Translations under genes and position numbers: made by a program
Assembly: GCA_022791255.1 (NCBI GenBank)
Contig: JAAVYR010000009.1
Location: forward strand, 1 to 51,661
From: Peptococcaceae bacterium
GTDB taxonomy: Bacteria; Bacillota; Dehalobacteriia; UBA4068; JAAVYR01
Direction of reading: 5' to 3'
Length of the DNA stretch: 51,661 nucleotides
Notes under the pieces: model-generated
Told to the model about the DNA's origin: nothing
What the model saw: only the letters and a program-made list of their open reading frames with translations
Database searches by the model: none
Part shown: positions 1-51,661 of the stretch, piece after piece
How the letters are laid out: the number at the start of each line of letters is the position of its first letter
Position numbering within the stretch: the first letter of the stretch is position 1

Positions 1-1
1 A

Positions 2-181
2 ACGAAAAGTGCACTAGAAAGCGAGCTGGGCACAAAAGGTAAGAGTAGTTCCATCAAAGCTACAGCACTTGCCGGGGTTGGTTCCGGGGCAGGTTATACA
101 GAAAGCTCTAATGGTTCCTTTACCATCCAAAAGGTTCCGGATGGTGCCACGATGTACTTGGGTCTTACTAAGTACTTCTGA
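2..181 (+). CDS. 3' end of a truncated gene, unknown product
   Basis: Frame 2 is open from the window edge to a TGA at 179-181 and gives 59 residues rich in Ser, Gly, Thr and Ala, ending in ATMYLGLTKYF. The alternating hydrophobic pattern and terminal Phe resemble the last beta strand of an outer-membrane barrel or an Ig-like surface protein, but the fragment is too short to assign. The coding call rests on the duplicated gene end at 329-395, which keeps the same frame and stop (ATLYLSDTEYL). The longer start-to-stop frame at 69-302 in another frame is not supported. Confidence 0.5.
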   Translation, partial: TKSALESELGTKGKSSSIKATALAGVGSGAGYTESSNGSFTIQKVPDGATMYLGLTKYF

Positions 182-395
182 CAGTGAGAGGGGAATTGGC
201 AGGAGTAGGATAAAATGCTTTCGTAATCTGTGGCATCATCCTGTCATGCTGAGGAGCAAAGTAACGAAGCCTCTTAAAGATCCTTCGCTTTGCTCAGGAT
301 GACAGATAATGCCACGCTGTGCGAATACTGCCACGTTGTACCTGAGCGATACTGAGTACCTCTGACAGTTAGGTATGTAATTGGCAGGAGTAGGA
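145..395 (+). repeat. direct repeat of a gene 3' end (copies 145-210 and 329-395)
   Basis: The last 12 or so codons plus about 30 bases downstream of the partial gene (145-210) recur at 329-395. Both copies contain TGCCACG(A/T)TGTAC, a stop codon at the same place and GGCAGGAGTAGGA. The second copy codes for ATLYLSDTEYL and then TGA. A dispersed inverted-repeat element sits between them. It looks like the relic of a tandem paralogue deleted down to its tail, or a local duplication. Confidence 0.6.
240..305. repeat. dispersed inverted-repeat element, copy A
   Basis: CTGTCATGCTGAGGAGCAAAG and its imperfect complement CTTTGCTCAGGATGACAG face each other across about 25 bases. A second copy of the same design lies at 7406-7470. 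This family of TGTCAT(T/C)CTGAG...CTCAGGATGACA hairpins is common between genes in many bacteria and has no transposase of its own (MITE-like or REP-like). Confidence 0.6.
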
Positions 396-418
396 AGAAA
401 TTCTTCTATAAATTTTTC

Positions 419-448
419 TTGACAGAAAGCATGTGAAAATACTATAAT
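419..448 (+). promoter_or_regulatory. sigma-A type promoter of the T-box leader
   Basis: TTGACA at 419-424 and TATAAT at 443-448 are both perfect consensus hexamers with an 18-base spacer. Transcription would start near 455, at the beginning of the T-box leader. Confidence 0.8.
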
Positions 449-454
449 GCAGAT

Positions 455-747
455 AAACCAAAGAGAAAGTGTAAGTAGGTAAAGCAGGTACCTTACAGAG
501 AGTCGCCGTTGGTGGGAGTGCGGCAGGGAGCGTTTTGCTGAATGGGCTTTTGAGGGTAAACCGAACCTAATGGTGTCAAGATAGCATTAGTAAGTAGGTG
601 CACCGGAGAGGGACTCCGTTATCAAAGCCGGCGTATGTTAGTACGCGCAGAGGTGGACGCAAAAAGTTTTGCGTCAAGCCGGGTGGTACCGCAGAAGTGT
701 TTGATCGCTTTTGTCCCAGCATATTGTGGGGCAAAGGCGTTTTTTTA
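455..747 (+). promoter_or_regulatory. T-box riboswitch, tryptophan specific
   Basis: The leader has the conserved T-box sequence GGGTGGTACCGCAG at 681-694. A terminator follows: CGCTTTTGTCCC (706-717) pairs with GGGGCAAAGGCG (728-739), followed by seven T. The specifier loop reads CTGAA-TGG-GCTTTTGAG, which puts the tryptophan codon TGG (543-545) in the specifier position just before the conserved CTTTTGAG segment. Uncharged tRNA-Trp should favour the antiterminator and switch on the downstream trpB. The downstream enzyme fits the specifier, which supports both calls. Confidence 0.9.
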
Positions 748-805
748 TATTCTTTTCTCTGTTTTTGCCCTTTCGCAAAAATCAAATATAAAGGAGAGAT
801 GACAC

Positions 806-2179
806 ATGGCAGAAAAGAAAATCCCTTACAAAATCTATCTTACAGAAGAGGAAATGCCAAAGCAGTGGTATAACCTGCGGGCAGACATGCCGACAAAACC
901 TGCTCCTCTTTTAAACCCTGGTACTTTGGAACCAATGACTGCTCAAGAGTTAGAGGGTGTATTCTGTAAAGAGTTGGTCAAGCAGGAACTGGATAATGAT
1001 ACGCCCTACTTTGATATTCCTACAGAAATCCGCGATTTCTATAAGATGTACCGTCCGGCACCCTTAGTACGGGCTTATTGTCTAGAAGAAAAATTGGGCA
1101 CGCCGGCAAAGATTTATTATAAATTTGAAGGCAATAATACCTCTGGCTCTCATAAGCTAAACTCTGCTATTGCCCAGGCTTATTATGCTAAGGCTCAAGG
1201 TTTGAAAGGGGTAACGACAGAGACTGGTGCTGGTCAATGGGGAACGGCCCTTTCTATGGCTTGTGGTTACTTAGGCTTGGACTGCAAAGTCTTTATGGTG
1301 AAATGCTCCTATGAACAAAAGCCTTTTCGCCGAGAAGTAATGCGGGTCCATGGCGCGTCAGTGGTGCCGTCTCCTTCTGAAAGCACAGAAGTAGGCCGGA
1401 AGATTTTAGCTCAGTTCCCGGGGACCACCGGTTCTCTAGGCTGTGCTATTAGTGAAGCGGTAGAAGTAGCAGTAAATACGCCGGGTTATCGTTATGTATT
1501 AGGCAGTGTGCTCAATCAAGTATTGTTACATCAGTCTATTATTGGTTTAGAGGCGAAATTGGCTTTGGATAAATATGATGTGAAGCCAGATATTATCATT
1601 GGTTGTGCCGGCGGCGGTAGTAATTTGGGCGGTCTTATCGCACCATTTATGGGGGAAAAGTTACGAGGAGAAGCGGATTATCGTTTCATCGCGGTAGAAC
1701 CGGCTTCTTGTCCTTCCTTTACCCGTGGTGCATATCGCTATGATTTTTGTGATACAGGGATGGTTTGTCCGCTGGCAAAAATGTATACCTTGGGCAGCGG
1801 TTTTATGCCTTCTGCTGACCATGCTGGCGGTCTTCGTTTCCATGGTATGAGCAGCACTTTAAGTCAGCTTTATGCAGATGGCTACATGGAAGCAGTGTCT
1901 GTCCGTCAGACAGATGTGTTCCAGGCAGCAGAAGAATTTGCGCGGGTAGAGGGTATCCTGCCTGCACCTGAGTCTAGCCATGCCATCCTTGTCGCTATGA
2001 ACGAAGCGAAGAAATGCAGGGAAACCGGGGAAGAAAAAACTATTCTCTTTGGACTGACCGGCACGGGGTACTTTGATTTGTTTGCTTATGAAAAGTTCCA
2101 TGATGGCGAAATGACTAATTATATTCCAACTGATGCAGAAATCGCTGCAGCGCTGGCAAAACTGCCCAAGGTGGAATAG
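806..2179 (+). CDS. trpB: tryptophan synthase beta chain, TrpB2 type
   Basis: This is a PLP enzyme of 457 residues that condenses indole with L-serine to make tryptophan. The PLP lysine is K117 in GSHKLN, and the phosphate-binding loop is CAGGGSNLGG near residue 270. Length and sequence (long N-terminal extension, KMYRPAPLVRA, EGNNTSGSHK) match the TrpB2 subfamily rather than the shorter TrpB1 that pairs with TrpA. No trpA or other trp gene is near, so salvage of free indole is the likely role. A good RBS (AAGGAG, 791-796) precedes the ATG. Expression is controlled by the Trp T-box directly upstream. The gene is monocistronic, because the next transcript has its own promoter. Confidence 0.93.
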   Translation: MAEKKIPYKIYLTEEEMPKQWYNLRADMPTKPAPLLNPGTLEPMTAQELEGVFCKELVKQELDNDTPYFDIPTEIRDFYKMYRPAPLVRAYCLEEKLGTPAKIYYKFEGNNTSGSHKLNSAIAQAYYAKAQGLKGVTTETGAGQWGTALSMACGYLGLDCKVFMVKCSYEQKPFRREVMRVHGASVVPSPSESTEVGRKILAQFPGTTGSLGCAISEAVEVAVNTPGYRYVLGSVLNQVLLHQSIIGLEAKLALDKYDVKPDIIIGCAGGGSNLGGLIAPFMGEKLRGEADYRFIAVEPASCPSFTRGAYRYDFCDTGMVCPLAKMYTLGSGFMPSADHAGGLRFHGMSSTLSQLYADGYMEAVSVRQTDVFQAAEEFARVEGILPAPESSHAILVAMNEAKKCRETGEEKTILFGLTGTGYFDLFAYEKFHDGEMTNYIPTDAEIAAALAKLPKVE

Positions 2180-2200
2180 AATAGTCGATGTATTCACAGG

Positions 2201-2230
2201 TAGACAGGGACTCTGGCTCTATGGTAAAAT
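2201..2230 (+). promoter_or_regulatory. probable promoter of the cobalamin riboswitch transcript
   Basis: TAGACA at 2201-2206 and TAAAAT at 2225-2230 are separated by 18 bases. TGG immediately before the -10 element gives an extended -10. This places the RNA start just ahead of the riboswitch and separates the SLH gene from trpB. Confidence 0.5.
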
Positions 2231-2239
2231 AAGGAAAGC

Positions 2240-2500
2240 CAAATAGTACCATGACTCGGGGTCTGTCATATCTTTCTATATGGGTCTATGCAGGCAGATG
2301 TCGGGATGAGGGAATTCGGTGAGAACCCGAAGCAATACCCGTTGCCGTATGTGCAGGAGTTTGCAGTTCATGGCGTGAGCCGGTCATTGAGGGGCCTACC
2401 CTTGAGAAGGCGGAACTGTAAGCGCTGGGGCATTTGGTCCTAAAACTGCACGAGCCGGAAGACCTATGGTGCTGATATGTGCTGGTTTTGGCGTACCCAA
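2240..2500 (+). promoter_or_regulatory. cobalamin riboswitch (AdoCbl/B12 class)
   Basis: The segment GGGAATTCGGTGAGAACCCG (2310-2329), followed by AAGCAATACCCGTTGCCGTA, matches the conserved core GGGAA..GGTG-AAA-CC..GC..CCCG-ACTGT of B12 riboswitches. GAGCCGGAAGACCTATGGT (2452-2470) matches the B12 box (GCCAGGAGACCTGCC). The intervening arms are of normal length. A separate intrinsic terminator follows at 2531-2579, so the switch probably acts on transcription: bound corrinoid would stop expression of the downstream surface protein. Confidence 0.85.
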
Positions 2501-2530
2501 AATCAGAGAAAAATGTGTTCTGCGGAAAAG

Positions 2531-2579
2531 ACGGCCGTAGCAGTGTTGTGATGCACTGCTGCAGCCGTTTTTATTTTTT
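2531..2579 (+). terminator. riboswitch expression-platform terminator
   Basis: ACGGCCGTAGCAGTG pairs with CACTGCTGCAGCCGT around a short loop and is followed by TTTTTATTTTTT. It lies between the cobalamin aptamer and the SLH gene, as expected for the regulated terminator. Confidence 0.85.
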
Positions 2580-2629
2580 GCTGAAACACACCTATTTGCG
2601 GGAAGACAAAAGAGGAGGAGCGTTATTTT

Positions 2630-5600
2630 ATGAGGAAACGAGGAACAAAGAAGTTTTGGTTGCTAAGTCTTGTTATTTTACTGCTTTGCTTGTGGACAAG
2701 CGTTTCTTTGGCAGCGGATGGCATGATGGCGGGAGAGGGAACGATAGATAGCCCTTATCTTATTGCGGACAGCGCAGATTTGAAAGCCTTCCGGGATATG
2801 GTGAATAGTGGTGCGCGCACACTTTGTGGCAAGCTCACGGCAGATATTGACTTAAATGGTGAGGAGTGGATACCCATCGGCGGCAATGATGGCTATGCTA
2901 CTTCTTACTATAGCGGTTGTTTTGATGGGGATGGACACGCCATTACAAACTTGCAAATCCATGCAGACTACAACTTTGCTGGCTTTTTTAGCTATGTAAA
3001 AGATGGGGCTGTTATTTCTCGCTTGCAGATAAAAGAAGCAGTGATTACTTCCGGTAAAAATAATGTAGGTGGGATTGTCGGTACCATCATTGATGGTACT
3101 ATCGAAAACTGCTCTTTTGACGGGGCGGTAACCAACACCAAAGCTTCTGGTGGCTATGCAGGGGGCATTGCAGGCTATATGGGCAGCACCAAGACGACCA
3201 AGCCTATCATTACTGGCTGTGTGAATTTTGGTGATATTAGGGCGCCTTATGCCGGTGGCGTTACGGGCTATGCGAAGTTTGCAGAAATCATGGACTGCTG
3301 TAATCATGGTGTGATATCAGGGGATACCCGTGTCGGTGGTGTTGCCGGGCAAACGATGAATGGTACTGCGGTAAAAAATTGTTATAACGACGGAGAAATC
3401 AAAGGTGCTTCTGCTGCAGGTATCATTGGCTTTAATGGTTCCTCTATGGAAAACTGTTATTGGATGCGGCCAGAGGCAGGTATGGGCGGCGGTACAGGCG
3501 CTGCAATGAGCTGTGAGAAGGTAACGGACACAACAGGCCTTGCAGAGAAATTAGGCGCTGCTTTTATTACAGATAAAAATGGTAGTGTTTTATTGACCTG
3601 GCAAACTGCCGGTACGCCGGAACCTGTAAAACCAAGCATTACCATTCTTTCTTCCCAGGGGAATACGCTCTGGGTGGAAAAAGGCGGCAGCAACAAGAAT
3701 GATACTACCTTAAAAGTTACCTATAAAGGAATGGGTGACGAGACGCCTGTTGTTACCTGGTCTATTGATAATGGGGAAATTGTTAAGGGGCAATTAGCAG
3801 AAAATAAGCAAGATTACATTCTTATGGCGAAAAAAGGCGGTGTAGCAACCATAACGGCTACGGTGGAATATGGGGGCGAAACCTATACTGCTGATTATCA
3901 GGTGACGGTCATTCCTCATTTTACTACTGCAGAGATTAAAAATATTGCTGTAGATTATCCTAGTAATATTGCCGTGGGACAAACGATAACTGCTGTACTA
4001 AACACCACTGACGGCATTTTTGACCCGGTAGATTATGCAGGGCCTCACCTTACCTATCAATGGTATAGCTATGAACTACTGTCTAATCAGGCAACATTGC
4101 TTACTGATGCGACAGATGTGGCTTATACCATTGCAGAGGATTTTCCTGTTGGTGGGAAAATCGGCGTCTCTATTTATTGCAATGGGCAGGAAGTTCACTC
4201 TTATCAGGATGGGCAAAAAACTGTCCAGTCCATAGATTATGGTAAGCTTTATCCTGTTGCCTATCTGATAGATTTGCCTACAGATATCCGGGAAGATATC
4301 CAGCTAGCGTTGCCGTCTTTCATGACGAAGGATGGTATCACTGCTCAAATAGAGTGGAGCGGCTTTGATGAGACGATTGCTGCTGATGGCAGTGTAACTC
4401 GTCCTCAGACAGGGAAAAGAGAAGTCACACTAACAGGTAAATTCACCTATCAAGGCGCTTACTTAAATAGATATTTTAAGATGACCGTGTGGTCTGATGA
4501 GGCGGCAGAGGCAGACGCCAATGATAAACAGAACATATTAAAAGAGGCTATTGCTTCTTTGGGCAGCGCTTATACGATTTATCCTGTCTATGGCAAGGAT
4601 ACCAATGTAACTGATATTTTAACAGAGGCTCTTGTTGCAAAAGGCTATGATGATATTGCAGTTTCTGTAAAAGCAGTGCAAGAAGTCTATGGCGGTGCAG
4701 GTATTGCCAATGATGGGAAAATTACCTATTTCTATGCGGACCCAAACCATTTGCCAGCTATCAAACATGGCAGTTACCGGGTAACCTTTACCCTGGAAAA
4801 AGATGGCGTAACGCTGGATGATACAGATGTCCCCGTCATTATCTATTGGGATAGAGATTTGGTAAAGGCTGTTATGACCAGTGAAATCCTGGATAAGGTG
4901 GTTTTAGATGAAAAAAATCCGCTGCGTGGCAATCTGTCTTTACCAAAAGTGATAGATGAGAAACGCTGGGTGCAGATTTCTTGGCAGTCCTCTGATGACC
5001 GTGTTCTTTCTATCAGCAGCGCAAATCAAACAACGGCAGATACCCTCTTTGCTCCATATATAGGGGTAGTAAAACCAGGACAAGAACAGCAAGTTGTAAC
5101 CTTGACGGCTGCTTTTACCTTCCAATTGACCAATGATATCATCGGCAGGGAAGAACCAATGGTTCTCTATAAAACTTTTGATATCAATGTGGCACCCTTA
5201 GATGGCGAGCAGGTTGCGGTTATCCAAAAGGAACTGCTGGCAAAACTAGACCAAGGCTTTGCTGCCAAAGGCCTGCGGGATGGCGTAACAGGAAAGCAAT
5301 TGCTAGCAGAGGAAAACGGTATCTATCAAGTAGCTAATGATATCTTGCTGCCGACTACCAGAGATTTTGGGGTAGATGGGAAGTATTATCCCATTACCAT
5401 TACCAGTGCTAACGAAGCTGTCGCCAAAACACCAGATGTGGCTAATGCTGCTCGGGTAGCGATTTATCGTCCTGGCGTGGGAGAAGCAGACGAGACTGTA
5501 GTCATTACCGTAACGATACAGGATAGGGATACCAGCGTGACTGCTTCCCGTTCCTTTACCGTCTCTGCGGCAGCCCTTACCGGCCAAGAGGTGGAAAAAG

Positions 5601-7354
5601 AGCTGGCTCTGATGGACCAGGTAAAAGCTGCTTACTTTGACGGACTGAAAGGGAATAATGCAGCTCGTGATGATGTGCGTACGGATTTGACCCCATTCCA
5701 AGAAGTGTATGCAGATGCCAGTGGAAATCTGGTCTGGGTGCGGAACCATGCAGACCGGGTGGGCTATGGTATCGTACCTACGCCTATTCAAGGCTGGGAA
5801 GATTTAGAGCTGTGGCGGCTATTTAAATCCAGCAATCCTAATGTGATTAGCCATGAAACGCTGGAGGTTACCCGTCAGCCAGAGGCAAAAGGGGTAACAG
5901 TGACCAGTTATCTTTCCAGTGAAACACTGGGACGGTATGGGGAATTATATCAAAAAGACCCTGTGCGCTATGGTGAGTATGCAGATTTAGCAGAACTTTA
6001 CTATCAGGAGGTTTCTACAGATGTATTGCCACCTGCAGCAAGAGCCGGGAAAAAGGCTTCTTTGAGAACGCTTGTAAATGAGGAAATAGATACTCTGGCT
6101 ATGCTGAATGGTGTGAAACCTATGGTGGTGCGGGGGACAAAAAATCCTGACAGCACTGTACCTGTGGTAGAAACCATCCAAGTATCCTTCTCTCTTTGTG
6201 GTTTGGATGGCGAAACATGGATAGCCGATACCAATCTGGAAAATCTGGATGAAGCCGCTACCGTATATGATGTATTTACCAGAATGCTAAGCGACAATGG
6301 TTATACGGCTACGCGGCAAAAGGGGACTTATATCGTCTCCATCAGCGGAAATAAGGGAAGCCTTACGGAAAAAGAGTACGGCGACCGGTCCGGCTGGATG
6401 TATCGGGTCAATGGAAAAATCCCTGATGTCTATATGGGGGCTCATCCGCTCCATGATGGCGATGTGATACAGGTATTCTATACGAGAGATGCCAAAAAGG
6501 ACGACCCAAACTGGACTTGGAGCATGGGTAGCGGTAGTATATCCTCTAATGGCGGTGCTGCTGATAACAAAGGAGATGCAGTTTTAGTGGAAAAAGACCA
6601 AGCAAACGATGGTTATATCATTACCTTGCCCCAGGATAGTCAAACGGTGCAAAAGGTTGTCTTGCCACAGGGAAAGACGGGGCAGTTAGTGGTAAAAATT
6701 GCTGCTGACGGCAGCCAGGAAGTGATTAAAAAAGCTGTTGTATCAGACGGCAAGGCAAGATTTTTCTTGAGGGATGACGCTCTTATCAAATTAGTGGATT
6801 ATCAACATGGTTTCCAGGATGTGACAGATGCTGCCTGGTATGCGGAGGCTGTAAACTTTGTCAGTGGACGGAAGATTTTCTCTGGGGTAGAAGATAACCG
6901 TTTTGCGCCTGAGGATACATTGAGCCGAGGCATGTTTGTTACTGCTCTTTATCGTCTGGAAGAGCCAGAAATTCAAACCCTAGATTTGCCTTTTGCTGAT
7001 GTGCCTGCCGGTGCTTGGTATGAAAAGGCAGCGGTTTGGGCTCATCTTGTTGGTATTGCCGGCGGAGATGGAGACGGTACTTTCCGTCCAGATGATGCTG
7101 TTACCAGAGAAGATCTGGCAGTTATGTTATATCGTTATGGCAGGATGTTAAATCTATCTACCAGCGGCAGGGACAGCCTGACTTCTTTTACTGATAGCGG
7201 TGATGTATCCCACTGGGCAAGAGATGCTGTGGCCTGGGCGGTAGATAGCGATATCCTTCATGGGGATGATGGTCTGCTTATGCCCAAAGAAACTGCGACT
7301 CGTGCAGAAGCAGCTATCATGCTGGAGCGGTTCGTTATCTTTATGATGAAATAA
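2630..7354 (+). CDS. SLH-anchored surface protein with GLUG, Ig-like and DUF4430 domains
   Basis: This is a secreted protein of 1574 residues. It has a signal peptide (residues 1-29, ending SVSLAA), GLUG-type repeats (about 107-270, e.g. NVGGIVGTIIDGTIENCSF), several Ig-like segments (about 340-1000), a DUF4430 domain at about 1178-1287 with the hallmark SGWMYRVNG and DGDVIQVFY, and three SLH repeats at about 1394-1574 (FQDVTDAAWYAEAVNF). DUF4430 is related to the C-terminal domain of transcobalamin and intrinsic factor. The cobalamin riboswitch directly upstream makes corrinoid capture at the cell wall the best inference for its role. AGGAGG sits 9 bases before the ATG. No transporter gene follows, so it must hand over to a system encoded elsewhere. 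Confidence 0.85.
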   Translation: MRKRGTKKFWLLSLVILLLCLWTSVSLAADGMMAGEGTIDSPYLIADSADLKAFRDMVNSGARTLCGKLTADIDLNGEEWIPIGGNDGYATSYYSGCFDGDGHAITNLQIHADYNFAGFFSYVKDGAVISRLQIKEAVITSGKNNVGGIVGTIIDGTIENCSFDGAVTNTKASGGYAGGIAGYMGSTKTTKPIITGCVNFGDIRAPYAGGVTGYAKFAEIMDCCNHGVISGDTRVGGVAGQTMNGTAVKNCYNDGEIKGASAAGIIGFNGSSMENCYWMRPEAGMGGGTGAAMSCEKVTDTTGLAEKLGAAFITDKNGSVLLTWQTAGTPEPVKPSITILSSQGNTLWVEKGGSNKNDTTLKVTYKGMGDETPVVTWSIDNGEIVKGQLAENKQDYILMAKKGGVATITATVEYGGETYTADYQVTVIPHFTTAEIKNIAVDYPSNIAVGQTITAVLNTTDGIFDPVDYAGPHLTYQWYSYELLSNQATLLTDATDVAYTIAEDFPVGGKIGVSIYCNGQEVHSYQDGQKTVQSIDYGKLYPVAYLIDLPTDIREDIQLALPSFMTKDGITAQIEWSGFDETIAADGSVTRPQTGKREVTLTGKFTYQGAYLNRYFKMTVWSDEAAEADANDKQNILKEAIASLGSAYTIYPVYGKDTNVTDILTEALVAKGYDDIAVSVKAVQEVYGGAGIANDGKITYFYADPNHLPAIKHGSYRVTFTLEKDGVTLDDTDVPVIIYWDRDLVKAVMTSEILDKVVLDEKNPLRGNLSLPKVIDEKRWVQISWQSSDDRVLSISSANQTTADTLFAPYIGVVKPGQEQQVVTLTAAFTFQLTNDIIGREEPMVLYKTFDINVAPLDGEQVAVIQKELLAKLDQGFAAKGLRDGVTGKQLLAEENGIYQVANDILLPTTRDFGVDGKYYPITITSANEAVAKTPDVANAARVAIYRPGVGEADETVVITVTIQDRDTSVTASRSFTVSAAALTGQEVEKELALMDQVKAAYFDGLKGNNAARDDVRTDLTPFQEVYADASGNLVWVRNHADRVGYGIVPTPIQGWEDLELWRLFKSSNPNVISHETLEVTRQPEAKGVTVTSYLSSETLGRYGELYQKDPVRYGEYADLAELYYQEVSTDVLPPAARAGKKASLRTLVNEEIDTLAMLNGVKPMVVRGTKNPDSTVPVVETIQVSFSLCGLDGETWIADTNLENLDEAATVYDVFTRMLSDNGYTATRQKGTYIVSISGNKGSLTEKEYGDRSGWMYRVNGKIPDVYMGAHPLHDGDVIQVFYTRDAKKDDPNWTWSMGSGSISSNGGAADNKGDAVLVEKDQANDGYIITLPQDSQTVQKVVLPQGKTGQLVVKIAADGSQEVIKKAVVSDGKARFFLRDDALIKLVDYQHGFQDVTDAAWYAEAVNFVSGRKIFSGVEDNRFAPEDTLSRGMFVTALYRLEEPEIQTLDLPFADVPAGAWYEKAAVWAHLVGIAGGDGDGTFRPDDAVTREDLAVMLYRYGRMLNLSTSGRDSLTSFTDSGDVSHWARDAVAWAVDSDILHGDDGLLMPKETATRAEAAIMLERFVIFMMK

Positions 7355-7405
7355 CATCAATCAATATGAAATAATACCCTGGTTTCTTCTATAGCTATAT
7401 CTGAT

Positions 7406-7470
7406 TGTCATTCTGAGAAATGTAATGATGAAACATTTTTTAAGATCCTTCACTGCGTTCAGGATGACAG
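7406..7470. repeat. dispersed inverted-repeat element, copy B
   Basis: TGTCATTCTGAG (7406-7417) and TTCAGGATGACA (7459-7470) form the outer arms, with AAGATCCTTC shared with copy A at 240-305. It sits between two same-strand genes and may serve as a weak 3' hairpin for the SLH gene, which has no other clear terminator. Confidence 0.55.
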
Positions 7471-7591
7471 GGCATTCTGGATGATAGAAAGGTAGGCTAA
7501 AATAGAAGTTATTCAGGGTATTTTTATGGGAAAAAGTAGGGGGTTGTGGTAAAATAAAATCATAAAGTGAGGGAATAGGAGGATATATTTT

Positions 7592-8506
7592 ATGAAGTGT
7601 AAAGAAATCCAATGTAAGTCAGCCTGTCATAAAATCAATTCTCCTTACTTGCCTTTTCATTGGGATTTGAATATTTATCGGGGTTGTAGTCATGGTTGCA
7701 AATATTGCTACGCCCTTTATTCTCATAAATATTTACAAGAATATCAGTGTGATAGCTATTTCCAAGATATTGTGGTAAAAATCAACATTGTAGAGCAACT
7801 GGAGCGTCAGCTGCAAAAGGCTAGTTGGAAGCAGGAAGCCATCAATATCGGTGGCGTGACTGACAGCTATCAGCCCATTGAAAGAGAATATCAGCTCATG
7901 CCAGAAGTATTGAAACTGTTGATAAAATATAAAACTCCCTGTATTATCTCCACCAAGTCAGATTTGATTTTACGAGATTATGATTTAATTGTCAGACTTG
8001 CCCAGGTGGCAGATGTGAATATTGCTGCTACCATCACCTGCTTTGATGAGACGCTGCAAAAGAAAATCGAGCCTGGGGCTGCTTCTACTAAGCGTCGCTT
8101 AGAGGTATTAAAGGCCTTTGCTGCGGAGCCGTCAAAGCAAATCGTCACAGGATTACATATGATGCCTATCATTCCATATCTGACTGATCATCGGGAGAAC
8201 TTAGAGCCTTTGTATCAGGCTGCAAAGGAGATAGGGGTTTCTTATGTATTGCCGGGACTTTTGAATTTAAAAGGGCCTACGAAAGTTTATTTCTTTGATT
8301 TTATCAGACAGTCCTTTCCTCATATTTATCAGCAGCTTTTTCAGCTTTATGGAGATAAGGAACGGTGGAGAGCTTATCGACAATCTATATATAGTATGGT
8401 CCATGAGTTAGACGCCAAATACAAAATGAGGTATACAGGACAAAGAATGCTGCAGCGAAAAGAGAAAAAAACAGAAACTCAGTATGAGCAGATTTCATTA
8501 TTTTAA
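7592..8506 (+). CDS. radical SAM protein, SPL family
   Basis: This protein has 304 residues. The cluster motif GCSHGCKYCYA (C32, C36, C39; CxxxCxxC) would bind the 4Fe-4S cluster and S-adenosylmethionine. IYRGCSHGC and NIGGVTDSYQPIE are typical of the family annotated as spore photoproduct lyase-related or Rv2578c-like, whose substrate is unknown in most members. It is shorter than genuine SplB and lacks an obvious SplB C-terminal part, so DNA photolesion repair should not be assumed. GGAGG at 7576-7580 supports the start. It appears to be a single-gene unit. Confidence 0.85.
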   Translation: MKCKEIQCKSACHKINSPYLPFHWDLNIYRGCSHGCKYCYALYSHKYLQEYQCDSYFQDIVVKINIVEQLERQLQKASWKQEAINIGGVTDSYQPIEREYQLMPEVLKLLIKYKTPCIISTKSDLILRDYDLIVRLAQVADVNIAATITCFDETLQKKIEPGAASTKRRLEVLKAFAAEPSKQIVTGLHMMPIIPYLTDHRENLEPLYQAAKEIGVSYVLPGLLNLKGPTKVYFFDFIRQSFPHIYQQLFQLYGDKERWRAYRQSIYSMVHELDAKYKMRYTGQRMLQRKEKKTETQYEQISLF

Positions 8507-8615
8507 TTTTTGAACATCATATTTGGCAAAGAAATCATGTTTTTTTTATGTTTTTCTGATACTTTTTGGGCTTTTTTTCTCTTTGGCCAGCATAAAGGGA
8601 ATACTTAAAAATTTT

Positions 8616-8662
8616 CCATATATGGAAAAGCAGTTTACAGAAAATACAATATATGGTATGAT
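8616..8662 (+). promoter_or_regulatory. nrdDG promoter with two NrdR-box-like sites
   Basis: TTTACA (8634-8639) and TATGAT (8657-8662) with a 17-base spacer form the promoter. CCATATATGG (8616-8625) and CAATATATGG (8647-8656) resemble the centre of NrdR boxes (consensus ACACWATATATWGTGT). They start 31 bases apart, about three helical turns, and the second lies between -35 and -10. Repression by NrdR is inferred. The nrdR gene is not in this window. Confidence 0.55.
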
Positions 8663-8739
8663 AGCAATACACTCACGAAAAGACAATCAACATTGAAATG
8701 ATCGAAATGAATGAAACCTAGGATAAGGATGGGAAGACC

Positions 8740-10875
8740 ATGGTAAAGATTATTAAAAAAGACGGTACCCTGGAAAAATTTAATGAACAGAAAATCGTGG
8801 TAGCTATCAGTAAGTCTGCAGACCGGGTTATGGTGAAATTGACACCACAACATATAGAGGATGTTTGCACCTATGTAAAAGATAGCATTGCAGAAAATAA
8901 CTTGACAGAAGTACCTATCAAAATGATGCACAATCTGGTAGAAAGCGCCCTAGACCGGGTAGACCCTCGCGTTGCCAAGAGCTACCGGGATTATCGCAAC
9001 TATAAGCAGGACTTTGTTCATATGCTGGATGGGGTTTTCAAAAAAGCGCAATCCATCATGTACATCGGCGACAAAGAAAATGCTAATACCGATAGTGCTC
9101 TTGTGGCGACCAAACGGAGTTTAATCTTTAACCAACTGAATAAAGAATTATATCAGAAATTCTTCTTGACCACCGATGAATTGCAAGCCTGCAAAGATGG
9201 TTACATCTATGTCCACGATATGTCTGCTCGTCGGGATACTATGAATTGTTGTCTTTTCGATATGTCTAATGTTTTAAAAGGCGGCTTTGAGATGGGTAAT
9301 CTTTGGTATAACGAACCAAAGACGCTGGATGTGGCATTTGATGTCATCGGCGATGTTATTCTGTCTACAGCTGCTCAACAATACGGCGGCTTCACCGTGC
9401 CGGAAATCGATAAGGTTCTTGCGCCTTATGCGGAACTCAGCTATGAAAAATACCTTAAGGAAATCGGTGATATCCAAAAACAGCTGGGTGTGGTAAACCC
9501 AAAACAAGCAGAGGAATATGCTCTTTCCCATGTAAAACGGGACTTTGAACAAGGGTTCCAAGGCTTTGAGTATAAGCTAAACTCTGTTGGTTCCTCTCGG
9601 GGGGACTATCCTTTTGTAACTATGACTATTGGTCTTGGTACTGACCGCTTTGCGAAAATGGCAGCTATCACCATGCTGGATGTCCATAGAAAAGGCCAAG
9701 GGAAAAACGGCAATAAAAAGCCGGTGCTTTTCCCGAAAATCGTGTTCTTATATGATGAAAATCTTCATGGAGAAGGCTGTGAACTGGAGGAAGTATTCGA
9801 TGCTGGGGTGGAATGCTCCCGGAAAACCATGTATCCAGACTGGCTTAGTCTCACTGGCGAAGGCTATGTAGCCAGCATGTATAAAAAATATAAAAAGGTG
9901 GTTAGCCCTATGGGCTGCCGGGCCTTTCTCTCTCCTTGGTATGAACGAGGCGGCATGAAGCCTGCAGATGATGAGGATGTGCCAGTATTTGTTGGTCGGT
10001 TTAACTTAGGGGCTGTGTCTCTTCACTTGCCTATGATTTATGCCCAAGCCCAGGTAGAGTCTAGAGATTTCTATGAAGTGTTAGACTATTACTTAGAAAT
10101 GATACGGAAAATCCATATCCGTACCTATGCATACTTAGGGGAAATGCGTGCCTCTACTAACCCTATGGCTTATTGTGAAGGTGGGTTCTATGGCGGCAAC
10201 TTAAAGCCTCATGATAAAATCAAACCACTCTTAAAGGCAACCACTGCTTCTTTCGGGATTACTGCCTTAAATGAACTTCAGGAATTGCATAATCAAAAAT
10301 CTTTGGTAGAAGACGGTCAATTTGCTATCGAAGTCATGGAGCATATTAATCAAAAAGTAGCAGAATTCAAAGAAGAAGACGGTATTCTCTATGCTATGTA
10401 TGGGACGCCTGCTGAGTCTTTGTGCGGACTTCAAGTAACGCAATTCCGCAATAAATACGGCATCATTGAAAATGTATCTGACCGTCCTTATGTGAGCAAT
10501 AGCTTCCACTGTCATGTGACGGAGGATATTACTCCCATCGAAAAACAAGACTTAGAAAAGCGCTTCTGGGATTTATTAAACGGTGGGAAAATCCAATATG
10601 TGAAATATCCTATCGACTATAACATCGAAGCGGTGAAGACTCTCATCCGTCGTGCTATGAAAATGGGCTTCTATGAAGGCGTCAATCTGTCTCTGGCTTA
10701 TTGTGATGATTGTGGTCATCAGGAATTAGAAATGGATGTCTGTCCTAAATGCGGCAGTAGCAATTTGACGAAAATCGACCGGATGAATGGTTATCTCAGT
10801 TATTCTCGTGTTCATGGTGATACGCGGCTGAATGCTGCTAAAATGGCAGAAATCGCAGAAAGGAAGAGTATGTAA
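8740..10875 (+). CDS. nrdD: anaerobic (class III) ribonucleoside-triphosphate reductase
   Basis: This 711-residue protein reduces ribonucleoside triphosphates to dNTPs under anoxia using a glycyl radical. The N-terminal ATP-cone (about residues 1-90, VKIIKKDGTLEKFNEQKI) gives allosteric control. A zinc site is formed by C655, C658, C668 and C671 (CDDC...CPKC). The glycyl radical loop is RMNGYLS, with G684 as the radical site. Length and order are typical. It is followed with a 1-base TAATG overlap by its activase nrdG, so the two are translationally coupled. The RBS is AAGGATGGG before the ATG at 8740. Confidence 0.96.
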   Translation: MVKIIKKDGTLEKFNEQKIVVAISKSADRVMVKLTPQHIEDVCTYVKDSIAENNLTEVPIKMMHNLVESALDRVDPRVAKSYRDYRNYKQDFVHMLDGVFKKAQSIMYIGDKENANTDSALVATKRSLIFNQLNKELYQKFFLTTDELQACKDGYIYVHDMSARRDTMNCCLFDMSNVLKGGFEMGNLWYNEPKTLDVAFDVIGDVILSTAAQQYGGFTVPEIDKVLAPYAELSYEKYLKEIGDIQKQLGVVNPKQAEEYALSHVKRDFEQGFQGFEYKLNSVGSSRGDYPFVTMTIGLGTDRFAKMAAITMLDVHRKGQGKNGNKKPVLFPKIVFLYDENLHGEGCELEEVFDAGVECSRKTMYPDWLSLTGEGYVASMYKKYKKVVSPMGCRAFLSPWYERGGMKPADDEDVPVFVGRFNLGAVSLHLPMIYAQAQVESRDFYEVLDYYLEMIRKIHIRTYAYLGEMRASTNPMAYCEGGFYGGNLKPHDKIKPLLKATTASFGITALNELQELHNQKSLVEDGQFAIEVMEHINQKVAEFKEEDGILYAMYGTPAESLCGLQVTQFRNKYGIIENVSDRPYVSNSFHCHVTEDITPIEKQDLEKRFWDLLNGGKIQYVKYPIDYNIEAVKTLIRRAMKMGFYEGVNLSLAYCDDCGHQELEMDVCPKCGSSNLTKIDRMNGYLSYSRVHGDTRLNAAKMAEIAERKSM

Positions 10876-11417
10876 TGCGTTATCATAATATTACCAAAGA
10901 CGATATGCTCAACGGTGAAGGCTTAAGGGTGGTATTATGGTTATCGGGCTGTGAACATCGCTGCCCCCATTGCCAAAATCCTATTACTTGGGATGAAAAC
11001 AATGGTTTACTCTTTGATGAAGCTGCGAAAGCAGAAATCTTTACTTACCTGGGGAAAGATTATATTTCCGGGCTGACTTTAAGTGGTGGTGACCCGTTGC
11101 ATCCGGCCAACCGGGAAGAAGCGACGGCTTTTGCACGGGAAGTGCGGGAAAAATTCCCAGAAAAGTCTATCTGGCTTTACACTGGTTATACCTGGGAAGA
11201 AATGTGCAACTGGGATATTGTAAATCATGTAGATGTGGTGGTAGATGGTCGTTTTATCGAAGAGTTGAAAGACAACACCTTAAAATGGTGCGGTAGCTCT
11301 AATCAACGCATTATTGACGTGCCGCAAACGCTTGCCGCTGGGAATATTGTATTAAAGGAGAAAAATCATGTCCGAGAAGATTACCGTCAAGGTGTTATCC
11401 AATCCTGCATATGGTGA
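10875..11417 (+). CDS. nrdG: anaerobic ribonucleotide reductase activating protein
   Basis: This 180-residue radical SAM activase installs the glycyl radical on NrdD. The CxxxCxxC motif is CEHRCPHC (C26, C30, C33), followed by the GG-containing SAM motif LSGGDPL. Its start overlaps the nrdD stop by one base. Its 3' end overlaps the start of dut by 50 bases in another frame. The C-terminal tail beyond about residue 163 therefore shares DNA with dut and may be a local extension. Confidence 0.95.
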
Positions 11418-11823
11418 TTTGCCGTTACCGAAATATGAGACGGCAGGGGCGGCTGCTGTAGATTTGCTTGCCTGCATTACGGAACCGATTACATTGTTAC
11501 CTGGTAAGCGGGCTATGGTGCCTACAGGCCTTGCTATTGCTTTACCAGAAGGCTATGAAGCCCAAGTAAGGCCGAGAAGCGGCTTGGCTGCCAAAAATGG
11601 CGTAACAGTGCTAAATACACCTGGTACCATCGACAGCGACTATCGGGGAGAAATCAAAGTCATTCTCATTAATCTGGGAGAAGAACCTTTGGAAATCACC
11701 CGTGGGATGCGTATCGCCCAGATGGTGTTTGCGCCTGTGACCCAAGGTGTGTGGCAGGTAGTGGATAGCTTAGACGAGACAGAGCGTGGGGCTGGCGGTT
11801 TTGGCAGCACTGGAACGAAATAA
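11368..11823 (+). CDS. dut: dUTP diphosphatase
   Basis: This 151-residue trimeric dUTPase hydrolyses dUTP to dUMP and PPi, which keeps uracil out of DNA and feeds thymidylate synthesis. All five family motifs are visible: [32 protein letters not shown] and the C-terminal [17 protein letters not shown] precedes the ATG, inside the end of nrdG. Placement after nrdDG makes a small dNTP supply operon, closed by the terminator at 11841. Confidence 0.96.
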
Positions 11824-11840
11824 ATTTAAATAATAAAAAT

Positions 11841-11874
11841 AAAAAGAGAAGATGGTTTTCCATCTTCTCTTTTT
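11841..11874. terminator. terminator between dut and livF
   Basis: AAAAAGAGAAGATGG pairs with CCATCTTCTCTTTTT around a TTTT-type loop, with A-rich sequence before and T-rich sequence after. It lies between convergent units and can serve both strands. Confidence 0.9.
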
Positions 11875-11927
11875 ATTTTGCGAGGATTTCTTATGAATAA
11901 GAAAGTATATAATCAGCTTGTTTTAAG

Positions 11928-12635
11928 CTAATTACCTAAGTAAGCAGAACGAACGGCGTCGTCATTTAAGAGGTCGCTTCCTCTGCCTTCCTTGACGATT
12001 TTTCCGGTTTCTAATACATAGGCGCGGTTGGCCAGAGACAAGGCTTTCGTTGCGTTTTGTTCTACCAGAAGAACGGTTACGCCTGCAGCGTTCACGTCTC
12101 TGATGATGGAGAAAATCTCATCAACAAGGATGGGAGCAAGGCCCATAGATGGTTCATCTAGAAGTAGCATTTTGGGGTTAGACATTAAAGCTCTCCCCAT
12201 AGCCAGCATTTGTTGTTCCCCGCCGGAGAGGGTGCCGGCCATTTGGCTTTTCCGTTCTTTGAGCCGGGGGAAACGCTGGAAAATGTTTTCGATGTCTCGG
12301 GCTAAGTTTTCTTTATCCTTGCGGATGTAAGCGCCCATTTCGATGTTTTCCATCACAGATAGGTCTGCGAAAATCCTTCTGCCCTCCGGTACTTGGGCGA
12401 GTCCCAACTGGACGATTTTATGGGCTTCTGTTTTTCGTAAGTCGTGGCCCAAGAAATTAATGGTACCGCTTTTAGCGGCAAGCAGTCGGGAGATAGTTTG
12501 TAAAATAGTGGTTTTCCCCGCGCCGTTGGCGCCGATGAGGCTGACGATTTCTCCTTCATCTACATGGAAGGAAACATCTTTGATAGCATGAATGGCGTCG
12601 TAATATACATTCAAATCTTTGACTTCTAACATCAT
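11928..12635 (-). CDS. livF: branched-chain amino acid ABC transporter, ATP-binding protein
   Basis: This is a 235-residue ATPase of the HAAT family (second ATPase of the pair). Walker A is GANGAGKTT, the signature is LSGGEQQ, Walker B is MLLLDEPSMGL. The PEGRRIF segment is typical of LivF. The start chosen is the ATG at 12635, with GGAGGG ten bases upstream; the open frame extends further 5' but overlaps livG. It is the last gene of livJHMGF. Confidence 0.94.
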   Translation of the reverse strand: MMLEVKDLNVYYDAIHAIKDVSFHVDEGEIVSLIGANGAGKTTILQTISRLLAAKSGTINFLGHDLRKTEAHKIVQLGLAQVPEGRRIFADLSVMENIEMGAYIRKDKENLARDIENIFQRFPRLKERKSQMAGTLSGGEQQMLAMGRALMSNPKMLLLDEPSMGLAPILVDEIFSIIRDVNAAGVTVLLVEQNATKALSLANRAYVLETGKIVKEGRGSDLLNDDAVRSAYLGN

Positions 12636-12654
12636 GTTGCTGTTTCCCTCCTTT

Positions 12655-13425
12655 TTAAGCGCCAAGATATGCGCCAATAACTTTTTCGTTTTGTTTGATT
12701 TCTTCCGGCGTACCCTCGGCGATGGTTTTGCCATAGTCCAGTACGACGATTTTTTCACAAATCCCCATGACCAGACTCATGTCGTGTTCGATGAGCAGGA
12801 TAGAAATGCCAAAATTATCTTTGACGAATTTTATGGTTTCCATTAGCTCGTGGGTTTCGGTGTGGTTCATGCCGGCTGCTGGTTCATCTAGAAGCAATAC
12901 CTTCGGATTAGTAGCCATAGCGCGGACGATTTCCAGCTTCCGCTGCTTGCCGTAAGGAAGATTGGCAGCTTTGGTATCTGCTAGGCTGTCCAAATCAAAT
13001 ACTTTTAAGAGTTCATGGGCTCTTTGTTCTACCATTGCTTCTTCTTTCCAATATTTTGGCAAGCGAAAGAGAGCGGTAAGGGTGCCATAGCTCATATCAT
13101 GAAACATAGCCACTTTTACATTGTCGATAACCGATAAATCCTTAAACAAGCGGATATTTTGGAAGGTACGGGCAATGCCGCATTTGACGATAGACGCGGT
13201 GTTTTTCCCGGCTAGATTTTCGCCGTTTAAAGAGATAGAGCCTTCCGTAGGCGTGTACACTGCTGTTAGCAGGTTAAAGAGGGTGGTTTTCCCGGCGCCG
13301 TTAGGACCGATTAAGCCCATAATCTGGTTGGGCTCGATGGTAAAGGAGACACCCTGTAACGCTTGGAGACCACCAAAACGGATGCCTAAGTTTTCTACTT
13401 TTAACAGTCCTGTTTTGTTACTCAT
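12655..13425 (-). CDS. livG: branched-chain amino acid ABC transporter, ATP-binding protein
   Basis: This is a 256-residue ATPase. Walker A is GPNGAGKTT, the family-typical AARTFQN-like segment is IARTFQNIRLF, Walker B is VLLLDEPAAGMN and the H-loop is IEHDM. The signature motif is atypical: LPYGKQRKLE in place of LSGGQ, as is usual for LivG. It overlaps the end of livM by 8 bases and is followed by livF after 19 bases. Confidence 0.94.
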   Translation of the reverse strand: MSNKTGLLKVENLGIRFGGLQALQGVSFTIEPNQIMGLIGPNGAGKTTLFNLLTAVYTPTEGSISLNGENLAGKNTASIVKCGIARTFQNIRLFKDLSVIDNVKVAMFHDMSYGTLTALFRLPKYWKEEAMVEQRAHELLKVFDLDSLADTKAANLPYGKQRKLEIVRAMATNPKVLLLDEPAAGMNHTETHELMETIKFVKDNFGISILLIEHDMSLVMGICEKIVVLDYGKTIAEGTPEEIKQNEKVIGAYLGA

Positions 13426-14383
13426 GGGCTTGTTCCCCTCCCTTCGCTGCTTTTTTCCGGAAGAGGTCTGGTAATTCTTTCTTGCCTAATAACCCTTCTG
13501 GACGGAAAATCATCATCACTACTAAGGCGATGGAGTAGATAAGCAGGCGATAGTCGTTCAGGCTTCTCAGTAATTCTGGCAGCAGCGTAAGGAAACCAGC
13601 TGCAAGTACAGACCCGGTAAAGCTGCCCATACCACCTAATACTACCATGATGAGGATTTCTACCGAGCGCATAAAGCCAAAGGTAGTTGGGTCTAAGACG
13701 GTGATATAGTGGGCATAGAGTCCCCCGGCAACACCGGCAAAGAAAGAAGAAATGGTGAATGCATAAATCTTATAAAAAGTAGTATTGACGCCAACAGCCT
13801 CTGCTGCGATGAGATTATCCCGAATGGCTAAGATAGAACGACCGTGACGAGAGAACATCAAGGTGAACATCAAGATAATGGTGGCTACCATAATGAAAAA
13901 TACCCAGTTAAAAGAGGTGTATTCCGGGATACCTGATAGCCCTCTGCCGCCGCCAGTGAATTTCAAATTCAAAATCAGCACGCGGATAATTTCTCCAAAG
14001 CCCAGGGTGATGATGGCAAGATAGTCGCCTCGTAAGCGTAATGCCGGGATACCGATGAGCATACCGCAAAAGCCAGCCACAAGACCCCCAAGTAATAGGG
14101 AAATGGGAAATTCTACTGCCATGGGTAAATCCATATTCAGTGTGAAGAGGGCGGAGGCATAAGCGCCGATGGACATAAAGCCGGCATGGCCTAATACCAA
14201 TTCCCCTAAGCAACCGGTGGTGAGGTTCAAGGAAACAGCTAAAATCACATTAATGCAGGCTGCAATGATGATACCCTGATAATAGTTGGAAATAATGCCT
14301 GCCTGAAACAGGAAAATTAGCGCTAGGTAAGAAACAGCGATGGATGCAGCTGTAATTAGAAATGTGCGTAAATTCTTTTTCAT
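13418..14383 (-). CDS. livM: branched-chain amino acid ABC transporter, permease
   Basis: This integral membrane permease has about 321 residues and multiple hydrophobic helices. The LivM signature region is GLRGDYLAI-like (LRLRGDYLAIITLGFGEI), followed by TGGGRGLSGIP. The ATG at 14383 is preferred because TAGGTG lies eight bases upstream. A GTG at 14392, abutting the livH stop, is an alternative start. It pairs with LivH in the membrane. Confidence 0.93.
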   Translation of the reverse strand: MKKNLRTFLITAASIAVSYLALIFLFQAGIISNYYQGIIIAACINVILAVSLNLTTGCLGELVLGHAGFMSIGAYASALFTLNMDLPMAVEFPISLLLGGLVAGFCGMLIGIPALRLRGDYLAIITLGFGEIIRVLILNLKFTGGGRGLSGIPEYTSFNWVFFIMVATIILMFTLMFSRHGRSILAIRDNLIAAEAVGVNTTFYKIYAFTISSFFAGVAGGLYAHYITVLDPTTFGFMRSVEILIMVVLGGMGSFTGSVLAAGFLTLLPELLRSLNDYRLLIYSIALVVMMIFRPEGLLGKKELPDLFRKKAAKGGEQAHE

Positions 14384-14392
14384 CGCTATCAC

Positions 14393-15277
14393 CTACACTT
14401 TCTCTTTGACATTTTTTCCGAAAATACCGGAAGGTTTGACCAGCAGCATGACGATGAGAATGCCGAATACAATAGCATCTACCATGCTGGAGGAGATATA
14501 GGCGGTGATGAGTGCTTGGGCGAGTCCCAAGAGAAGCCCGCCTACCATAGCTCCAGGGATGCTGCCGATACCGCCAATAACGGCTGCGATAAATGCTTTT
14601 AACCCCAACATCATACCCATATAAGGGTTAATCTGTTGGTAGGTGGAGCTGTAAAGGATAGCGGCAGCGGCGGCAAGCCCCGTGCCGATGGCAAAGGTCA
14701 GAGAGATGGTATTGTTAATGTTAATCCCCATAAGCTGTGCTGCACCCGAGTCTTCGGATACAGCCCGCATAGCTTTGCCTAGCTTTGTTTTGCTGACGAA
14801 TAGGGAAAGAGCGGCCATTAAGGCAACGGTAATGACAAAAGTGGCCAGCGTTAAAAAGCTAATCTTTAAGTCCCCAATGGTAAAGACCGTGCTGGGAAAG
14901 CGATTGTTAAAAGGACGGGGATTGGAAGTGAAGAGCAAGAGAAAGAGGTTTTCCAATAAAAAGCTAACGCCGATAGCGGTAATCAGTGCGGACATCCGAG
15001 AGGAGTTACGCAGGGGTTTATAGGCAATCTTTTCGATGATAACCCCGAGGAGCGCACAAAGCAAAATTACTACAATAAATGTGGCCCAAAGGGGAAGATG
15101 GAACTGCAGGAAGCAGATGAGGGCAAAGTAAGACCCTACCATGATAATATCGCCATGGGCAAAGTTAATGAGCTTCGCAATGCCGTAAACCATGGTGTAG
15201 CCTAGGGCTACCAGGGCATAGATGCTGCCTAACTGCAAACCATTGATGAGTTGTTGGATAAAGTATGTTAGGTCCAT
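14393..15277 (-). CDS. livH: branched-chain amino acid ABC transporter, permease
   Basis: This 294-residue permease has the N-terminal signature GLQLGSIYALVALGYTMVYGI and the conserved INFAHGD segment. The ATG at 15277 (MDLTYFIQQL) is preceded by AGGA at good spacing; the open frame begins earlier at a TTG with no RBS. It lies 136 bases after livJ, with a strong hairpin between them. Confidence 0.94.
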   Translation of the reverse strand: MDLTYFIQQLINGLQLGSIYALVALGYTMVYGIAKLINFAHGDIIMVGSYFALICFLQFHLPLWATFIVVILLCALLGVIIEKIAYKPLRNSSRMSALITAIGVSFLLENLFLLLFTSNPRPFNNRFPSTVFTIGDLKISFLTLATFVITVALMAALSLFVSKTKLGKAMRAVSEDSGAAQLMGININNTISLTFAIGTGLAAAAAILYSSTYQQINPYMGMMLGLKAFIAAVIGGIGSIPGAMVGGLLLGLAQALITAYISSSMVDAIVFGILIVMLLVKPSGIFGKNVKEKV

Positions 15278-15302
15278 ATTGTTTCCTCGCAATTTATTTT
15301 TT

Positions 15303-15371
15303 ATATGACAATAGTTAGGAGCTTTTTATCCTTGAAGAATAGAAAAGCCCCTAACCAAAACATTGTCATAT
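15303..15371 (-). promoter_or_regulatory. long hairpin between livJ and livH
   Basis: Perfect 10-base outer arms (ATATGACAAT at 15303-15312 and ATTGTCATAT at 15362-15371) enclose inner arms GTTAGGAGCTTTT and AAAAGCCCCTAAC (12 of 13 paired). No T-run follows on the minus strand, so it is not a clean terminator. An mRNA-stabilising or processing structure that raises livJ over the membrane genes is a plausible role. Confidence 0.6.
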
Positions 15372-15413
15372 AGGTACGATGTTTTTTATATTCCTTATAT
15401 CCCGTTGGCCAGA

Positions 15414-16607
15414 TTATTCACCTGGGGTATATTGGTCAGCCAACGCATATTGACCATCTTTAATGGTGATGATAGATACGCTCTTGGTTGGGTTCCCGAA
15501 ATTGCCTTCGGCATTTTCATAGGTGATGTGACCAGTAACACCGGTATAATCTGTTTCAGCCAGTGCAGCGATGATAGCTTCTTTATCTGTGCTGCCGGCC
15601 CGTTCGATAGCTTGGGCTAAAATCATTACAGAGTCATAACCGAGAGCAGAGAAGGAAATAGGGTCTTTGCCATAAGCAGCACGATATGCTTCTACGAAAT
15701 CTTTTACTACTGGGGTTTCGTCTTGGGTATAGTAGTGGTTTGCAAAGTAGCAACCTTCGATAGCGTCTCTGTTATCTTCGGTAACTGCTTCTAAGGTGCC
15801 ATCCCAACCGTCGCCACCCATCAGTGTAGAGGTGATGCCTACTTCTTTTGCTTGGGTTGCGATTAAAGCAACTGTGTTGTAGTAGCTAGGGATAAATAAA
15901 GCGTCAGGTTTAGATGTATTGATTTTGGTTAATTGAGATTTGAAGTCTTGGTCCCCAGCGTTAAATGCTTCATAGTTGGTAATGGTCATATCCAAAGACT
16001 CTGCTTTTGCCTTGAAAGCTTCTGCAATCCCGATGGAGTAGTCGTCAGAAGTGTCATACAAAATAGCTACAGTGTTGAAACCTAATTTTTCTTTGGCATA
16101 GCTGGCCATGGTTTCCCCTTGATATGGGTCTAAGAAGCAAGTTCTGTAAACGTTAGTGCCAAAGGTGGTAACGTCAGCAGCTGTTGCTGTTGGGGTGATG
16201 ATAGGCAGATTATCTTTGACAGATTTTTGAGCCACGCTGATGGTAGGTTTACTGGTAACGTCCCCAACCAATGCTACGATGCCTTCACCTACCAATTTGT
16301 TATAAGCGTTTACAGCTTTGGTCGCGTCGCCTTCTTCATCTTCACTGGCGATTTCGATTTGTTTGCCCAGGATGCCGCCTTCGGCGTTTAATTTATCAAT
16401 GGCTAATTTAGAACCGTTGCTGGAAGCGACCCCGTAAACAGATACATTACCGGTTAAGGGAGCGAGGATACCGATTTTAATGGTTTCGCCTTCAGCACCT
16501 TGTTGTTTGTCATCTTTGTTTTGGTCGTCTTTATTTCCGCAGCCAGCAAATGCAGTTGCAGCCAATGCCAATGCTAAGGAAATCGTTAAGATTTTTTTTG
16601 CTTTCAT
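15414..16607 (-). CDS. livJ: branched-chain amino acid ABC transporter, substrate-binding lipoprotein
   Basis: This 397-residue protein has a lipoprotein signal peptide ending AFAGC (lipidated C23) and an acidic, lysine-rich linker. A type I periplasmic-binding fold follows, with the family motif KIGILAPLTGNVSVYG and GGDGWDG. It delivers the ligand to LivHM. The exact amino acid cannot be read from sequence. GGAGGAATT precedes the ATG. As the first gene of the operon it has a strong promoter at 16651-16679. Confidence 0.93.
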   Translation of the reverse strand: MKAKKILTISLALALAATAFAGCGNKDDQNKDDKQQGAEGETIKIGILAPLTGNVSVYGVASSNGSKLAIDKLNAEGGILGKQIEIASEDEEGDATKAVNAYNKLVGEGIVALVGDVTSKPTISVAQKSVKDNLPIITPTATAADVTTFGTNVYRTCFLDPYQGETMASYAKEKLGFNTVAILYDTSDDYSIGIAEAFKAKAESLDMTITNYEAFNAGDQDFKSQLTKINTSKPDALFIPSYYNTVALIATQAKEVGITSTLMGGDGWDGTLEAVTEDNRDAIEGCYFANHYYTQDETPVVKDFVEAYRAAYGKDPISFSALGYDSVMILAQAIERAGSTDKEAIIAALAETDYTGVTGHITYENAEGNFGNPTKSVSIITIKDGQYALADQYTPGE

Positions 16608-16650
16608 AGCAATTCCTCCAGATTTTGTTTAAATTTTTATTGTTTCGTTC

Positions 16651-16679
16651 ATTATACGCTAGTTCATTTTGAATTTCAA
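16651..16679 (-). promoter_or_regulatory. promoter of the liv operon
   Basis: On the minus strand TTGAAA (16679-16674) and TATAAT (16656-16651) are spaced by 17 bases, about 45 bases before the livJ start. Confidence 0.75.
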
Positions 16680-16817
16680 GAGAATTTTTTTAAGAAAGGC
16701 TGAAAAAATCCATAAATCATCTTGTTTTTTATCAGGGTAAAATTATTTATATAGTTTTACCAGGTTGTTTTATAATAAATATATAATTTGAACATCAAAC
16801 AATATGAGTAAAAAGTT

Positions 16818-16843
16818 AGGAAGGACCTTTTACAGTCCTTCCT
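16818..16843 (-). terminator. terminator after the feoB 3' part
   Basis: AGGAAGGAC and GTCCTTCCT pair perfectly. On the minus strand the stem is followed by AACTTTTT. It ends the original feoAB transcript. The rest of the 16608-16911 gap is AT-rich and holds the liv promoter and this hairpin only. Confidence 0.8.
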
Positions 16844-16911
16844 GGATAAAGTAAAAATTTGTTAAAAAGAATGGTTTTACTGTCTCTCAGCGGCGGGTAA
16901 AGTGTAAATGA

Positions 16912-17772
16912 CTAAATAGCAAGAAGCAGATGTAAAACCAGATTGGTAGCCATGCAAAGAAGGATACCGCAGACGGTAGGTATGGCAATCGCAATTAGAG
17001 TCCATTTCCAGCTGCCGGTTTCTTTTTTGATGGTGAGGCAGGTAGTAGAGCAAGGAAAATGGATCAGGGAAAAGAGCATGGTGCAAAGGGCCGTAATTCC
17101 TGTCCAGCCATGGGCAATTAAAAGCTCTTTTAGCTGGAAAAGATTATCCATTTCCACGAGACTGCCAGTGGCTAGATAACTCATGATGATGATAGGGAAA
17201 ACGATTTCATTAGCAGGAAAGCCTAGAATAAAAGCAGTAAGAATGTAGCCATCTAAACCCATCAGTTGTGCTAAAGGGTTTAAGAAATTGGCAACGTAGG
17301 CGAGAAGGGTCGTGTTTTCTATGGTAATATTGGCCATGAGCCAGATAATAAGGCCGGCAGGTGCAGCTACAGAGACGGCTCTGGCTAAGACGAATAAAGT
17401 TCTATCTAAAAGAGAGCGAACGATAACTTGTTTGAATTGGGGTTTGCGGTAAGGGGGGAGTTCTAGTGCAAAAGAAGAGGGCATGCCTTTTAAAATCGTT
17501 TGCGATAAGATTTTAGACACAAAAAAGGTCATGAGGATGCCAAGAAGAATAAAGCCGGTAACGATAGCCGCAGAGAGAATGGAGCTGTACCAGCCTTGAT
17601 AGGCTGCAACAAAAAACATATTGGCAAGCATGATCAGTGTAGGAAATCTGCCATTACAAGGAACCAGAGAATTTGTGAGGATAGCAATGAGTCGCTCTCG
17701 TGGTGAGTCAATAATGCGGCAGCCCATGACGCCGGTGGCATTGCAACCAAATCCCATGCAGATGGTAAGGGC
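16912..17772 (-). pseudogene. feoB: feoB 3' part (C-terminal membrane domain), separated by the element
   Basis: From ALTICMGFGCNATGV onward this encodes about 286 residues of the FeoB permease: the second Gate region (GFGCNATGVMGCRIIDSPRERLIAILTNSLVPCNGR), several membrane helices and ALCTMLFSLIHFPCSTTC near the end. It lacks the G domain and first Gate region, which lie at 35884-37161. Joining both at the shared ALTIC codons gives a normal protein of about 706 residues. The reading frame continues 13 codons into the element, to an ATG at 17811 that overlaps the recombinase end. The fragment might therefore still be translated on its own, although FeoB activity would be unlikely. Confidence 0.92.
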
Positions 17773-17786
17773 ATTATTTGGGTGCG
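17758..17786. other. left attachment site of the integrative element
   Basis: The 15-base core GCAGATGGTAAGGGC (17758-17772) is identical to 35887-35901. Just inside, ATTTGGGTGCG (17776-17786) is the inverted partner of GGCGCCCAAAT (35866-35876) at the other end, matching at 9 of 11 bases. Host feoB sequence lies to the left of the core. Confidence 0.85.
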
Positions 17787-19387
17787 TATTGAAACTTGAA
17801 ATAAATATCAATTTGCTGCTGTTTTACCCCGTTTATGTATTCCCCCTGGTGTACCTCAATGCGGTCGATGAGGGTGAAAAGCAAATCACTGTCTAAACTT
17901 TCTAAGTCTGTATATTGGTCGATTAACTCCTGAAATTGGCAAAACCGCTGTTGCAGATCTTCCTGGTTGTTTCGTTGTTTTTCTCTTGCCTGGTAGGCTG
18001 CCAGTTTCTTTTGGCAAGCGTTCTTTTCCTTTTGATACCGTTGTTGTAGCTGCTCAAATTGTTCCTTATCGATTGTGCCGTTGTATTTGTCGTCATATAA
18101 CTGTTCCAGCTTGTTGTTGATGACTTCCAGTTGCTTTTCTAATTCCTCTTGAGAAGAACTCCCTTGTGTTGCTGTTTCTGCAAGCATCTCTGCAAGTAGC
18201 CGCTGTTTTTCCGCTTTACTGAAATGGATTTGCTCTTGTAACGCTTTTAGCACTGCTTGATACAAGGTGTCGTAACCAATGGTGTGGTTGGTGCAGGCTT
18301 TCTTTCCGGCCAGCTTGTAGCCGCCACAGTTGAGATTGGCTGTTGTGCCCTTTTTCCTGGTTCCCACCGTAGACATGTTTTTGCTGCAGTCGGCGCATTT
18401 AGCAAGGCCGGAGAATAGATTGACGAAGCCCTTTTCCCGTTTCTGGGAGCGGCTTTGCAGCTTCTTTCGCACCGTATTCCAGGTCTCCTCACTGATTAAC
18501 GGCTCGTGGGTGTTTTGCACGGTAATCCACTCTGCTTTGGGCTTGGCGTAGGTAAACTTGCTTTTGAAGGTAGGCTTTGCCGTTTTACCCTGGACGGTGT
18601 GTCCGAGATACACCTCATTGCGGAGGATTTTGCTTACGGTCTGTCCCTGCCATTCCTTGGCAACAGTGAAACTGGTAGGGGGTAGGTGGGGATTTTTGGC
18701 GTAACGATATTGAGAAGGTGTAGGGTATGCTTTCTCATTGAGAATTGCTGCAATCTGCCGAGGGCTATGCCCTGCCGCAGCCAGAGCAAAGATTTCTTTG
18801 ACCATAGTGGCGGCTGTTTTATCAACAACTAAGTGATTTTTATTGGTAGGATCTTTGCTATAACCAAAAGGTGCAAAGGCGCCGATAAATTCCCCCTCTT
18901 GCATTTTAATGTCCAGAGCAGCGTGGATTTTCCCGGAAATGTCCGCCGCGTAAAGTTCGTTGACGAAGTTGTGCATGGGGGTAACAATGTTGTTGGTGTA
19001 AGTTCGCTGAGCGGTGTCGATGCCCTCGCTGACGGAGATGTAACGAACCCGGTGCAGGGGAAAATATTCGTCGATGAGCAGGTTGACTCGACCGCTGTTT
19101 CTGCCTAGACGAGATAAATCCTTGGTAAGTACCACATTGATTTTCCCAGTTTCGATATCCTCTTGCATTTGGCGGAAGGCGGGGCGGTCCATGGTGGTGC
19201 CGGAGTAGCCGTCGTCTACATATTCATCATGGATGAGCAGGTGGTTTTCGCGGGCGTAGCTTTGAAGGATTTTCCGCTGGGTCTCGATAGAGGCGCTTTC
19301 GCTGCCTTTGTCGTCTTCTTTCGAAAGGCGCATGTAGAGGGCGCAGGAGCTTGTCTTTGTTTGATACTGGGTTGATTTTGAGCTCAT
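17774..19387 (-). CDS. large serine recombinase (integrase of the element)
   Basis: This 537-residue protein has an N-terminal resolvase catalytic domain (YMRLSKED with catalytic S22; DLSRLGRN), a recombinase domain (about 165-290), a Cys-rich zinc ribbon (CADC ... NCGGYKLAGKKACTNH) and a C-terminal coiled coil rich in Glu, Gln and Lys. Length and domain order match LSRs of the TnpX/TndX kind found in Clostridia. AAGGAG eight bases ahead supports the ATG at 19387. The gene ends one base from the att core and is transcribed outward into the feoB 3' part. Confidence 0.93.
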   Translation of the reverse strand: MSSKSTQYQTKTSSCALYMRLSKEDDKGSESASIETQRKILQSYARENHLLIHDEYVDDGYSGTTMDRPAFRQMQEDIETGKINVVLTKDLSRLGRNSGRVNLLIDEYFPLHRVRYISVSEGIDTAQRTYTNNIVTPMHNFVNELYAADISGKIHAALDIKMQEGEFIGAFAPFGYSKDPTNKNHLVVDKTAATMVKEIFALAAAGHSPRQIAAILNEKAYPTPSQYRYAKNPHLPPTSFTVAKEWQGQTVSKILRNEVYLGHTVQGKTAKPTFKSKFTYAKPKAEWITVQNTHEPLISEETWNTVRKKLQSRSQKREKGFVNLFSGLAKCADCSKNMSTVGTRKKGTTANLNCGGYKLAGKKACTNHTIGYDTLYQAVLKALQEQIHFSKAEKQRLLAEMLAETATQGSSSQEELEKQLEVINNKLEQLYDDKYNGTIDKEQFEQLQQRYQKEKNACQKKLAAYQAREKQRNNQEDLQQRFCQFQELIDQYTDLESLDSDLLFTLIDRIEVHQGEYINGVKQQQIDIYFKFQYAPK

Positions 19388-19427
19388 GGTTTCTCCTTTC
19401 TGCCAAATCAACCCATTGTTTGCAGGA

Positions 19428-19580
19428 TTATTTTATCACCCGGGCTTGATTTGCTGCCAGTTGCCGCGCTTTTTTCCGCAAAAAGTCTTTCATAATGTTC
19501 TCTAATAAGGCGTCGCTGACAGAATGAAGATTGACGGTAAGTTGTTCTTTTGCTTTGGGGTTTTGCTCCTGATTTTTCAT
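19428..19580 (-). CDS. small 50-residue protein upstream of the large serine recombinase
   Basis: The ATG at 19580 has AAGGAGG ten bases upstream and the frame ends with TAA at 19428. The product starts MKNQEQNPKAKEQLTVNLHS and continues with a charged helical part (LLENIMKDFLRKKARQLA). It precedes the recombinase by 40 bases on the same strand. Small helical proteins occur beside recombinases of Tn4451-like elements (e.g. TnpW), and recombination directionality factors are also small. Neither identity is shown here. Confidence 0.65.
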   Translation of the reverse strand: MKNQEQNPKAKEQLTVNLHSVSDALLENIMKDFLRKKARQLAANQARVIK

Positions 19581-19666
19581 TCTGCCGCGCCTCCTTTTGC
19601 TTCAGTTTATGCAGGAGAGGCCTGTCCTATGAGGTTATCGTTTAAGTACATTTAGTGGGACATGGT

Positions 19667-19695
19667 TAGACAAAATTATTTCTCAATGATATAAT
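19667..19695 (+). promoter_or_regulatory. promoter of the DUF262 gene
   Basis: TAGACA (19667-19672) and TATAAT (19690-19695) have a 17-base spacer, about 65 bases before the start codon. Confidence 0.7.
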
Positions 19696-19760
19696 TTAAT
19701 TTATTAAGTCTGGTTGTTTATATAGAAATAGTAGATTTTATGATTGATAGGAGGCGCCCT

Positions 19761-21542
19761 ATGGGGAACGAGCTATTTAAAAATATTCCCAGTAAAGTTG
19801 AAGATTTGGTGAAGGGTGTGCGAATGGGGCGAATTGGGCTTCCTGATCTTCAGAGACCCTTTGTTTGGAAAGATAATAAAGTGCGTGAGTTGTTTGACTC
19901 TATGCTTAAGGGATACCCGATTGGTTATGTGATGCTATGGGAGTCGCCGATTGGCTATGAGAGTAAAACGAGCACAATTGGAGGTAATTCTAAAACTTAC
20001 GAGGACCCTAAAGAACTGGTCATTGATGGGCAACAGCGTCTGACTGCATTGGTAGCGGCCATGTATGGTATCAAAGTGAAGGATAAAAATTTTACGGATA
20101 GAGAAATTAAGATTTCTTATAATCCGCTAACTTGTGAATTTGCTGTCTGGTCTCAAGCTTATGAAAAAGATGCAGAATGGATTTCCCGAATTAGCGATGT
20201 TTTTCTTGCTAAAGAAAACAATACCATTAGTTCACTTCGCCGTAATTTTATAAAAGAGCTCAATGAGGGGCGCAGTAAGAAGGGGAGTTCATTGTTAACA
20301 GATGCGGAAGAAGATTTGATTGAAAGCAATATTAACAGATTGCTAAATCTTTCTGATTATGCGCTTCCTACCTTAGAAATTAGTTATGCGGCGGATGAGG
20401 AAGCTGTAGCGGATATTTTTGTTCGAGTGAATTCTGGTGGGCAAAGCCTAACAGAAAATAATTTTATACAGACCTTACTTTCTGTATATGATAATGAAAC
20501 CAGTGATAAAATTAACACTTTTGCTGCCAGTTCTCGGGTTCCGGCAAAAAATACTTCTTATAATACCCTGCTGGCTGTTGAACCTTCTCATCTTATTCGC
20601 ATGGCGGTAGGGGTTGGGTTTAAACGGGCGCGCCTCAAATATGCTTATATGTTATTGCGCGGTAAAAATCTGGAAACGGGGAAGTTTTCGGATGAGGTTC
20701 GACAAGAAAATCTCCAAATTTTCAAAGCTGCGCTAGATAAAGCCATGAACCTTAATAATTGGCATGAGTTTATCAATATTGTGGCAGAAGCTGGCTATGT
20801 TAGTGAGAAGTTGATTGCTTCGTCTAATGCGGTAGTATTCAGTTACATACTTTATTTGATTGCAAAATATGATTATAAACTAAGTGCGATGCAACTCAAA
20901 AAATGTATTAGTAAGTGGTTTTTTATGAGCACGATTACATATTTTTATACTGGTTCGGCCGAGTCTGAGGTGGAAAAACAATTTGCAGATTTGCGAGATG
21001 TTCATACTGCAGACGAGTTTGTTGCCTATCTTGACCAAGCCATTGCTACTCGTTTTACTGATGACTATTTTAATCTGACTCTTCCCAGTGAGCTAAACAG
21101 TTCTTCTGCCATTTCTCCTGCTTGGTATGGTTATGTAGCTGCGCAGATAGTGTTGGATACTCCTATACTGTTTAGTAATACTTTGGTTTCTAAGTATTTT
21201 GTCCTTGGGGCCAGCGGTACCAAAAATGCTATTGATAAGCATCATATTTTCCCCAAGAATTATTTGACAACGCTTGGATATCGCAGCGACCGTGAGCGTA
21301 ATCAAATAGCAAACTTTGCTTATATTGACTATGCTAGAAATATTGATATTTCGGATAGAGCACCTCAAGATTATGTTGCAGACTATCGGCAGCAACTTGG
21401 GGAAGAAGCCTATTGCAAGATTTGTGAAGAGCACGCTTTACCCGAAAATTTTGAGAGGATGGAGTATATGGAGTTTTTAAATCAGCGCCGTGTACTTATG
21501 GCTCAGGTTGTTCGGAAAGCATATGTTAGACTCTGTAAGTAA
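19761..21542 (+). CDS. DUF262/HNH protein, GmrSD-like type IV defence family
   Basis: This 593-residue protein has an N-terminal DUF262 (GmrS-like ParB/Srx fold) domain with LPDLQRPFVWK and the nucleotide-binding DGQQRLTAL. The C-terminal DUF1524-like HNH motif is DKHHIFPKNYL near residue 485. Fused proteins of this kind are linked to restriction of modified phage DNA. The ATG at 19761 is chosen over 19740 because GGAGG lies six bases before it. It has its own promoter and terminator and sits beside a type I restriction system in the same element. Confidence 0.85.
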   Translation: MGNELFKNIPSKVEDLVKGVRMGRIGLPDLQRPFVWKDNKVRELFDSMLKGYPIGYVMLWESPIGYESKTSTIGGNSKTYEDPKELVIDGQQRLTALVAAMYGIKVKDKNFTDREIKISYNPLTCEFAVWSQAYEKDAEWISRISDVFLAKENNTISSLRRNFIKELNEGRSKKGSSLLTDAEEDLIESNINRLLNLSDYALPTLEISYAADEEAVADIFVRVNSGGQSLTENNFIQTLLSVYDNETSDKINTFAASSRVPAKNTSYNTLLAVEPSHLIRMAVGVGFKRARLKYAYMLLRGKNLETGKFSDEVRQENLQIFKAALDKAMNLNNWHEFINIVAEAGYVSEKLIASSNAVVFSYILYLIAKYDYKLSAMQLKKCISKWFFMSTITYFYTGSAESEVEKQFADLRDVHTADEFVAYLDQAIATRFTDDYFNLTLPSELNSSSAISPAWYGYVAAQIVLDTPILFSNTLVSKYFVLGASGTKNAIDKHHIFPKNYLTTLGYRSDRERNQIANFAYIDYARNIDISDRAPQDYVADYRQQLGEEAYCKICEEHALPENFERMEYMEFLNQRRVLMAQVVRKAYVRLCK

Positions 21543-21605
21543 ATTTATGAAAGATAGAATTTTGATATTGTTTAGTTGCAAAAGATAAAAAAATGTATTT
21601 GTAAT

Positions 21606-21642
21606 AAAAGATGAAAACCCATGTTTTCATCTTTTATTTTTT
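21606..21642 (+). terminator. terminator of the DUF262 gene
   Basis: AAAAGATGAAAAC pairs with GTTTTCATCTTTT around CCAT and is followed by ATTTTTT. Confidence 0.88.
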
Positions 21643-21737
21643 GTACCATATTAAAAATCGAAGATTTTATTGTCTTATAGTGCTTTGCCTTTCTTATGCT
21701 TATGAAGAAGCATTTTGTGTTCCTGCAAGCATGGCAT

Positions 21738-22466
<729 letters not shown>

Positions 22467-22468
<2 letters not shown>

Positions 22469-22500
22469 GGTTGCAAGAAAGTTTACTTTCCTGCAACCCT
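22467..22500. repeat. left inverted site (IRL) and hairpin
   Basis: A near-perfect 34-base palindrome has arms AGGGTTGCA(A/G)GAAAGT and a central TT at 22483-22484. Its part 22478-22496 is the exact reverse complement of 22597-22615. It may also act as the terminator of the recombinase gene, although the T-run after it is poor. Confidence 0.8.
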
Positions 22501-22615
22501 ATTTGTACCTATATATTTTATATAGGATACCACATTTTTCAGCTTTTCTCAAGGTTTTCTTACAACATTTCCTTGAAAAATTGTACTTAATTGCATTTGC
22601 AGGAAAGTAAACTTT
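22478..22615. other. putative invertible promoter segment
   Basis: AAAGTTTACTTTCCTGCAA (22478-22496) and TTGCAGGAAAGTAAACTTT (22597-22615) are perfect inverted 19-mers flanking 100 bases. Each contains GAAAGT-NN-ACTTT with central TT or AA, so their dinucleotides are oppositely oriented, as inversion requires. Inside, on the minus strand, TTGAGA (22552-22547) and TATCCT (22529-22524) with a 17-base spacer and TGG extension form a promoter pointing left, away from the surface genes. Inversion would move its -10 to about 22564-22569, pointing right, with a leader of roughly 135 bases to the ATG at 22712. Confidence 0.65.
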
Positions 22616-22616
22616 T
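22597..22616. repeat. right inverted site (IRR)
   Basis: TTGCAGGAAAGTAAACTTT with central AA at 22609-22610 is the inverted partner of 22478-22496. Confidence 0.75.
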
Positions 22617-22711
22617 TTGTAGTTATGGGCAATCAAATGTAGGGCAAGATGATGACCGTAGATAAATGGACTCTGTGAGGCCAGATATATCGTCATAATG
22701 AGGTGAGAGGA

Positions 22712-25561
22712 ATGAAAAATACTTGTCTAAAAAAACAAATGATGGTGTTGTTGGTATCATTGTTGGTTGTTTTTTTATTTAGTACTGTTGCTTTTGGAAT
22801 AGAGACTTCTGGTACTTGTGGGGACAATGTAACTTGGAGTTTTGATGAAACAAGCGGTACGCTGACTATTAGTGGTAATGGAGAGATAGCAAATTTTCAA
22901 TATTCGCAAGCTGCCCCTTGGGTAGATATGAGAGATCGTATAACTACAGTTGTTATTGAGGAAGGGGTAACTAGCATTGGTAATGATGCATTTAGGAATT
23001 GTAATAATATTGCTACTGTTAAGATACCAAAAAGTATGTTGAGTTTGGGAAATTGGTCTTTTCCGTATTATCCGCAGTCTAGCATGAAAGATCTTCAATA
23101 TGCAGGGTCTATAGATGAATGGATGGCAATGGGTAATGGCGAGAACCATGGTGTTACTTGTGGTGATGGCGTAACTTATTATCCGTGTGGTGAAACTACT
23201 TACGGTTTTTTTGAGCGTTCTACTCGGACGCTGTATGTGAGAGGCAGTGGAGAGATAGGCGCGCATGGGGACTGGGAGGACATTAAAGAATTTACAAAAA
23301 AAATAAAAATTGAGAATGGTATAACTGATGTTGGTTATAGTGCTTTTAGTGCCTTTAAGGCTGTAACAGAAGTTGAAATACCTGACACTGTTGTTACAAT
23401 TGATGCAGGTGCGTTTCATGGGCTAGCTATTTCCCATATTACAATTCCTAGTTCTGTGAAGCATATTTATGGCTCAGACTATTGGTATACGGGGGCCTTT
23501 AAATCTTGCAGTCAGCTTGTAGATATTACCTTACCGGATGGCCTAATAACACTAGGAGATCATATTTTTGCAGAGTGTTATAATTTGCCATATGTTGATA
23601 TTCCTGCTAGCGTAACAGAAATCGGTCCCGCTGCATTTTTAGCATGCCGTAATTTAAATAACATTGTGCTTCCAGAAGGAATAGATAAAATTGCAGAGCG
23701 TACATTTCAATATTGTTATAAATTAGACCATATTGAGATACCAGAGAATGTGACCAGCATCGGAGGGAGTGCATTTCAAAAATGTACTAGTCTAACGAAT
23801 ATTGTTCTTCCAGAAAAGGTAGTGTCTATTGGTGGAGAGGCTTTCGATGGTTGTGAGGCATTACAAACAATAACCATTCCGAAAGCTATGGACCAAATCA
23901 GTTCTGACGCCTTTCTCGGCTGCGATAATCTGGATTTGGTCTATTATGATGGTACTGCTGCTGAGTGGAATAATATTCTGATTGCTGATGGCAATGAGCC
24001 TTTATTGCAGGCAGCAAGAAAATACAGTGATAGTACGGACTGTATAGTGATTTTCCATAAAAATAATGAAGAGCCTATTTCTTATCAGTGGGTTAATATA
24101 GGAGAGGCTGTAGAAGAACCGAATAAGCCTAAGCGAGCAGACTATGTTTTTCGAGGTTGGTATAGCGATAAAGAGCTGACAACAAAATATGATTTTAGCA
24201 CGCCCGTTACCAGTGATATCCGACTGTATGCCAAATGGGCTAGGAGCAGTGGGACCAGGCAATGTGGAGACGATGTGTGGTGGACTTTGCGGGATAATCA
24301 GTTGTCTATTAGTGGCAGTGGCGATATGTGGGATTATAACGATGTTGCGCCTGCGCCTTGGCGTGATTATGCCCCCGATATTGAGTCTGTGGTAATTGCT
24401 CCAGGGGTTACTAGTGTGGGAAGTTATGCCTTTGCGAGCTGTGCAAATTTGACCGATGTTAGTGTTCCAAAAGGGGTTTGTACCATTGGCGATGGAGCTT
24501 TTTCCGGTTGTTCTAGTCTGACAGAAATCGATTTACCGGAAGGTATTACCATGATTGGTTCTTTTGCCTTTTCTAATTGTGGTTTGATGGAGTTTGCTTT
24601 TCCGGAAGGGGTAACAAGTATTAATTTAGCTGCTCTTTGCGATTGCAGCAGTTTAAGACAAGTGACGATACCTGCCAGTGCAATTACTGCTTATACTGAG
24701 AGAAGCTTTGAAGATAGAGCATTTTTTTATAACTTTACTGGCTGCAGCAATTTGGAGCGGTTTATCGTAGCGCCGGGGAATACAAAATATATTTCCATCA
24801 ACGGTGTCTTGGTTTGTCAGCTTAAAGAGGCTGAAAGACTTTTGGTTTCTTGTCCTACTAAAAAGAAGGCAGTGGAAATTCCCTGTGATATAACAGATAT
24901 TTTTTATAGTGCATTTCGAAATTGTACGGATTTAGAAACCGTGTATTATGAGGGCACGGAAGACCAGTGGAGAGACATATATGTTGAAGAGGGGAATGAG
25001 TCGTTACTTAATGCAAATATGATTTATAACAGCCATATGCCGGAAGCCTCCCTTTCTGGTGCGATTATCAGCTGGAACAATCGAGACGATGCTGTTATTC
25101 GTCTTTATGACAGTGCGTTGACAGACGCTGTTATCAAGGCAGATACTGCTGGTGCGCAGGCTGTTTATTCTGCAGCGAAGGGAGGTGTGACCGCTGGTGG
25201 GGATGGTAAACACTTCCGACAAAGCTTTACCTTTGAAGGGGTAGGCTCAGGCAGCTATAAGTTGTTGGTTGCAAAACCCGGCAAATATGTGCCGCAAATC
25301 ATTGCTGTATCCGTAGAGGAAGGGGCGGTAGTGTTAGATGATATTACGCTTTGGCTCTATGGAGACCTGAACAATGATGGCAGGATAAATTCAAAAGATG
25401 TTACGCAGCTGTCTCGTTACACAGCTGGGAATTTAGGTCGGGTTAATAAATTAGATATGATTGGTGATGTAAACTCAGATGGCAGAGTAAATTCCAAGGA
25501 TGTTACCCAATTAAGCAAATATACAGCAGGAAATAGTTCCTCACTAGATAAAATCCAATAA
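22712..25561 (+). CDS. secreted BspA-like leucine-rich repeat protein with C-terminal dockerin
   Basis: This protein has about 949 residues: a signal peptide (1-30), then two blocks of LRR_5/BspA-type repeats (about 73-416 and 553-770; recurring FxNCxxLxxVxIPxxVxxIG). Between them lies an InlB B-repeat-like unit (RADYVFRGWYSDKELTTKYDF, about 443-510). The C-terminus is a dockerin at about 880-945: two calcium loops GDLNNDGRINSKDVTQLSRY and GDVNSDGRVNSKDVTQLSKY. The dockerin should dock to a cohesin, and the next gene encodes one. The ATG at 22712 follows GAGGTGAGAGGA; the longer frame from a GTG at 22703 is less likely. No fixed rightward promoter is evident between the invertible segment and this gene. 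Confidence 0.88.
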   Translation: MKNTCLKKQMMVLLVSLLVVFLFSTVAFGIETSGTCGDNVTWSFDETSGTLTISGNGEIANFQYSQAAPWVDMRDRITTVVIEEGVTSIGNDAFRNCNNIATVKIPKSMLSLGNWSFPYYPQSSMKDLQYAGSIDEWMAMGNGENHGVTCGDGVTYYPCGETTYGFFERSTRTLYVRGSGEIGAHGDWEDIKEFTKKIKIENGITDVGYSAFSAFKAVTEVEIPDTVVTIDAGAFHGLAISHITIPSSVKHIYGSDYWYTGAFKSCSQLVDITLPDGLITLGDHIFAECYNLPYVDIPASVTEIGPAAFLACRNLNNIVLPEGIDKIAERTFQYCYKLDHIEIPENVTSIGGSAFQKCTSLTNIVLPEKVVSIGGEAFDGCEALQTITIPKAMDQISSDAFLGCDNLDLVYYDGTAAEWNNILIADGNEPLLQAARKYSDSTDCIVIFHKNNEEPISYQWVNIGEAVEEPNKPKRADYVFRGWYSDKELTTKYDFSTPVTSDIRLYAKWARSSGTRQCGDDVWWTLRDNQLSISGSGDMWDYNDVAPAPWRDYAPDIESVVIAPGVTSVGSYAFASCANLTDVSVPKGVCTIGDGAFSGCSSLTEIDLPEGITMIGSFAFSNCGLMEFAFPEGVTSINLAALCDCSSLRQVTIPASAITAYTERSFEDRAFFYNFTGCSNLERFIVAPGNTKYISINGVLVCQLKEAERLLVSCPTKKKAVEIPCDITDIFYSAFRNCTDLETVYYEGTEDQWRDIYVEEGNESLLNANMIYNSHMPEASLSGAIISWNNRDDAVIRLYDSALTDAVIKADTAGAQAVYSAAKGGVTAGGDGKHFRQSFTFEGVGSGSYKLLVAKPGKYVPQIIAVSVEEGAVVLDDITLWLYGDLNNDGRINSKDVTQLSRYTAGNLGRVNKLDMIGDVNSDGRVNSKDVTQLSKYTAGNSSSLDKIQ

Positions 25562-25609
25562 CCTTTTTGAAATTTGTTTAAGTAATATTTACAACAAGGA
25601 GAGTCAATC

Positions 25610-28495
25610 ATGAAAAAAGCATTGGTTTTATTATTAACCTTATCTCTAGTTCTGGGCTGCTTTTGTTTTTCTGCCTTGGCAGCAGATGGGAAAGCAACCT
25701 TTCAGGTTACAGGTGTAACTGGTTCTGAAATCAAAGCTGGAGATAAAATTACCGTTGCAATTACTGTGCCTGCTGCGAAAAGTCCTGTTTCCAGTGGGCA
25801 AATCAAAGTATTCTTTGATAAAGATGTATTAGAAGCAAAATCTATTACGGCTGCTGGCATTGAAGCATTTACCCTTTCTAGTGTAACCGAACCACAGAAT
25901 GCCAATAACAACGCTTGGTATAATGCGTCTATTGCAAATCAAAGCAATGTGACTATGACAAAGCCCGTAACGCTCACTGCTGTTTTTCAGGTGAAAAGCA
26001 ATGCTGCGATAGGGGAAAAGACAGATTTAATCCGTCTGGAAACGGACCCGGGCGATTATTACTGGGCAAATGAAGATGATGAAGATGTGGAAATTGCCGG
26101 CTTTGACGGAACACCTTCTTTCTCTGCCACAGTGGTAAAGAGTAGCATAAGCGGCCAATTATCTCTAACTCAAGCAGGCTGCACCTATGGAGAAACTTTA
26201 GCAGACCCTGCCTATACAAAACCCCAAGGCACTACCAAAGAAATTGTTACCTATAGCGGCACTCTGCGTAAAGGCGGCGAATATACAGAAACTGCTACCA
26301 AGCCTACAGAAGCTGGTAGTTACACTGTAAAAGTTGTTTGTGAAGCAGCTAATGCGACCTATACCGATAGTAAGAATTTCACCATTGCACCGCTGAATAT
26401 TACTGGAGCGGAAGTGGTGTTAGACGGCTCTTTAACCTATAACGGTGCAGAACAAACTCAAAATATTACTTCTGTGACCAAAGGCAGCGTGGTAGTTCCT
26501 GCTACTGATTATACTTTAGCCGGTAATGCTGGTACTGACGCGGGGAATTATACCTTAACCATTACTGCAAAAGACGCTAGTAACTTTACAGGTAAGGTAA
26601 CTAAGGCATTTACCATTGCCAAGAAGGCCATTACTCCAACGGTGGAAATTACCGGGACTTATCAATATAACGGTAAAGCGCAAAATCCAACCTACACTGT
26701 AAAAGATAATGGTGTAGAGCTTGCCGCTGCAGAATATACCGCTGCTGTTGCCAATAACATCAATGCCGGGAAAGGCGTATTGACCATTAAGGTAAAAGCG
26801 GATAGTAACTACACTTTCTCTGATGTGGTAAAAGAATTTGATATTGCCAAAGCAAGCGCTCAAACAATCGGTAATTTACCAATTTCTCATAAATATACTT
26901 TAACTGGGGAGCAAACTAAAAATATTGCGGCTCTCATGACGGGAACTCCTGGAAATATGACCTATGCAAAAGGTGCAGCTACTGGTGATACGGCGATTGT
27001 TTCTGCCTGGGATGTAAATGCCAGCGGTGTCTTAAGCTATACCCTAGCCGGTGGCACAGCAGGGCAGACTGTTACTTTACCTATTACCATTTCTTCTGTA
27101 AACTATGAGGATACGCCTGTTAATGTAATCATTACTTTGACGGAAAAAGAAGGACAGGCAGAGTTGAAAATTACTGGCAACGATACTGTGGTTTATGGCA
27201 ATACCTTGAAGCTGGGTACAACTGGCGGTTCTGGGAGCGGTGCTGTAACCTATGCTGTTACCAATAGCACTGGAGAAGCAACCATTGATGCAGCGACTGG
27301 TGTATTGACTACTGTAAAAGCAGGTACCGTTCAAGTGGTTGCAACCAAAGCAGAGGATGCAGACTATGCAGTAGCTATCAGCGCACCTTTGACCATCACC
27401 ATTGAAAAGGCTGTGCCGACAGGCGCTCCTAGCTACACTAAAATTACCCAAAGCGGTAAGACCTTAGCTGATGCAAACCTTGCTATTGGCACCATCAAAC
27501 CCATTGGCGGCACCATCGCTTGGGAATTGGCTGATACTACAGAAGTAAAGGCCAATACCAGTTACAAGTGGGTTTATACACCGGCTGATCCTGTAAACTA
27601 TGAAACTTTGACTGGCTCTGTAAAACTCTATGCAACAGGCAGCTCTATTGGCGGTGGCGGCAGCCATAGCGGTGGTAGCTCTTCCAGTGGCTCTAGCAAA
27701 TATAGTGTAACTGCTGAAAAGGCTAGTAATGGTACTATTAGCTTGGATGTGACAAGGGCTGCAAAAGGTGATAAAGTAACTATCACTGTAAAACCGGATA
27801 ACGGTTATGTGTTGGATAAATTATCTGTTTATGATGAAAAAGGTAAAGATATTACAGTAAAGAGCAGCGGCAGTCAATATACCTTTATCATGATTGATGG
27901 TAAAGTAACCGTATCTGCTACCTTCAAAAAAGCGGATGGGGAAACAGATAAAGACAACAGCGGCAAGAGTCCGTTTACCGATGTGAAGGAAAACGACTAT
28001 TTCTACAATGCTGTTATGTGGGCAGTAGAAAAAGATATTACCAAGGGAACAAATGATACTACCTTTGGTGCTGGTGCTAACTGCACTCGCGGCCAAATGA
28101 TGACTTTCTTGTGGCGGGCAGCTGGTGCGCCGGAAGTAACAGCTACTAGCAATCCATTTACGGATGTGGCGGGGGATAGCTACTACGCAAAGGCTGTGCT
28201 TTGGGCAGTGGAAAACGGCATTACCAATGGTATGACAGAAAACACCTTTGCGCCAAATGCTACCGTAACTCGTGGTCAGACAGCAGCTATGCTTTATCGC
28301 TTTGCCAAAGCCTCTGCGCCGGAAGCTGGTAATGGCTTTGTCGATGTGGCAAAAGATGCATACTATTATGATGCGGTACAATGGGCTGCGGAAAACGGTA
28401 TTACCAATGGGGTAAGCGATACTGCTTTTGCTCCTGGTAATGACTGCTTGCGCAGTGAAATCGTAACCTTCCTCTATCGTTATTTTGTGAAATAG
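25610..28495 (+). CDS. secreted cohesin-like, SLH-anchored surface scaffold protein
   Basis: This 961-residue protein has a signal peptide (1-25), then a cohesin-like domain (about 27-175: KAGDKITVAITV, GQIKVFFDKDVLEAKSITA, LTAVFQVKSNAAIG). Several MBG/Ig-like repeats follow (about 180-690; YNGAEQTQNI, YQYNGKAQNPTYTV). Then come a Ser/Gly linker (GGGGSHSGGSSSSGSS), an InlB-like beta domain and three SLH repeats at about 788-961. SLH repeats bind secondary cell-wall polymer, so the cohesin would be displayed at the surface and could hold the dockerin of the upstream protein. It lies 48 bases downstream of that gene with its own AAGGAGAG RBS, in the same operon, and is followed by a strong terminator. 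Confidence 0.85.
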   Translation: MKKALVLLLTLSLVLGCFCFSALAADGKATFQVTGVTGSEIKAGDKITVAITVPAAKSPVSSGQIKVFFDKDVLEAKSITAAGIEAFTLSSVTEPQNANNNAWYNASIANQSNVTMTKPVTLTAVFQVKSNAAIGEKTDLIRLETDPGDYYWANEDDEDVEIAGFDGTPSFSATVVKSSISGQLSLTQAGCTYGETLADPAYTKPQGTTKEIVTYSGTLRKGGEYTETATKPTEAGSYTVKVVCEAANATYTDSKNFTIAPLNITGAEVVLDGSLTYNGAEQTQNITSVTKGSVVVPATDYTLAGNAGTDAGNYTLTITAKDASNFTGKVTKAFTIAKKAITPTVEITGTYQYNGKAQNPTYTVKDNGVELAAAEYTAAVANNINAGKGVLTIKVKADSNYTFSDVVKEFDIAKASAQTIGNLPISHKYTLTGEQTKNIAALMTGTPGNMTYAKGAATGDTAIVSAWDVNASGVLSYTLAGGTAGQTVTLPITISSVNYEDTPVNVIITLTEKEGQAELKITGNDTVVYGNTLKLGTTGGSGSGAVTYAVTNSTGEATIDAATGVLTTVKAGTVQVVATKAEDADYAVAISAPLTITIEKAVPTGAPSYTKITQSGKTLADANLAIGTIKPIGGTIAWELADTTEVKANTSYKWVYTPADPVNYETLTGSVKLYATGSSIGGGGSHSGGSSSSGSSKYSVTAEKASNGTISLDVTRAAKGDKVTITVKPDNGYVLDKLSVYDEKGKDITVKSSGSQYTFIMIDGKVTVSATFKKADGETDKDNSGKSPFTDVKENDYFYNAVMWAVEKDITKGTNDTTFGAGANCTRGQMMTFLWRAAGAPEVTATSNPFTDVAGDSYYAKAVLWAVENGITNGMTENTFAPNATVTRGQTAAMLYRFAKASAPEAGNGFVDVAKDAYYYDAVQWAAENGITNGVSDTAFAPGNDCLRSEIVTFLYRYFVK

Positions 28496-28526
28496 AAAAT
28501 GATTGTGAATAAAAAGTAATCAAAAT

Positions 28527-28570
28527 AAAAAAGAAGACAGTAAATAGATTTATTTACTGTCTTCTTTTTT
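28527..28570 (+). terminator. terminator of the surface operon
   Basis: AAAAAAGAAGACAGTAAAT pairs with the complementary run ending in GTCTTCTTTTTT. Confidence 0.9.
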
Positions 28571-28679
28571 ATATATTATTTGGTGGAAATTCAGAATAAA
28601 AGATACTATTGCAATTAACGAAGAAACCAGGTGGTGTTATCTTTATATTCTACTTGCCTTTTTATTGTTTTTATGTTTT

Positions 28680-28701
28680 AATTAAATAAATTTATTTAAT
28701 T
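28680..28701. promoter_or_regulatory. 22-bp perfect palindrome, probable operator of the HTH regulator
   Basis: AATTAAATAAA (28680-28690) is followed directly by its exact complement TTTATTTAATT (28691-28701). It lies just before the AAGGAGG of the regulator gene. This is a fitting place for autorepression of the restriction-modification operon, or for an mRNA hairpin at the RBS. Confidence 0.55.
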
Positions 28702-28720
28702 AGTTAAAAGGAGGGATATT

Positions 28721-29083
28721 GTGCGAGTTAGAACCTTTGGCAAATATTTAAGAGAACTAAGAGAAAACAGAGGTTTATCTCAAGGGGAACTTGGAAAAAA
28801 AGTAAGGAGAACGGCAATGGCAATTTCCCTTTTTGAAAAAGGGACAAACAATCCACCTAACAATAATTTATTGAATGCGTTAATCAGGGCTCTAGAGCTT
28901 AGCGACGAAGAAGCTGATATGTTACGGAACCTTTCTGCGATAGAACGGAATGAGCTTCCAAATGATATAAGCAATTATATTAAAAATCATATGGATGTAT
29001 TTAATGCAATCCGAAGAGGTATGCGACAAAACAAAAAATCGACAGATTGGGAAAATGTATTTAAAGGAGCGGGTCAATTATGA
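28721..29083 (+). CDS. HTH (Xre/Cro family) regulator of the restriction-modification operon
   Basis: This 120-residue protein has an N-terminal helix-turn-helix (LRELRENRGLSQGELGKKVRRTAMAISLFEKG) like lambda Cro and restriction controller proteins, and a C-terminal helical part. It starts at a GTG with AAGGAGGGA eight bases upstream. Its stop overlaps the hsdM start (ATGA), so the two are co-translated. Control of hsd expression through the palindrome at 28680 is inferred. Confidence 0.85.
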   Translation: MRVRTFGKYLRELRENRGLSQGELGKKVRRTAMAISLFEKGTNNPPNNNLLNALIRALELSDEEADMLRNLSAIERNELPNDISNYIKNHMDVFNAIRRGMRQNKKSTDWENVFKGAGQL

Positions 29084-31050
29084 GTTTTGCAGATAAAGCC
29101 AACTTTATATGGAGTGTTGCAGATTTGTTGCGAGGGGATTTTAAGCAAAGCGAATACGGAAAGGTTATACTTCCGTTTACTGTTTTACGCCGCTTCGACT
29201 GTGTGCTCGCACCGTCCAAAGAAAAAGTTTTGGAACTTAACAAATCACTTACTGTTCAAAATAAGTTACCCGTATTTAAAAAGATTACAGGTAATGATTA
29301 CTATAATATAAGTAAGTTCGATTTTAAAAAGCTGGTTGATGATTCGTTAAATATAGATACAAATCTTCGTGATTATATTAACGGATTTTCGGATGATGTC
29401 AGAGAAATTCTTGATAACTTTGAGATTTTCACCATAATAGACAAGCTAAAAAAGTCCAATCTTTTATATTTAGTGGTCCAAAAGTTTGCGCAACTTGACC
29501 TTGGTATTGACACAGTTGATAATCTTGAAATGGGCTATATGTATGAGGAACTTATTAGAAAATTTTCTGAACTTTCTAATGAAACAGCCGGGGAACACTT
29601 TACCCCTCGCGAGGTTATTGAGCTTATGGTAGAACTTTTATTTGACTCTGATATGGACGAGCTTTCCAAAGACGGCAAAGTTGTAACCATATTTGACCCG
29701 GCTTGCGGAACAGGAGGGATGCTTTCTGTCGCTCAGAATAAAATGCTCGACTTAAATAACAATATGACGGTTATTCCATTCGGTCAGGAGCTAAATCCCG
29801 AAACATATGCAACCTGTAAATCTGACATGATTTTAAAAGGTAATAACAATAGCCGCATTGTACTTGGTAACAGCTTTAATGAAGACGGATTTGCAAACGA
29901 AAAGTTCGATTATATGCTTTCTAATCCACCGTTTGGCGTTGAATGGAAGAAGGTTGAAAAATTTATTAAAGACGAAGCGAAAACGAAAGGATATCACGGC
30001 AGATTTGGCGCAGGAACCCCGAGAATTTCCGATGGTTCTCTTTTGTTCTTACAACATATGATTTCAAAAATGAACATGCCAAAAGACGGTGGAAGCCGTA
30101 TCGCTATCGTATTTAACGGCTCACCTCTTTTTACAGGAGATGCTGGCAGCGGCGAAAGTGAGATAAGACGCTGGCTAATTGAGAACGATATGCTTGAAGC
30201 GATTGTGGCTCTCCCCGATCAGCTTTTCTATAACACGGGTATATCTACCTATATCTGGATTGTAACTAACCGAAAAGAAGAACGCAGAAAGGGAAAAGTG
30301 CGCCTTGTAAACGGTGTTGCATATTTTGAAAAAATGCGTAAATCTTTAGGTAATAAGCGAAATCTCATTGATGAAGTCAGCAGAAAAGCCATTGTTAATT
30401 TATATGCAACTATGGAACCAAAAGAGGATTATATTGATTTTGATAATAGTGATTTTGGATATCATAAAATCACAGTTGAAAGACCGTTAAGATTGGCTTA
30501 TTCGACAAAGGAAGAGAATTTAAAGATTTTGTCGGAGGTAGATACATTTATTCGTTGGAAGGAAAATATCAGTAAGGGGGCAGAATCTCCGTTTTACATA
30601 AAGTTGCAAGAATTATTAAGAGAAATAGATCAAAGTAAAGTGTTTTTAAATAAAAAAGATTTTGAAATTATCCTTAATGAGAAGTTAAAAGACTATGAAA
30701 ATGAGCTAAAAGGGCGCAAGGATAAGCTTCTTTCTTGTCTTAGTGAGGTAAATCCGGATGCGGATATTGCCTATGATAAAAAGGGTAACAAAATTCCCGA
30801 TACAAACCTAAGAGATACTGAAACAGTTCCTCTGAAAGAGAATATTCAGGAATATTTCGAAAGAGAGGTTCTGCCGCATGTTCCCGATGCGTGGATTGAT
30901 GAAAGCAAAACAAAGGTAGGCTATGAAATTCCGTTTACAAGGTATTTTTACAAGTTCACGCCTCTTAGAAACAGCGCTGATATTATGGCCGAAATTAAGG
31001 AGCTGGAGGCGAAGATCAGCAAGGAACTGCTGGAGGTGCTGGGAGAATGA
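29080..31050 (+). CDS. hsdM: type I restriction-modification system, methyltransferase subunit
   Basis: This 656-residue N6-adenine methyltransferase starts with an N-terminal HsdM_N helical domain (about 5-145). FTPREVIELMVELL precedes the SAM-binding motif I, FDPACGTGGML (about 205-215). The catalytic NPPFGVEW motif (N-P-P-F) is near residue 285. The C-terminal region is long and charged, for contact with HsdS. With HsdS it methylates the recognition site. It overlaps the regulator upstream and hsdS downstream by 4 bases each. It is noticeably more AT-rich than the host genes. Confidence 0.94.
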   Translation: MSFADKANFIWSVADLLRGDFKQSEYGKVILPFTVLRRFDCVLAPSKEKVLELNKSLTVQNKLPVFKKITGNDYYNISKFDFKKLVDDSLNIDTNLRDYINGFSDDVREILDNFEIFTIIDKLKKSNLLYLVVQKFAQLDLGIDTVDNLEMGYMYEELIRKFSELSNETAGEHFTPREVIELMVELLFDSDMDELSKDGKVVTIFDPACGTGGMLSVAQNKMLDLNNNMTVIPFGQELNPETYATCKSDMILKGNNNSRIVLGNSFNEDGFANEKFDYMLSNPPFGVEWKKVEKFIKDEAKTKGYHGRFGAGTPRISDGSLLFLQHMISKMNMPKDGGSRIAIVFNGSPLFTGDAGSGESEIRRWLIENDMLEAIVALPDQLFYNTGISTYIWIVTNRKEERRKGKVRLVNGVAYFEKMRKSLGNKRNLIDEVSRKAIVNLYATMEPKEDYIDFDNSDFGYHKITVERPLRLAYSTKEENLKILSEVDTFIRWKENISKGAESPFYIKLQELLREIDQSKVFLNKKDFEIILNEKLKDYENELKGRKDKLLSCLSEVNPDADIAYDKKGNKIPDTNLRDTETVPLKENIQEYFEREVLPHVPDAWIDESKTKVGYEIPFTRYFYKFTPLRNSADIMAEIKELEAKISKELLEVLGE

Positions 31051-32319
31051 AACCGTATAAAGAGTATAAAGACAGCGGCGTGCCTTGGATTGGGAAGATA
31101 CCGAAGGATTGGGGAGTTAAGAAATTAAAATATATATTTAAAATAAATATGGGACAATCTCCTGATGTTGATAAATGCAATAATGAAAAAATGGGAATAC
31201 CTTTTTTACAAGGGAAAAAGGATTTTGGTATAATTTCACCTATTGCTACTACTTATTGTACGGAACCCAAAAAAAATAGCTTTAGCAAATGATATAATGA
31301 TGTCTGTCAGAGCTCCTGTTGGCGATATAAATATAGCAGATATCGAGTATTGTATAGGTAGAGGCTTATGCGCATTAACCCCGTTAAAAATGAATATTAA
31401 TTATTCTTGGTATATGCTTTCTTGTATATCAGAACCGTTAAAAATGCTATCCACCGGTACAACATATGAAGCTGTTTCTATTGATGACATTAAAAACATT
31501 TATATTGTTTATCCGAAAAAAAATATTCAGTCAAAAATATCAGATTATCTTGACCGAAAGATTGCTGCTATTGATACACTGATAGCGGACAAGCAAAAAA
31601 TGATTGAGTTGTTAAAAGAAAGCAGACAAGCTATCATAAGCGAAGCAGTAACAAAAGGACTTGATAAAAATGCAAAAATGAAGGATAGCGGTATTGAATG
31701 GATAGGAGAAATACCGGAGGATTGGGAAGTTGTTCCAATTACAAAATATCTAAATAGTCTTATTGATTATCGTGGAAAAACTCCAAACAAGGTTGAGGAA
31801 GGAATTTTTTTAGTAACAGCTCGTAATATAAAAAATGGAATTATTGACTACTCTCTTTCTCAAGAGTATGTTTCTATATGTGAATATGAGAGTATTATGC
31901 ATCGTGGCAAACCTCAGATTGGAGATGTTCTGTTTACTACGGAGGCTCCATTAGGAGAAGTTGCAAATATAGATAATGAAGATATTGCTTTAGCTCAGCG
32001 TGTAATAAAATTTTGTGGTAAAGATAATATTCTAAATAATTATTATCTGAAATATTGGATGTTGTCATCTAAATTTAAAGAGTTCCTTTTATCTCTTTCT
32101 ACGGGTTCTACCGCAGAAGGTATAAAAGGAAGTAAGTTATTCTTACTAAAAATGCCTATTCCTCAAATTGATATACAAAAAACAATAGTTATATTTCTTG
32201 ACAAAAAGACAACAGAAATAGACAACCTCATAATTGATATAACAACGCAAATCGAAAAACTCAAAGAATACCGTCAGGCAATTATATCCGAGGCGGTAAC
32301 GGGAAAGGTGGAAATATAA
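31047..32319 (+). pseudogene. hsdS: type I restriction specificity subunit, frameshifted at an A8 tract
   Basis: This is two overlapping frames of a single hsdS. The first frame (from ATG 31047) reads to ...YCTEPKK then NSFSK and stops at 31292. The second frame continues correctly as IALANDIMMSVRAPVGD to 32319. The switch lies in a run of eight A at 31269-31276; seven A would restore one protein of about 423 residues. Both halves carry the repeated HsdS features: KDSGVPWIGKIPKDW and KDSGIEWIGEIPEDW before each target recognition domain, and two RQAIISEAVT helices. It could be truly broken, phase-variable by slippage, or a sequencing error in the homopolymer. Confidence 0.88.
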
Positions 32320-35297
32320 TGGCAATCCAAACAAAAGAAATCAATTTTGAAAATGAGATTGAGTATGCTTTAATTGAAAACGGTCATTATGTGAAAGGTA
32401 ATCCATCTGATTTCAATAGAGAATATGCAATTGATACCGCTAAGCTGTTTGAGTTTTTGCAAAACAGCCAACCTGACGAATGGAAAAAGCTGTGCGAAAA
32501 ACATGGAGCTAATGCGGAACAAAATTTTCTGAAAAGACTATCCAAAGAACTTGACAACCGTGGTATGCTTGATGTTTTGCGAAAAGGTGTAGTTGATGCA
32601 CCCGCAAAATTTAAACTATGCTATTTTAAGCCGGCGAGCAACATGAACCAAACCGATACCGCCAATTATACAAAGAATATTTTATCGGTGACAAGGCAGG
32701 TACACTATTCTTTGAAAAATGAAAACTCTATTGATGTTGTTTTATTTATAAATGGACTGCCTGTTGTTACAATGGAACTTAAAAATCAAATAACAGGCCA
32801 GACTGTAGAAAACGCAAAAAGGCAGTATAAATATGATAGAGATTGCCGAGAACTTTTGCTGGGGTTCAAGTCAAGATGTCTTGTCCATTTTGCGGTCGAT
32901 ACAGATGAAGTTTATATGACAACAAAACTTGATGGAGTAAACACATACTTTTTGCCATTCAATAAAGGCAATAATGGTGGCAAGGGTAATCCGCAGGGCA
33001 ATGGAAATTATCGTACATCATATCTGTGGAATGAAATTTTGCAAAAGGACAGTCTGTTGGATATTATTCAAAGGTTTGTTCATCTTAAAGTAAGTGATAA
33101 CGGTAAAAAGGAAACACTTATTTTTCCTCGTTATCATCAGCTTGATGTGGTAAGAAAAACCATTTTTGATGTTAAGAAAAATGGTGCGGGAATAAATTAT
33201 TTGATCCAGCACAGTGCAGGCAGCGGAAAGTCCAATTCTATTGCATGGCTTGCACATCATCTCTCAAGTCTGCATGATGATAATGATAAAATCATATTTA
33301 ACAGTATTATTGTTATAACTGACCGTATTGTTTTAGATAGACAACTGCAAGATACTATTTATCAATTTGAGCAAGTTGAGGGAGTTGTTATAAAAATAGA
33401 CCAGAGTTCCTCTCAGCTTGCAGATGCTCTTAATACTGGCAAGAAAATAATTGTAACAACTTTGCAGAAATTTCCTTTCATACTTGCAAAAATCGGTGAT
33501 TTATCTGGGAAAAATTTTGCAATTATTATTGATGAGGCCCATTCATCTCAAACAGGTGAAGCTAGTAAAAAGCTCAAGGCGGTATTGGGCGATGCATATC
33601 AGGGATTAAGCGAAGAAGAAAAATTGCAGAAAATAGCAGAAGATGAGGCAAAAGAAGAAAAATCAGTCGTAGACCATGAGGATGAGATTACGAAAGAAAT
33701 GGCAATTCATGGCAAGCTTAAAAATCTTTCATTTTTTGCATTCACTGCTACGCCAAAGCCAAAAACACTTGAAATGTTTGGAACAATAGGCGATGATAAC
33801 TTACCTCATCCTTTTCATTTGTATTCTATGCGTCAGGCTATCGAAGAAGGCTTTATTCTTGATGTATTGAAAAACTATATGACATATGATACTTATTTCA
33901 AAATAGGTAAAACGATTGCCGCTGACCCAAAATATAATAAAGCAAAAGGTAATAAAGCGCTGGGAAAATTTTTAAGCTTGCATCCACACAATTTAGCACA
34001 GAAAACACAAATTATGGTGGAGCATTTCAGAACCATTACCAAAAATAAAATCGGCGGCAATGCTAAAGCCATGCTTGTAACAGGTTCGAGACTTCATGCA
34101 GTTAGATATTATTTTGCATTTAAAGATTATATTAAGAAAATGGGTTATGAAAAAGAATTGGGTATTTTAGTCGCATTTTCCGGCACTGTTTTTGATAATG
34201 GAGAGGAATATACTGAAACAAATCTTAATAAAATCAAAGAAAGCGAGTTGCCCAAAACCTTCCATGAAAAGGAATATCAAGTTTTACTTGTTGCCGAAAA
34301 GTATCAGACGGGTTTTGATGAACCATTGCTGCATACGATGTTTGTTGATAAAAAGCTCGGTGGTGTAAAGGCGGTTCAAACGCTTTCAAGGCTCAATCGT
34401 ATTTGCAAGGGAAAGGAAGATACTTTTGTGCTTGACTTTGTAAATTCTGCTGAAGATATAAAAAAGGCATTTGAGCCGTATTATGAGGAAACAAATATTT
34501 CAGAAGTAACCGATATAAATATTGTTTATGATTTGAAATCAAAACTGGATGAATATCGTATATATTGGGATTCCGAAATAGAGAATTTCAGCAAAGTTTT
34601 CTTCAAAAAAAGTACGAAACAAGAAAACATAGATTTCGGAATGTTGAACGCATATATTGATCCTGCTGTTGACAGATTTAAAGGAAAAACTGAAAAAGAA
34701 CAAGACGATTTTAAATCTCAACTTGCAAAATTTACGAGAACATATTCCTTTGTAACAAGTATTGCGAAACTTGATGATAGGCAATTACACAAATTTCATG
34801 CTTATGCAAAGCTACTTTTAAGGAAATTACCTAAAGATAGTTTAGGAAATTCGATAAATTTAGATGATGAGGTATCCCTTCAATACTATCGTTTACAGAA
34901 AATTTTTGAAGGCAGTATTGAGCTTGAAAAGGCTGAACCATTACCAAATAATAAATATGCGGAAACGGGGAAAAAATCTGATGAAGAAACTTTATTATCA
35001 GAATTAATCGAAAATATAAATGAGCGCTTTGGAACAGAGTTTGAAGAGGTGGATAAAGTTCTGATGCAGTTTGTTGCCGATATGGAGAAAAATGATAATT
35101 TGCGAACACAAGCTATGAATAATTCCAAAGAACATTTTAAATTTCCGTTCAATGATGCTTTTATGGAAATTGTTGTTGAGCGTATGATACAGAATGATGC
35201 TTTTTGTACAAAGATTTTAGATGATGAAAAATTTCGGAACGAAATATCTGAACTTATGGTTGGATATGTTTATGATAAACTAAGAGCAGGTATTTAA
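32319..35297 (+). CDS. hsdR: type I restriction enzyme, ATP-dependent endonuclease/translocase subunit
   Basis: This 992-residue protein has an N-terminal nuclease domain with the PD-(D/E)xK core (D in SIDVVLFING, then ELK in TMELKNQITG). Walker A is HSAGSGKSNSIAW (about residue 305), the DEAH box is IIIDEAHSSQ, motif III is FAFTATPK, and TGFDEPLLHTMFVDK lies in the second RecA domain. It cleaves unmodified DNA after translocation. Its start overlaps the hsdS stop (TAATG), so all hsd genes form one operon. Confidence 0.95.
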   Translation: MAIQTKEINFENEIEYALIENGHYVKGNPSDFNREYAIDTAKLFEFLQNSQPDEWKKLCEKHGANAEQNFLKRLSKELDNRGMLDVLRKGVVDAPAKFKLCYFKPASNMNQTDTANYTKNILSVTRQVHYSLKNENSIDVVLFINGLPVVTMELKNQITGQTVENAKRQYKYDRDCRELLLGFKSRCLVHFAVDTDEVYMTTKLDGVNTYFLPFNKGNNGGKGNPQGNGNYRTSYLWNEILQKDSLLDIIQRFVHLKVSDNGKKETLIFPRYHQLDVVRKTIFDVKKNGAGINYLIQHSAGSGKSNSIAWLAHHLSSLHDDNDKIIFNSIIVITDRIVLDRQLQDTIYQFEQVEGVVIKIDQSSSQLADALNTGKKIIVTTLQKFPFILAKIGDLSGKNFAIIIDEAHSSQTGEASKKLKAVLGDAYQGLSEEEKLQKIAEDEAKEEKSVVDHEDEITKEMAIHGKLKNLSFFAFTATPKPKTLEMFGTIGDDNLPHPFHLYSMRQAIEEGFILDVLKNYMTYDTYFKIGKTIAADPKYNKAKGNKALGKFLSLHPHNLAQKTQIMVEHFRTITKNKIGGNAKAMLVTGSRLHAVRYYFAFKDYIKKMGYEKELGILVAFSGTVFDNGEEYTETNLNKIKESELPKTFHEKEYQVLLVAEKYQTGFDEPLLHTMFVDKKLGGVKAVQTLSRLNRICKGKEDTFVLDFVNSAEDIKKAFEPYYEETNISEVTDINIVYDLKSKLDEYRIYWDSEIENFSKVFFKKSTKQENIDFGMLNAYIDPAVDRFKGKTEKEQDDFKSQLAKFTRTYSFVTSIAKLDDRQLHKFHAYAKLLLRKLPKDSLGNSINLDDEVSLQYYRLQKIFEGSIELEKAEPLPNNKYAETGKKSDEETLLSELIENINERFGTEFEEVDKVLMQFVADMEKNDNLRTQAMNNSKEHFKFPFNDAFMEIVVERMIQNDAFCTKILDDEKFRNEISELMVGYVYDKLRAGI

Positions 35298-35394
35298 TGG
35301 ATTTTGCATATTTTCAATTAAAGAACAGCTTTGCTGGGCTACTATATGGCATTGACTGACGGCTCAGAAAATCATGATTTGCGGGAGAGATATT

Positions 35395-35808
35395 ATGCTT
35401 GAAAATATACCATCTCAATCAATTATGATTGAATTGCTTGGACAACCCTTGTATGAAGTTTGGCAAGCGTTATGTTCGGCTATTGATGAAAAATATGATA
35501 TGGAACGGCTATGGAATACTGGCGGGAAGAATTGGACTTATGAGTATAAGTATCGCAGAGGCGGGAAAACTCTTTGTAGCTTATATGCAAAAAGTAATTG
35601 TGTTGGGTTCATGATTATTTTCGGGAAAGAGGAACGATCAAAATTTGAGGATATAAGGGATACTATTTCTAGTGCTGTTTGTCGGCAATATGATGAAGCA
35701 CAAACTTACCATGATGGGAAATGGGTCATGTTCGAGCCGACAGATACAGCCGATTTTGATGATTATATAAAATTATTGGCGATCAAAAGAAAACCTAATC
35801 GAAGATAA
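35395..35808 (+). CDS. DUF3788 family protein
   Basis: This 137-residue cytosolic protein has the family pattern WNTGGKNWTYEYKYRRGGKT-LCSLY, a GFMIIFGKEERSKFE segment and the ending LLAIKRKPN. The function of the family is unknown. The ATG at 35395 follows GGGAGAG; the frame is open from 35374. It is the last gene before the right attachment site and is separated from hsdR by 97 bases. Confidence 0.8.
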   Translation: MLENIPSQSIMIELLGQPLYEVWQALCSAIDEKYDMERLWNTGGKNWTYEYKYRRGGKTLCSLYAKSNCVGFMIIFGKEERSKFEDIRDTISSAVCRQYDEAQTYHDGKWVMFEPTDTADFDDYIKLLAIKRKPNRR

Positions 35809-35865
35809 TAATTCATCTTTTCTGCAAACAATGAGCGGATGCTGGCGTTATACTGGTGTTTTGAT

Positions 35866-35901
35866 GGCGCCCAAATGCGACTCTTAGCAGATGGTAAGGG
35901 C
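35866..35901. other. right attachment site of the integrative element
   Basis: GGCGCCCAAAT (35866-35876) is the inverted arm inside the element, followed by the core GCAGATGGTAAGGGC (35887-35901). Joined to the left end, these form an attP of about 50 bases with 11-base arms centred on the core. The element supplies the stop codon TAA (minus strand, 35886-35884) right after the interrupted feoB codons. Confidence 0.85.
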
Positions 35902-37161
35902 TTGCTTGCCACAAGCGTGGCATTCTTTGAATAGTTTATCTAAATTAAAAGCGAGGCGGGGCAGATAGCCCAAGTCTTCTAGCAGCGTAAACAATGGGAA
36001 AAAGATGGCCATGGGTGGTAACATAACGGAAATAACCCAGCCTAATGTACGAAACACACCGCAAATGAATAAGTCTGTAAACCAAAGCGGAAGATTACTA
36101 GTGTTAGCAATGCTGAGAAGCCAGTTTTCTGCCGAAAAAAAGAATTTAGATAATAGCTGGGAAGGATAGTTTGCGCCTACAATGGTCAACCAAAAAATGA
36201 TGCCTAATAGTAGTATCATCATGGGAATACCCCAGGTTTTACTAGTGAGGATTTTATCTAGCTTGCGGTCAAATTTGGCATAGTTTTCATTGGAAATGGT
36301 CACCGTTTCATGATAAATTTGTTCCCCTTTTGAGATATAGGCGGCTGTAATCATATCTTTTCTGGCATCAAGGGAGATTTTTTCTGCTGTCAAAAGGTCG
36401 TTTGCTTGGGCAAGCAATGGTGCAAAAGTCGGGTCCTTACGGAAGTCTTCTCCTGCTAGAACTGCAATTTTTTCCCATAAGATTTTATCATCGCCTAAGA
36501 GTTGTAAGGCAATCCAGCGACTATTTAATCCTTGGATGTGATATTCGATAGCAGGCGTCAGCATATTGATGGCAGTTTCCAACGGTTCCAGATAAGGGAT
36601 TTTTAGGGGAGCTGCCTTTTGGTTACTTTGGGTGATGTGGGCAATGGCTGCCATTAGTTCCTCTAAACCTTTGCCGTTACGGGCGGCTGCACCTACTACG
36701 GGAATACCTAATTGCTCTTCTAATTCTGGTAGGTTAACTGTAATATGTTTTTTGGCTGCTTCATCTAGTAGGTTTACGCAAAGAATGGTTTGAGGACAGA
36801 TTTCCATGGTCTGCAGAACTAAATTCAGGTTTCGTTCCAGGCAGGTGGCGTCCACCACGATAACCACAGCATCAGGGTAATCGAAGCAGAGGAAGTCTCT
36901 GGCAACTTCTTCCTCGGCAGAGTGGGCCATGAGGGAATATGTACCAGGTAAATCTACCAATGTGTAGGTTTGGTTTTCATAGGTGTATTTTCCGCGGGCA
37001 TTGCTAACTGTTTTTCCTGGCCAATTTCCGGTGTGTTGGTTTAGTCCTGTTAAGCTATTAAATATAGTGCTTTTCCCTACATTTGGGTTGCCGGCTAAGG
37101 CAATGATTTTCTCCGCTGGGGGAATGGTATGACGGTTTTTGTCATGGGTTCTTTTATCCAT
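35884..37161 (-). pseudogene. feoB: feoB 5' part (GTPase and first Gate region), interrupted by the element
   Basis: This encodes about 425 residues: the G domain with G1 GNPNVGKS (24-31), G3 DLPGTYS and a G4-like NLLDE. A helical GDI-like domain and the first membrane helices and Gate region follow (GIPMMILLLGIIFWLTIVG, CGVFRTLGWVISVMLPPMAIFFPLFTLLEDLGYLPR). It stops after HACGKQALTIC, where FeoB should continue into GFGC; the rest is at 16912-17772. The preferred start is the ATG at 37161, preceded by GGGAGG; an upstream ATG at 37179 has AAGAGG/AAGAAGAG. The truncated product is not expected to transport iron. Confidence 0.93.
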
Positions 37162-37224
37162 GTTGTTCCTCCCACTCATTTTCTCTTCTTCCTCTTTGAC
37201 TCTCTGTTTCTCTGTTTTTTTATA

Positions 37225-37509
37225 TCAAAAGGCGACGATGATTTGACTTGCGTCTTCTTGCCGTAAGGCGATAACTGTTCCTCTTACCAAGTAGGCGGTA
37301 GGGTCGCCTAAGGGGCTATGATAAAGGCACTGCACCTTTGTGCCGACGATAAAGCCCAAGTCCAGAAGGCGGCGACGCATATCTCCTGTAAGCATTAGCT
37401 GGGAGATGGTAGCTTTTTTACCAATGGGTAATAGGTGTAGTGGTTGATAGAGTTTTATATCCTGTGAGGGAATGCTAGTTGGTAAACTTGTTGGTTTTGG
37501 TCTTTCCAT
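37225..37509 (-). CDS. feoA: ferrous iron transport protein A
   Basis: This small SH3-like FeoA domain protein has about 94 residues (MRRRLLDLGFIVGTKVQCLYHSPLGDPTAYLVRGTVIALR). FeoA assists the FeoB channel in the cytosol. The ATG at 37509 has GAGG seven bases upstream; another ATG lies at 37515. It is followed after 45 or more bases by the interrupted feoB. FeoA itself is intact but has no intact partner in this window. Confidence 0.9.
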   Translation of the reverse strand: MERPKPTSLPTSIPSQDIKLYQPLHLLPIGKKATISQLMLTGDMRRRLLDLGFIVGTKVQCLYHSPLGDPTAYLVRGTVIALRQEDASQIIVAF

Positions 37510-37590
37510 GGTCATGCCTCATTTTCTTTGCTTTATTTCTTGCTGATAGTATATGGGGAAATAAATGATTGGTACATTGTCCGTAAAAAT

Positions 37591-37626
37591 AAAAAAGATT
37601 GCAGCCGTTTTGGTTGCAATCTTTTT
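37591..37626 (-). terminator. terminator of the fabD-fabT unit
   Basis: AAAAAGATTGCA pairs with TGCAATCTTTTT. On the minus strand the stem is followed by a T-rich run, just after the marR-type gene. Confidence 0.85.
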
Positions 37627-37650
37627 AAGATAAGTTGTTTCTGATATCAA

Positions 37651-38112
37651 TTATGTCTGTTGATTTTGTTCTACTAACATTTGAAAGAAATTACTTACTT
37701 TTGCGATGAAGGCAAAAATCATGTCATCATCTTCGCTGGGGAAAAATTGGTCAATGGCGTCAGTCATTTTTTGATGAAAGCCTTCATGAATACGGAACAC
37801 ATCTTCTCCTTTTTCTGTAAGGGTGAGGAGCACGGCTCTTTTATCAGTAGCGTCCTTGATGCGCTTGACGAAATTTTTTCGTTCCATGCGGTCGATGGCA
37901 AGGGTCAGAGAGGAAATGGTAATGCGTAAATCTTCTGCTACTTCGCTCATTCTTCTTTTACCGGAAAGGCCAATTTTCTCGATAATATGGGCTTCTGTCA
38001 CAGAAAAATGTATATCCTTTGTCTGTTGGGACTGGATATAGCTTTCCTCTAGCTTTAAGATGTTGTTAAATATTTGGGTCAGAAAAGTATTGATTTCCTC
38101 TCTGCGTTTCAT
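37651..38112 (-). CDS. fabT: MarR-family transcriptional regulator, FabT-like
   Basis: This 153-residue winged-helix protein (MSEVAEDLRITISSLTLAIDRMERKNFVKRIKDATDKRAVLLTLT carries the recognition helix and wing) lies 55 bases after fabD on the same strand, next to the whole fatty acid operon. FabT of streptococci and relatives represses fab genes with acyl-ACP as co-repressor; the same role is inferred here from position and from operator-like repeats in the divergent promoter at 39135-39190. GGAGG precedes the ATG. The symbol is by context, and other MarR proteins cannot be excluded. Confidence 0.78.
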   Translation of the reverse strand: MKRREEINTFLTQIFNNILKLEESYIQSQQTKDIHFSVTEAHIIEKIGLSGKRRMSEVAEDLRITISSLTLAIDRMERKNFVKRIKDATDKRAVLLTLTEKGEDVFRIHEGFHQKMTDAIDQFFPSEDDDMIFAFIAKVSNFFQMLVEQNQQT

Positions 38113-38167
38113 GATTTGCCTCCAAGTCTGCCTCTCATCCTGTCTTAAAAAGCTATCTTTTATAGGG

Positions 38168-39097
38168 TTAGCCCCTGCAATAAGTGATAAAATCCTGTAG
38201 TTGTTCTAATGCTTCCAGGGTATAGATTTTGCTGCTGCGGTCAATACGGCGGTTAAAGCCGGCCAGGGTCCGGCCAGGGCCAACTTCAGCAAAAGTAGAA
38301 ACACCTGTTGCAAGCATGGCCTCAATGGTGGTTTGCCATTTTACGGGGTGGGTCATGTGGTTTTCTAAGTGGGCTGGGATATCTGTGTCTTGGCCTAACA
38401 AAGTCCCTGTCAGGTTGGTATAAATCGGGAAAGTTGGTGCGTGGAAAGTAAAGCCTCCTAAATAATTTTTCATTTCAGCAGCAGCGTCTGCAATAAGTGC
38501 TGTATGAAAAGGGCCGCTGGTGTTTAAGGGGACGGCTTTCATAGCGCCTTTGGCAAGGCTTGCAGCAGCAGCTTCTTCTATGCCTTTTATCGTACCGGAA
38601 ATAACCAGTTGTTTTGGGCAATTATAATTAACGGGGCAGACAAAGTCTGCTGCTTCTTGGCAGATTTCTTCTACCTGTTCGTTGCTGAGGCCGATAATAG
38701 CAGCCATAGCGCCTGGATGGTCCACAGACGCTTTTTGCATGAGCTCGCCTCGTTTTGCTATGATGCGGATGCCATCTTCTAGGGAGAAGACGCCAGCGGC
38801 GCAAAGAGCGCTGTATTCGCCTAGGGAGAAACCGGCGACCATATCTGGTAAAATGCCTTCTTCTTTTAACGCCAGGAAAATACCCATAGAAAGGGTAAAA
38901 ATAGCGATTTGGGCATTAACGGTCTGAGATAATTCGTTCTCTGGTCCTTGAAAACAGAGGGTGGCAATGTCTTTGCCAGTAACTGCTTTTGCAGTATCAA
39001 AAGCCTGTTTTACCATAGGGTATTCGCGATATAGTGCCTCTCCCATGCCTACGGTCTGACAGCCTTGCCCAGGGAAGAGAAATGCTTTTTTCGTCAT
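38168..39097 (-). CDS. fabD: malonyl-CoA:ACP transacylase
   Basis: This 309-residue transferase moves malonyl from CoA to ACP to feed chain elongation. It opens with FLFPGQGCQTVGMG, the nucleophile motif is GFSLGEYSAL (Ser in GxSxG), and the catalytic His is in GPFHTALI. The ATG at 39097 (MTKKAFLFPGQG) has AAGGAG seven bases upstream; the frame opens earlier at 39145, but that part lies in the promoter. It is oriented opposite to the other fab genes and shares the promoter region with them, an uncommon arrangement. Confidence 0.95.
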   Translation of the reverse strand: MTKKAFLFPGQGCQTVGMGEALYREYPMVKQAFDTAKAVTGKDIATLCFQGPENELSQTVNAQIAIFTLSMGIFLALKEEGILPDMVAGFSLGEYSALCAAGVFSLEDGIRIIAKRGELMQKASVDHPGAMAAIIGLSNEQVEEICQEAADFVCPVNYNCPKQLVISGTIKGIEEAAAASLAKGAMKAVPLNTSGPFHTALIADAAAEMKNYLGGFTFHAPTFPIYTNLTGTLLGQDTDIPAHLENHMTHPVKWQTTIEAMLATGVSTFAEVGPGRTLAGFNRRIDRSSKIYTLEALEQLQDFITYCRG

Positions 39098-39134
39098 TGT
39101 TTCTACTCCTTTTATGAAACCTGTTCGACAGGAT

Positions 39135-39190
39135 TTGTTTGACAATCTTTTTCTCTTGCATTATAATAAAGAAAATTTAGTTTGTCAAAC
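39135..39190. promoter_or_regulatory. symmetrical divergent promoters with two FabT-like operators
   Basis: Forward: TTGACA (39139-39144), 17 bases, TATAAT (39162-39167). Reverse: TTGACA (39188-39183), 17 bases, TATAAT (39165-39160). Both have consensus hexamers and share the same -10 region. Each -35 lies inside a GTTTGACAA motif (39137-39145 and, inverted, 39182-39190), i.e. the dyads TTGTTTGACAA and GTTTGTCAAAC. A repressor bound to these would cover both -35 elements and control fabD-fabT and fabH-acpP together. Confidence 0.8.
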
Positions 39191-39225
39191 AAAGTATTTT
39201 GTTTGCAGAAGGGAATTTCAACAAA

Positions 39226-40218
39226 ATGACTTGTTCTTGTATTAGTGGCATGGGAAAATACTTGCCTGATTATATTTTAACCAATGATGGTCTTGCGGAA
39301 ATCGTGGAAACCTCTGACGACTGGATACGGGAGCGGACTGGGATACGGGAACGCCGGGTGTCTCATGGGGAAGCTACTTGGCAGATGGCCTTAAAGGCAG
39401 CTAAAGATTGTGTGGCAGATTGGCAGGGCAATCCTCAAGATATCGACTTTGTCATTGTGACCACGCTGACGCCGGACTATTATACGCCAAATACGGCTTC
39501 TGCCATTGCGGCAGAGTTAGGTTGTGACCATGCTTTTGGCTTTGATTTATCTGCGGCCTGTACGGGTTTTGTCTATGGCTTAGATGTGGCGGATAGTTAT
39601 ATTAAGGCAGGTAAAGCCAAACATGTGCTGGTCGTTTCTGTAGAAAATATGACGCGGATTTTGGACTTTACAGACCGTACAACCTGTGTGCTCTTTGGTG
39701 ATGGAGCGGGAGCGGCTATCCTTTCCGCTTGTGAAGACAGCAGTAAACGAGGGGTAATCAGTTCTTACTTGGCATTGGACGGCGGTCGTCGTTCGGTGTT
39801 GACTGTGCCTGCTACCGTCTGTCATGAAAAAATGCCTTGGGAGGAAACGGTGGCCGATACCAATGGGCGCCATGCGGTAATGATGGATGGTACGGAAGTA
39901 TTTCGCTTTTCTATCGGCGCCATTACCGAGGCAGTAGACAGGGCTTTAGAACGGGCAAATCTTACCATTGACGATATTCAGTGGTTTATCCCTCATCAGG
40001 CTAATATTCGTATTATCCAACATTTTGCTCATCGGTATCATTTGGAGATGGAAAAAATCTTTACCAATATTGATAAATATGGTAATACTTCTAGCGCTAG
40101 CATTCCTATTTGCCTCAAGGAAATGAAGGAACAAGGTAAAATCCAAACAGGTCAGCTAGGATTGATTGTGGGCTTTGGCGGCGGTCTTTCTTATGGTGCG
40201 GCGGTTGTTGAATTTTAA
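39226..40218 (+). CDS. fabH: 3-oxoacyl-ACP synthase III
   Basis: This 330-residue enzyme starts chain synthesis by condensing acetyl-CoA or a branched acyl-CoA with malonyl-ACP. The catalytic Cys is C112 in DLSAACTGF, the His is in WFIPHQANIRI and the Asn in GNTSSASIP. The ATG at 39226 follows AGAAGGGAA; upstream codons in the same frame run into the operator. It is the first gene of the plus-strand fatty acid operon. Confidence 0.95.
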   Translation: MTCSCISGMGKYLPDYILTNDGLAEIVETSDDWIRERTGIRERRVSHGEATWQMALKAAKDCVADWQGNPQDIDFVIVTTLTPDYYTPNTASAIAAELGCDHAFGFDLSAACTGFVYGLDVADSYIKAGKAKHVLVVSVENMTRILDFTDRTTCVLFGDGAGAAILSACEDSSKRGVISSYLALDGGRRSVLTVPATVCHEKMPWEETVADTNGRHAVMMDGTEVFRFSIGAITEAVDRALERANLTIDDIQWFIPHQANIRIIQHFAHRYHLEMEKIFTNIDKYGNTSSASIPICLKEMKEQGKIQTGQLGLIVGFGGGLSYGAAVVEF

Positions 40219-40289
40219 GTGTATTTGTGATTTAATTATAGTTTGATTAGAAGGATATTTTTATAGAAGTAATTGTGGGAGGTTCTGAC

Positions 40290-41231
40290 ATGAAAACGAG
40301 CGTTACAGAACTGCTAAACATCGAATATCCAGTGCTCCAAGGGGGTATGGCCTGGGTTTCAGACGCAAGGCTTGCGGCTGCGGTATCAAAAGCTGGGGGA
40401 CTGGGGATTATTTCTTGCGGTTCTGCGCCTGCTGAGGTTATCCAAAAAGAAATTAGGCAGGTGAAAGAACAAACAGATAAACCTTTTGGCATTAATATCA
40501 TGCTCATGAGTCCTTATGTAGACGATATGGCGGAGCTGGTAAAACAAGAACATGTGCCAGTGGTAACTACTGGCGCTGGAAATCCTAGTAAATATATTGC
40601 TGGTTGGAAAGAGGCTGGTACCAAGGTAATTCCGGTTATTCCTTCTGTAGCTTTGGCAAAGCGCATGGAGCAAGCTGGTGCTGATGCTGTCATTGCCGAA
40701 GGCTGTGAGTCTGGTGGGCATATTGGAGAGTTGACGACCATGGCATTGGTGCCCCAGGTGGCCTCTAATGTAACTATTCCTGTCATTGCTGCTGGTGGCA
40801 TTGCTGATGGCAGAGGGGTGGCCGCTGCTTTTATGCTAGGTGCAGCAGGGGTACAATGTGGTACTGTGTTCCTGGCATCGGAAGAATGCGATATTCATGA
40901 TACATATAAAGAATTAGTGATAAAAGCAGGTGATACAGGGACGGTAGTGACGGGCAGAAGTCATGGACATCCTATTCGCTGCTTGAAATCTCCCATGGTT
41001 AATGAATATTTGAAACAGGAAAAAGCCGGTGTAGACTTTATGGAGTTGGAAAAACTGGCTTTGGGTTCTCTGCGAAAAGCAGCCCAAGAAGGCAGCCGGG
41101 AAGAGGGGTCCTTTATGTGTGGGCAGATTGCTGGACTTGTAAAGGAAATCCGTCCTTGTCAGCAAATTATAGAAGATTTAGTAAACGGTGCTGTCAGCAT
41201 AATGAATGAGACAGCTGCAAAAATAAAATAG
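40290..41231 (+). CDS. fabK: enoyl-ACP reductase II (FMN)
   Basis: This 313-residue flavin enzyme of the nitronate monooxygenase/FabK fold reduces trans-2-enoyl-ACP in the last step of elongation. Signatures are YPVLQGGMAWVSD at the start, CESGGHIG and PVIAAGGIADGRGVAAAFMLGA for FMN phosphate binding. GGGAGG seven bases before the ATG at 40290 sets the start. No FabI is seen, so FabK is the operon's only enoyl reductase, which fits low triclosan sensitivity. Confidence 0.94.
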   Translation: MKTSVTELLNIEYPVLQGGMAWVSDARLAAAVSKAGGLGIISCGSAPAEVIQKEIRQVKEQTDKPFGINIMLMSPYVDDMAELVKQEHVPVVTTGAGNPSKYIAGWKEAGTKVIPVIPSVALAKRMEQAGADAVIAEGCESGGHIGELTTMALVPQVASNVTIPVIAAGGIADGRGVAAAFMLGAAGVQCGTVFLASEECDIHDTYKELVIKAGDTGTVVTGRSHGHPIRCLKSPMVNEYLKQEKAGVDFMELEKLALGSLRKAAQEGSREEGSFMCGQIAGLVKEIRPCQQIIEDLVNGAVSIMNETAAKIK

Positions 41232-41244
41232 AGGAGGCGGCCTA

Positions 41245-41979
41245 ATGAAACAAATTGCCATTGTAACCGGTTCTTCTCGTGGTATTGGGGCTGCCATTGC
41301 CGAAAACTTAGCAGCCCAAGGTATGGATGTGGTCATTAATTGTCGTAAAAGCGCGGAGCAGGGGGAAGCAGTGGCGGAAAAATGCCGTGCTCATGGTGTA
41401 GAGGCGCTTGTGCTTCCTTGGGATGTGGCAGACTTTGCTGCTTGTGAGGCAAGCGTCAATACCATCGTAGAAAAAATGGGTGTGCCAACAGTTCTCGTGA
41501 ATAATGCCGGTATTACCCAAGATGGTCTCTTAATGCGCATGACAGAGGGACAATTTGACGCTGTCATCAATACCAACCTGAAAAGTACTTATAATATGAC
41601 AAAGCTGTGCTGTCCGCTGATGATGAAAGCTCGGTATGGTCGTATCATCAATATTTCTTCGGTAGCGGGGGTCTATGGTAATGCGGGGCAAGCCAACTAT
41701 GCAGCAGCAAAAGCTGGCATGATAGGCTTTACCAAAGCAGTGGCAAAAGAATTGGGCAGCCGGAATATTACTGTCAATGCAGTAGCACCAGGCTTCGTGG
41801 AAACAGATATGACTAAAGACCTAAACGACGCTATCAAAGAAGCTGCCCAAAAGAATATTGCTTTGAAGCGCTTTGCCAAACCAGAAGAAATCGCAGCCCT
41901 TGTTGGCTTTTTAGCCTCTCCTGCTGCTTCTTACATTACATCACAGGCTATTCTTGTCGATGGCGGTATGGCGTTATAA
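41245..41979 (+). CDS. fabG: 3-oxoacyl-ACP reductase
   Basis: This 244-residue short-chain dehydrogenase has TGSSRGIGAAIA for NADPH binding, the NNAG motif, catalytic Ser in INISSVAG and YAAAK (YxxxK). It reduces 3-ketoacyl-ACP. GAGGAGG precedes the ATG, 13 bases after fabK. Confidence 0.96.
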   Translation: MKQIAIVTGSSRGIGAAIAENLAAQGMDVVINCRKSAEQGEAVAEKCRAHGVEALVLPWDVADFAACEASVNTIVEKMGVPTVLVNNAGITQDGLLMRMTEGQFDAVINTNLKSTYNMTKLCCPLMMKARYGRIINISSVAGVYGNAGQANYAAAKAGMIGFTKAVAKELGSRNITVNAVAPGFVETDMTKDLNDAIKEAAQKNIALKRFAKPEEIAALVGFLASPAASYITSQAILVDGGMAL

Positions 41980-42054
41980 ATCGAGTAGATATTAGTAAGT
42001 AGATAATAGATTGAAATACTGAGATAAGGATTGAAAAGAAAGTTGGAGAACAAT

Positions 42055-43305
42055 ATGGAACGAGTAGTTATTACAGGGACAGGTGTTGTTTCCCCTGTGG
42101 GTAACAATACCCAAGAATTTTGGCAAAATTTGCTCCAGGGAAAATGCGGTGTGGGGCATATTTCTACCTTTGACACCAGCGAATATAAGGTATCATTAGC
42201 TGCAGAAGTAAAAGATTTTCATCCGGAAGAATATTTAGACCGGAAAGAAATCCGTCACATGGACCGTTTCTGTCAGTTTGCGCTGGTAGCTGCAGAAGAG
42301 GCTATGGCCATGAGCGGCTTGGACACTAAGGCAATGGCGGAACAAAACGATGAAGCGCTCTATCGTTACGGCGTTTACTTTGCTAGTGGGGTAGGCGGTA
42401 TCCAGACCATTGAAACAGAACACGAAAAATTATTAATCAGAGGCCCTAGCCGGGTTTCTCCTTTCTTCGTGCCCATGATTATCAGCAATATGGCGGCAGC
42501 GTATATCTCTATGCGCTTTGGTTTAAAGGGTAGCTGCATTTGCCCGGTAACGGCTTGTGCCTCTTCTACCCAGGCCATTGGGGAAGCCTTCCGTGCTGTA
42601 AAACATGGGTATTTAGATGTGGCAGTCGTTGGCGGGGCAGAAGCCTCTATCACGCCTTGTTCTATTGCTGGCTTTGGTAATATGCAGGCCCTATCTGGCG
42701 CTGAAAACCCTGATGAAGGGTCTCTGCCTTTTGATAAGAGAAGAGGCGGCTTTGTTATGGGGGAAGGGGCAGGCGTTTTGGTAATAGAAAGCCTCAAGCA
42801 CGCTCAGGCGCGCGGTGCGCAGATTATGGGGGAAATTAGTGGTTATGGTTCCACGGCTGACGCATATCATATTACAAGCCCTCATCCAGAAGGAGAAGGC
42901 GCAGCTCGCGCTATGGCCATGGCAGTAGAAGAAGCTGGCCTTGCCATGACCGATGTGGACTATATCAATGCTCACGGTACTGGTACGCCGCTCAATGATA
43001 AATATGAAACCAAAGCCATTAAACGGGCTTTTGGTGACTATGCAAAAGAATTAGTGATTTCCTCTACGAAATCTATGACAGGCCATTTATTGGGGGCAGC
43101 TGGGGCTATTGAAGCCATTGCCCTTGCTTACACTTTAAAAGAAGGCAGTATTCCCCCAACGATTAACTTAAAAGAACCAGATGAAGAATGTGATTTGTTC
43201 TACACACCAAATAAAGCCCTCTCTAAGTCTGTCGCTGTCGGTCTCAGCAATTCTTTAGGCTTTGGTGGGCATAACGGTTGTATCTTATTACGGAGGTATG
43301 AATAA
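42055..43305 (+). CDS. fabF: 3-oxoacyl-ACP synthase II
   Basis: This 416-residue KAS II elongates acyl-ACP by decarboxylative condensation with malonyl-ACP. The catalytic Cys is in VTACASSTQAIGEA, the two His in NAHGTGTPLND and GHLLGAAGAIEA. MERVVITGTGVVSPVG is the usual start; the ATG at 42055 has TGGAG upstream. Its stop overlaps accB by one base. Confidence 0.96.
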   Translation: MERVVITGTGVVSPVGNNTQEFWQNLLQGKCGVGHISTFDTSEYKVSLAAEVKDFHPEEYLDRKEIRHMDRFCQFALVAAEEAMAMSGLDTKAMAEQNDEALYRYGVYFASGVGGIQTIETEHEKLLIRGPSRVSPFFVPMIISNMAAAYISMRFGLKGSCICPVTACASSTQAIGEAFRAVKHGYLDVAVVGGAEASITPCSIAGFGNMQALSGAENPDEGSLPFDKRRGGFVMGEGAGVLVIESLKHAQARGAQIMGEISGYGSTADAYHITSPHPEGEGAARAMAMAVEEAGLAMTDVDYINAHGTGTPLNDKYETKAIKRAFGDYAKELVISSTKSMTGHLLGAAGAIEAIALAYTLKEGSIPPTINLKEPDEECDLFYTPNKALSKSVAVGLSNSLGFGGHNGCILLRRYE

Positions 43306-43793
43306 TGAACAGTTTACAAGACGCAAAAAACTTTGCTTTAGAAATGTTGACCCAGGCCCAAGGTACTGGCGTTAGTAGCTTTGAGTTTGAATATGAAGGA
43401 TTGAAAATCAAAGGCAGCTATTCCGGAATGATTGCAAGCTCCGGCGCGCCTGCTCAGTTTGTCATGGAGACACCTGTTCAGCCCAAGGCGGCGGCTAGCG
43501 CCATGCAGCAAGAAGTCGCTCAAGAAGTAGCGCCTGCACCTGTGGTAAGTGCCAATGTAACGGATGTAAAAGCACCTCTGGTAGGAACATTTTATGCAGC
43601 ACCTTCTCCAGACGCAGCTCCTTATGTGTCTGTGGGGCAAAAAGTGCAAAAGGGCGATGTGCTTTGCATTGTAGAAGCCATGAAGAATATGAACGAAATC
43701 GAATGCCCTTGCGACGGTACGGTGGTAGATATCTTAGCTAGCAATGGGGAATTGGTAGAATTTAACCAAGTGCTCATTCAAATCGAAGCATAA
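43305..43793 (+). CDS. accB: acetyl-CoA carboxylase biotin carboxyl carrier protein
   Basis: This 162-residue protein has an N-terminal helix, a Pro/Ala-rich linker and a C-terminal biotinyl domain. K127 in VEAMKNMNEI is the biotin attachment site. It is coupled to fabF by a TAATG overlap. Confidence 0.95.
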   Translation: MNSLQDAKNFALEMLTQAQGTGVSSFEFEYEGLKIKGSYSGMIASSGAPAQFVMETPVQPKAAASAMQQEVAQEVAPAPVVSANVTDVKAPLVGTFYAAPSPDAAPYVSVGQKVQKGDVLCIVEAMKNMNEIECPCDGTVVDILASNGELVEFNQVLIQIEA

Positions 43794-43809
43794 GAAATCA
43801 GGTGAAAAT

Positions 43810-44247
43810 ATGACGGTTACAAATTTAACCAAAGCGGATATAGAAAAGATTATTCCTCATCGTGCTCCTATGCTCCTCATCGATGAAATCGTCGAAATGG
43901 AAACAGGTGCTTGGGCTCATGGCAGAACCCATCTTCGTGGTGATGAATATTTCTTTCAAGGGCACTTCCCGGGGCATCCTGTGCTTCCTGGGGTGATTAT
44001 GGTGGAAGCTTTGGCACAAACTGGTGCTGTGGCTATTCTTTCTATGCCGGAATTTCAAGGCAAGGTAGGATACTTTGCCGGCATTGATAAAGTGCGCTTT
44101 AAGCGGAAGGTGTATCCTGGTGAAACCTTAGACCTAAAGGTAGAAATCATCAAGCGCCGTGGGCCTATCGGCTATGGCAAAGCTGAAGCATATGTAGACG
44201 GAGAGCTTGCTGTTTCCGGGCAGCTTACCTTTGCCATCGGGGACTAG
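43810..44247 (+). CDS. fabZ: 3-hydroxyacyl-ACP dehydratase
   Basis: This 145-residue hotdog-fold enzyme has IPHRAPMLLIDEI and the active-site helix HFPGHPVLPGVIMVEALAQTGA (His in HFPGHP and Glu in the helix). It forms trans-2-enoyl-ACP. No FabA or FabM is present in the cluster, so the route to unsaturated chains is not visible. Confidence 0.96.
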   Translation: MTVTNLTKADIEKIIPHRAPMLLIDEIVEMETGAWAHGRTHLRGDEYFFQGHFPGHPVLPGVIMVEALAQTGAVAILSMPEFQGKVGYFAGIDKVRFKRKVYPGETLDLKVEIIKRRGPIGYGKAEAYVDGELAVSGQLTFAIGD

Positions 44248-44290
44248 AAAATATCTGGCTAAATCTGGCTAAGAAGGAGAAATTCTCATT

Positions 44291-45643
44291 ATGTTCAAGA
44301 AAATATTAATTGCCAATCGAGGCGAAATCGCGGTAAGGGTCATCCAAGCTTGCCGGGATATGGGGATTATCAGTGTGGCCGTATATAGTGAGGCAGATAG
44401 AGAAGCGCTCCATGCGCAACTGGCTGATGAGTCTATCTGCATAGGTCCGGCAAGAGCCAAAGATAGCTATTTAAATATGGATAATATTATTACAGCGGCG
44501 TTAGGTGTGGGAGCGGACGCAATCCATCCTGGTTTTGGCTTCTTATCTGAAAATGCTGTTTTTGCACGGAAGTGCCAGGAAGCGGGTATTGTTTTCATCG
44601 GACCTAGTCCTGAAACTATGGAAAAAATGGGTGATAAAATCGCAGCGCGGGAAACAGCGTTGAAGGCTGGTGCGCCAGTAGTACCTGGTTCTCATGGGGC
44701 TGTTGGCTCTTATGAGGAAGCAGAAGCCATCGCAAAAGAAATCGGTTTTCCGGTGATGATTAAAGCGTCGGCCGGCGGTGGCGGCAGGGGGATCCGCAAG
44801 GTAGACCGTATGGAAGATTTGCAGCATCATTTCCTCTCAGCGGCAGCAGAAGCAGAGGCAGCCTTTGGCGACGGCAGTCTTTATATCGAAAAGTTTGTAG
44901 CCAATCCTCGGCATATTGAGTTTCAAATCTTGGCGGACAGCTTTGGCACGGTGGTGCATCTGTTTGAACGGGAATGCAGCATCCAACGGCGCCATCAGAA
45001 GCTTTTAGAGGAGTCTCCATCTCCTTTCTTAGATGAAGAATTACGCCAGAAGATGGGGGCGAGTGCCATTGCCATTGCTAAGGCTTGCAACTATTGTAAT
45101 GCCGGGACCATTGAATTTTTGGTAGATGATAACCGGAATTATTATTTCTGTGAAATGAATACTCGTATCCAAGTGGAACACCCGGTAACGGAGTCTGTCA
45201 CTGGGGTGGACTTGGTGGTAGAGCAAATTCGTATTGCAGCAGGGGAGCCTATCTCCTTTGCTCAGGAAGATATTGTGCAGCGGGGACACGCCATCGAGTG
45301 CCGTATTAATGCAGAGGATTACACGCGGGACTTTATGCCTTGTCCGGGCACGATTATCGGGCTCCACACGCCTAGTGGGCCGGGAGTGCGGGTAGACTCT
45401 GCTGTGTATCAGGGGTGCACTGTTTCACCGTTTTATGATAGCATGCTTAGTAAGCTTATCGTTACCGGCAGCACGCGAAAGCAGGCCATCGCTCGGATGA
45501 AGCGTGCTCTTGCAGAGTATCTCTTTGAAGGGATTATTACCAATATTGATTTTCAGTTGAAGATTATTGATACACCGGAATTTATTGCCGGGGATTATGA
45601 TACCGGCTTTATCGAACGAAGCAATCTACTGGCCAAATCATAA
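44291..45643 (+). CDS. accC: acetyl-CoA carboxylase, biotin carboxylase
   Basis: This 450-residue ATP-grasp enzyme carboxylates biotin on AccB. It has KILIANRGEIAVRVIQACRDMGI at the N-terminus, the glycine-rich ATP loop KASAGGGGRGIRK, and EMNTRIQVEHPVTE near residue 285. AAGGAGAAA precedes the ATG. Confidence 0.96.
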   Translation: MFKKILIANRGEIAVRVIQACRDMGIISVAVYSEADREALHAQLADESICIGPARAKDSYLNMDNIITAALGVGADAIHPGFGFLSENAVFARKCQEAGIVFIGPSPETMEKMGDKIAARETALKAGAPVVPGSHGAVGSYEEAEAIAKEIGFPVMIKASAGGGGRGIRKVDRMEDLQHHFLSAAAEAEAAFGDGSLYIEKFVANPRHIEFQILADSFGTVVHLFERECSIQRRHQKLLEESPSPFLDEELRQKMGASAIAIAKACNYCNAGTIEFLVDDNRNYYFCEMNTRIQVEHPVTESVTGVDLVVEQIRIAAGEPISFAQEDIVQRGHAIECRINAEDYTRDFMPCPGTIIGLHTPSGPGVRVDSAVYQGCTVSPFYDSMLSKLIVTGSTRKQAIARMKRALAEYLFEGIITNIDFQLKIIDTPEFIAGDYDTGFIERSNLLAKS

Positions 45644-45679
45644 TCAGGCTAGATTAGGCTAGGGTAAGAGGTGCATGAT

Positions 45680-46534
45680 ATGCTCATTGATTTGTTTAAG
45701 AAAACACGTTATATTTCTGTAGATTTAGACTACAATGAACGTCAAAAAGAGTTGGGACCATTGGTGGTTTGTCCTTTTTGTAAGAAATCTATGCGGGCAA
45801 AAGAATATGAACAGCGGCTCCATCAGTGCCAACATTGCGGTAAATATGGTCGGCTTAACCCAGAACAGCGTTTAGCTATGACCGTAGATGAGGACAGCTT
45901 TCAGCCCATGAATGAAGGGGTCTATACTACCAATCCTCTGGATTTTGCAGGTTATGAAGAAAAGATAGCGACGCTGCAAGAGAAGACTGGCTGTACGGAA
46001 GCGGTAACTACTGGGGTGGGAACCATCTTAGGAGAAAAGGCTTGCATTGCCGTGATGAACAGTGAGTTTTTAATGGCGTCTATGGGCTCTGTGGTAGGGG
46101 AACGTTTGACGCGCCTTTTTGAGTATGCTACAGAGGAGCGGTTGCCAGTGATTATTTTCTGTGCTTCTGGTGGTGCTCGTATGCATGAAGGTATCCTCTC
46201 TCTCATGCAGATGGCAAAGGTCAGCGGCGCGGCAGGAAAGCACTCCCAGGCAGGACTGCTCTATATCACGGTGCTGACGGACCCGACTACCGGCGGGGTA
46301 ACGGCTAGCTTTGCCATGCTGGGTGATATTATCTTAGCGGAGAAAAATGCAACTATTGGCTTTGCTGGCCGGCGGGTTATTGAGGGGACCATTGGTACAG
46401 AGTTGCCAAAGGATTTCCAAACAGCAGAGTTTGTCGAAAAACATGGTTTTGTGGATAAAGTAGTATCCCGTCAGGAATTAAAAGAAGTTTTAGGAAAAAT
46501 CTTAAAACTTCATCGATTGGAGGCAGGGAATTAG
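45680..46534 (+). CDS. accD: acetyl-CoA carboxylase, carboxyltransferase beta subunit
   Basis: This 284-residue subunit has an N-terminal four-Cys zinc ribbon (CPFC ... CQHC), then the crotonase-fold carboxyltransferase with SGGARMHEGILSLMQMAK and FAGRRVIEGT. The ATG at 45680 has AGAGG eight bases upstream; an upstream GTG (45671) is the alternative. It pairs with AccA to move CO2 to acetyl-CoA. Confidence 0.95.
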   Translation: MLIDLFKKTRYISVDLDYNERQKELGPLVVCPFCKKSMRAKEYEQRLHQCQHCGKYGRLNPEQRLAMTVDEDSFQPMNEGVYTTNPLDFAGYEEKIATLQEKTGCTEAVTTGVGTILGEKACIAVMNSEFLMASMGSVVGERLTRLFEYATEERLPVIIFCASGGARMHEGILSLMQMAKVSGAAGKHSQAGLLYITVLTDPTTGGVTASFAMLGDIILAEKNATIGFAGRRVIEGTIGTELPKDFQTAEFVEKHGFVDKVVSRQELKEVLGKILKLHRLEAGN

Positions 46535-46536
46535 AG

Positions 46537-47355
46537 ATGAGTGGAGAACATAATAAAATTACTGCCAGCCAACGGATAGAAATCGTCAAACAAAAGACCC
46601 GTCCTAATGTGGTGGACTATATTTCTCGGATTTTTGATGACTTTATTGAGTTCAGAGGGGACCGGGCTTTTGGTGACGACCAGGCCATCTTAGGCGGCAT
46701 TGCTCGTCTGGGGGATTTGCCGGTGACGGTTATCGGTCATCATAAGGGGAAAAATACCCAGGAAAATATCGACTTTAACTTTGCCATGGCTCATCCAGAA
46801 GGTTATCGGAAGGCGCTCCGGCTGATGAAACAAGCGGAAAAATTCCATCGTCCTATTATCTGCTTTGTGGATACGCCAGGTGCATATTGCGGTATTGGCG
46901 CAGAGGAACGAGGGCAAGGGGAAGCCATTGCCAAGTCTCTCCAGGTAATGATGGCGCTGGAAACACCAGTGATTACCATCGTCACAGGGGAAGGCGGCAG
47001 CGGCGGGGCCTTGGGTCTTGCAGTGGCCAATAAAGTTTATATGTTGGAAAATGCTGTTTATTCGGTGATTTCACCAAAGGGTTTTGCCAGCATCCTCTGG
47101 AAGGATGCAACCCGTGAAAAGGAAGCAGCAGAACTCCTCAAGATGACTGCGCAAGATTTATATGAGGCTCATATTATTGAAGGTATCATCCCTGAACCAG
47201 AAGAGGGCGCTCACAAAGATGTGAAGCAAATGTGTAAAAACATCGAGGCTGTATTAAAAAAGGATTTGGCAGAACTTACGGCGAAAACAGGAGTAGAACT
47301 TGCGCAGCTTCGTTACGAAAAATTCCGTCATATGGGCGTATTCTTAGAACGGTAA
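46537..47355 (+). CDS. accA: acetyl-CoA carboxylase, carboxyltransferase alpha subunit
   Basis: This 272-residue carboxyltransferase partner of AccD has FRGDRAFGDDQAILGG, the oxyanion region DTPGAYCGIGAEERGQGEAIA and GEGGSGGALGLA. It begins two bases after the accD stop; GGAGG lies about 13 bases ahead. It is a little shorter than E. coli AccA, lacking part of the N-terminal helices, as is usual in Gram-positive bacteria. Confidence 0.95.
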   Translation: MSGEHNKITASQRIEIVKQKTRPNVVDYISRIFDDFIEFRGDRAFGDDQAILGGIARLGDLPVTVIGHHKGKNTQENIDFNFAMAHPEGYRKALRLMKQAEKFHRPIICFVDTPGAYCGIGAEERGQGEAIAKSLQVMMALETPVITIVTGEGGSGGALGLAVANKVYMLENAVYSVISPKGFASILWKDATREKEAAELLKMTAQDLYEAHIIEGIIPEPEEGAHKDVKQMCKNIEAVLKKDLAELTAKTGVELAQLRYEKFRHMGVFLER

Positions 47356-47403
47356 ATACCTATATAATATAGTAAAAATAAATAAAAAATAGGAGGGTAT
47401 ATC

Positions 47404-47631
47404 ATGTTAGAACAAGTAGCAAAAATCATTGCAGACCACTTCGGCGTAAATGCATCTGACATTACTTTGGAAACAAAGATTAAAGAAGATTTGAACGCTG
47501 ACTCTTTGGATGTGGTAGAGCTCATCATGGACTTGGAAGACGCTTTGGGCGTAAAAGTAGATGATGAACAAGCCGCTCAGATGTCTACTGTTGCTGATAT
47601 TGTAAAATATATCGAAGCAAACCAAAACTAA
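47404..47631 (+). CDS. acpP: acyl carrier protein
   Basis: This 75-residue acidic protein carries S34 in [10 protein letters not shown] as the 4'-phosphopantetheine attachment site. AGGAGG precedes the ATG. It is the last gene of the fatty acid operon, ahead of a strong terminator. Confidence 0.97.
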
Positions 47632-47650
47632 TTCTATTTACAAATTACAA

Positions 47651-47690
47651 AAAAGCAGGAAGCTATTATTTTAGCTTCCTGCTTTTTATT
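47651..47690. terminator. bidirectional terminator between acpP and the CDF gene
   Basis: AAAAGCAGGAAGCTA pairs with TAGCTTCCTGCTTTTT. It serves the fatty acid operon (plus) and the convergent metal exporter (minus). Confidence 0.92.
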
Positions 47691-47695
47691 TGGCT

Positions 47696-48640
47696 TTAGT
47701 CGTCCTGGTGCTTGCCTTCTCCATAGGGGTTCACATGGACCATGCAGTGTTTTGCAGCGGGAAATTCTTTCTCTATGCTGTGATGAACGGCACTTGCAAT
47801 GTCGTGGGCCTTATATAAAGATAAATTGCCATCGGCTGAGATTTCGATATCTACATAAAACTTAGAGCCAAAGGTTCTAGTTTTAATGGAGTCTACCTCT
47901 ATGACCCCTGGTTGGGCTAGGGCTACTTCTGTAAGCCGGGTGATGATTTCTTCTTCGCAGGCAGTGTCCACTAGCTTACTGATAGCGTCTTTGGCGATGT
48001 CATAAGCAGTTTTTATAATCATCAGACAGATGACAAGAGATGCAATGGGGTCAAAAATGGGGAACCCCATAATAGCAGCTCCAATCCCCAGTAAACTGCC
48101 AATAGAGGACAGTGCGTCAGAGCGATGGTGCCAAGCGTCTGCTCGCAAGGCGTCAGAGCGGATAGCTTTAGCTGCTTTGATGGTATACCAGAACATGCCT
48201 TCTTTGAGTAAGATGGAGATAACGGCAGCGAGTAGCGCTATCTTTCCAGGGATAACCAGTTCACTGGAGTCTGCAAAGATTTTTTCCAGGCCGCTGTAGC
48301 CGATCATAAAGCTGGTCAGGAGCAGCATGGCGGCAAGGATAAGAGCGGCGATGCTTTCCATTCGTTCATGGCCATATTGATGGTCGTCGTCTGCTTGTTT
48401 ATTAGAGATATTGACACCGGCGATAACCACGACGGTACTTAAGATATCAGAAGCGGAGTGGATGGCGTCAGAAATCATGGCAGAGGAATGGGCGAAAAAG
48501 CCGGCAATCATTTTGATGATTACCAAAATTACATTGATGGCGATAGACCATAGAGAAACTTTATAGGCGATTTTTTCCTCTTGGGAAATGCCTGAGGCTG
48601 CCTTTTTTTCAGTTTGTTCAGCCTGCATTTGTCTGGTCAT
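47696..48640 (-). CDS. cation diffusion facilitator metal exporter
   Basis: This protein of about 314 residues has six membrane helices and a cytosolic C-terminal domain. Metal-site motifs are SDAIHSASD in helix 2 and DAWHHRSDALSS in helix 5, with the loop HQYGHERMES. CDF proteins expel divalent metals by proton antiport; FieF/CzcD-like substrates include Zn, Co, Ni, Fe and Mn. The upstream NiCo-type riboswitch points to cobalt or nickel. The ATG at 48640 has AGGAG eight bases upstream; the frame is open to 48661. Confidence 0.92.
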   Translation of the reverse strand: MTRQMQAEQTEKKAASGISQEEKIAYKVSLWSIAINVILVIIKMIAGFFAHSSAMISDAIHSASDILSTVVVIAGVNISNKQADDDHQYGHERMESIAALILAAMLLLTSFMIGYSGLEKIFADSSELVIPGKIALLAAVISILLKEGMFWYTIKAAKAIRSDALRADAWHHRSDALSSIGSLLGIGAAIMGFPIFDPIASLVICLMIIKTAYDIAKDAISKLVDTACEEEIITRLTEVALAQPGVIEVDSIKTRTFGSKFYVDIEISADGNLSLYKAHDIASAVHHSIEKEFPAAKHCMVHVNPYGEGKHQDD

Positions 48641-48717
48641 GGTAGGACTCCTTTGTATCACGAAATCGGTGTTTCTATATCGGTAAAATACTTAATTAAA
48701 GTATTGCTATGGGAATA

Positions 48718-48836
48718 ATAAAAAGAGCAATGACGGTAAAATCTCACATCATTGCCCCGCAAGCGAACTATCAAACGCTTGCTGCTCCTGGCTGTTTTCA
48801 GCTGGGAGCCCGGCTGTAAAGCCTACAGCCTGACTA
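48718..48836 (-). promoter_or_regulatory. NiCo (czcD-type) riboswitch and terminator
   Basis: Read on the minus strand, three hairpins form consecutively: GGCTGTA/TACAGCC (48830-48812), GCTCC-AGCTG/CAGC-GGAGC (48809-48784) and GCAAGCG/CGCTTGC (48782-48759). AGGAGCAGCAAGCG and CGCTTGCGGGGCA flank the last one. A terminator, GCAATGA/TCATTGC (48755-48727) plus a T-run, follows right before the CDF gene. This four-way-junction layout and gene context fit the NiCo riboswitch, which turns on CDF genes when Co or Ni bind. I judged this by eye. Confidence 0.7.
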
Positions 48837-48853
48837 AAAAAATAATTATTTGT

Positions 48854-48883
48854 AGTATAATAGAAAGAAACGGTAATTGTCAA
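48854..48883 (-). promoter_or_regulatory. promoter of the riboswitch-CDF transcript
   Basis: On the minus strand TTGACA (48883-48878) and TATACT (48859-48854) are separated by 18 bases, just upstream of the riboswitch hairpins. Confidence 0.7.
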
Positions 48884-48925
48884 TATTCTGTTTTAGAAAA
48901 CTAATTCAGAAAACGAAACGAAAAA

Positions 48926-49411
48926 TTAACAGGAATAGCAGGCATTGCAATTGCAGGGCGGATTGGTATCTTGTTCTTCCAGCATGACTTTGTATTGTTC
49001 ACAGCTGCAGGGCGGTGCAATGCAGAATTTATAGTTGCCCTTGCAATCGGTGATGGTTTGGGCCACTGGTTGATACTCATAGCACCCGTTGCATTCACAT
49101 TGTTTGCAGAGGGTGACACAGCAGCCTTCTAGTGGTTCTCCGCAGCAGTCTGTTACCTGTCCCCAGACGGTGACTTGGCTTATTCTTTGTTGTTGCAAGT
49201 TGATACGAACTTGACAAGTGTCTTGATTTACTTGGAAGCATTTACTGCCTCCGGGAGAATTGTTGCTGCAGCAGGAATTTGGGGTGTTGCAAGCGGTGCT
49301 GCCGGGATAGGGCGGATATGGTCTTGTCGGTTGGAAATGGTTAGCCCACATGTTTTGCTGCTTATTAAAAAAGAATGGTTGGGTAAAATAGGGACTCCAA
49401 GTGGTATCCAT
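48926..49411 (-). CDS. cysteine-rich protein, possible spore coat or surface protein
   Basis: This protein of about 161 residues has no signal peptide. The N-terminus is rich in aromatic residues, Asn and Pro (FNKQQNMWANHFQPTRPYPP). A Cys-rich middle and end follow (more than 20 Cys; SCCSNN, VTDCCGEPLEGCCVTLC, CKGNYKFCIAPPCSCEQY). The region ITVWGQVTDCCGEPLEG...CKGNYKF resembles a carboxypeptidase-regulatory-like beta sandwich. Such disulfide-rich proteins occur in spore coats, and the upstream DNA has a sigma-K-like promoter. The start is the ATG at 49411 with AAGGAG nine bases upstream. The function is unproven. Confidence 0.75.
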   Translation of the reverse strand: MDTTWSPYFTQPFFFNKQQNMWANHFQPTRPYPPYPGSTACNTPNSCCSNNSPGGSKCFQVNQDTCQVRINLQQQRISQVTVWGQVTDCCGEPLEGCCVTLCKQCECNGCYEYQPVAQTITDCKGNYKFCIAPPCSCEQYKVMLEEQDTNPPCNCNACYSC

Positions 49412-49443
49412 TGGTTTCATCTCCTTTCTAGATAATCTTACTA

Positions 49444-49470
49444 TATCTTATGCTTGTATCAAAAAAGAGT
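49444..49470 (-). promoter_or_regulatory. sigma-K-like promoter candidate for the Cys-rich gene
   Basis: On the minus strand CATAAGATA (49452-49444) matches the sigma-K -10 consensus CATANNNTA, and AC (49470-49469) lies 16 bases upstream, as in AC-N16-CATANNNTA. The match is short and could be chance. The rest of the 49412-49769 gap is very AT-rich and holds only the sulP promoter. Confidence 0.35.
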
Positions 49471-49715
49471 GACGGGCTATCTGATGTAATAAAAATTTTC
49501 TTTTGTTTGAGAATATTTTAGCAAGAAGAAACATAGTATAGAAGATGGTAAAATGATAGAATTTTTTTGAAAACAAAAGAGTAAAACTAAGTGAAATTTG
49601 GGAAAAAATAGATATTATGCGTAAATATTATTTATTATTGGATAATCATTTAATTTTCTTATATTTTATTATAATCTCATGTTTTTTTCTATTAGAAAAT
49701 AAAATTTTAAAAGCG

Positions 49716-49721
49716 TATAAT
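49716..49721 (+). promoter_or_regulatory. -10 element candidate for the SulP gene
   Basis: TATAAT at 49716-49721 lies about 49 bases before the GTG start. The -35 element is weak (TTAGAA at 49692-49697). Confidence 0.4.
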
Positions 49722-49769
49722 ATTTGTTATTAGTTTTCAGCCAGATGGCTAGGGAAAGGAAATGATTTT

Positions 49770-51428
49770 GTGCCAGTCGCATTAGGAAACATCAATTGGC
49801 GTGGTGTAAAAAATGATATTATTGCAGGGATTACCGTTGCATTTGTAGCGTTACCCTTAGCATTGAGCTATGGGGTGCTTTCTGGGATGGGGGCAGCTGC
49901 CGGGGTATACGGGGCGATTTTCTGCGGGATTTTTGCTTCTATCTTTGGTGGGACCAAAGCACAAATTTCCGGACCTGCTAGCGCTATGACGGTGGTACTT
50001 GCAGATACATATGATAAAGTGGGGGTAGAAGGCCTCATTGCTTGTATGTTGGCAGCAGCGGTCTTTCAGATACTCATTGGCGTTTTTAAGTTAGGACGAT
50101 TTATCCACTTAATTCCTCAGCCTGCCATTGTTGGTTTTACCAATGGGATTGGTATCCTCATTTTGATTAAGCAATATAAACATTTTATGGATAGTCCGAT
50201 CTTAGCTTTAATCGTTATTGCTATTATGTTTTTGCTTCCTTATGTAACGAAAAAAGTCCCAGCTGCTTTGGTAGCTCTGGTGGTGGGGACTGCAGTATCT
50301 ATGCTTTGGCTGCCTGCTAATATGATGGTTGGGGAAATCCCTATTGTTGTACCACAATTGCATATTCCCGATTTCACAGCCCTTGATTTATGGGTTATTG
50401 CGAAAACTGGTGCACTTCTTGCCATCTTAGGGGCTATTGAAACATTACTTTCTTCTTTGGTTGTTGATGAAATGACCAATACTGCTCACGATAGTGACCG
50501 TGAAATGGTGGGCCAAGGGATTGCAAACCTAGTATCTGCTGGTTTTGGGAACTTAATGGGTTGCGGTGCTTTGGTGCGTTCTGCGGTGGCTGTCAATGCT
50601 GGCGGTCGGGGACGGCTTACCGGTATCGTCCATAGTATTGTTTTGATTTTGTTGGTGGTAGTGTTTGGGCCTATTGCGGCGCGTATCCCTATGGCCGTTC
50701 TTGCCGGTATCTTAATCGTAACGGCTATCCGGATGATTGAATATAAAGAGTCTTATGTGATGTCTTCTGCTTCTAAAGAAGCCCAATTGGTCATTATCGT
50801 TACTACCATTTTGACGATTTTCTTGGATTTGACTACTGCTATTTTGGTAGGGACCATGATTTCTTCCTTCATGATCCTCATTAGCTTAGGGAATAGTTAT
50901 ATCAAGGAATATAAGATTGACTGTGAAGGGCTAGAACAGCGGATTAAATCTTTTACGGTGGAAGGTGCTTTGTTCTTTGGTATTTCCGATACCCTAGTAA
51001 ATACTATTTTGAAAAAAGCCAAAGGCGCGGATATCGTGCTCCTCAATATGCATAATACGGCTATCATTGACGCTACGGGCGTGGTAGTATTAGGCCGAAT
51101 TAAAGATAAATTAAAGGCAAAGGGGAAAAAGCTAGTTATTGCGGGCTTAAGGGAGGAAACTTTTGAGCAGTGCTGCAAAATGGGTTTCTTGGATGAGTCT
51201 GACCGGGGCCTTGCTCTTGGAAAAATCCCAGAGGCTGTCGCCTATGCAAAAGAATATGCTTGGACGACGCCTTCTCCGAAAGATAAAAAGAAGAAAAAAG
51301 ATAAAAACAAGGCTAATCCAGTTGCGGGTGAAAAAAAGACTGATACGGCTGGTGCTGTAGCTGGTGCGTCTGATTTACCTGCCGGTCAAGAGGAACAGCC
51401 GCAAAGCATAACTGAGGAAAGTAAGTAA
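49770..51428 (+). CDS. SulP family anion transporter with STAS domain
   Basis: This 552-residue protein starts at a GTG with AAGGA upstream. The SulP core has many membrane helices (DIIAGITVAFVALPLALSYGV, FGGTKAQISGPASAMTVVLA, NLMGCGALVRSAVAVNAGGRGRLTGIVH). The C-terminal STAS domain (about 400-500; VLLNMHNTAIIDATGVVVLGRI) is followed by a Lys-rich, disordered tail. The family moves sulfate, bicarbonate or other anions; substrate cannot be fixed here. It is monocistronic, with its own terminator. Confidence 0.9.
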   Translation: MPVALGNINWRGVKNDIIAGITVAFVALPLALSYGVLSGMGAAAGVYGAIFCGIFASIFGGTKAQISGPASAMTVVLADTYDKVGVEGLIACMLAAAVFQILIGVFKLGRFIHLIPQPAIVGFTNGIGILILIKQYKHFMDSPILALIVIAIMFLLPYVTKKVPAALVALVVGTAVSMLWLPANMMVGEIPIVVPQLHIPDFTALDLWVIAKTGALLAILGAIETLLSSLVVDEMTNTAHDSDREMVGQGIANLVSAGFGNLMGCGALVRSAVAVNAGGRGRLTGIVHSIVLILLVVVFGPIAARIPMAVLAGILIVTAIRMIEYKESYVMSSASKEAQLVIIVTTILTIFLDLTTAILVGTMISSFMILISLGNSYIKEYKIDCEGLEQRIKSFTVEGALFFGISDTLVNTILKKAKGADIVLLNMHNTAIIDATGVVVLGRIKDKLKAKGKKLVIAGLREETFEQCCKMGFLDESDRGLALGKIPEAVAYAKEYAWTTPSPKDKKKKKDKNKANPVAGEKKTDTAGAVAGASDLPAGQEEQPQSITEESK

Positions 51429-51464
51429 AGATTATTCTGGCTTTCAGCCGATAAAAGTAGCGAA

Positions 51465-51504
51465 TAAAAAAGCAGATAATAAAAAAATTATCTGCTTTTT
51501 ATTT
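51465..51504 (+). terminator. terminator of the SulP gene
   Basis: AAAAAGCAGATAAT pairs with ATTATCTGCTTTTT, followed by ATTTT. Confidence 0.9.
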
Positions 51505-51603
51505 TAAGATATGATAAAATAAATACAGATTTATCTGTCAAATCCTCTTAGAACCCTGATATATCAAGACTTCCCGCAGATTGAATGTTCAAACCTTATG
51601 TAA

Positions 51604-51650
51604 TTTCCCTTGTTTTTGCCCTTATGGGCTGAAACAAGGGAAACTTTTTA
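51604..51650 (+). terminator. second hairpin with T-run at the window end
   Basis: TTTCCCTTGTTT pairs with AAACAAGGGAAA, with an inner GCCC/GGGC pair, and CTTTTTA follows. No gene lies between it and the SulP terminator, so it may end an unrecognised small RNA or serve a unit beyond the window. Confidence 0.5.
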
Positions 51651-51661
51651 CTCCCCGCAGA

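What the first reader, a model, noticed from the sequence alone, without database searches (positions are those of the whole stretch)
22712..28495. Cohesin-dockerin pair on an SLH anchor, encoded as one operon in a mobile element
The first product ends in two calcium-loop dockerin repeats; the second starts with a cohesin-like domain and ends in three SLH repeats. This suggests the LRR/BspA-like adhesin is held at the cell wall by a non-covalent cohesin-dockerin bond, outside any cellulosome: there are no glycoside hydrolases here. A two-protein, horizontally mobile, possibly phase-variable surface complex of this kind appears unusual.
Basis: partly seen in the sequence, partly recalled or inferred. 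Interest (0 to 1): 0.85.

Follow-up and report, generated by a model that had tools for sequence, protein, structure and literature searches.

The report
Switchable mobile adhesin with clip-on anchor
A mobile DNA element in a small-genome anaerobic bacterium carries two neighbouring surface-protein genes, an adhesin with a "plug" (dockerin) and a wall anchor with a "socket" (cohesin), next to a DNA-flipping switch that probably turns both on and off together; each part is known, but this combination of plug-in anchoring, switching and mobility outside any cellulose-degrading machine appears to be new.

Summary
The 22712 product is a BspA-type LRR protein ending in a type I dockerin. The 25610 product begins with a genuine cohesin (33.8 bits, cut-off 24.1; Foldseek's 14 best PDB matches are cohesins) and ends in three SLH repeats. 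No cellulosome component was found.

Two suspicions are now firm. Mobility: the pair sits in an 18,129-bp serine-recombinase island inserted in feoB, with a 15-bp direct repeat; two congeneric genomes have the empty site. Phase switching: a small serine recombinase lies directly upstream, followed by two inverted 26-bp dyad sites (AAAGT-NN-ACTTT) 126 bp apart. Thirteen other loci of this recombinase family carry such pairs (0 of 998 control windows), some beside pilin, exopolysaccharide or pilus genes. The best promoter match points away from the operon, so the assembled state is probably OFF.

The layout recurs: five of nine cohesin-SLH genes in the phylum survey have a dockerin gene directly adjacent. 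Binding between the two proteins was not tested; the fused-chain prediction failed for lack of an alignment. Closest known: OlpA-type cohesin-SLH anchors. New variant of a known kind.

The parts
17758..35886 (.). Mobile island, 18,129 bp counting one copy of the 15-bp repeat, inserted in feoB
   Evidence: GCAGATGGTAAGGGC at 17758-17772 and 35887-35901; homology to the intact feoB loci of two congeneric genomes stops at 17772 and resumes at 35887
17774..19411 (-). Large serine recombinase, the probable integrase of the island
   Evidence: Pfam Resolvase + Recombinase + Zn_ribbon_recom + DUF4368; distant Ccr-like match
19740..21542 (+). GmrSD_N/DUF262-type protein, probable defence cargo
   Evidence: PF03235 112 bits; PADLOC HEC-05 113.8 bits
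21848..22468 (+). Small serine recombinase, probable invertase of the switch (ATG 21848; the open frame starts at 21749)
   Evidence: PF00239 103 bits; nearest solved relative Sin / Tn552 bin3, E 2.7e-26; 48-71% identical relatives in 23 other sampled genomes
22471..22496 (.). Crossover-like site 1, 26-bp dyad TTGCAAGAAAGT-TT-ACTTTCCTGCAA, inside a 40-bp imperfect palindrome
22597..22622 (.). Crossover-like site 2, TTGCAGGAAAGT-AA-ACTTTTTTGTAG; 23/26 identical to site 1 when reverse-complemented, core AA against TT
22485..22608 (.). Putative invertible promoter segment; best promoter-like match TTGAGA-17-TATCCT with TG before the -10 lies on the minus strand (22552 to 22524), pointing away from ORF1
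   Evidence: the promoter match alone is no better than chance
22712..25561 (+). LRR/BspA-like surface protein with signal peptide and C-terminal dockerin
   Evidence: Pfam LRR_5, Flg_new, Dockerin_1
25358..25522 (+). Type I dockerin, two calcium-loop repeats
   Evidence: PF00404, 65 bits isolated; matches solved dockerins, best E 8.9e-11
25610..28495 (+). Cohesin-SLH anchor protein with signal peptide
25703..26056 (+). Cohesin domain
   Evidence: PF00963 33.8 bits; Foldseek best 14 PDB matches are cohesins
27974..28480 (+). Three SLH repeats
   Evidence: PF00395 114 bits, 3 stretches; a member of the CsaB-type pyruvyltransferase family is present in the genome
28525..28572 (+). Terminator-like hairpin (20 pairs) after the operon
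28721..35297 (+). XRE regulator and type I restriction-modification genes hsdM, hsdS, hsdR, other cargo of the island
35884..37179 (-). 5' part of the interrupted feoB (3' part at 16912-17811, minus strand)
   Evidence: FeoB_N / FeoB_C and Gate; intact 714- and 787-aa frames in two congeners

Best explanation
This is a mobile, phase-switchable, self-anchoring surface-adhesin cassette. An 18.1-kb serine-recombinase island has inserted into feoB (shown). It carries an operon of two exported proteins: a BspA/LRR adhesin ending in a dockerin, and an anchor protein made of a cohesin, spacer repeats and three SLH repeats (shown by domain models). The anchor would bind the pyruvylated wall polymer through its SLH repeats, and the adhesin would dock onto it through a calcium-dependent cohesin-dockerin bond (inferred). 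A small serine recombinase encoded directly upstream would invert the 124-bp segment between two inverted 26-bp sites, turning the operon's promoter towards or away from it (inverted sites shown and seen again at related loci; the flip and the promoter are inferred). In the assembled genome the best promoter match points away, suggesting OFF.
For: Dockerin, cohesin and SLH repeats all exceed curated Pfam cut-offs; the predicted cohesin fold finds PDB cohesins, including OlpC at rank 14 and OlpA at rank 19. Gene order, a 48-bp gap with its own ribosome-binding site and a shared terminator indicate an operon. Five of nine cohesin-SLH genes from a survey of 299 genomes have a dockerin gene directly adjacent, against 3 of 27 other SLH genes (Fisher p 0.013); L090 has the same layout as the window (911-aa dockerin protein, then 931-aa cohesin-repeats-3xSLH protein). 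The SLH-polymer pyruvyltransferase family is present. Island: 15-bp repeat, and empty feoB sites in two congeners. Switch: inverted repeat of 23 nt against at most 13 in 200 random stretches; paired dyad sites at 14 of 36 recombinase loci (window included), 0 of 998 control windows, and in all 12 pairs with a non-palindromic 2-bp core the two cores are reverse complements. Genes beside such switches include pilin/SpaA, exopolysaccharide transferase and type IV leader peptidase genes; SLH protein genes lie next to other family members.
Against: Binding was not tested: the read-through dockerin-cohesin chain folded with pLDDT 49 for lack of an alignment. The host has other dockerins and a chromosomal cohesin-like/SLH cluster, so partners could be exchanged. 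Cohesin identity to the other family members aligned is only 19-25%. No sequencing reads could be examined for the flipped orientation, the promoter scan of the region equals its shuffles, and 22 of 36 recombinase loci show no detectable site pair. The adjacency statistic rests on nine genes, and part of the loci were chosen with dockerin positions in view.
Confidence: 0.72

Rival explanations
1. Both modules are real but are not partners: the ORF2 cohesin displays dockerin proteins of the host (for example the giant FN3 protein or members of the C23 cluster), and the ORF1 dockerin docks elsewhere. The two genes are neighbours only because surface genes cluster.
For: The host has further dockerin proteins and a chromosomal cluster with a weak cohesin-SLH protein. 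Cohesin-dockerin specificity cannot be read from sequence alone.
Against: The residues after the calcium loops differ: SKDVTQLS in ORF1, ALDKNTVV in the FN3 protein. The pair travels together on an island, adjacency recurs in other families, and the two genes look like one operon.
Confidence: 0.17
2. The inverted repeats upstream of ORF1 are transcription terminators or binding sites for the recombinase's own regulation, not crossover sites; the operon is expressed from an ordinary promoter and is not phase variable.
For: Site 1 is a 40-bp imperfect palindrome right at the recombinase stop codon and scores as a terminator-like hairpin. No flipped reads were available.
Against: The same 26-bp dyad with a 2-bp core occurs in pairs 95-187 bp apart beside recombinase relatives in other genomes, always with mutually inverted non-palindromic cores, and never in 998 control windows. 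The neighbouring genes are often of the usual phase-variable kinds.
Confidence: 0.13
3. Degenerate cellulosome remnant: the dockerin and cohesin were inherited from a cellulosome-producing ancestor and no longer have a function.
For: The dockerin's best PDB matches are cellulosomal enzymes, and a genome of the same order has 60 cohesin and 77 dockerin matches.
Against: Both genes are full length with signal peptides. The calcium loops are intact, the pair lies on an island absent from two congeners, and the adhesin carries no CAZyme domain; no GH9 is found.
Confidence: 0.05

Closest known systems
OlpA-type anchoring scaffoldin (Clostridium thermocellum OlpA; Acetivibrio cellulolyticus ScaJ), single type I cohesin on an SLH anchor
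   Same: One cohesin plus SLH repeats on a secreted protein, able to hold a single dockerin-bearing partner at the cell surface (PMC3413522 names OlpA and ScaJ as anchoring scaffoldins with a single type I cohesin); the predicted fold matches Coh-OlpA 3ul4.
   Different: Here the partner is an LRR adhesin encoded in the same operon. There is no cellulosome, the pair lies on a mobile island, and it sits next to an invertase switch.
Non-cellulosomal cohesin/dockerin proteins (Peer et al. 2009, cited in PMC9012536 and PMC4081043; ANME archaea in PMC9012536)
   Same: Cohesin and dockerin modules used outside cellulose degradation.
   Different: In the cases read about, the implications and partners are mostly unclear; here both partners, the anchor and the switch are in one operon-sized cassette. 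The 2009 paper itself was not held and could not be read.
LRR-bearing dockerin proteins of Ruminococcus flavefaciens (PMC4081043)
   Same: Leucine-rich repeats joined to a dockerin on a secreted protein.
   Different: Those belong to a large cellulosome with many scaffoldins and dockerin-bearing CAZymes.
Serine-recombinase promoter switches (Hin, Mpi; general knowledge, review PMC11868660 found but not read)
   Same: A small serine recombinase beside a short segment flanked by inverted 26-bp dyad sites with a 2-bp core, next to surface genes.
   Different: The recombinase is closest to Sin/Tn552 bin3 among solved structures and scores far below NCBI's Mpi cut-off (38 against 272 bits). Its site is AAAGT-NN-ACTTT. 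Here the switch rides on a mobile island and would control a plug-and-anchor pair.

Membership tests
Dockerin type I (PF00404) | Score above the curated cut-off, two calcium-loop repeats | tested here: met
   42-65 bits against 22.9; two loops with the D-x-N-x-D-G-x-x-N-x-x-D pattern
Cohesin (PF00963) | Score above the curated cut-off and a cohesin-like beta-sandwich | tested here: met
   33.8 bits against 24.1; Foldseek best 14 PDB matches are cohesins, probability 0.97-1.00, although the model is of low confidence and E-values are 0.004-0.03
OlpA-type anchoring scaffoldin | One cohesin plus three SLH repeats on a secreted protein | tested here: met
OlpA-type anchoring scaffoldin | Binds a dockerin of its own organism, calcium dependent | not testable with these tools
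   The read-through chain folded poorly without an alignment
Cellulosome | Multi-cohesin scaffoldin and dockerin-bearing glycoside hydrolases | tested here: not met
   Only one cohesin above cut-off in the genome; none of the dockerin proteins identified is a glycoside hydrolase; no GH9. Other GH families were not searched
Serine-recombinase invertible promoter | Recombinase gene adjacent to paired, inverted crossover-like sites with mutually reverse-complementary 2-bp cores | tested here: met
Serine-recombinase invertible promoter | Both orientations present in the population, promoter inside the segment | not testable with these tools
   No reads; only a consensus promoter match, no better than chance across the region
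Master DNA invertase Mpi family (NF009949) | NCBIfam cut-off 272 bits | tested here: not met
   38 bits
Integrative mobile element with serine integrase | Serine recombinase at one end, direct repeat at both ends, empty site in relatives | tested here: met
Integrative and conjugative element | Conjugation genes (relaxase, type IV secretion) | tested here: inconclusive
   None among the island genes given to Pfam and NCBIfam; no dedicated search for conjugation genes was made

The most novel reading that the evidence does not exclude
A class of horizontally transferable, invertase-switched surface cassettes in Clostridia-like bacteria in which the functional payload and the wall anchor are separate proteins joined by a private cohesin-dockerin pair, so that payloads can be exchanged without changing the anchor. 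Cohesin-SLH anchors of this kind would be the missing receptors for many of the orphan dockerins on LRR, protease and repeat proteins in non-cellulolytic anaerobes.
Probability: 0.4. Interest if true: 0.78.

Novelty: new variant of a known kind. Interest (0 to 1): 0.63.

Why it matters
Orphan dockerins and cohesins occur in many bacteria without cellulosomes, and their partners are mostly unknown. Here a natural pair with an anchor lies in one operon, so the partner question becomes a two-protein binding assay. A switch that turns a whole plug-and-socket complex on and off, carried on a mobile island, would show that cohesin-dockerin assembly is also a tool of surface variation. The same recombinase/site family (AAAGT-NN-ACTTT) marks further candidate switches beside pilin, exopolysaccharide and other surface genes.

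Tried and rejected
Structure of the pair: ORF1 and ORF2 share a reading frame, so the read-through chain dockerin-linker-cohesin (P0001) was folded as a proxy for the complex; without an alignment it gave pLDDT 49 and pTM 0.37 and says nothing about binding. Alignment rows for folding could not be gathered: the one scan of genome contigs gave a single dockerin locus, four scans of viral contigs with dockerin, cohesin (two) and integrase queries gave nothing, and loci from the genome search are not on the folding tool's list of permitted sources, so none was sent. tblastn of the anchor against plasmids found only partial matches, the rows shown covering its SLH end. A whole-protein scan misses the cohesin; the isolated domain is needed. 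G227:C265 (L217) first looked like a second complete cassette (recombinase with a stop inside, paired sites, cohesin-SLH, LRR), but its LRR protein is cut by the contig end and no dockerin was found in that genome, so it counts only as partial.

Full report
Observation. ORF1 (ATG 22712 to 25561) codes for a signal peptide, BspA-type LRR repeats (LRR_5 310 bits), one Flg_new repeat and a C-terminal type I dockerin at 25358-25522. Its two calcium-loop repeats are 19/24 identical, and the residues after each loop (SKDVTQLS) are the same in both, which in known dockerins goes with dual-mode binding (general knowledge). Solved dockerins are found at up to E 8.9e-11. ORF2 (25610-28495) has a signal peptide, a cohesin, Ig/MBG-like repeats, Flg_new_2 and three SLH repeats. 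The cohesin is above the curated cut-off when scanned as a domain (33.8 against 24.1 bits) and in a six-frame search of the genome. A single-sequence AlphaFold model of the domain (pLDDT 62, pTM 0.58, nine strands) has cohesins as its 14 best PDB matches with probability 0.97-1.00, OlpC at rank 14; OlpA is at rank 19. E-values there are modest (0.004-0.03), as expected for a low-confidence model. A profile of six cohesins that includes this one finds solved cohesins at 1.5e-6. The gap between the genes is 48 bp with its own ribosome-binding site, and a 20-pair terminator hairpin follows ORF2.

Mobility. The window's feoB is split: FeoB_N at 35884-37179 and FeoB_C at 16912-17811. The 15-mer GCAGATGGTAAGGGC occurs at 17758-17772 and 35887-35901. 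Homology to intact feoB loci of two genomes of the same genus ends at 17772 and resumes at 35887. The insert of 18,129 bp begins with a large serine recombinase and carries a GmrSD_N/DUF262 protein, the small recombinase, the two surface genes, an XRE regulator and a type I restriction-modification system. No conjugation gene was seen among the genes scanned. The genome keeps two other, more distant feoB-like genes.

Switch. The small serine recombinase at 21848-22468 ends just before a 26-bp dyad, TTGCAAGAAAGT-TT-ACTTTCCTGCAA (22471-22496). A second site, TTGCAGGAAAGT-AA-ACTTTTTTGTAG, lies at 22597-22622. Reverse-complemented it matches the first at 23 of 26 positions, with cores TT and AA. 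The longest inverted repeat (one mismatch) in 200 random stretches of the window was 13 nt, here 23. The 19-bp arm has no other exact copy in the genome. Relatives of the recombinase were sought in 398 genomes and found in 24, the window's own included; 36 recombinase loci, including the window and one viral contig, were examined. Fourteen of them, the window included, carry a pair of dyads with the core AAAGT-NN-ACTTT, 95-187 bp apart; none of 998 control windows does. In all 12 pairs with a non-palindromic core the two cores are reverse complements, so recombination would invert the segment rather than delete it. Genes beside these switches include VWA/SpaA and LPXTG pilin proteins (L194), an exopolysaccharide-type sugar transferase (L201), a type IV leader peptidase (L205) and a weak TadZ match (L190), but also less telling ones such as an amino acid permease (L216). 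SLH protein genes lie next to relatives of the recombinase in L184, L186, L209 and L210, of which only L210 has a site pair. In the window the best promoter-like match inside the segment is on the minus strand (TTGAGA-17-TATCCT, TG before the -10) and would face ORF1, 143 bp from its start, after inversion. Promoter matches across the region are no more frequent than in shuffles, so this last point is weak.

Recurrence of the plug-and-anchor layout. Of 299 genomes sampled across the phylum, 53 have a cohesin match. In the loci fetched from that survey, nine genes combine cohesin and SLH; five have a dockerin gene directly adjacent, against 3 of 27 SLH genes without cohesin in the same loci (Fisher p 0.013). 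The first fetch batch was chosen with dockerin positions in view, the second took most of the remaining cohesin loci, so the fraction is indicative only. With the window and loci from its own order the count is nine of thirteen. L090 (another family) has a 911-aa dockerin protein followed by a 931-aa cohesin-repeats-3xSLH protein, the same plan as here. In L069 an M64-peptidase/LRR/dockerin protein is followed by a 453-aa protein with three SLH repeats and an N-terminal region that looks cohesin-like by eye only. Payloads next to the dockerins are varied: subtilase, beta-propeller, carboxypeptidase-regulatory-like repeats and a metallophosphatase-like protein (by eye). The host chromosome itself has a cluster on contig C23 with a weak cohesin (17.5 bits, below cut-off) on an SLH protein, weak dockerins and, joined through contig C21, a 3850-aa FN3 protein ending in a dockerin. 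That FN3 dockerin has different residues after its loops (ALDKNTVV), which fits a separate specificity, though specificity was not tested.

Interpretation. The best reading is a mobile, invertase-switched cassette for a two-protein surface complex. Shown: the domains, gene order, island boundaries with empty sites, paired inverted sites and their recurrence. Inferred: export and wall binding (signal peptides, SLH repeats, and a member of the CsaB pyruvyltransferase family in the genome), the cohesin-dockerin bond, inversion in living cells, and the OFF state of the assembly. The ligand of the LRR protein is unknown.

Relation to the known. Single-cohesin SLH anchors are known from OlpA and ScaJ (PMC3413522), LRR proteins with dockerins from R. 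flavefaciens (PMC4081043), and non-cellulosomal cohesins and dockerins from Peer et al. 2009 (not readable here) and ANME archaea (PMC9012536). No paper in the library holds both dockerins and invertible promoters; the one that holds dockerin and phase variation is a general review of surface colonisation. The genome fails the definition of a cellulosome as tested: one cohesin above cut-off, none of the dockerin proteins identified a glycoside hydrolase, no GH9. The recombinase is not a member of NCBI's Mpi family, though it would work like such invertases. Hence a new variant of a known kind.

Noticed in passing
L010 (G000:C23:116000-129667) and L009 (G000:C21): The host chromosome has its own cohesin-like/dockerin/SLH cluster; the FN3 dockerin protein at the end of C21 appears to continue on C23, an assembly break at the repeated dockerin sequence.
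   Followed up: partly
L183, L189, L190, L191, L194, L197, L201, L203, L205, L210, L216, L217, L150: The recombinase family carries paired inverted AAAGT-NN-ACTTT dyads, some beside pilin, exopolysaccharide or type IV pilus genes: a family of candidate phase switches.
   Followed up: partly
G028 (same order as the window's genome): A 2.8-Mb genome with 60 cohesin and 77 dockerin matches, many of the cohesins in frames that also hold a dockerin; either a large cellulosome-like system or something else.
   Followed up: no
L109, L113-L116, L118, L119, L122-L128, L130, L131, L137, L143, L146-L148: A recurrent gene of about 680 aa with a C-terminal cohesin-like region, followed by a gene with one N-terminal SLH-like repeat, in many genomes of the phylum; function unknown.
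   Followed up: no
L129, L136, L089, L091, L093: Dockerin genes next to cohesin genes without SLH; L091 and L093 have a C-terminal hydrophobic, membrane-anchor-like end. In L129 and L136 the dockerin protein carries cadherin-like and, in L129, SH3-like matches.
   Followed up: partly
window 2630-7354: A further SLH surface protein (Glug, aBig_2, DUF4430) outside the island.
   Followed up: no
window 16912-17811 and 35884-37179: feoB is interrupted by the island; whether excision restores it, and whether the two other feoB-like genes compensate, is open.
   Followed up: partly

Follow-up and report, generated by a model that had tools for sequence, protein, structure and literature searches.

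The genes fabD and fabH of a Peptococcaceae bacterium (GenBank assembly GCA_022791255.1) diverge from a segment that carries mirror-image promoter sequences, which raises the question whether this segment is one bidirectional promoter and whether its two directions are controlled jointly or apart. Bidirectional promoters have been described as common. The window analyzed here is a 51,661-nucleotide stretch of contig JAAVYR010000009.1 (positions 1 to 51,661, forward strand). The segment is a conserved full-consensus form of the known bidirectional promoter, and it is probably under a FabT-like repressor.

Organization of the fab locus

The genes on both sides of the segment, with the terminator of the leftward unit, are listed below.

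37592-37630, minus strand: probable intrinsic terminator of fabD-fabT (hairpin, then T run; 70-base fold of -16.1 kcal/mol)
37651-38112, minus strand: FabT-like MarR regulator, 55 bases behind fabD
38168-39097, minus strand: fabD, malonyl-CoA:ACP transacylase (TIGR00128, 307.7 bits, above cut-off)
39226-40218, plus strand: fabH, beta-ketoacyl-ACP synthase III, opening the rightward operon (TIGR00747, 371.7 bits)
40290-41231, plus strand: fabK, enoyl-ACP reductase II (TIGR03151, 482.5 bits, above cut-off)
41245-47355, plus strand: fabG, fabF, accB, fabZ, accC, accD and accA, in this order (accB by TIGR00531, the others by ORF reading)
47404-47631, plus strand: acpP, acyl carrier protein, at the end of the operon (profile search)

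The ATG at 39097, preceded by AAAGGAG, was taken as the start of fabD in place of the TTG at 39145 given in the ORF list, and the ATG at 39226 as that of fabH. The terminator at 37592-37630, which is missing from the program's terminator list, was called from its hairpin and T run. A terminator-like hairpin at 47650-47687 follows acpP.

Geometry of the promoter

Between fabD and fabH, positions 39139-39188 read TTGACA-N15-ATTATAAT-N15-TGTCAA, a total of 50 bases that were checked against the letters of the window.

39139-39144, plus strand: -35 TTGACA of the fabH-direction promoter (identical in all 53 loci, which were retrieved with the pattern)
39160-39165, minus strand: -10 TATAAT of the fabD-direction promoter (promoter scan)
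39160-39167, no strand: palindromic -10 core ATTATAAT common to both promoters
39162-39167, plus strand: -10 TATAAT of the fabH-direction promoter (promoter scan)
39183-39188, minus strand: -35 TTGACA of the fabD-direction promoter (promoter scan)

Each strand carries a 12/12 sigma-A promoter with a 17-base spacer, that of fabD being read from 39188-39183 to 39165-39160, and the two -10 elements overlap. A scan of 14 kb (34000-48000) returned only two 12/12 sites, which are this mirror pair. The perfect hexamers, the 17-base spacers and the common -10 region that the sequence-only reading had described were thus confirmed letter by letter. Two marks of a bidirectional promoter in the sense of Warman et al. 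are present, namely a symmetric -10 region serving opposite promoters (ATTATAAT) and a position between divergent, functionally linked genes. By a 7-base rule from each -10, the transcripts are predicted to start at 39153 and 39174, about 21 bases apart. Positions 39139-39188 are read as a true bidirectional sigma-A promoter with both arms of full consensus, from which transcription would proceed both ways.

The word GTTTGACAA lies over both -35 elements, at 39137-39145 (plus) and 39182-39190 (minus), and there is no third copy in the window; nine copies occur genome-wide. Taken alone the word is weak evidence, because 5 of 100 shuffled versions of the window contained at least two copies. The inverted word repeated over both -35 elements is actually 12 bases long, TTTGTTTGACAA.

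Conservation of the mirror promoter

The exact mirror pattern (20 fixed bases, no mismatch) was found in all three genomes of the window's genus and in 50 of 87 genomes of a Butyricicoccaceae-type family, to which a FabH peptide search had led through Butyricicoccus, Agathobaculum and Intestinibacillus, where fabD and fabH diverge around the same design. All 53 exact matches of genus and family sit at fabD/fabH; both divergent genes are visible in 50 of them, and the other three show one flanking gene only, the contig end being reached. Around the fixed bases, the spacers of 16 clade representatives have a mean identity of about 43%, and FabH of the family is 44-52% identical to that of the window. 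Dozens of distantly related gut bacteria share the exact design.

Outside the genus and the family, exact matches are very rare. Among 35 genomes of the window's order, zero-mismatch matches occur only in the three genus genomes, all at fabD/fabH, and two further genomes have matches with two mismatches. Of 394 genomes of the family's order, 54 match with at most one mismatch; 30 of these are exact, 28 within the family and 2 outside it (G534 and G434), and no fab genes were found near the pattern of G534. In 249 genomes of the phylum the pattern is exact in the window and in one other genome (G653), where it lies at about 1501-1550 of locus L194, with a MarR-like gene on one side and a divergent gene on the other (names from reading). 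This last case suggests that MarR loci may favour the mirror-promoter design.

Invariance of the hexamers over the 53 loci is partly built in, since the loci were retrieved with the pattern. Three results argue that it is not mere selection of loci. No version with one or two mismatches was found at fab among the 87 family genomes; with up to two mismatches allowed, the sole non-exact sites were single ones in G171 and in G143, which also has an exact match. Eight of 15 loci retrieved by FabH peptides alone have the full mirror promoter, the region upstream of FabH having been inspected in all but L010, L011 and L015; L007 ends at a contig edge, L009 has the fabH-direction promoter only, and L012 and L013 have another operon order. 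Finally, FabH was detected (E 1e-30) in only six of the 37 family genomes that lack the promoter, in all six in other gene orders, and in the other 31 fab could be missing, divergent or on lost contigs.

The consensus hexamers are AT-rich, which might let chance or base composition produce such a structure. From base composition, however, about 7e-6 exact mirror patterns are expected per 1.56 Mb genome, all 53 exact matches of two lineages are at fabD/fabH, and a reversed control pattern gave no matches in the 35, 394 and 249 genomes and matches in 2 of 87 at up to two mismatches. A chance origin, already refuted by this conservation, is left with negligible probability.

In a FabH tree the genus is sister to the Butyricicoccaceae-type FabHs (support 100/93), far from the FabH of its own order, on a branch of 1.01 changes per column. 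Either horizontal transfer or ancient inheritance fits this tree.

The candidate operator

When the 53 loci were aligned on the promoter, the fabD side was seen to extend past the -35 element as TA(C/G)TTTG-TCAAW-CAAA(C/G)TA.

39178-39196, no strand: probable FabT-like operator TAGTTTGTCAAACAAAGTA (53-locus alignment; same palindrome at other promoters)
39134-39146, no strand: weaker second copy TTTGTTTGACAAT, operator-like, overlying the fabH -35 (CAAA arm in the window's genus only)

The fabD -35 lies within the palindrome at 39178-39196, which on the predicted fabH transcript corresponds to about +5 to +23. Among the bases outside the hexamer, those preceding it (T, A and TTT) are unchanged in 45-53 of the 53 loci and the CAAA that follows it in 46-52, with a drop to 38-39 at the outermost places; conservation of the operator is in part that of the promoter, because the palindrome includes the -35. 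The conserved 13-mer of this side is TTTGTCAAWCAAA, whose arm positions hold in 46-53 of the 53 loci. Over seven pairs in the 53 loci, arm complementarity is 5.17 on the right (fabD) side versus 3.40 on the left. On the fabH side only the three loci of the genus, out of 52, have a CAAA arm; both hexamers stay in the family.

The sequence-only reading had placed each -35 inside an operator. Inverted copies of GTTTGACAA do lie over both -35 elements, but the longer conserved palindrome is found only at the fabD-side -35, the fabH-side copy being restricted to the genus; the left copy of GTTTGACAA as a general operator was ruled out by the alignment. The position is thereby corrected to one operator, on the fabD side, instead of one per -35. 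The symmetric copies might still each be half of an operator for a FabT complex that loops or binds cooperatively, the matches to the -35 consensus following from that arrangement. Such a reading would fit the genus, where the 12-base inverted word lies over both -35 elements and is identical in three of three genomes; in the family the fabH-side flank has no operator while the hexamers remain, and the half-operator reading is judged very unlikely.

The box at 39181-39193 has conserved TTTG-N5-CAAA arms at a fab promoter, and these arms are common to the window operator and to the FabT boxes quoted in passages on S. pneumoniae (ANTTTGACTGTNAAATT, PMC8406281) and S. pyogenes (ANTTTGATTATCAAATT, PMC10138225). 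Within the lineages studied, the same palindrome recurs in Butyricicoccus immediately after the fabT -10, as TAGTTTGTCAAATAAACTA in L051, L161 and L163 and as one-base variants of it in L160 and L162 (five loci in all). It also precedes a FabK-like gene in the window's genome (G000) and in G002, where TACTTTGTTTG(A/G)CAAACTA with the arms TACTTTG...CAAACTA is located just behind the -10, a position matching that at the fab locus. This gene, at 1404-2498 of L192 and in L193 (G000 contig 5, 55076-56164), encodes a flavoprotein scoring 123.6 bits with TIGR03151, below the cut-off of 453; it was not found in G001, an assembly that is 75% complete. From its upstream sequence, the FabK-like flavoprotein gene probably belongs to the same regulon.

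The operator sites used were restricted to those conserved from genome to genome, at fab, at the FabK-like gene and at the second FabT gene described below. A wider FabT regulon was sought with TTTGWTTRWCAAA plus one mismatch and rejected as near background, with 55 sites against 36 for the reversed pattern in G000. The fabT promoters of Agathobaculum show looser, TTAG...CTAA-like sequences.

The FabT-like regulator

The best NCBIfam model for the product of 37651-38112 is FabT (NF050133, 110.4 bits), and its nearest solved structure is 6jbx, annotated 'Fatty acid biosynthesis transcriptional regulator' (E 1e-22). Both results bear out the earlier naming of a FabT-like MarR gene; the score lies below the model's cut-off of 200, hence 'FabT-like'. 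In a six-frame search no control genome rose above this cut-off, Lactococcus lactis being among the controls that gave matches.

In the classic order, known from the fab operon of Lactobacillales, fabT is the first gene of the fabH operon. Within the window's taxonomic order, other genomes have this arrangement (e.g. L024 and L027). In the window's genus fabT instead lies behind fabD and ahead of a terminator-like hairpin, and in Butyricicoccus (L161-L163) it lies behind acpP with a promoter of its own.

FabT-like proteins were found in 59 of the 87 family genomes and in 38 of the 50 with the mirror promoter, and none was found in the remaining 12. The CAAA arm of the operator is intact in 6 of these 12 and in 32 of the 38 with FabT (Fisher p 0.025), or, with the fifth arm base included, in 6 and 31 (p 0.055), values that ignore kinship and come from draft genomes, which may miss genes. 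The comparison is no more than suggestive of operator decay accompanying FabT loss. Against this trend, the arm is intact in the isolate genome G104 (L006, Intestinibacillus), in which no FabT was found; another protein may bind the operator there. In the clade G140-G144 (L094-L098), in which FabT was likewise not found, neither promoter departs from the exact pattern; the CAAA arm on the fabD side is variable, and the sequence flanking the fabH side is TTTGTCAAACATT.

A second FabT-like gene, with a DegV/FakB-like gene behind it, is present in the window's genome (contig 22, 21424-23165; L059 6425-8165). The classic box TTTGATTATCAAA stands upstream of the pair, with another copy near the start of a divergent gene for a transporter-like membrane protein (ORF reading). 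The repressor at 39178-39196 could be this second protein, or both could act, and the second has the better FabT score (140 versus 110 bits). Its own box, however, has a centre unlike that of the window operator, and the window-like boxes of Butyricicoccus precede a FabT closer to that of the window (40% versus 34%), so a role of the second protein at the fab promoter is rated unlikely. The product of 37651-38112 is retained as the candidate repressor.

Proposed control of the two directions

RNA polymerase would bind the 50-base target in one orientation or the other, never in both at once, the first yielding the fabD(-fabT) message and the second the fabH-fabK-fabG-fabF-accB-fabZ-accC-accD-accA-acpP message. 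Long acyl-ACP is the co-repressor of FabT in Lactobacillales. By this precedent, long acyl-ACP may turn both directions down together through the FabT-like MarR repressor, which is predicted to bind the single 19-base palindrome at 39178-39196. Once bound, it would hide the fabD -35 and block the start of the fabH transcript, so that both directions would be repressed together. In the window's genus, where fabT follows fabD, the repressor would also limit its own synthesis.

Common repression by a FabT-like protein, as the sequence-only reading had suggested, appears to be the likeliest control, given one operator placed over both directions. The accompanying idea of separate regulation for fabD is not upheld, as that one operator would cover both directions. 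Judged from the sequence comparisons, the whole model of a mirror promoter under one FabT-like operator with joint repression is considered likely.

Competition between the directions for RNA polymerase is plausible. A study in E. coli (Warman et al., Nucleic Acids Res 2026, PMC12825309) notes that perfect-consensus promoters may hold polymerase unusually tightly, with the result that activity and occupancy can diverge. The two promoters of the fab locus might, on the other hand, merely overlap, both being used without competition through fast escape or low usage, and the mirror form would then save space and couple the two units to one repressor. In agreement with this, all five bidirectional promoters tested in E. 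coli showed no competition at basal level (PMC12825309), and one shared operator already accounts for common control. The E. coli promoters were, however, too weak to compete, and improving the -35 of one gave competition; at the fab locus both -35 and both -10 elements are consensus and exact in 53 loci, beyond the need of compactness. Mere overlap is a serious possibility that falls short of being probable. Competition could also amount to an allocation device, in which two saturating, equal promoters would compete for one polymerase slot and FabD (with FabT) would be made inversely to the rest, event by event; the FabT site would set only the total, and selection would have held the exact symmetry across two orders. 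Allocation of this kind is regarded as doubtful. Joint repression from one operator remains the preferred reading.

Comparison with known systems

Judged by the listed entries and by passages of PMC4996995, a literature search for this fabD/fabH arrangement found no paper on it. In the passages of PMC12825309, bidirectional promoters have divergent starts on either side of a common -10, 10-23 bases apart, and the distance of about 21 bases predicted here is near the 23-base class of E. coli. The same source describes PacrA/acrR, which resembles the fab locus in its -10, symmetric for both directions, in its divergent, functionally linked mRNAs and in having the repressor gene on one arm (acrR there, fabT here), acting on both RNAs, as is predicted here. 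Unlike the E. coli promoters tested there, which have low basal activity, both arms at the fab locus are of full consensus, exact in 53 loci of two lineages, and the operator is placed in a way specific to FabT-like control.

The Lactobacillales FabT fab operons, as far as described in passages of PMC9083066, PMC13046290 and PMC8406281, share with the locus a FabT-like MarR protein and the TTTG-N5-CAAA arms. The gene set fabH-fabK-fabG-fabF-accB-fabZ-accC-accD-accA is also common to both. The operons differ in that here fabT is not the first gene, acpP is last, and fabD, joined in the window's genus by fabT, lies on the other side of a bidirectional promoter. The FabT-DegV pair of the window's genome with its TTTGATTATCAAA box recalls fakB4 (DegV) of S. 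pyogenes, which is under FabT and has that box too, according to passages of PMC10138225. The pair lies away from the fab locus in the genome, and the centre of its box differs from that of the window operator.

The locus is a natural case of two full-consensus arms that dozens of species keep without change and that join two halves of one essential pathway. It makes directly testable whether bidirectional symmetry itself serves control, and there are cultured relatives in Agathobaculum, Butyricicoccus and Intestinibacillus.

Other features of the window

In the fabH leader (39181-39212, plus strand; -8.8 kcal/mol) the operator half CAAACAAA can pair with TTTGTTTG to form a hairpin, which is kept in the three genus genomes with a longer loop in one. 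Beyond the fabD-fabT unit, feoB (35884-37179, minus strand) stops after 431 codons, the frame being open further in two relatives (516 and 562 codons; L001 and L002). Its 3' end is near a restriction-enzyme-like ORF at 32319-35297 (ORF reading), and feoB looks truncated.
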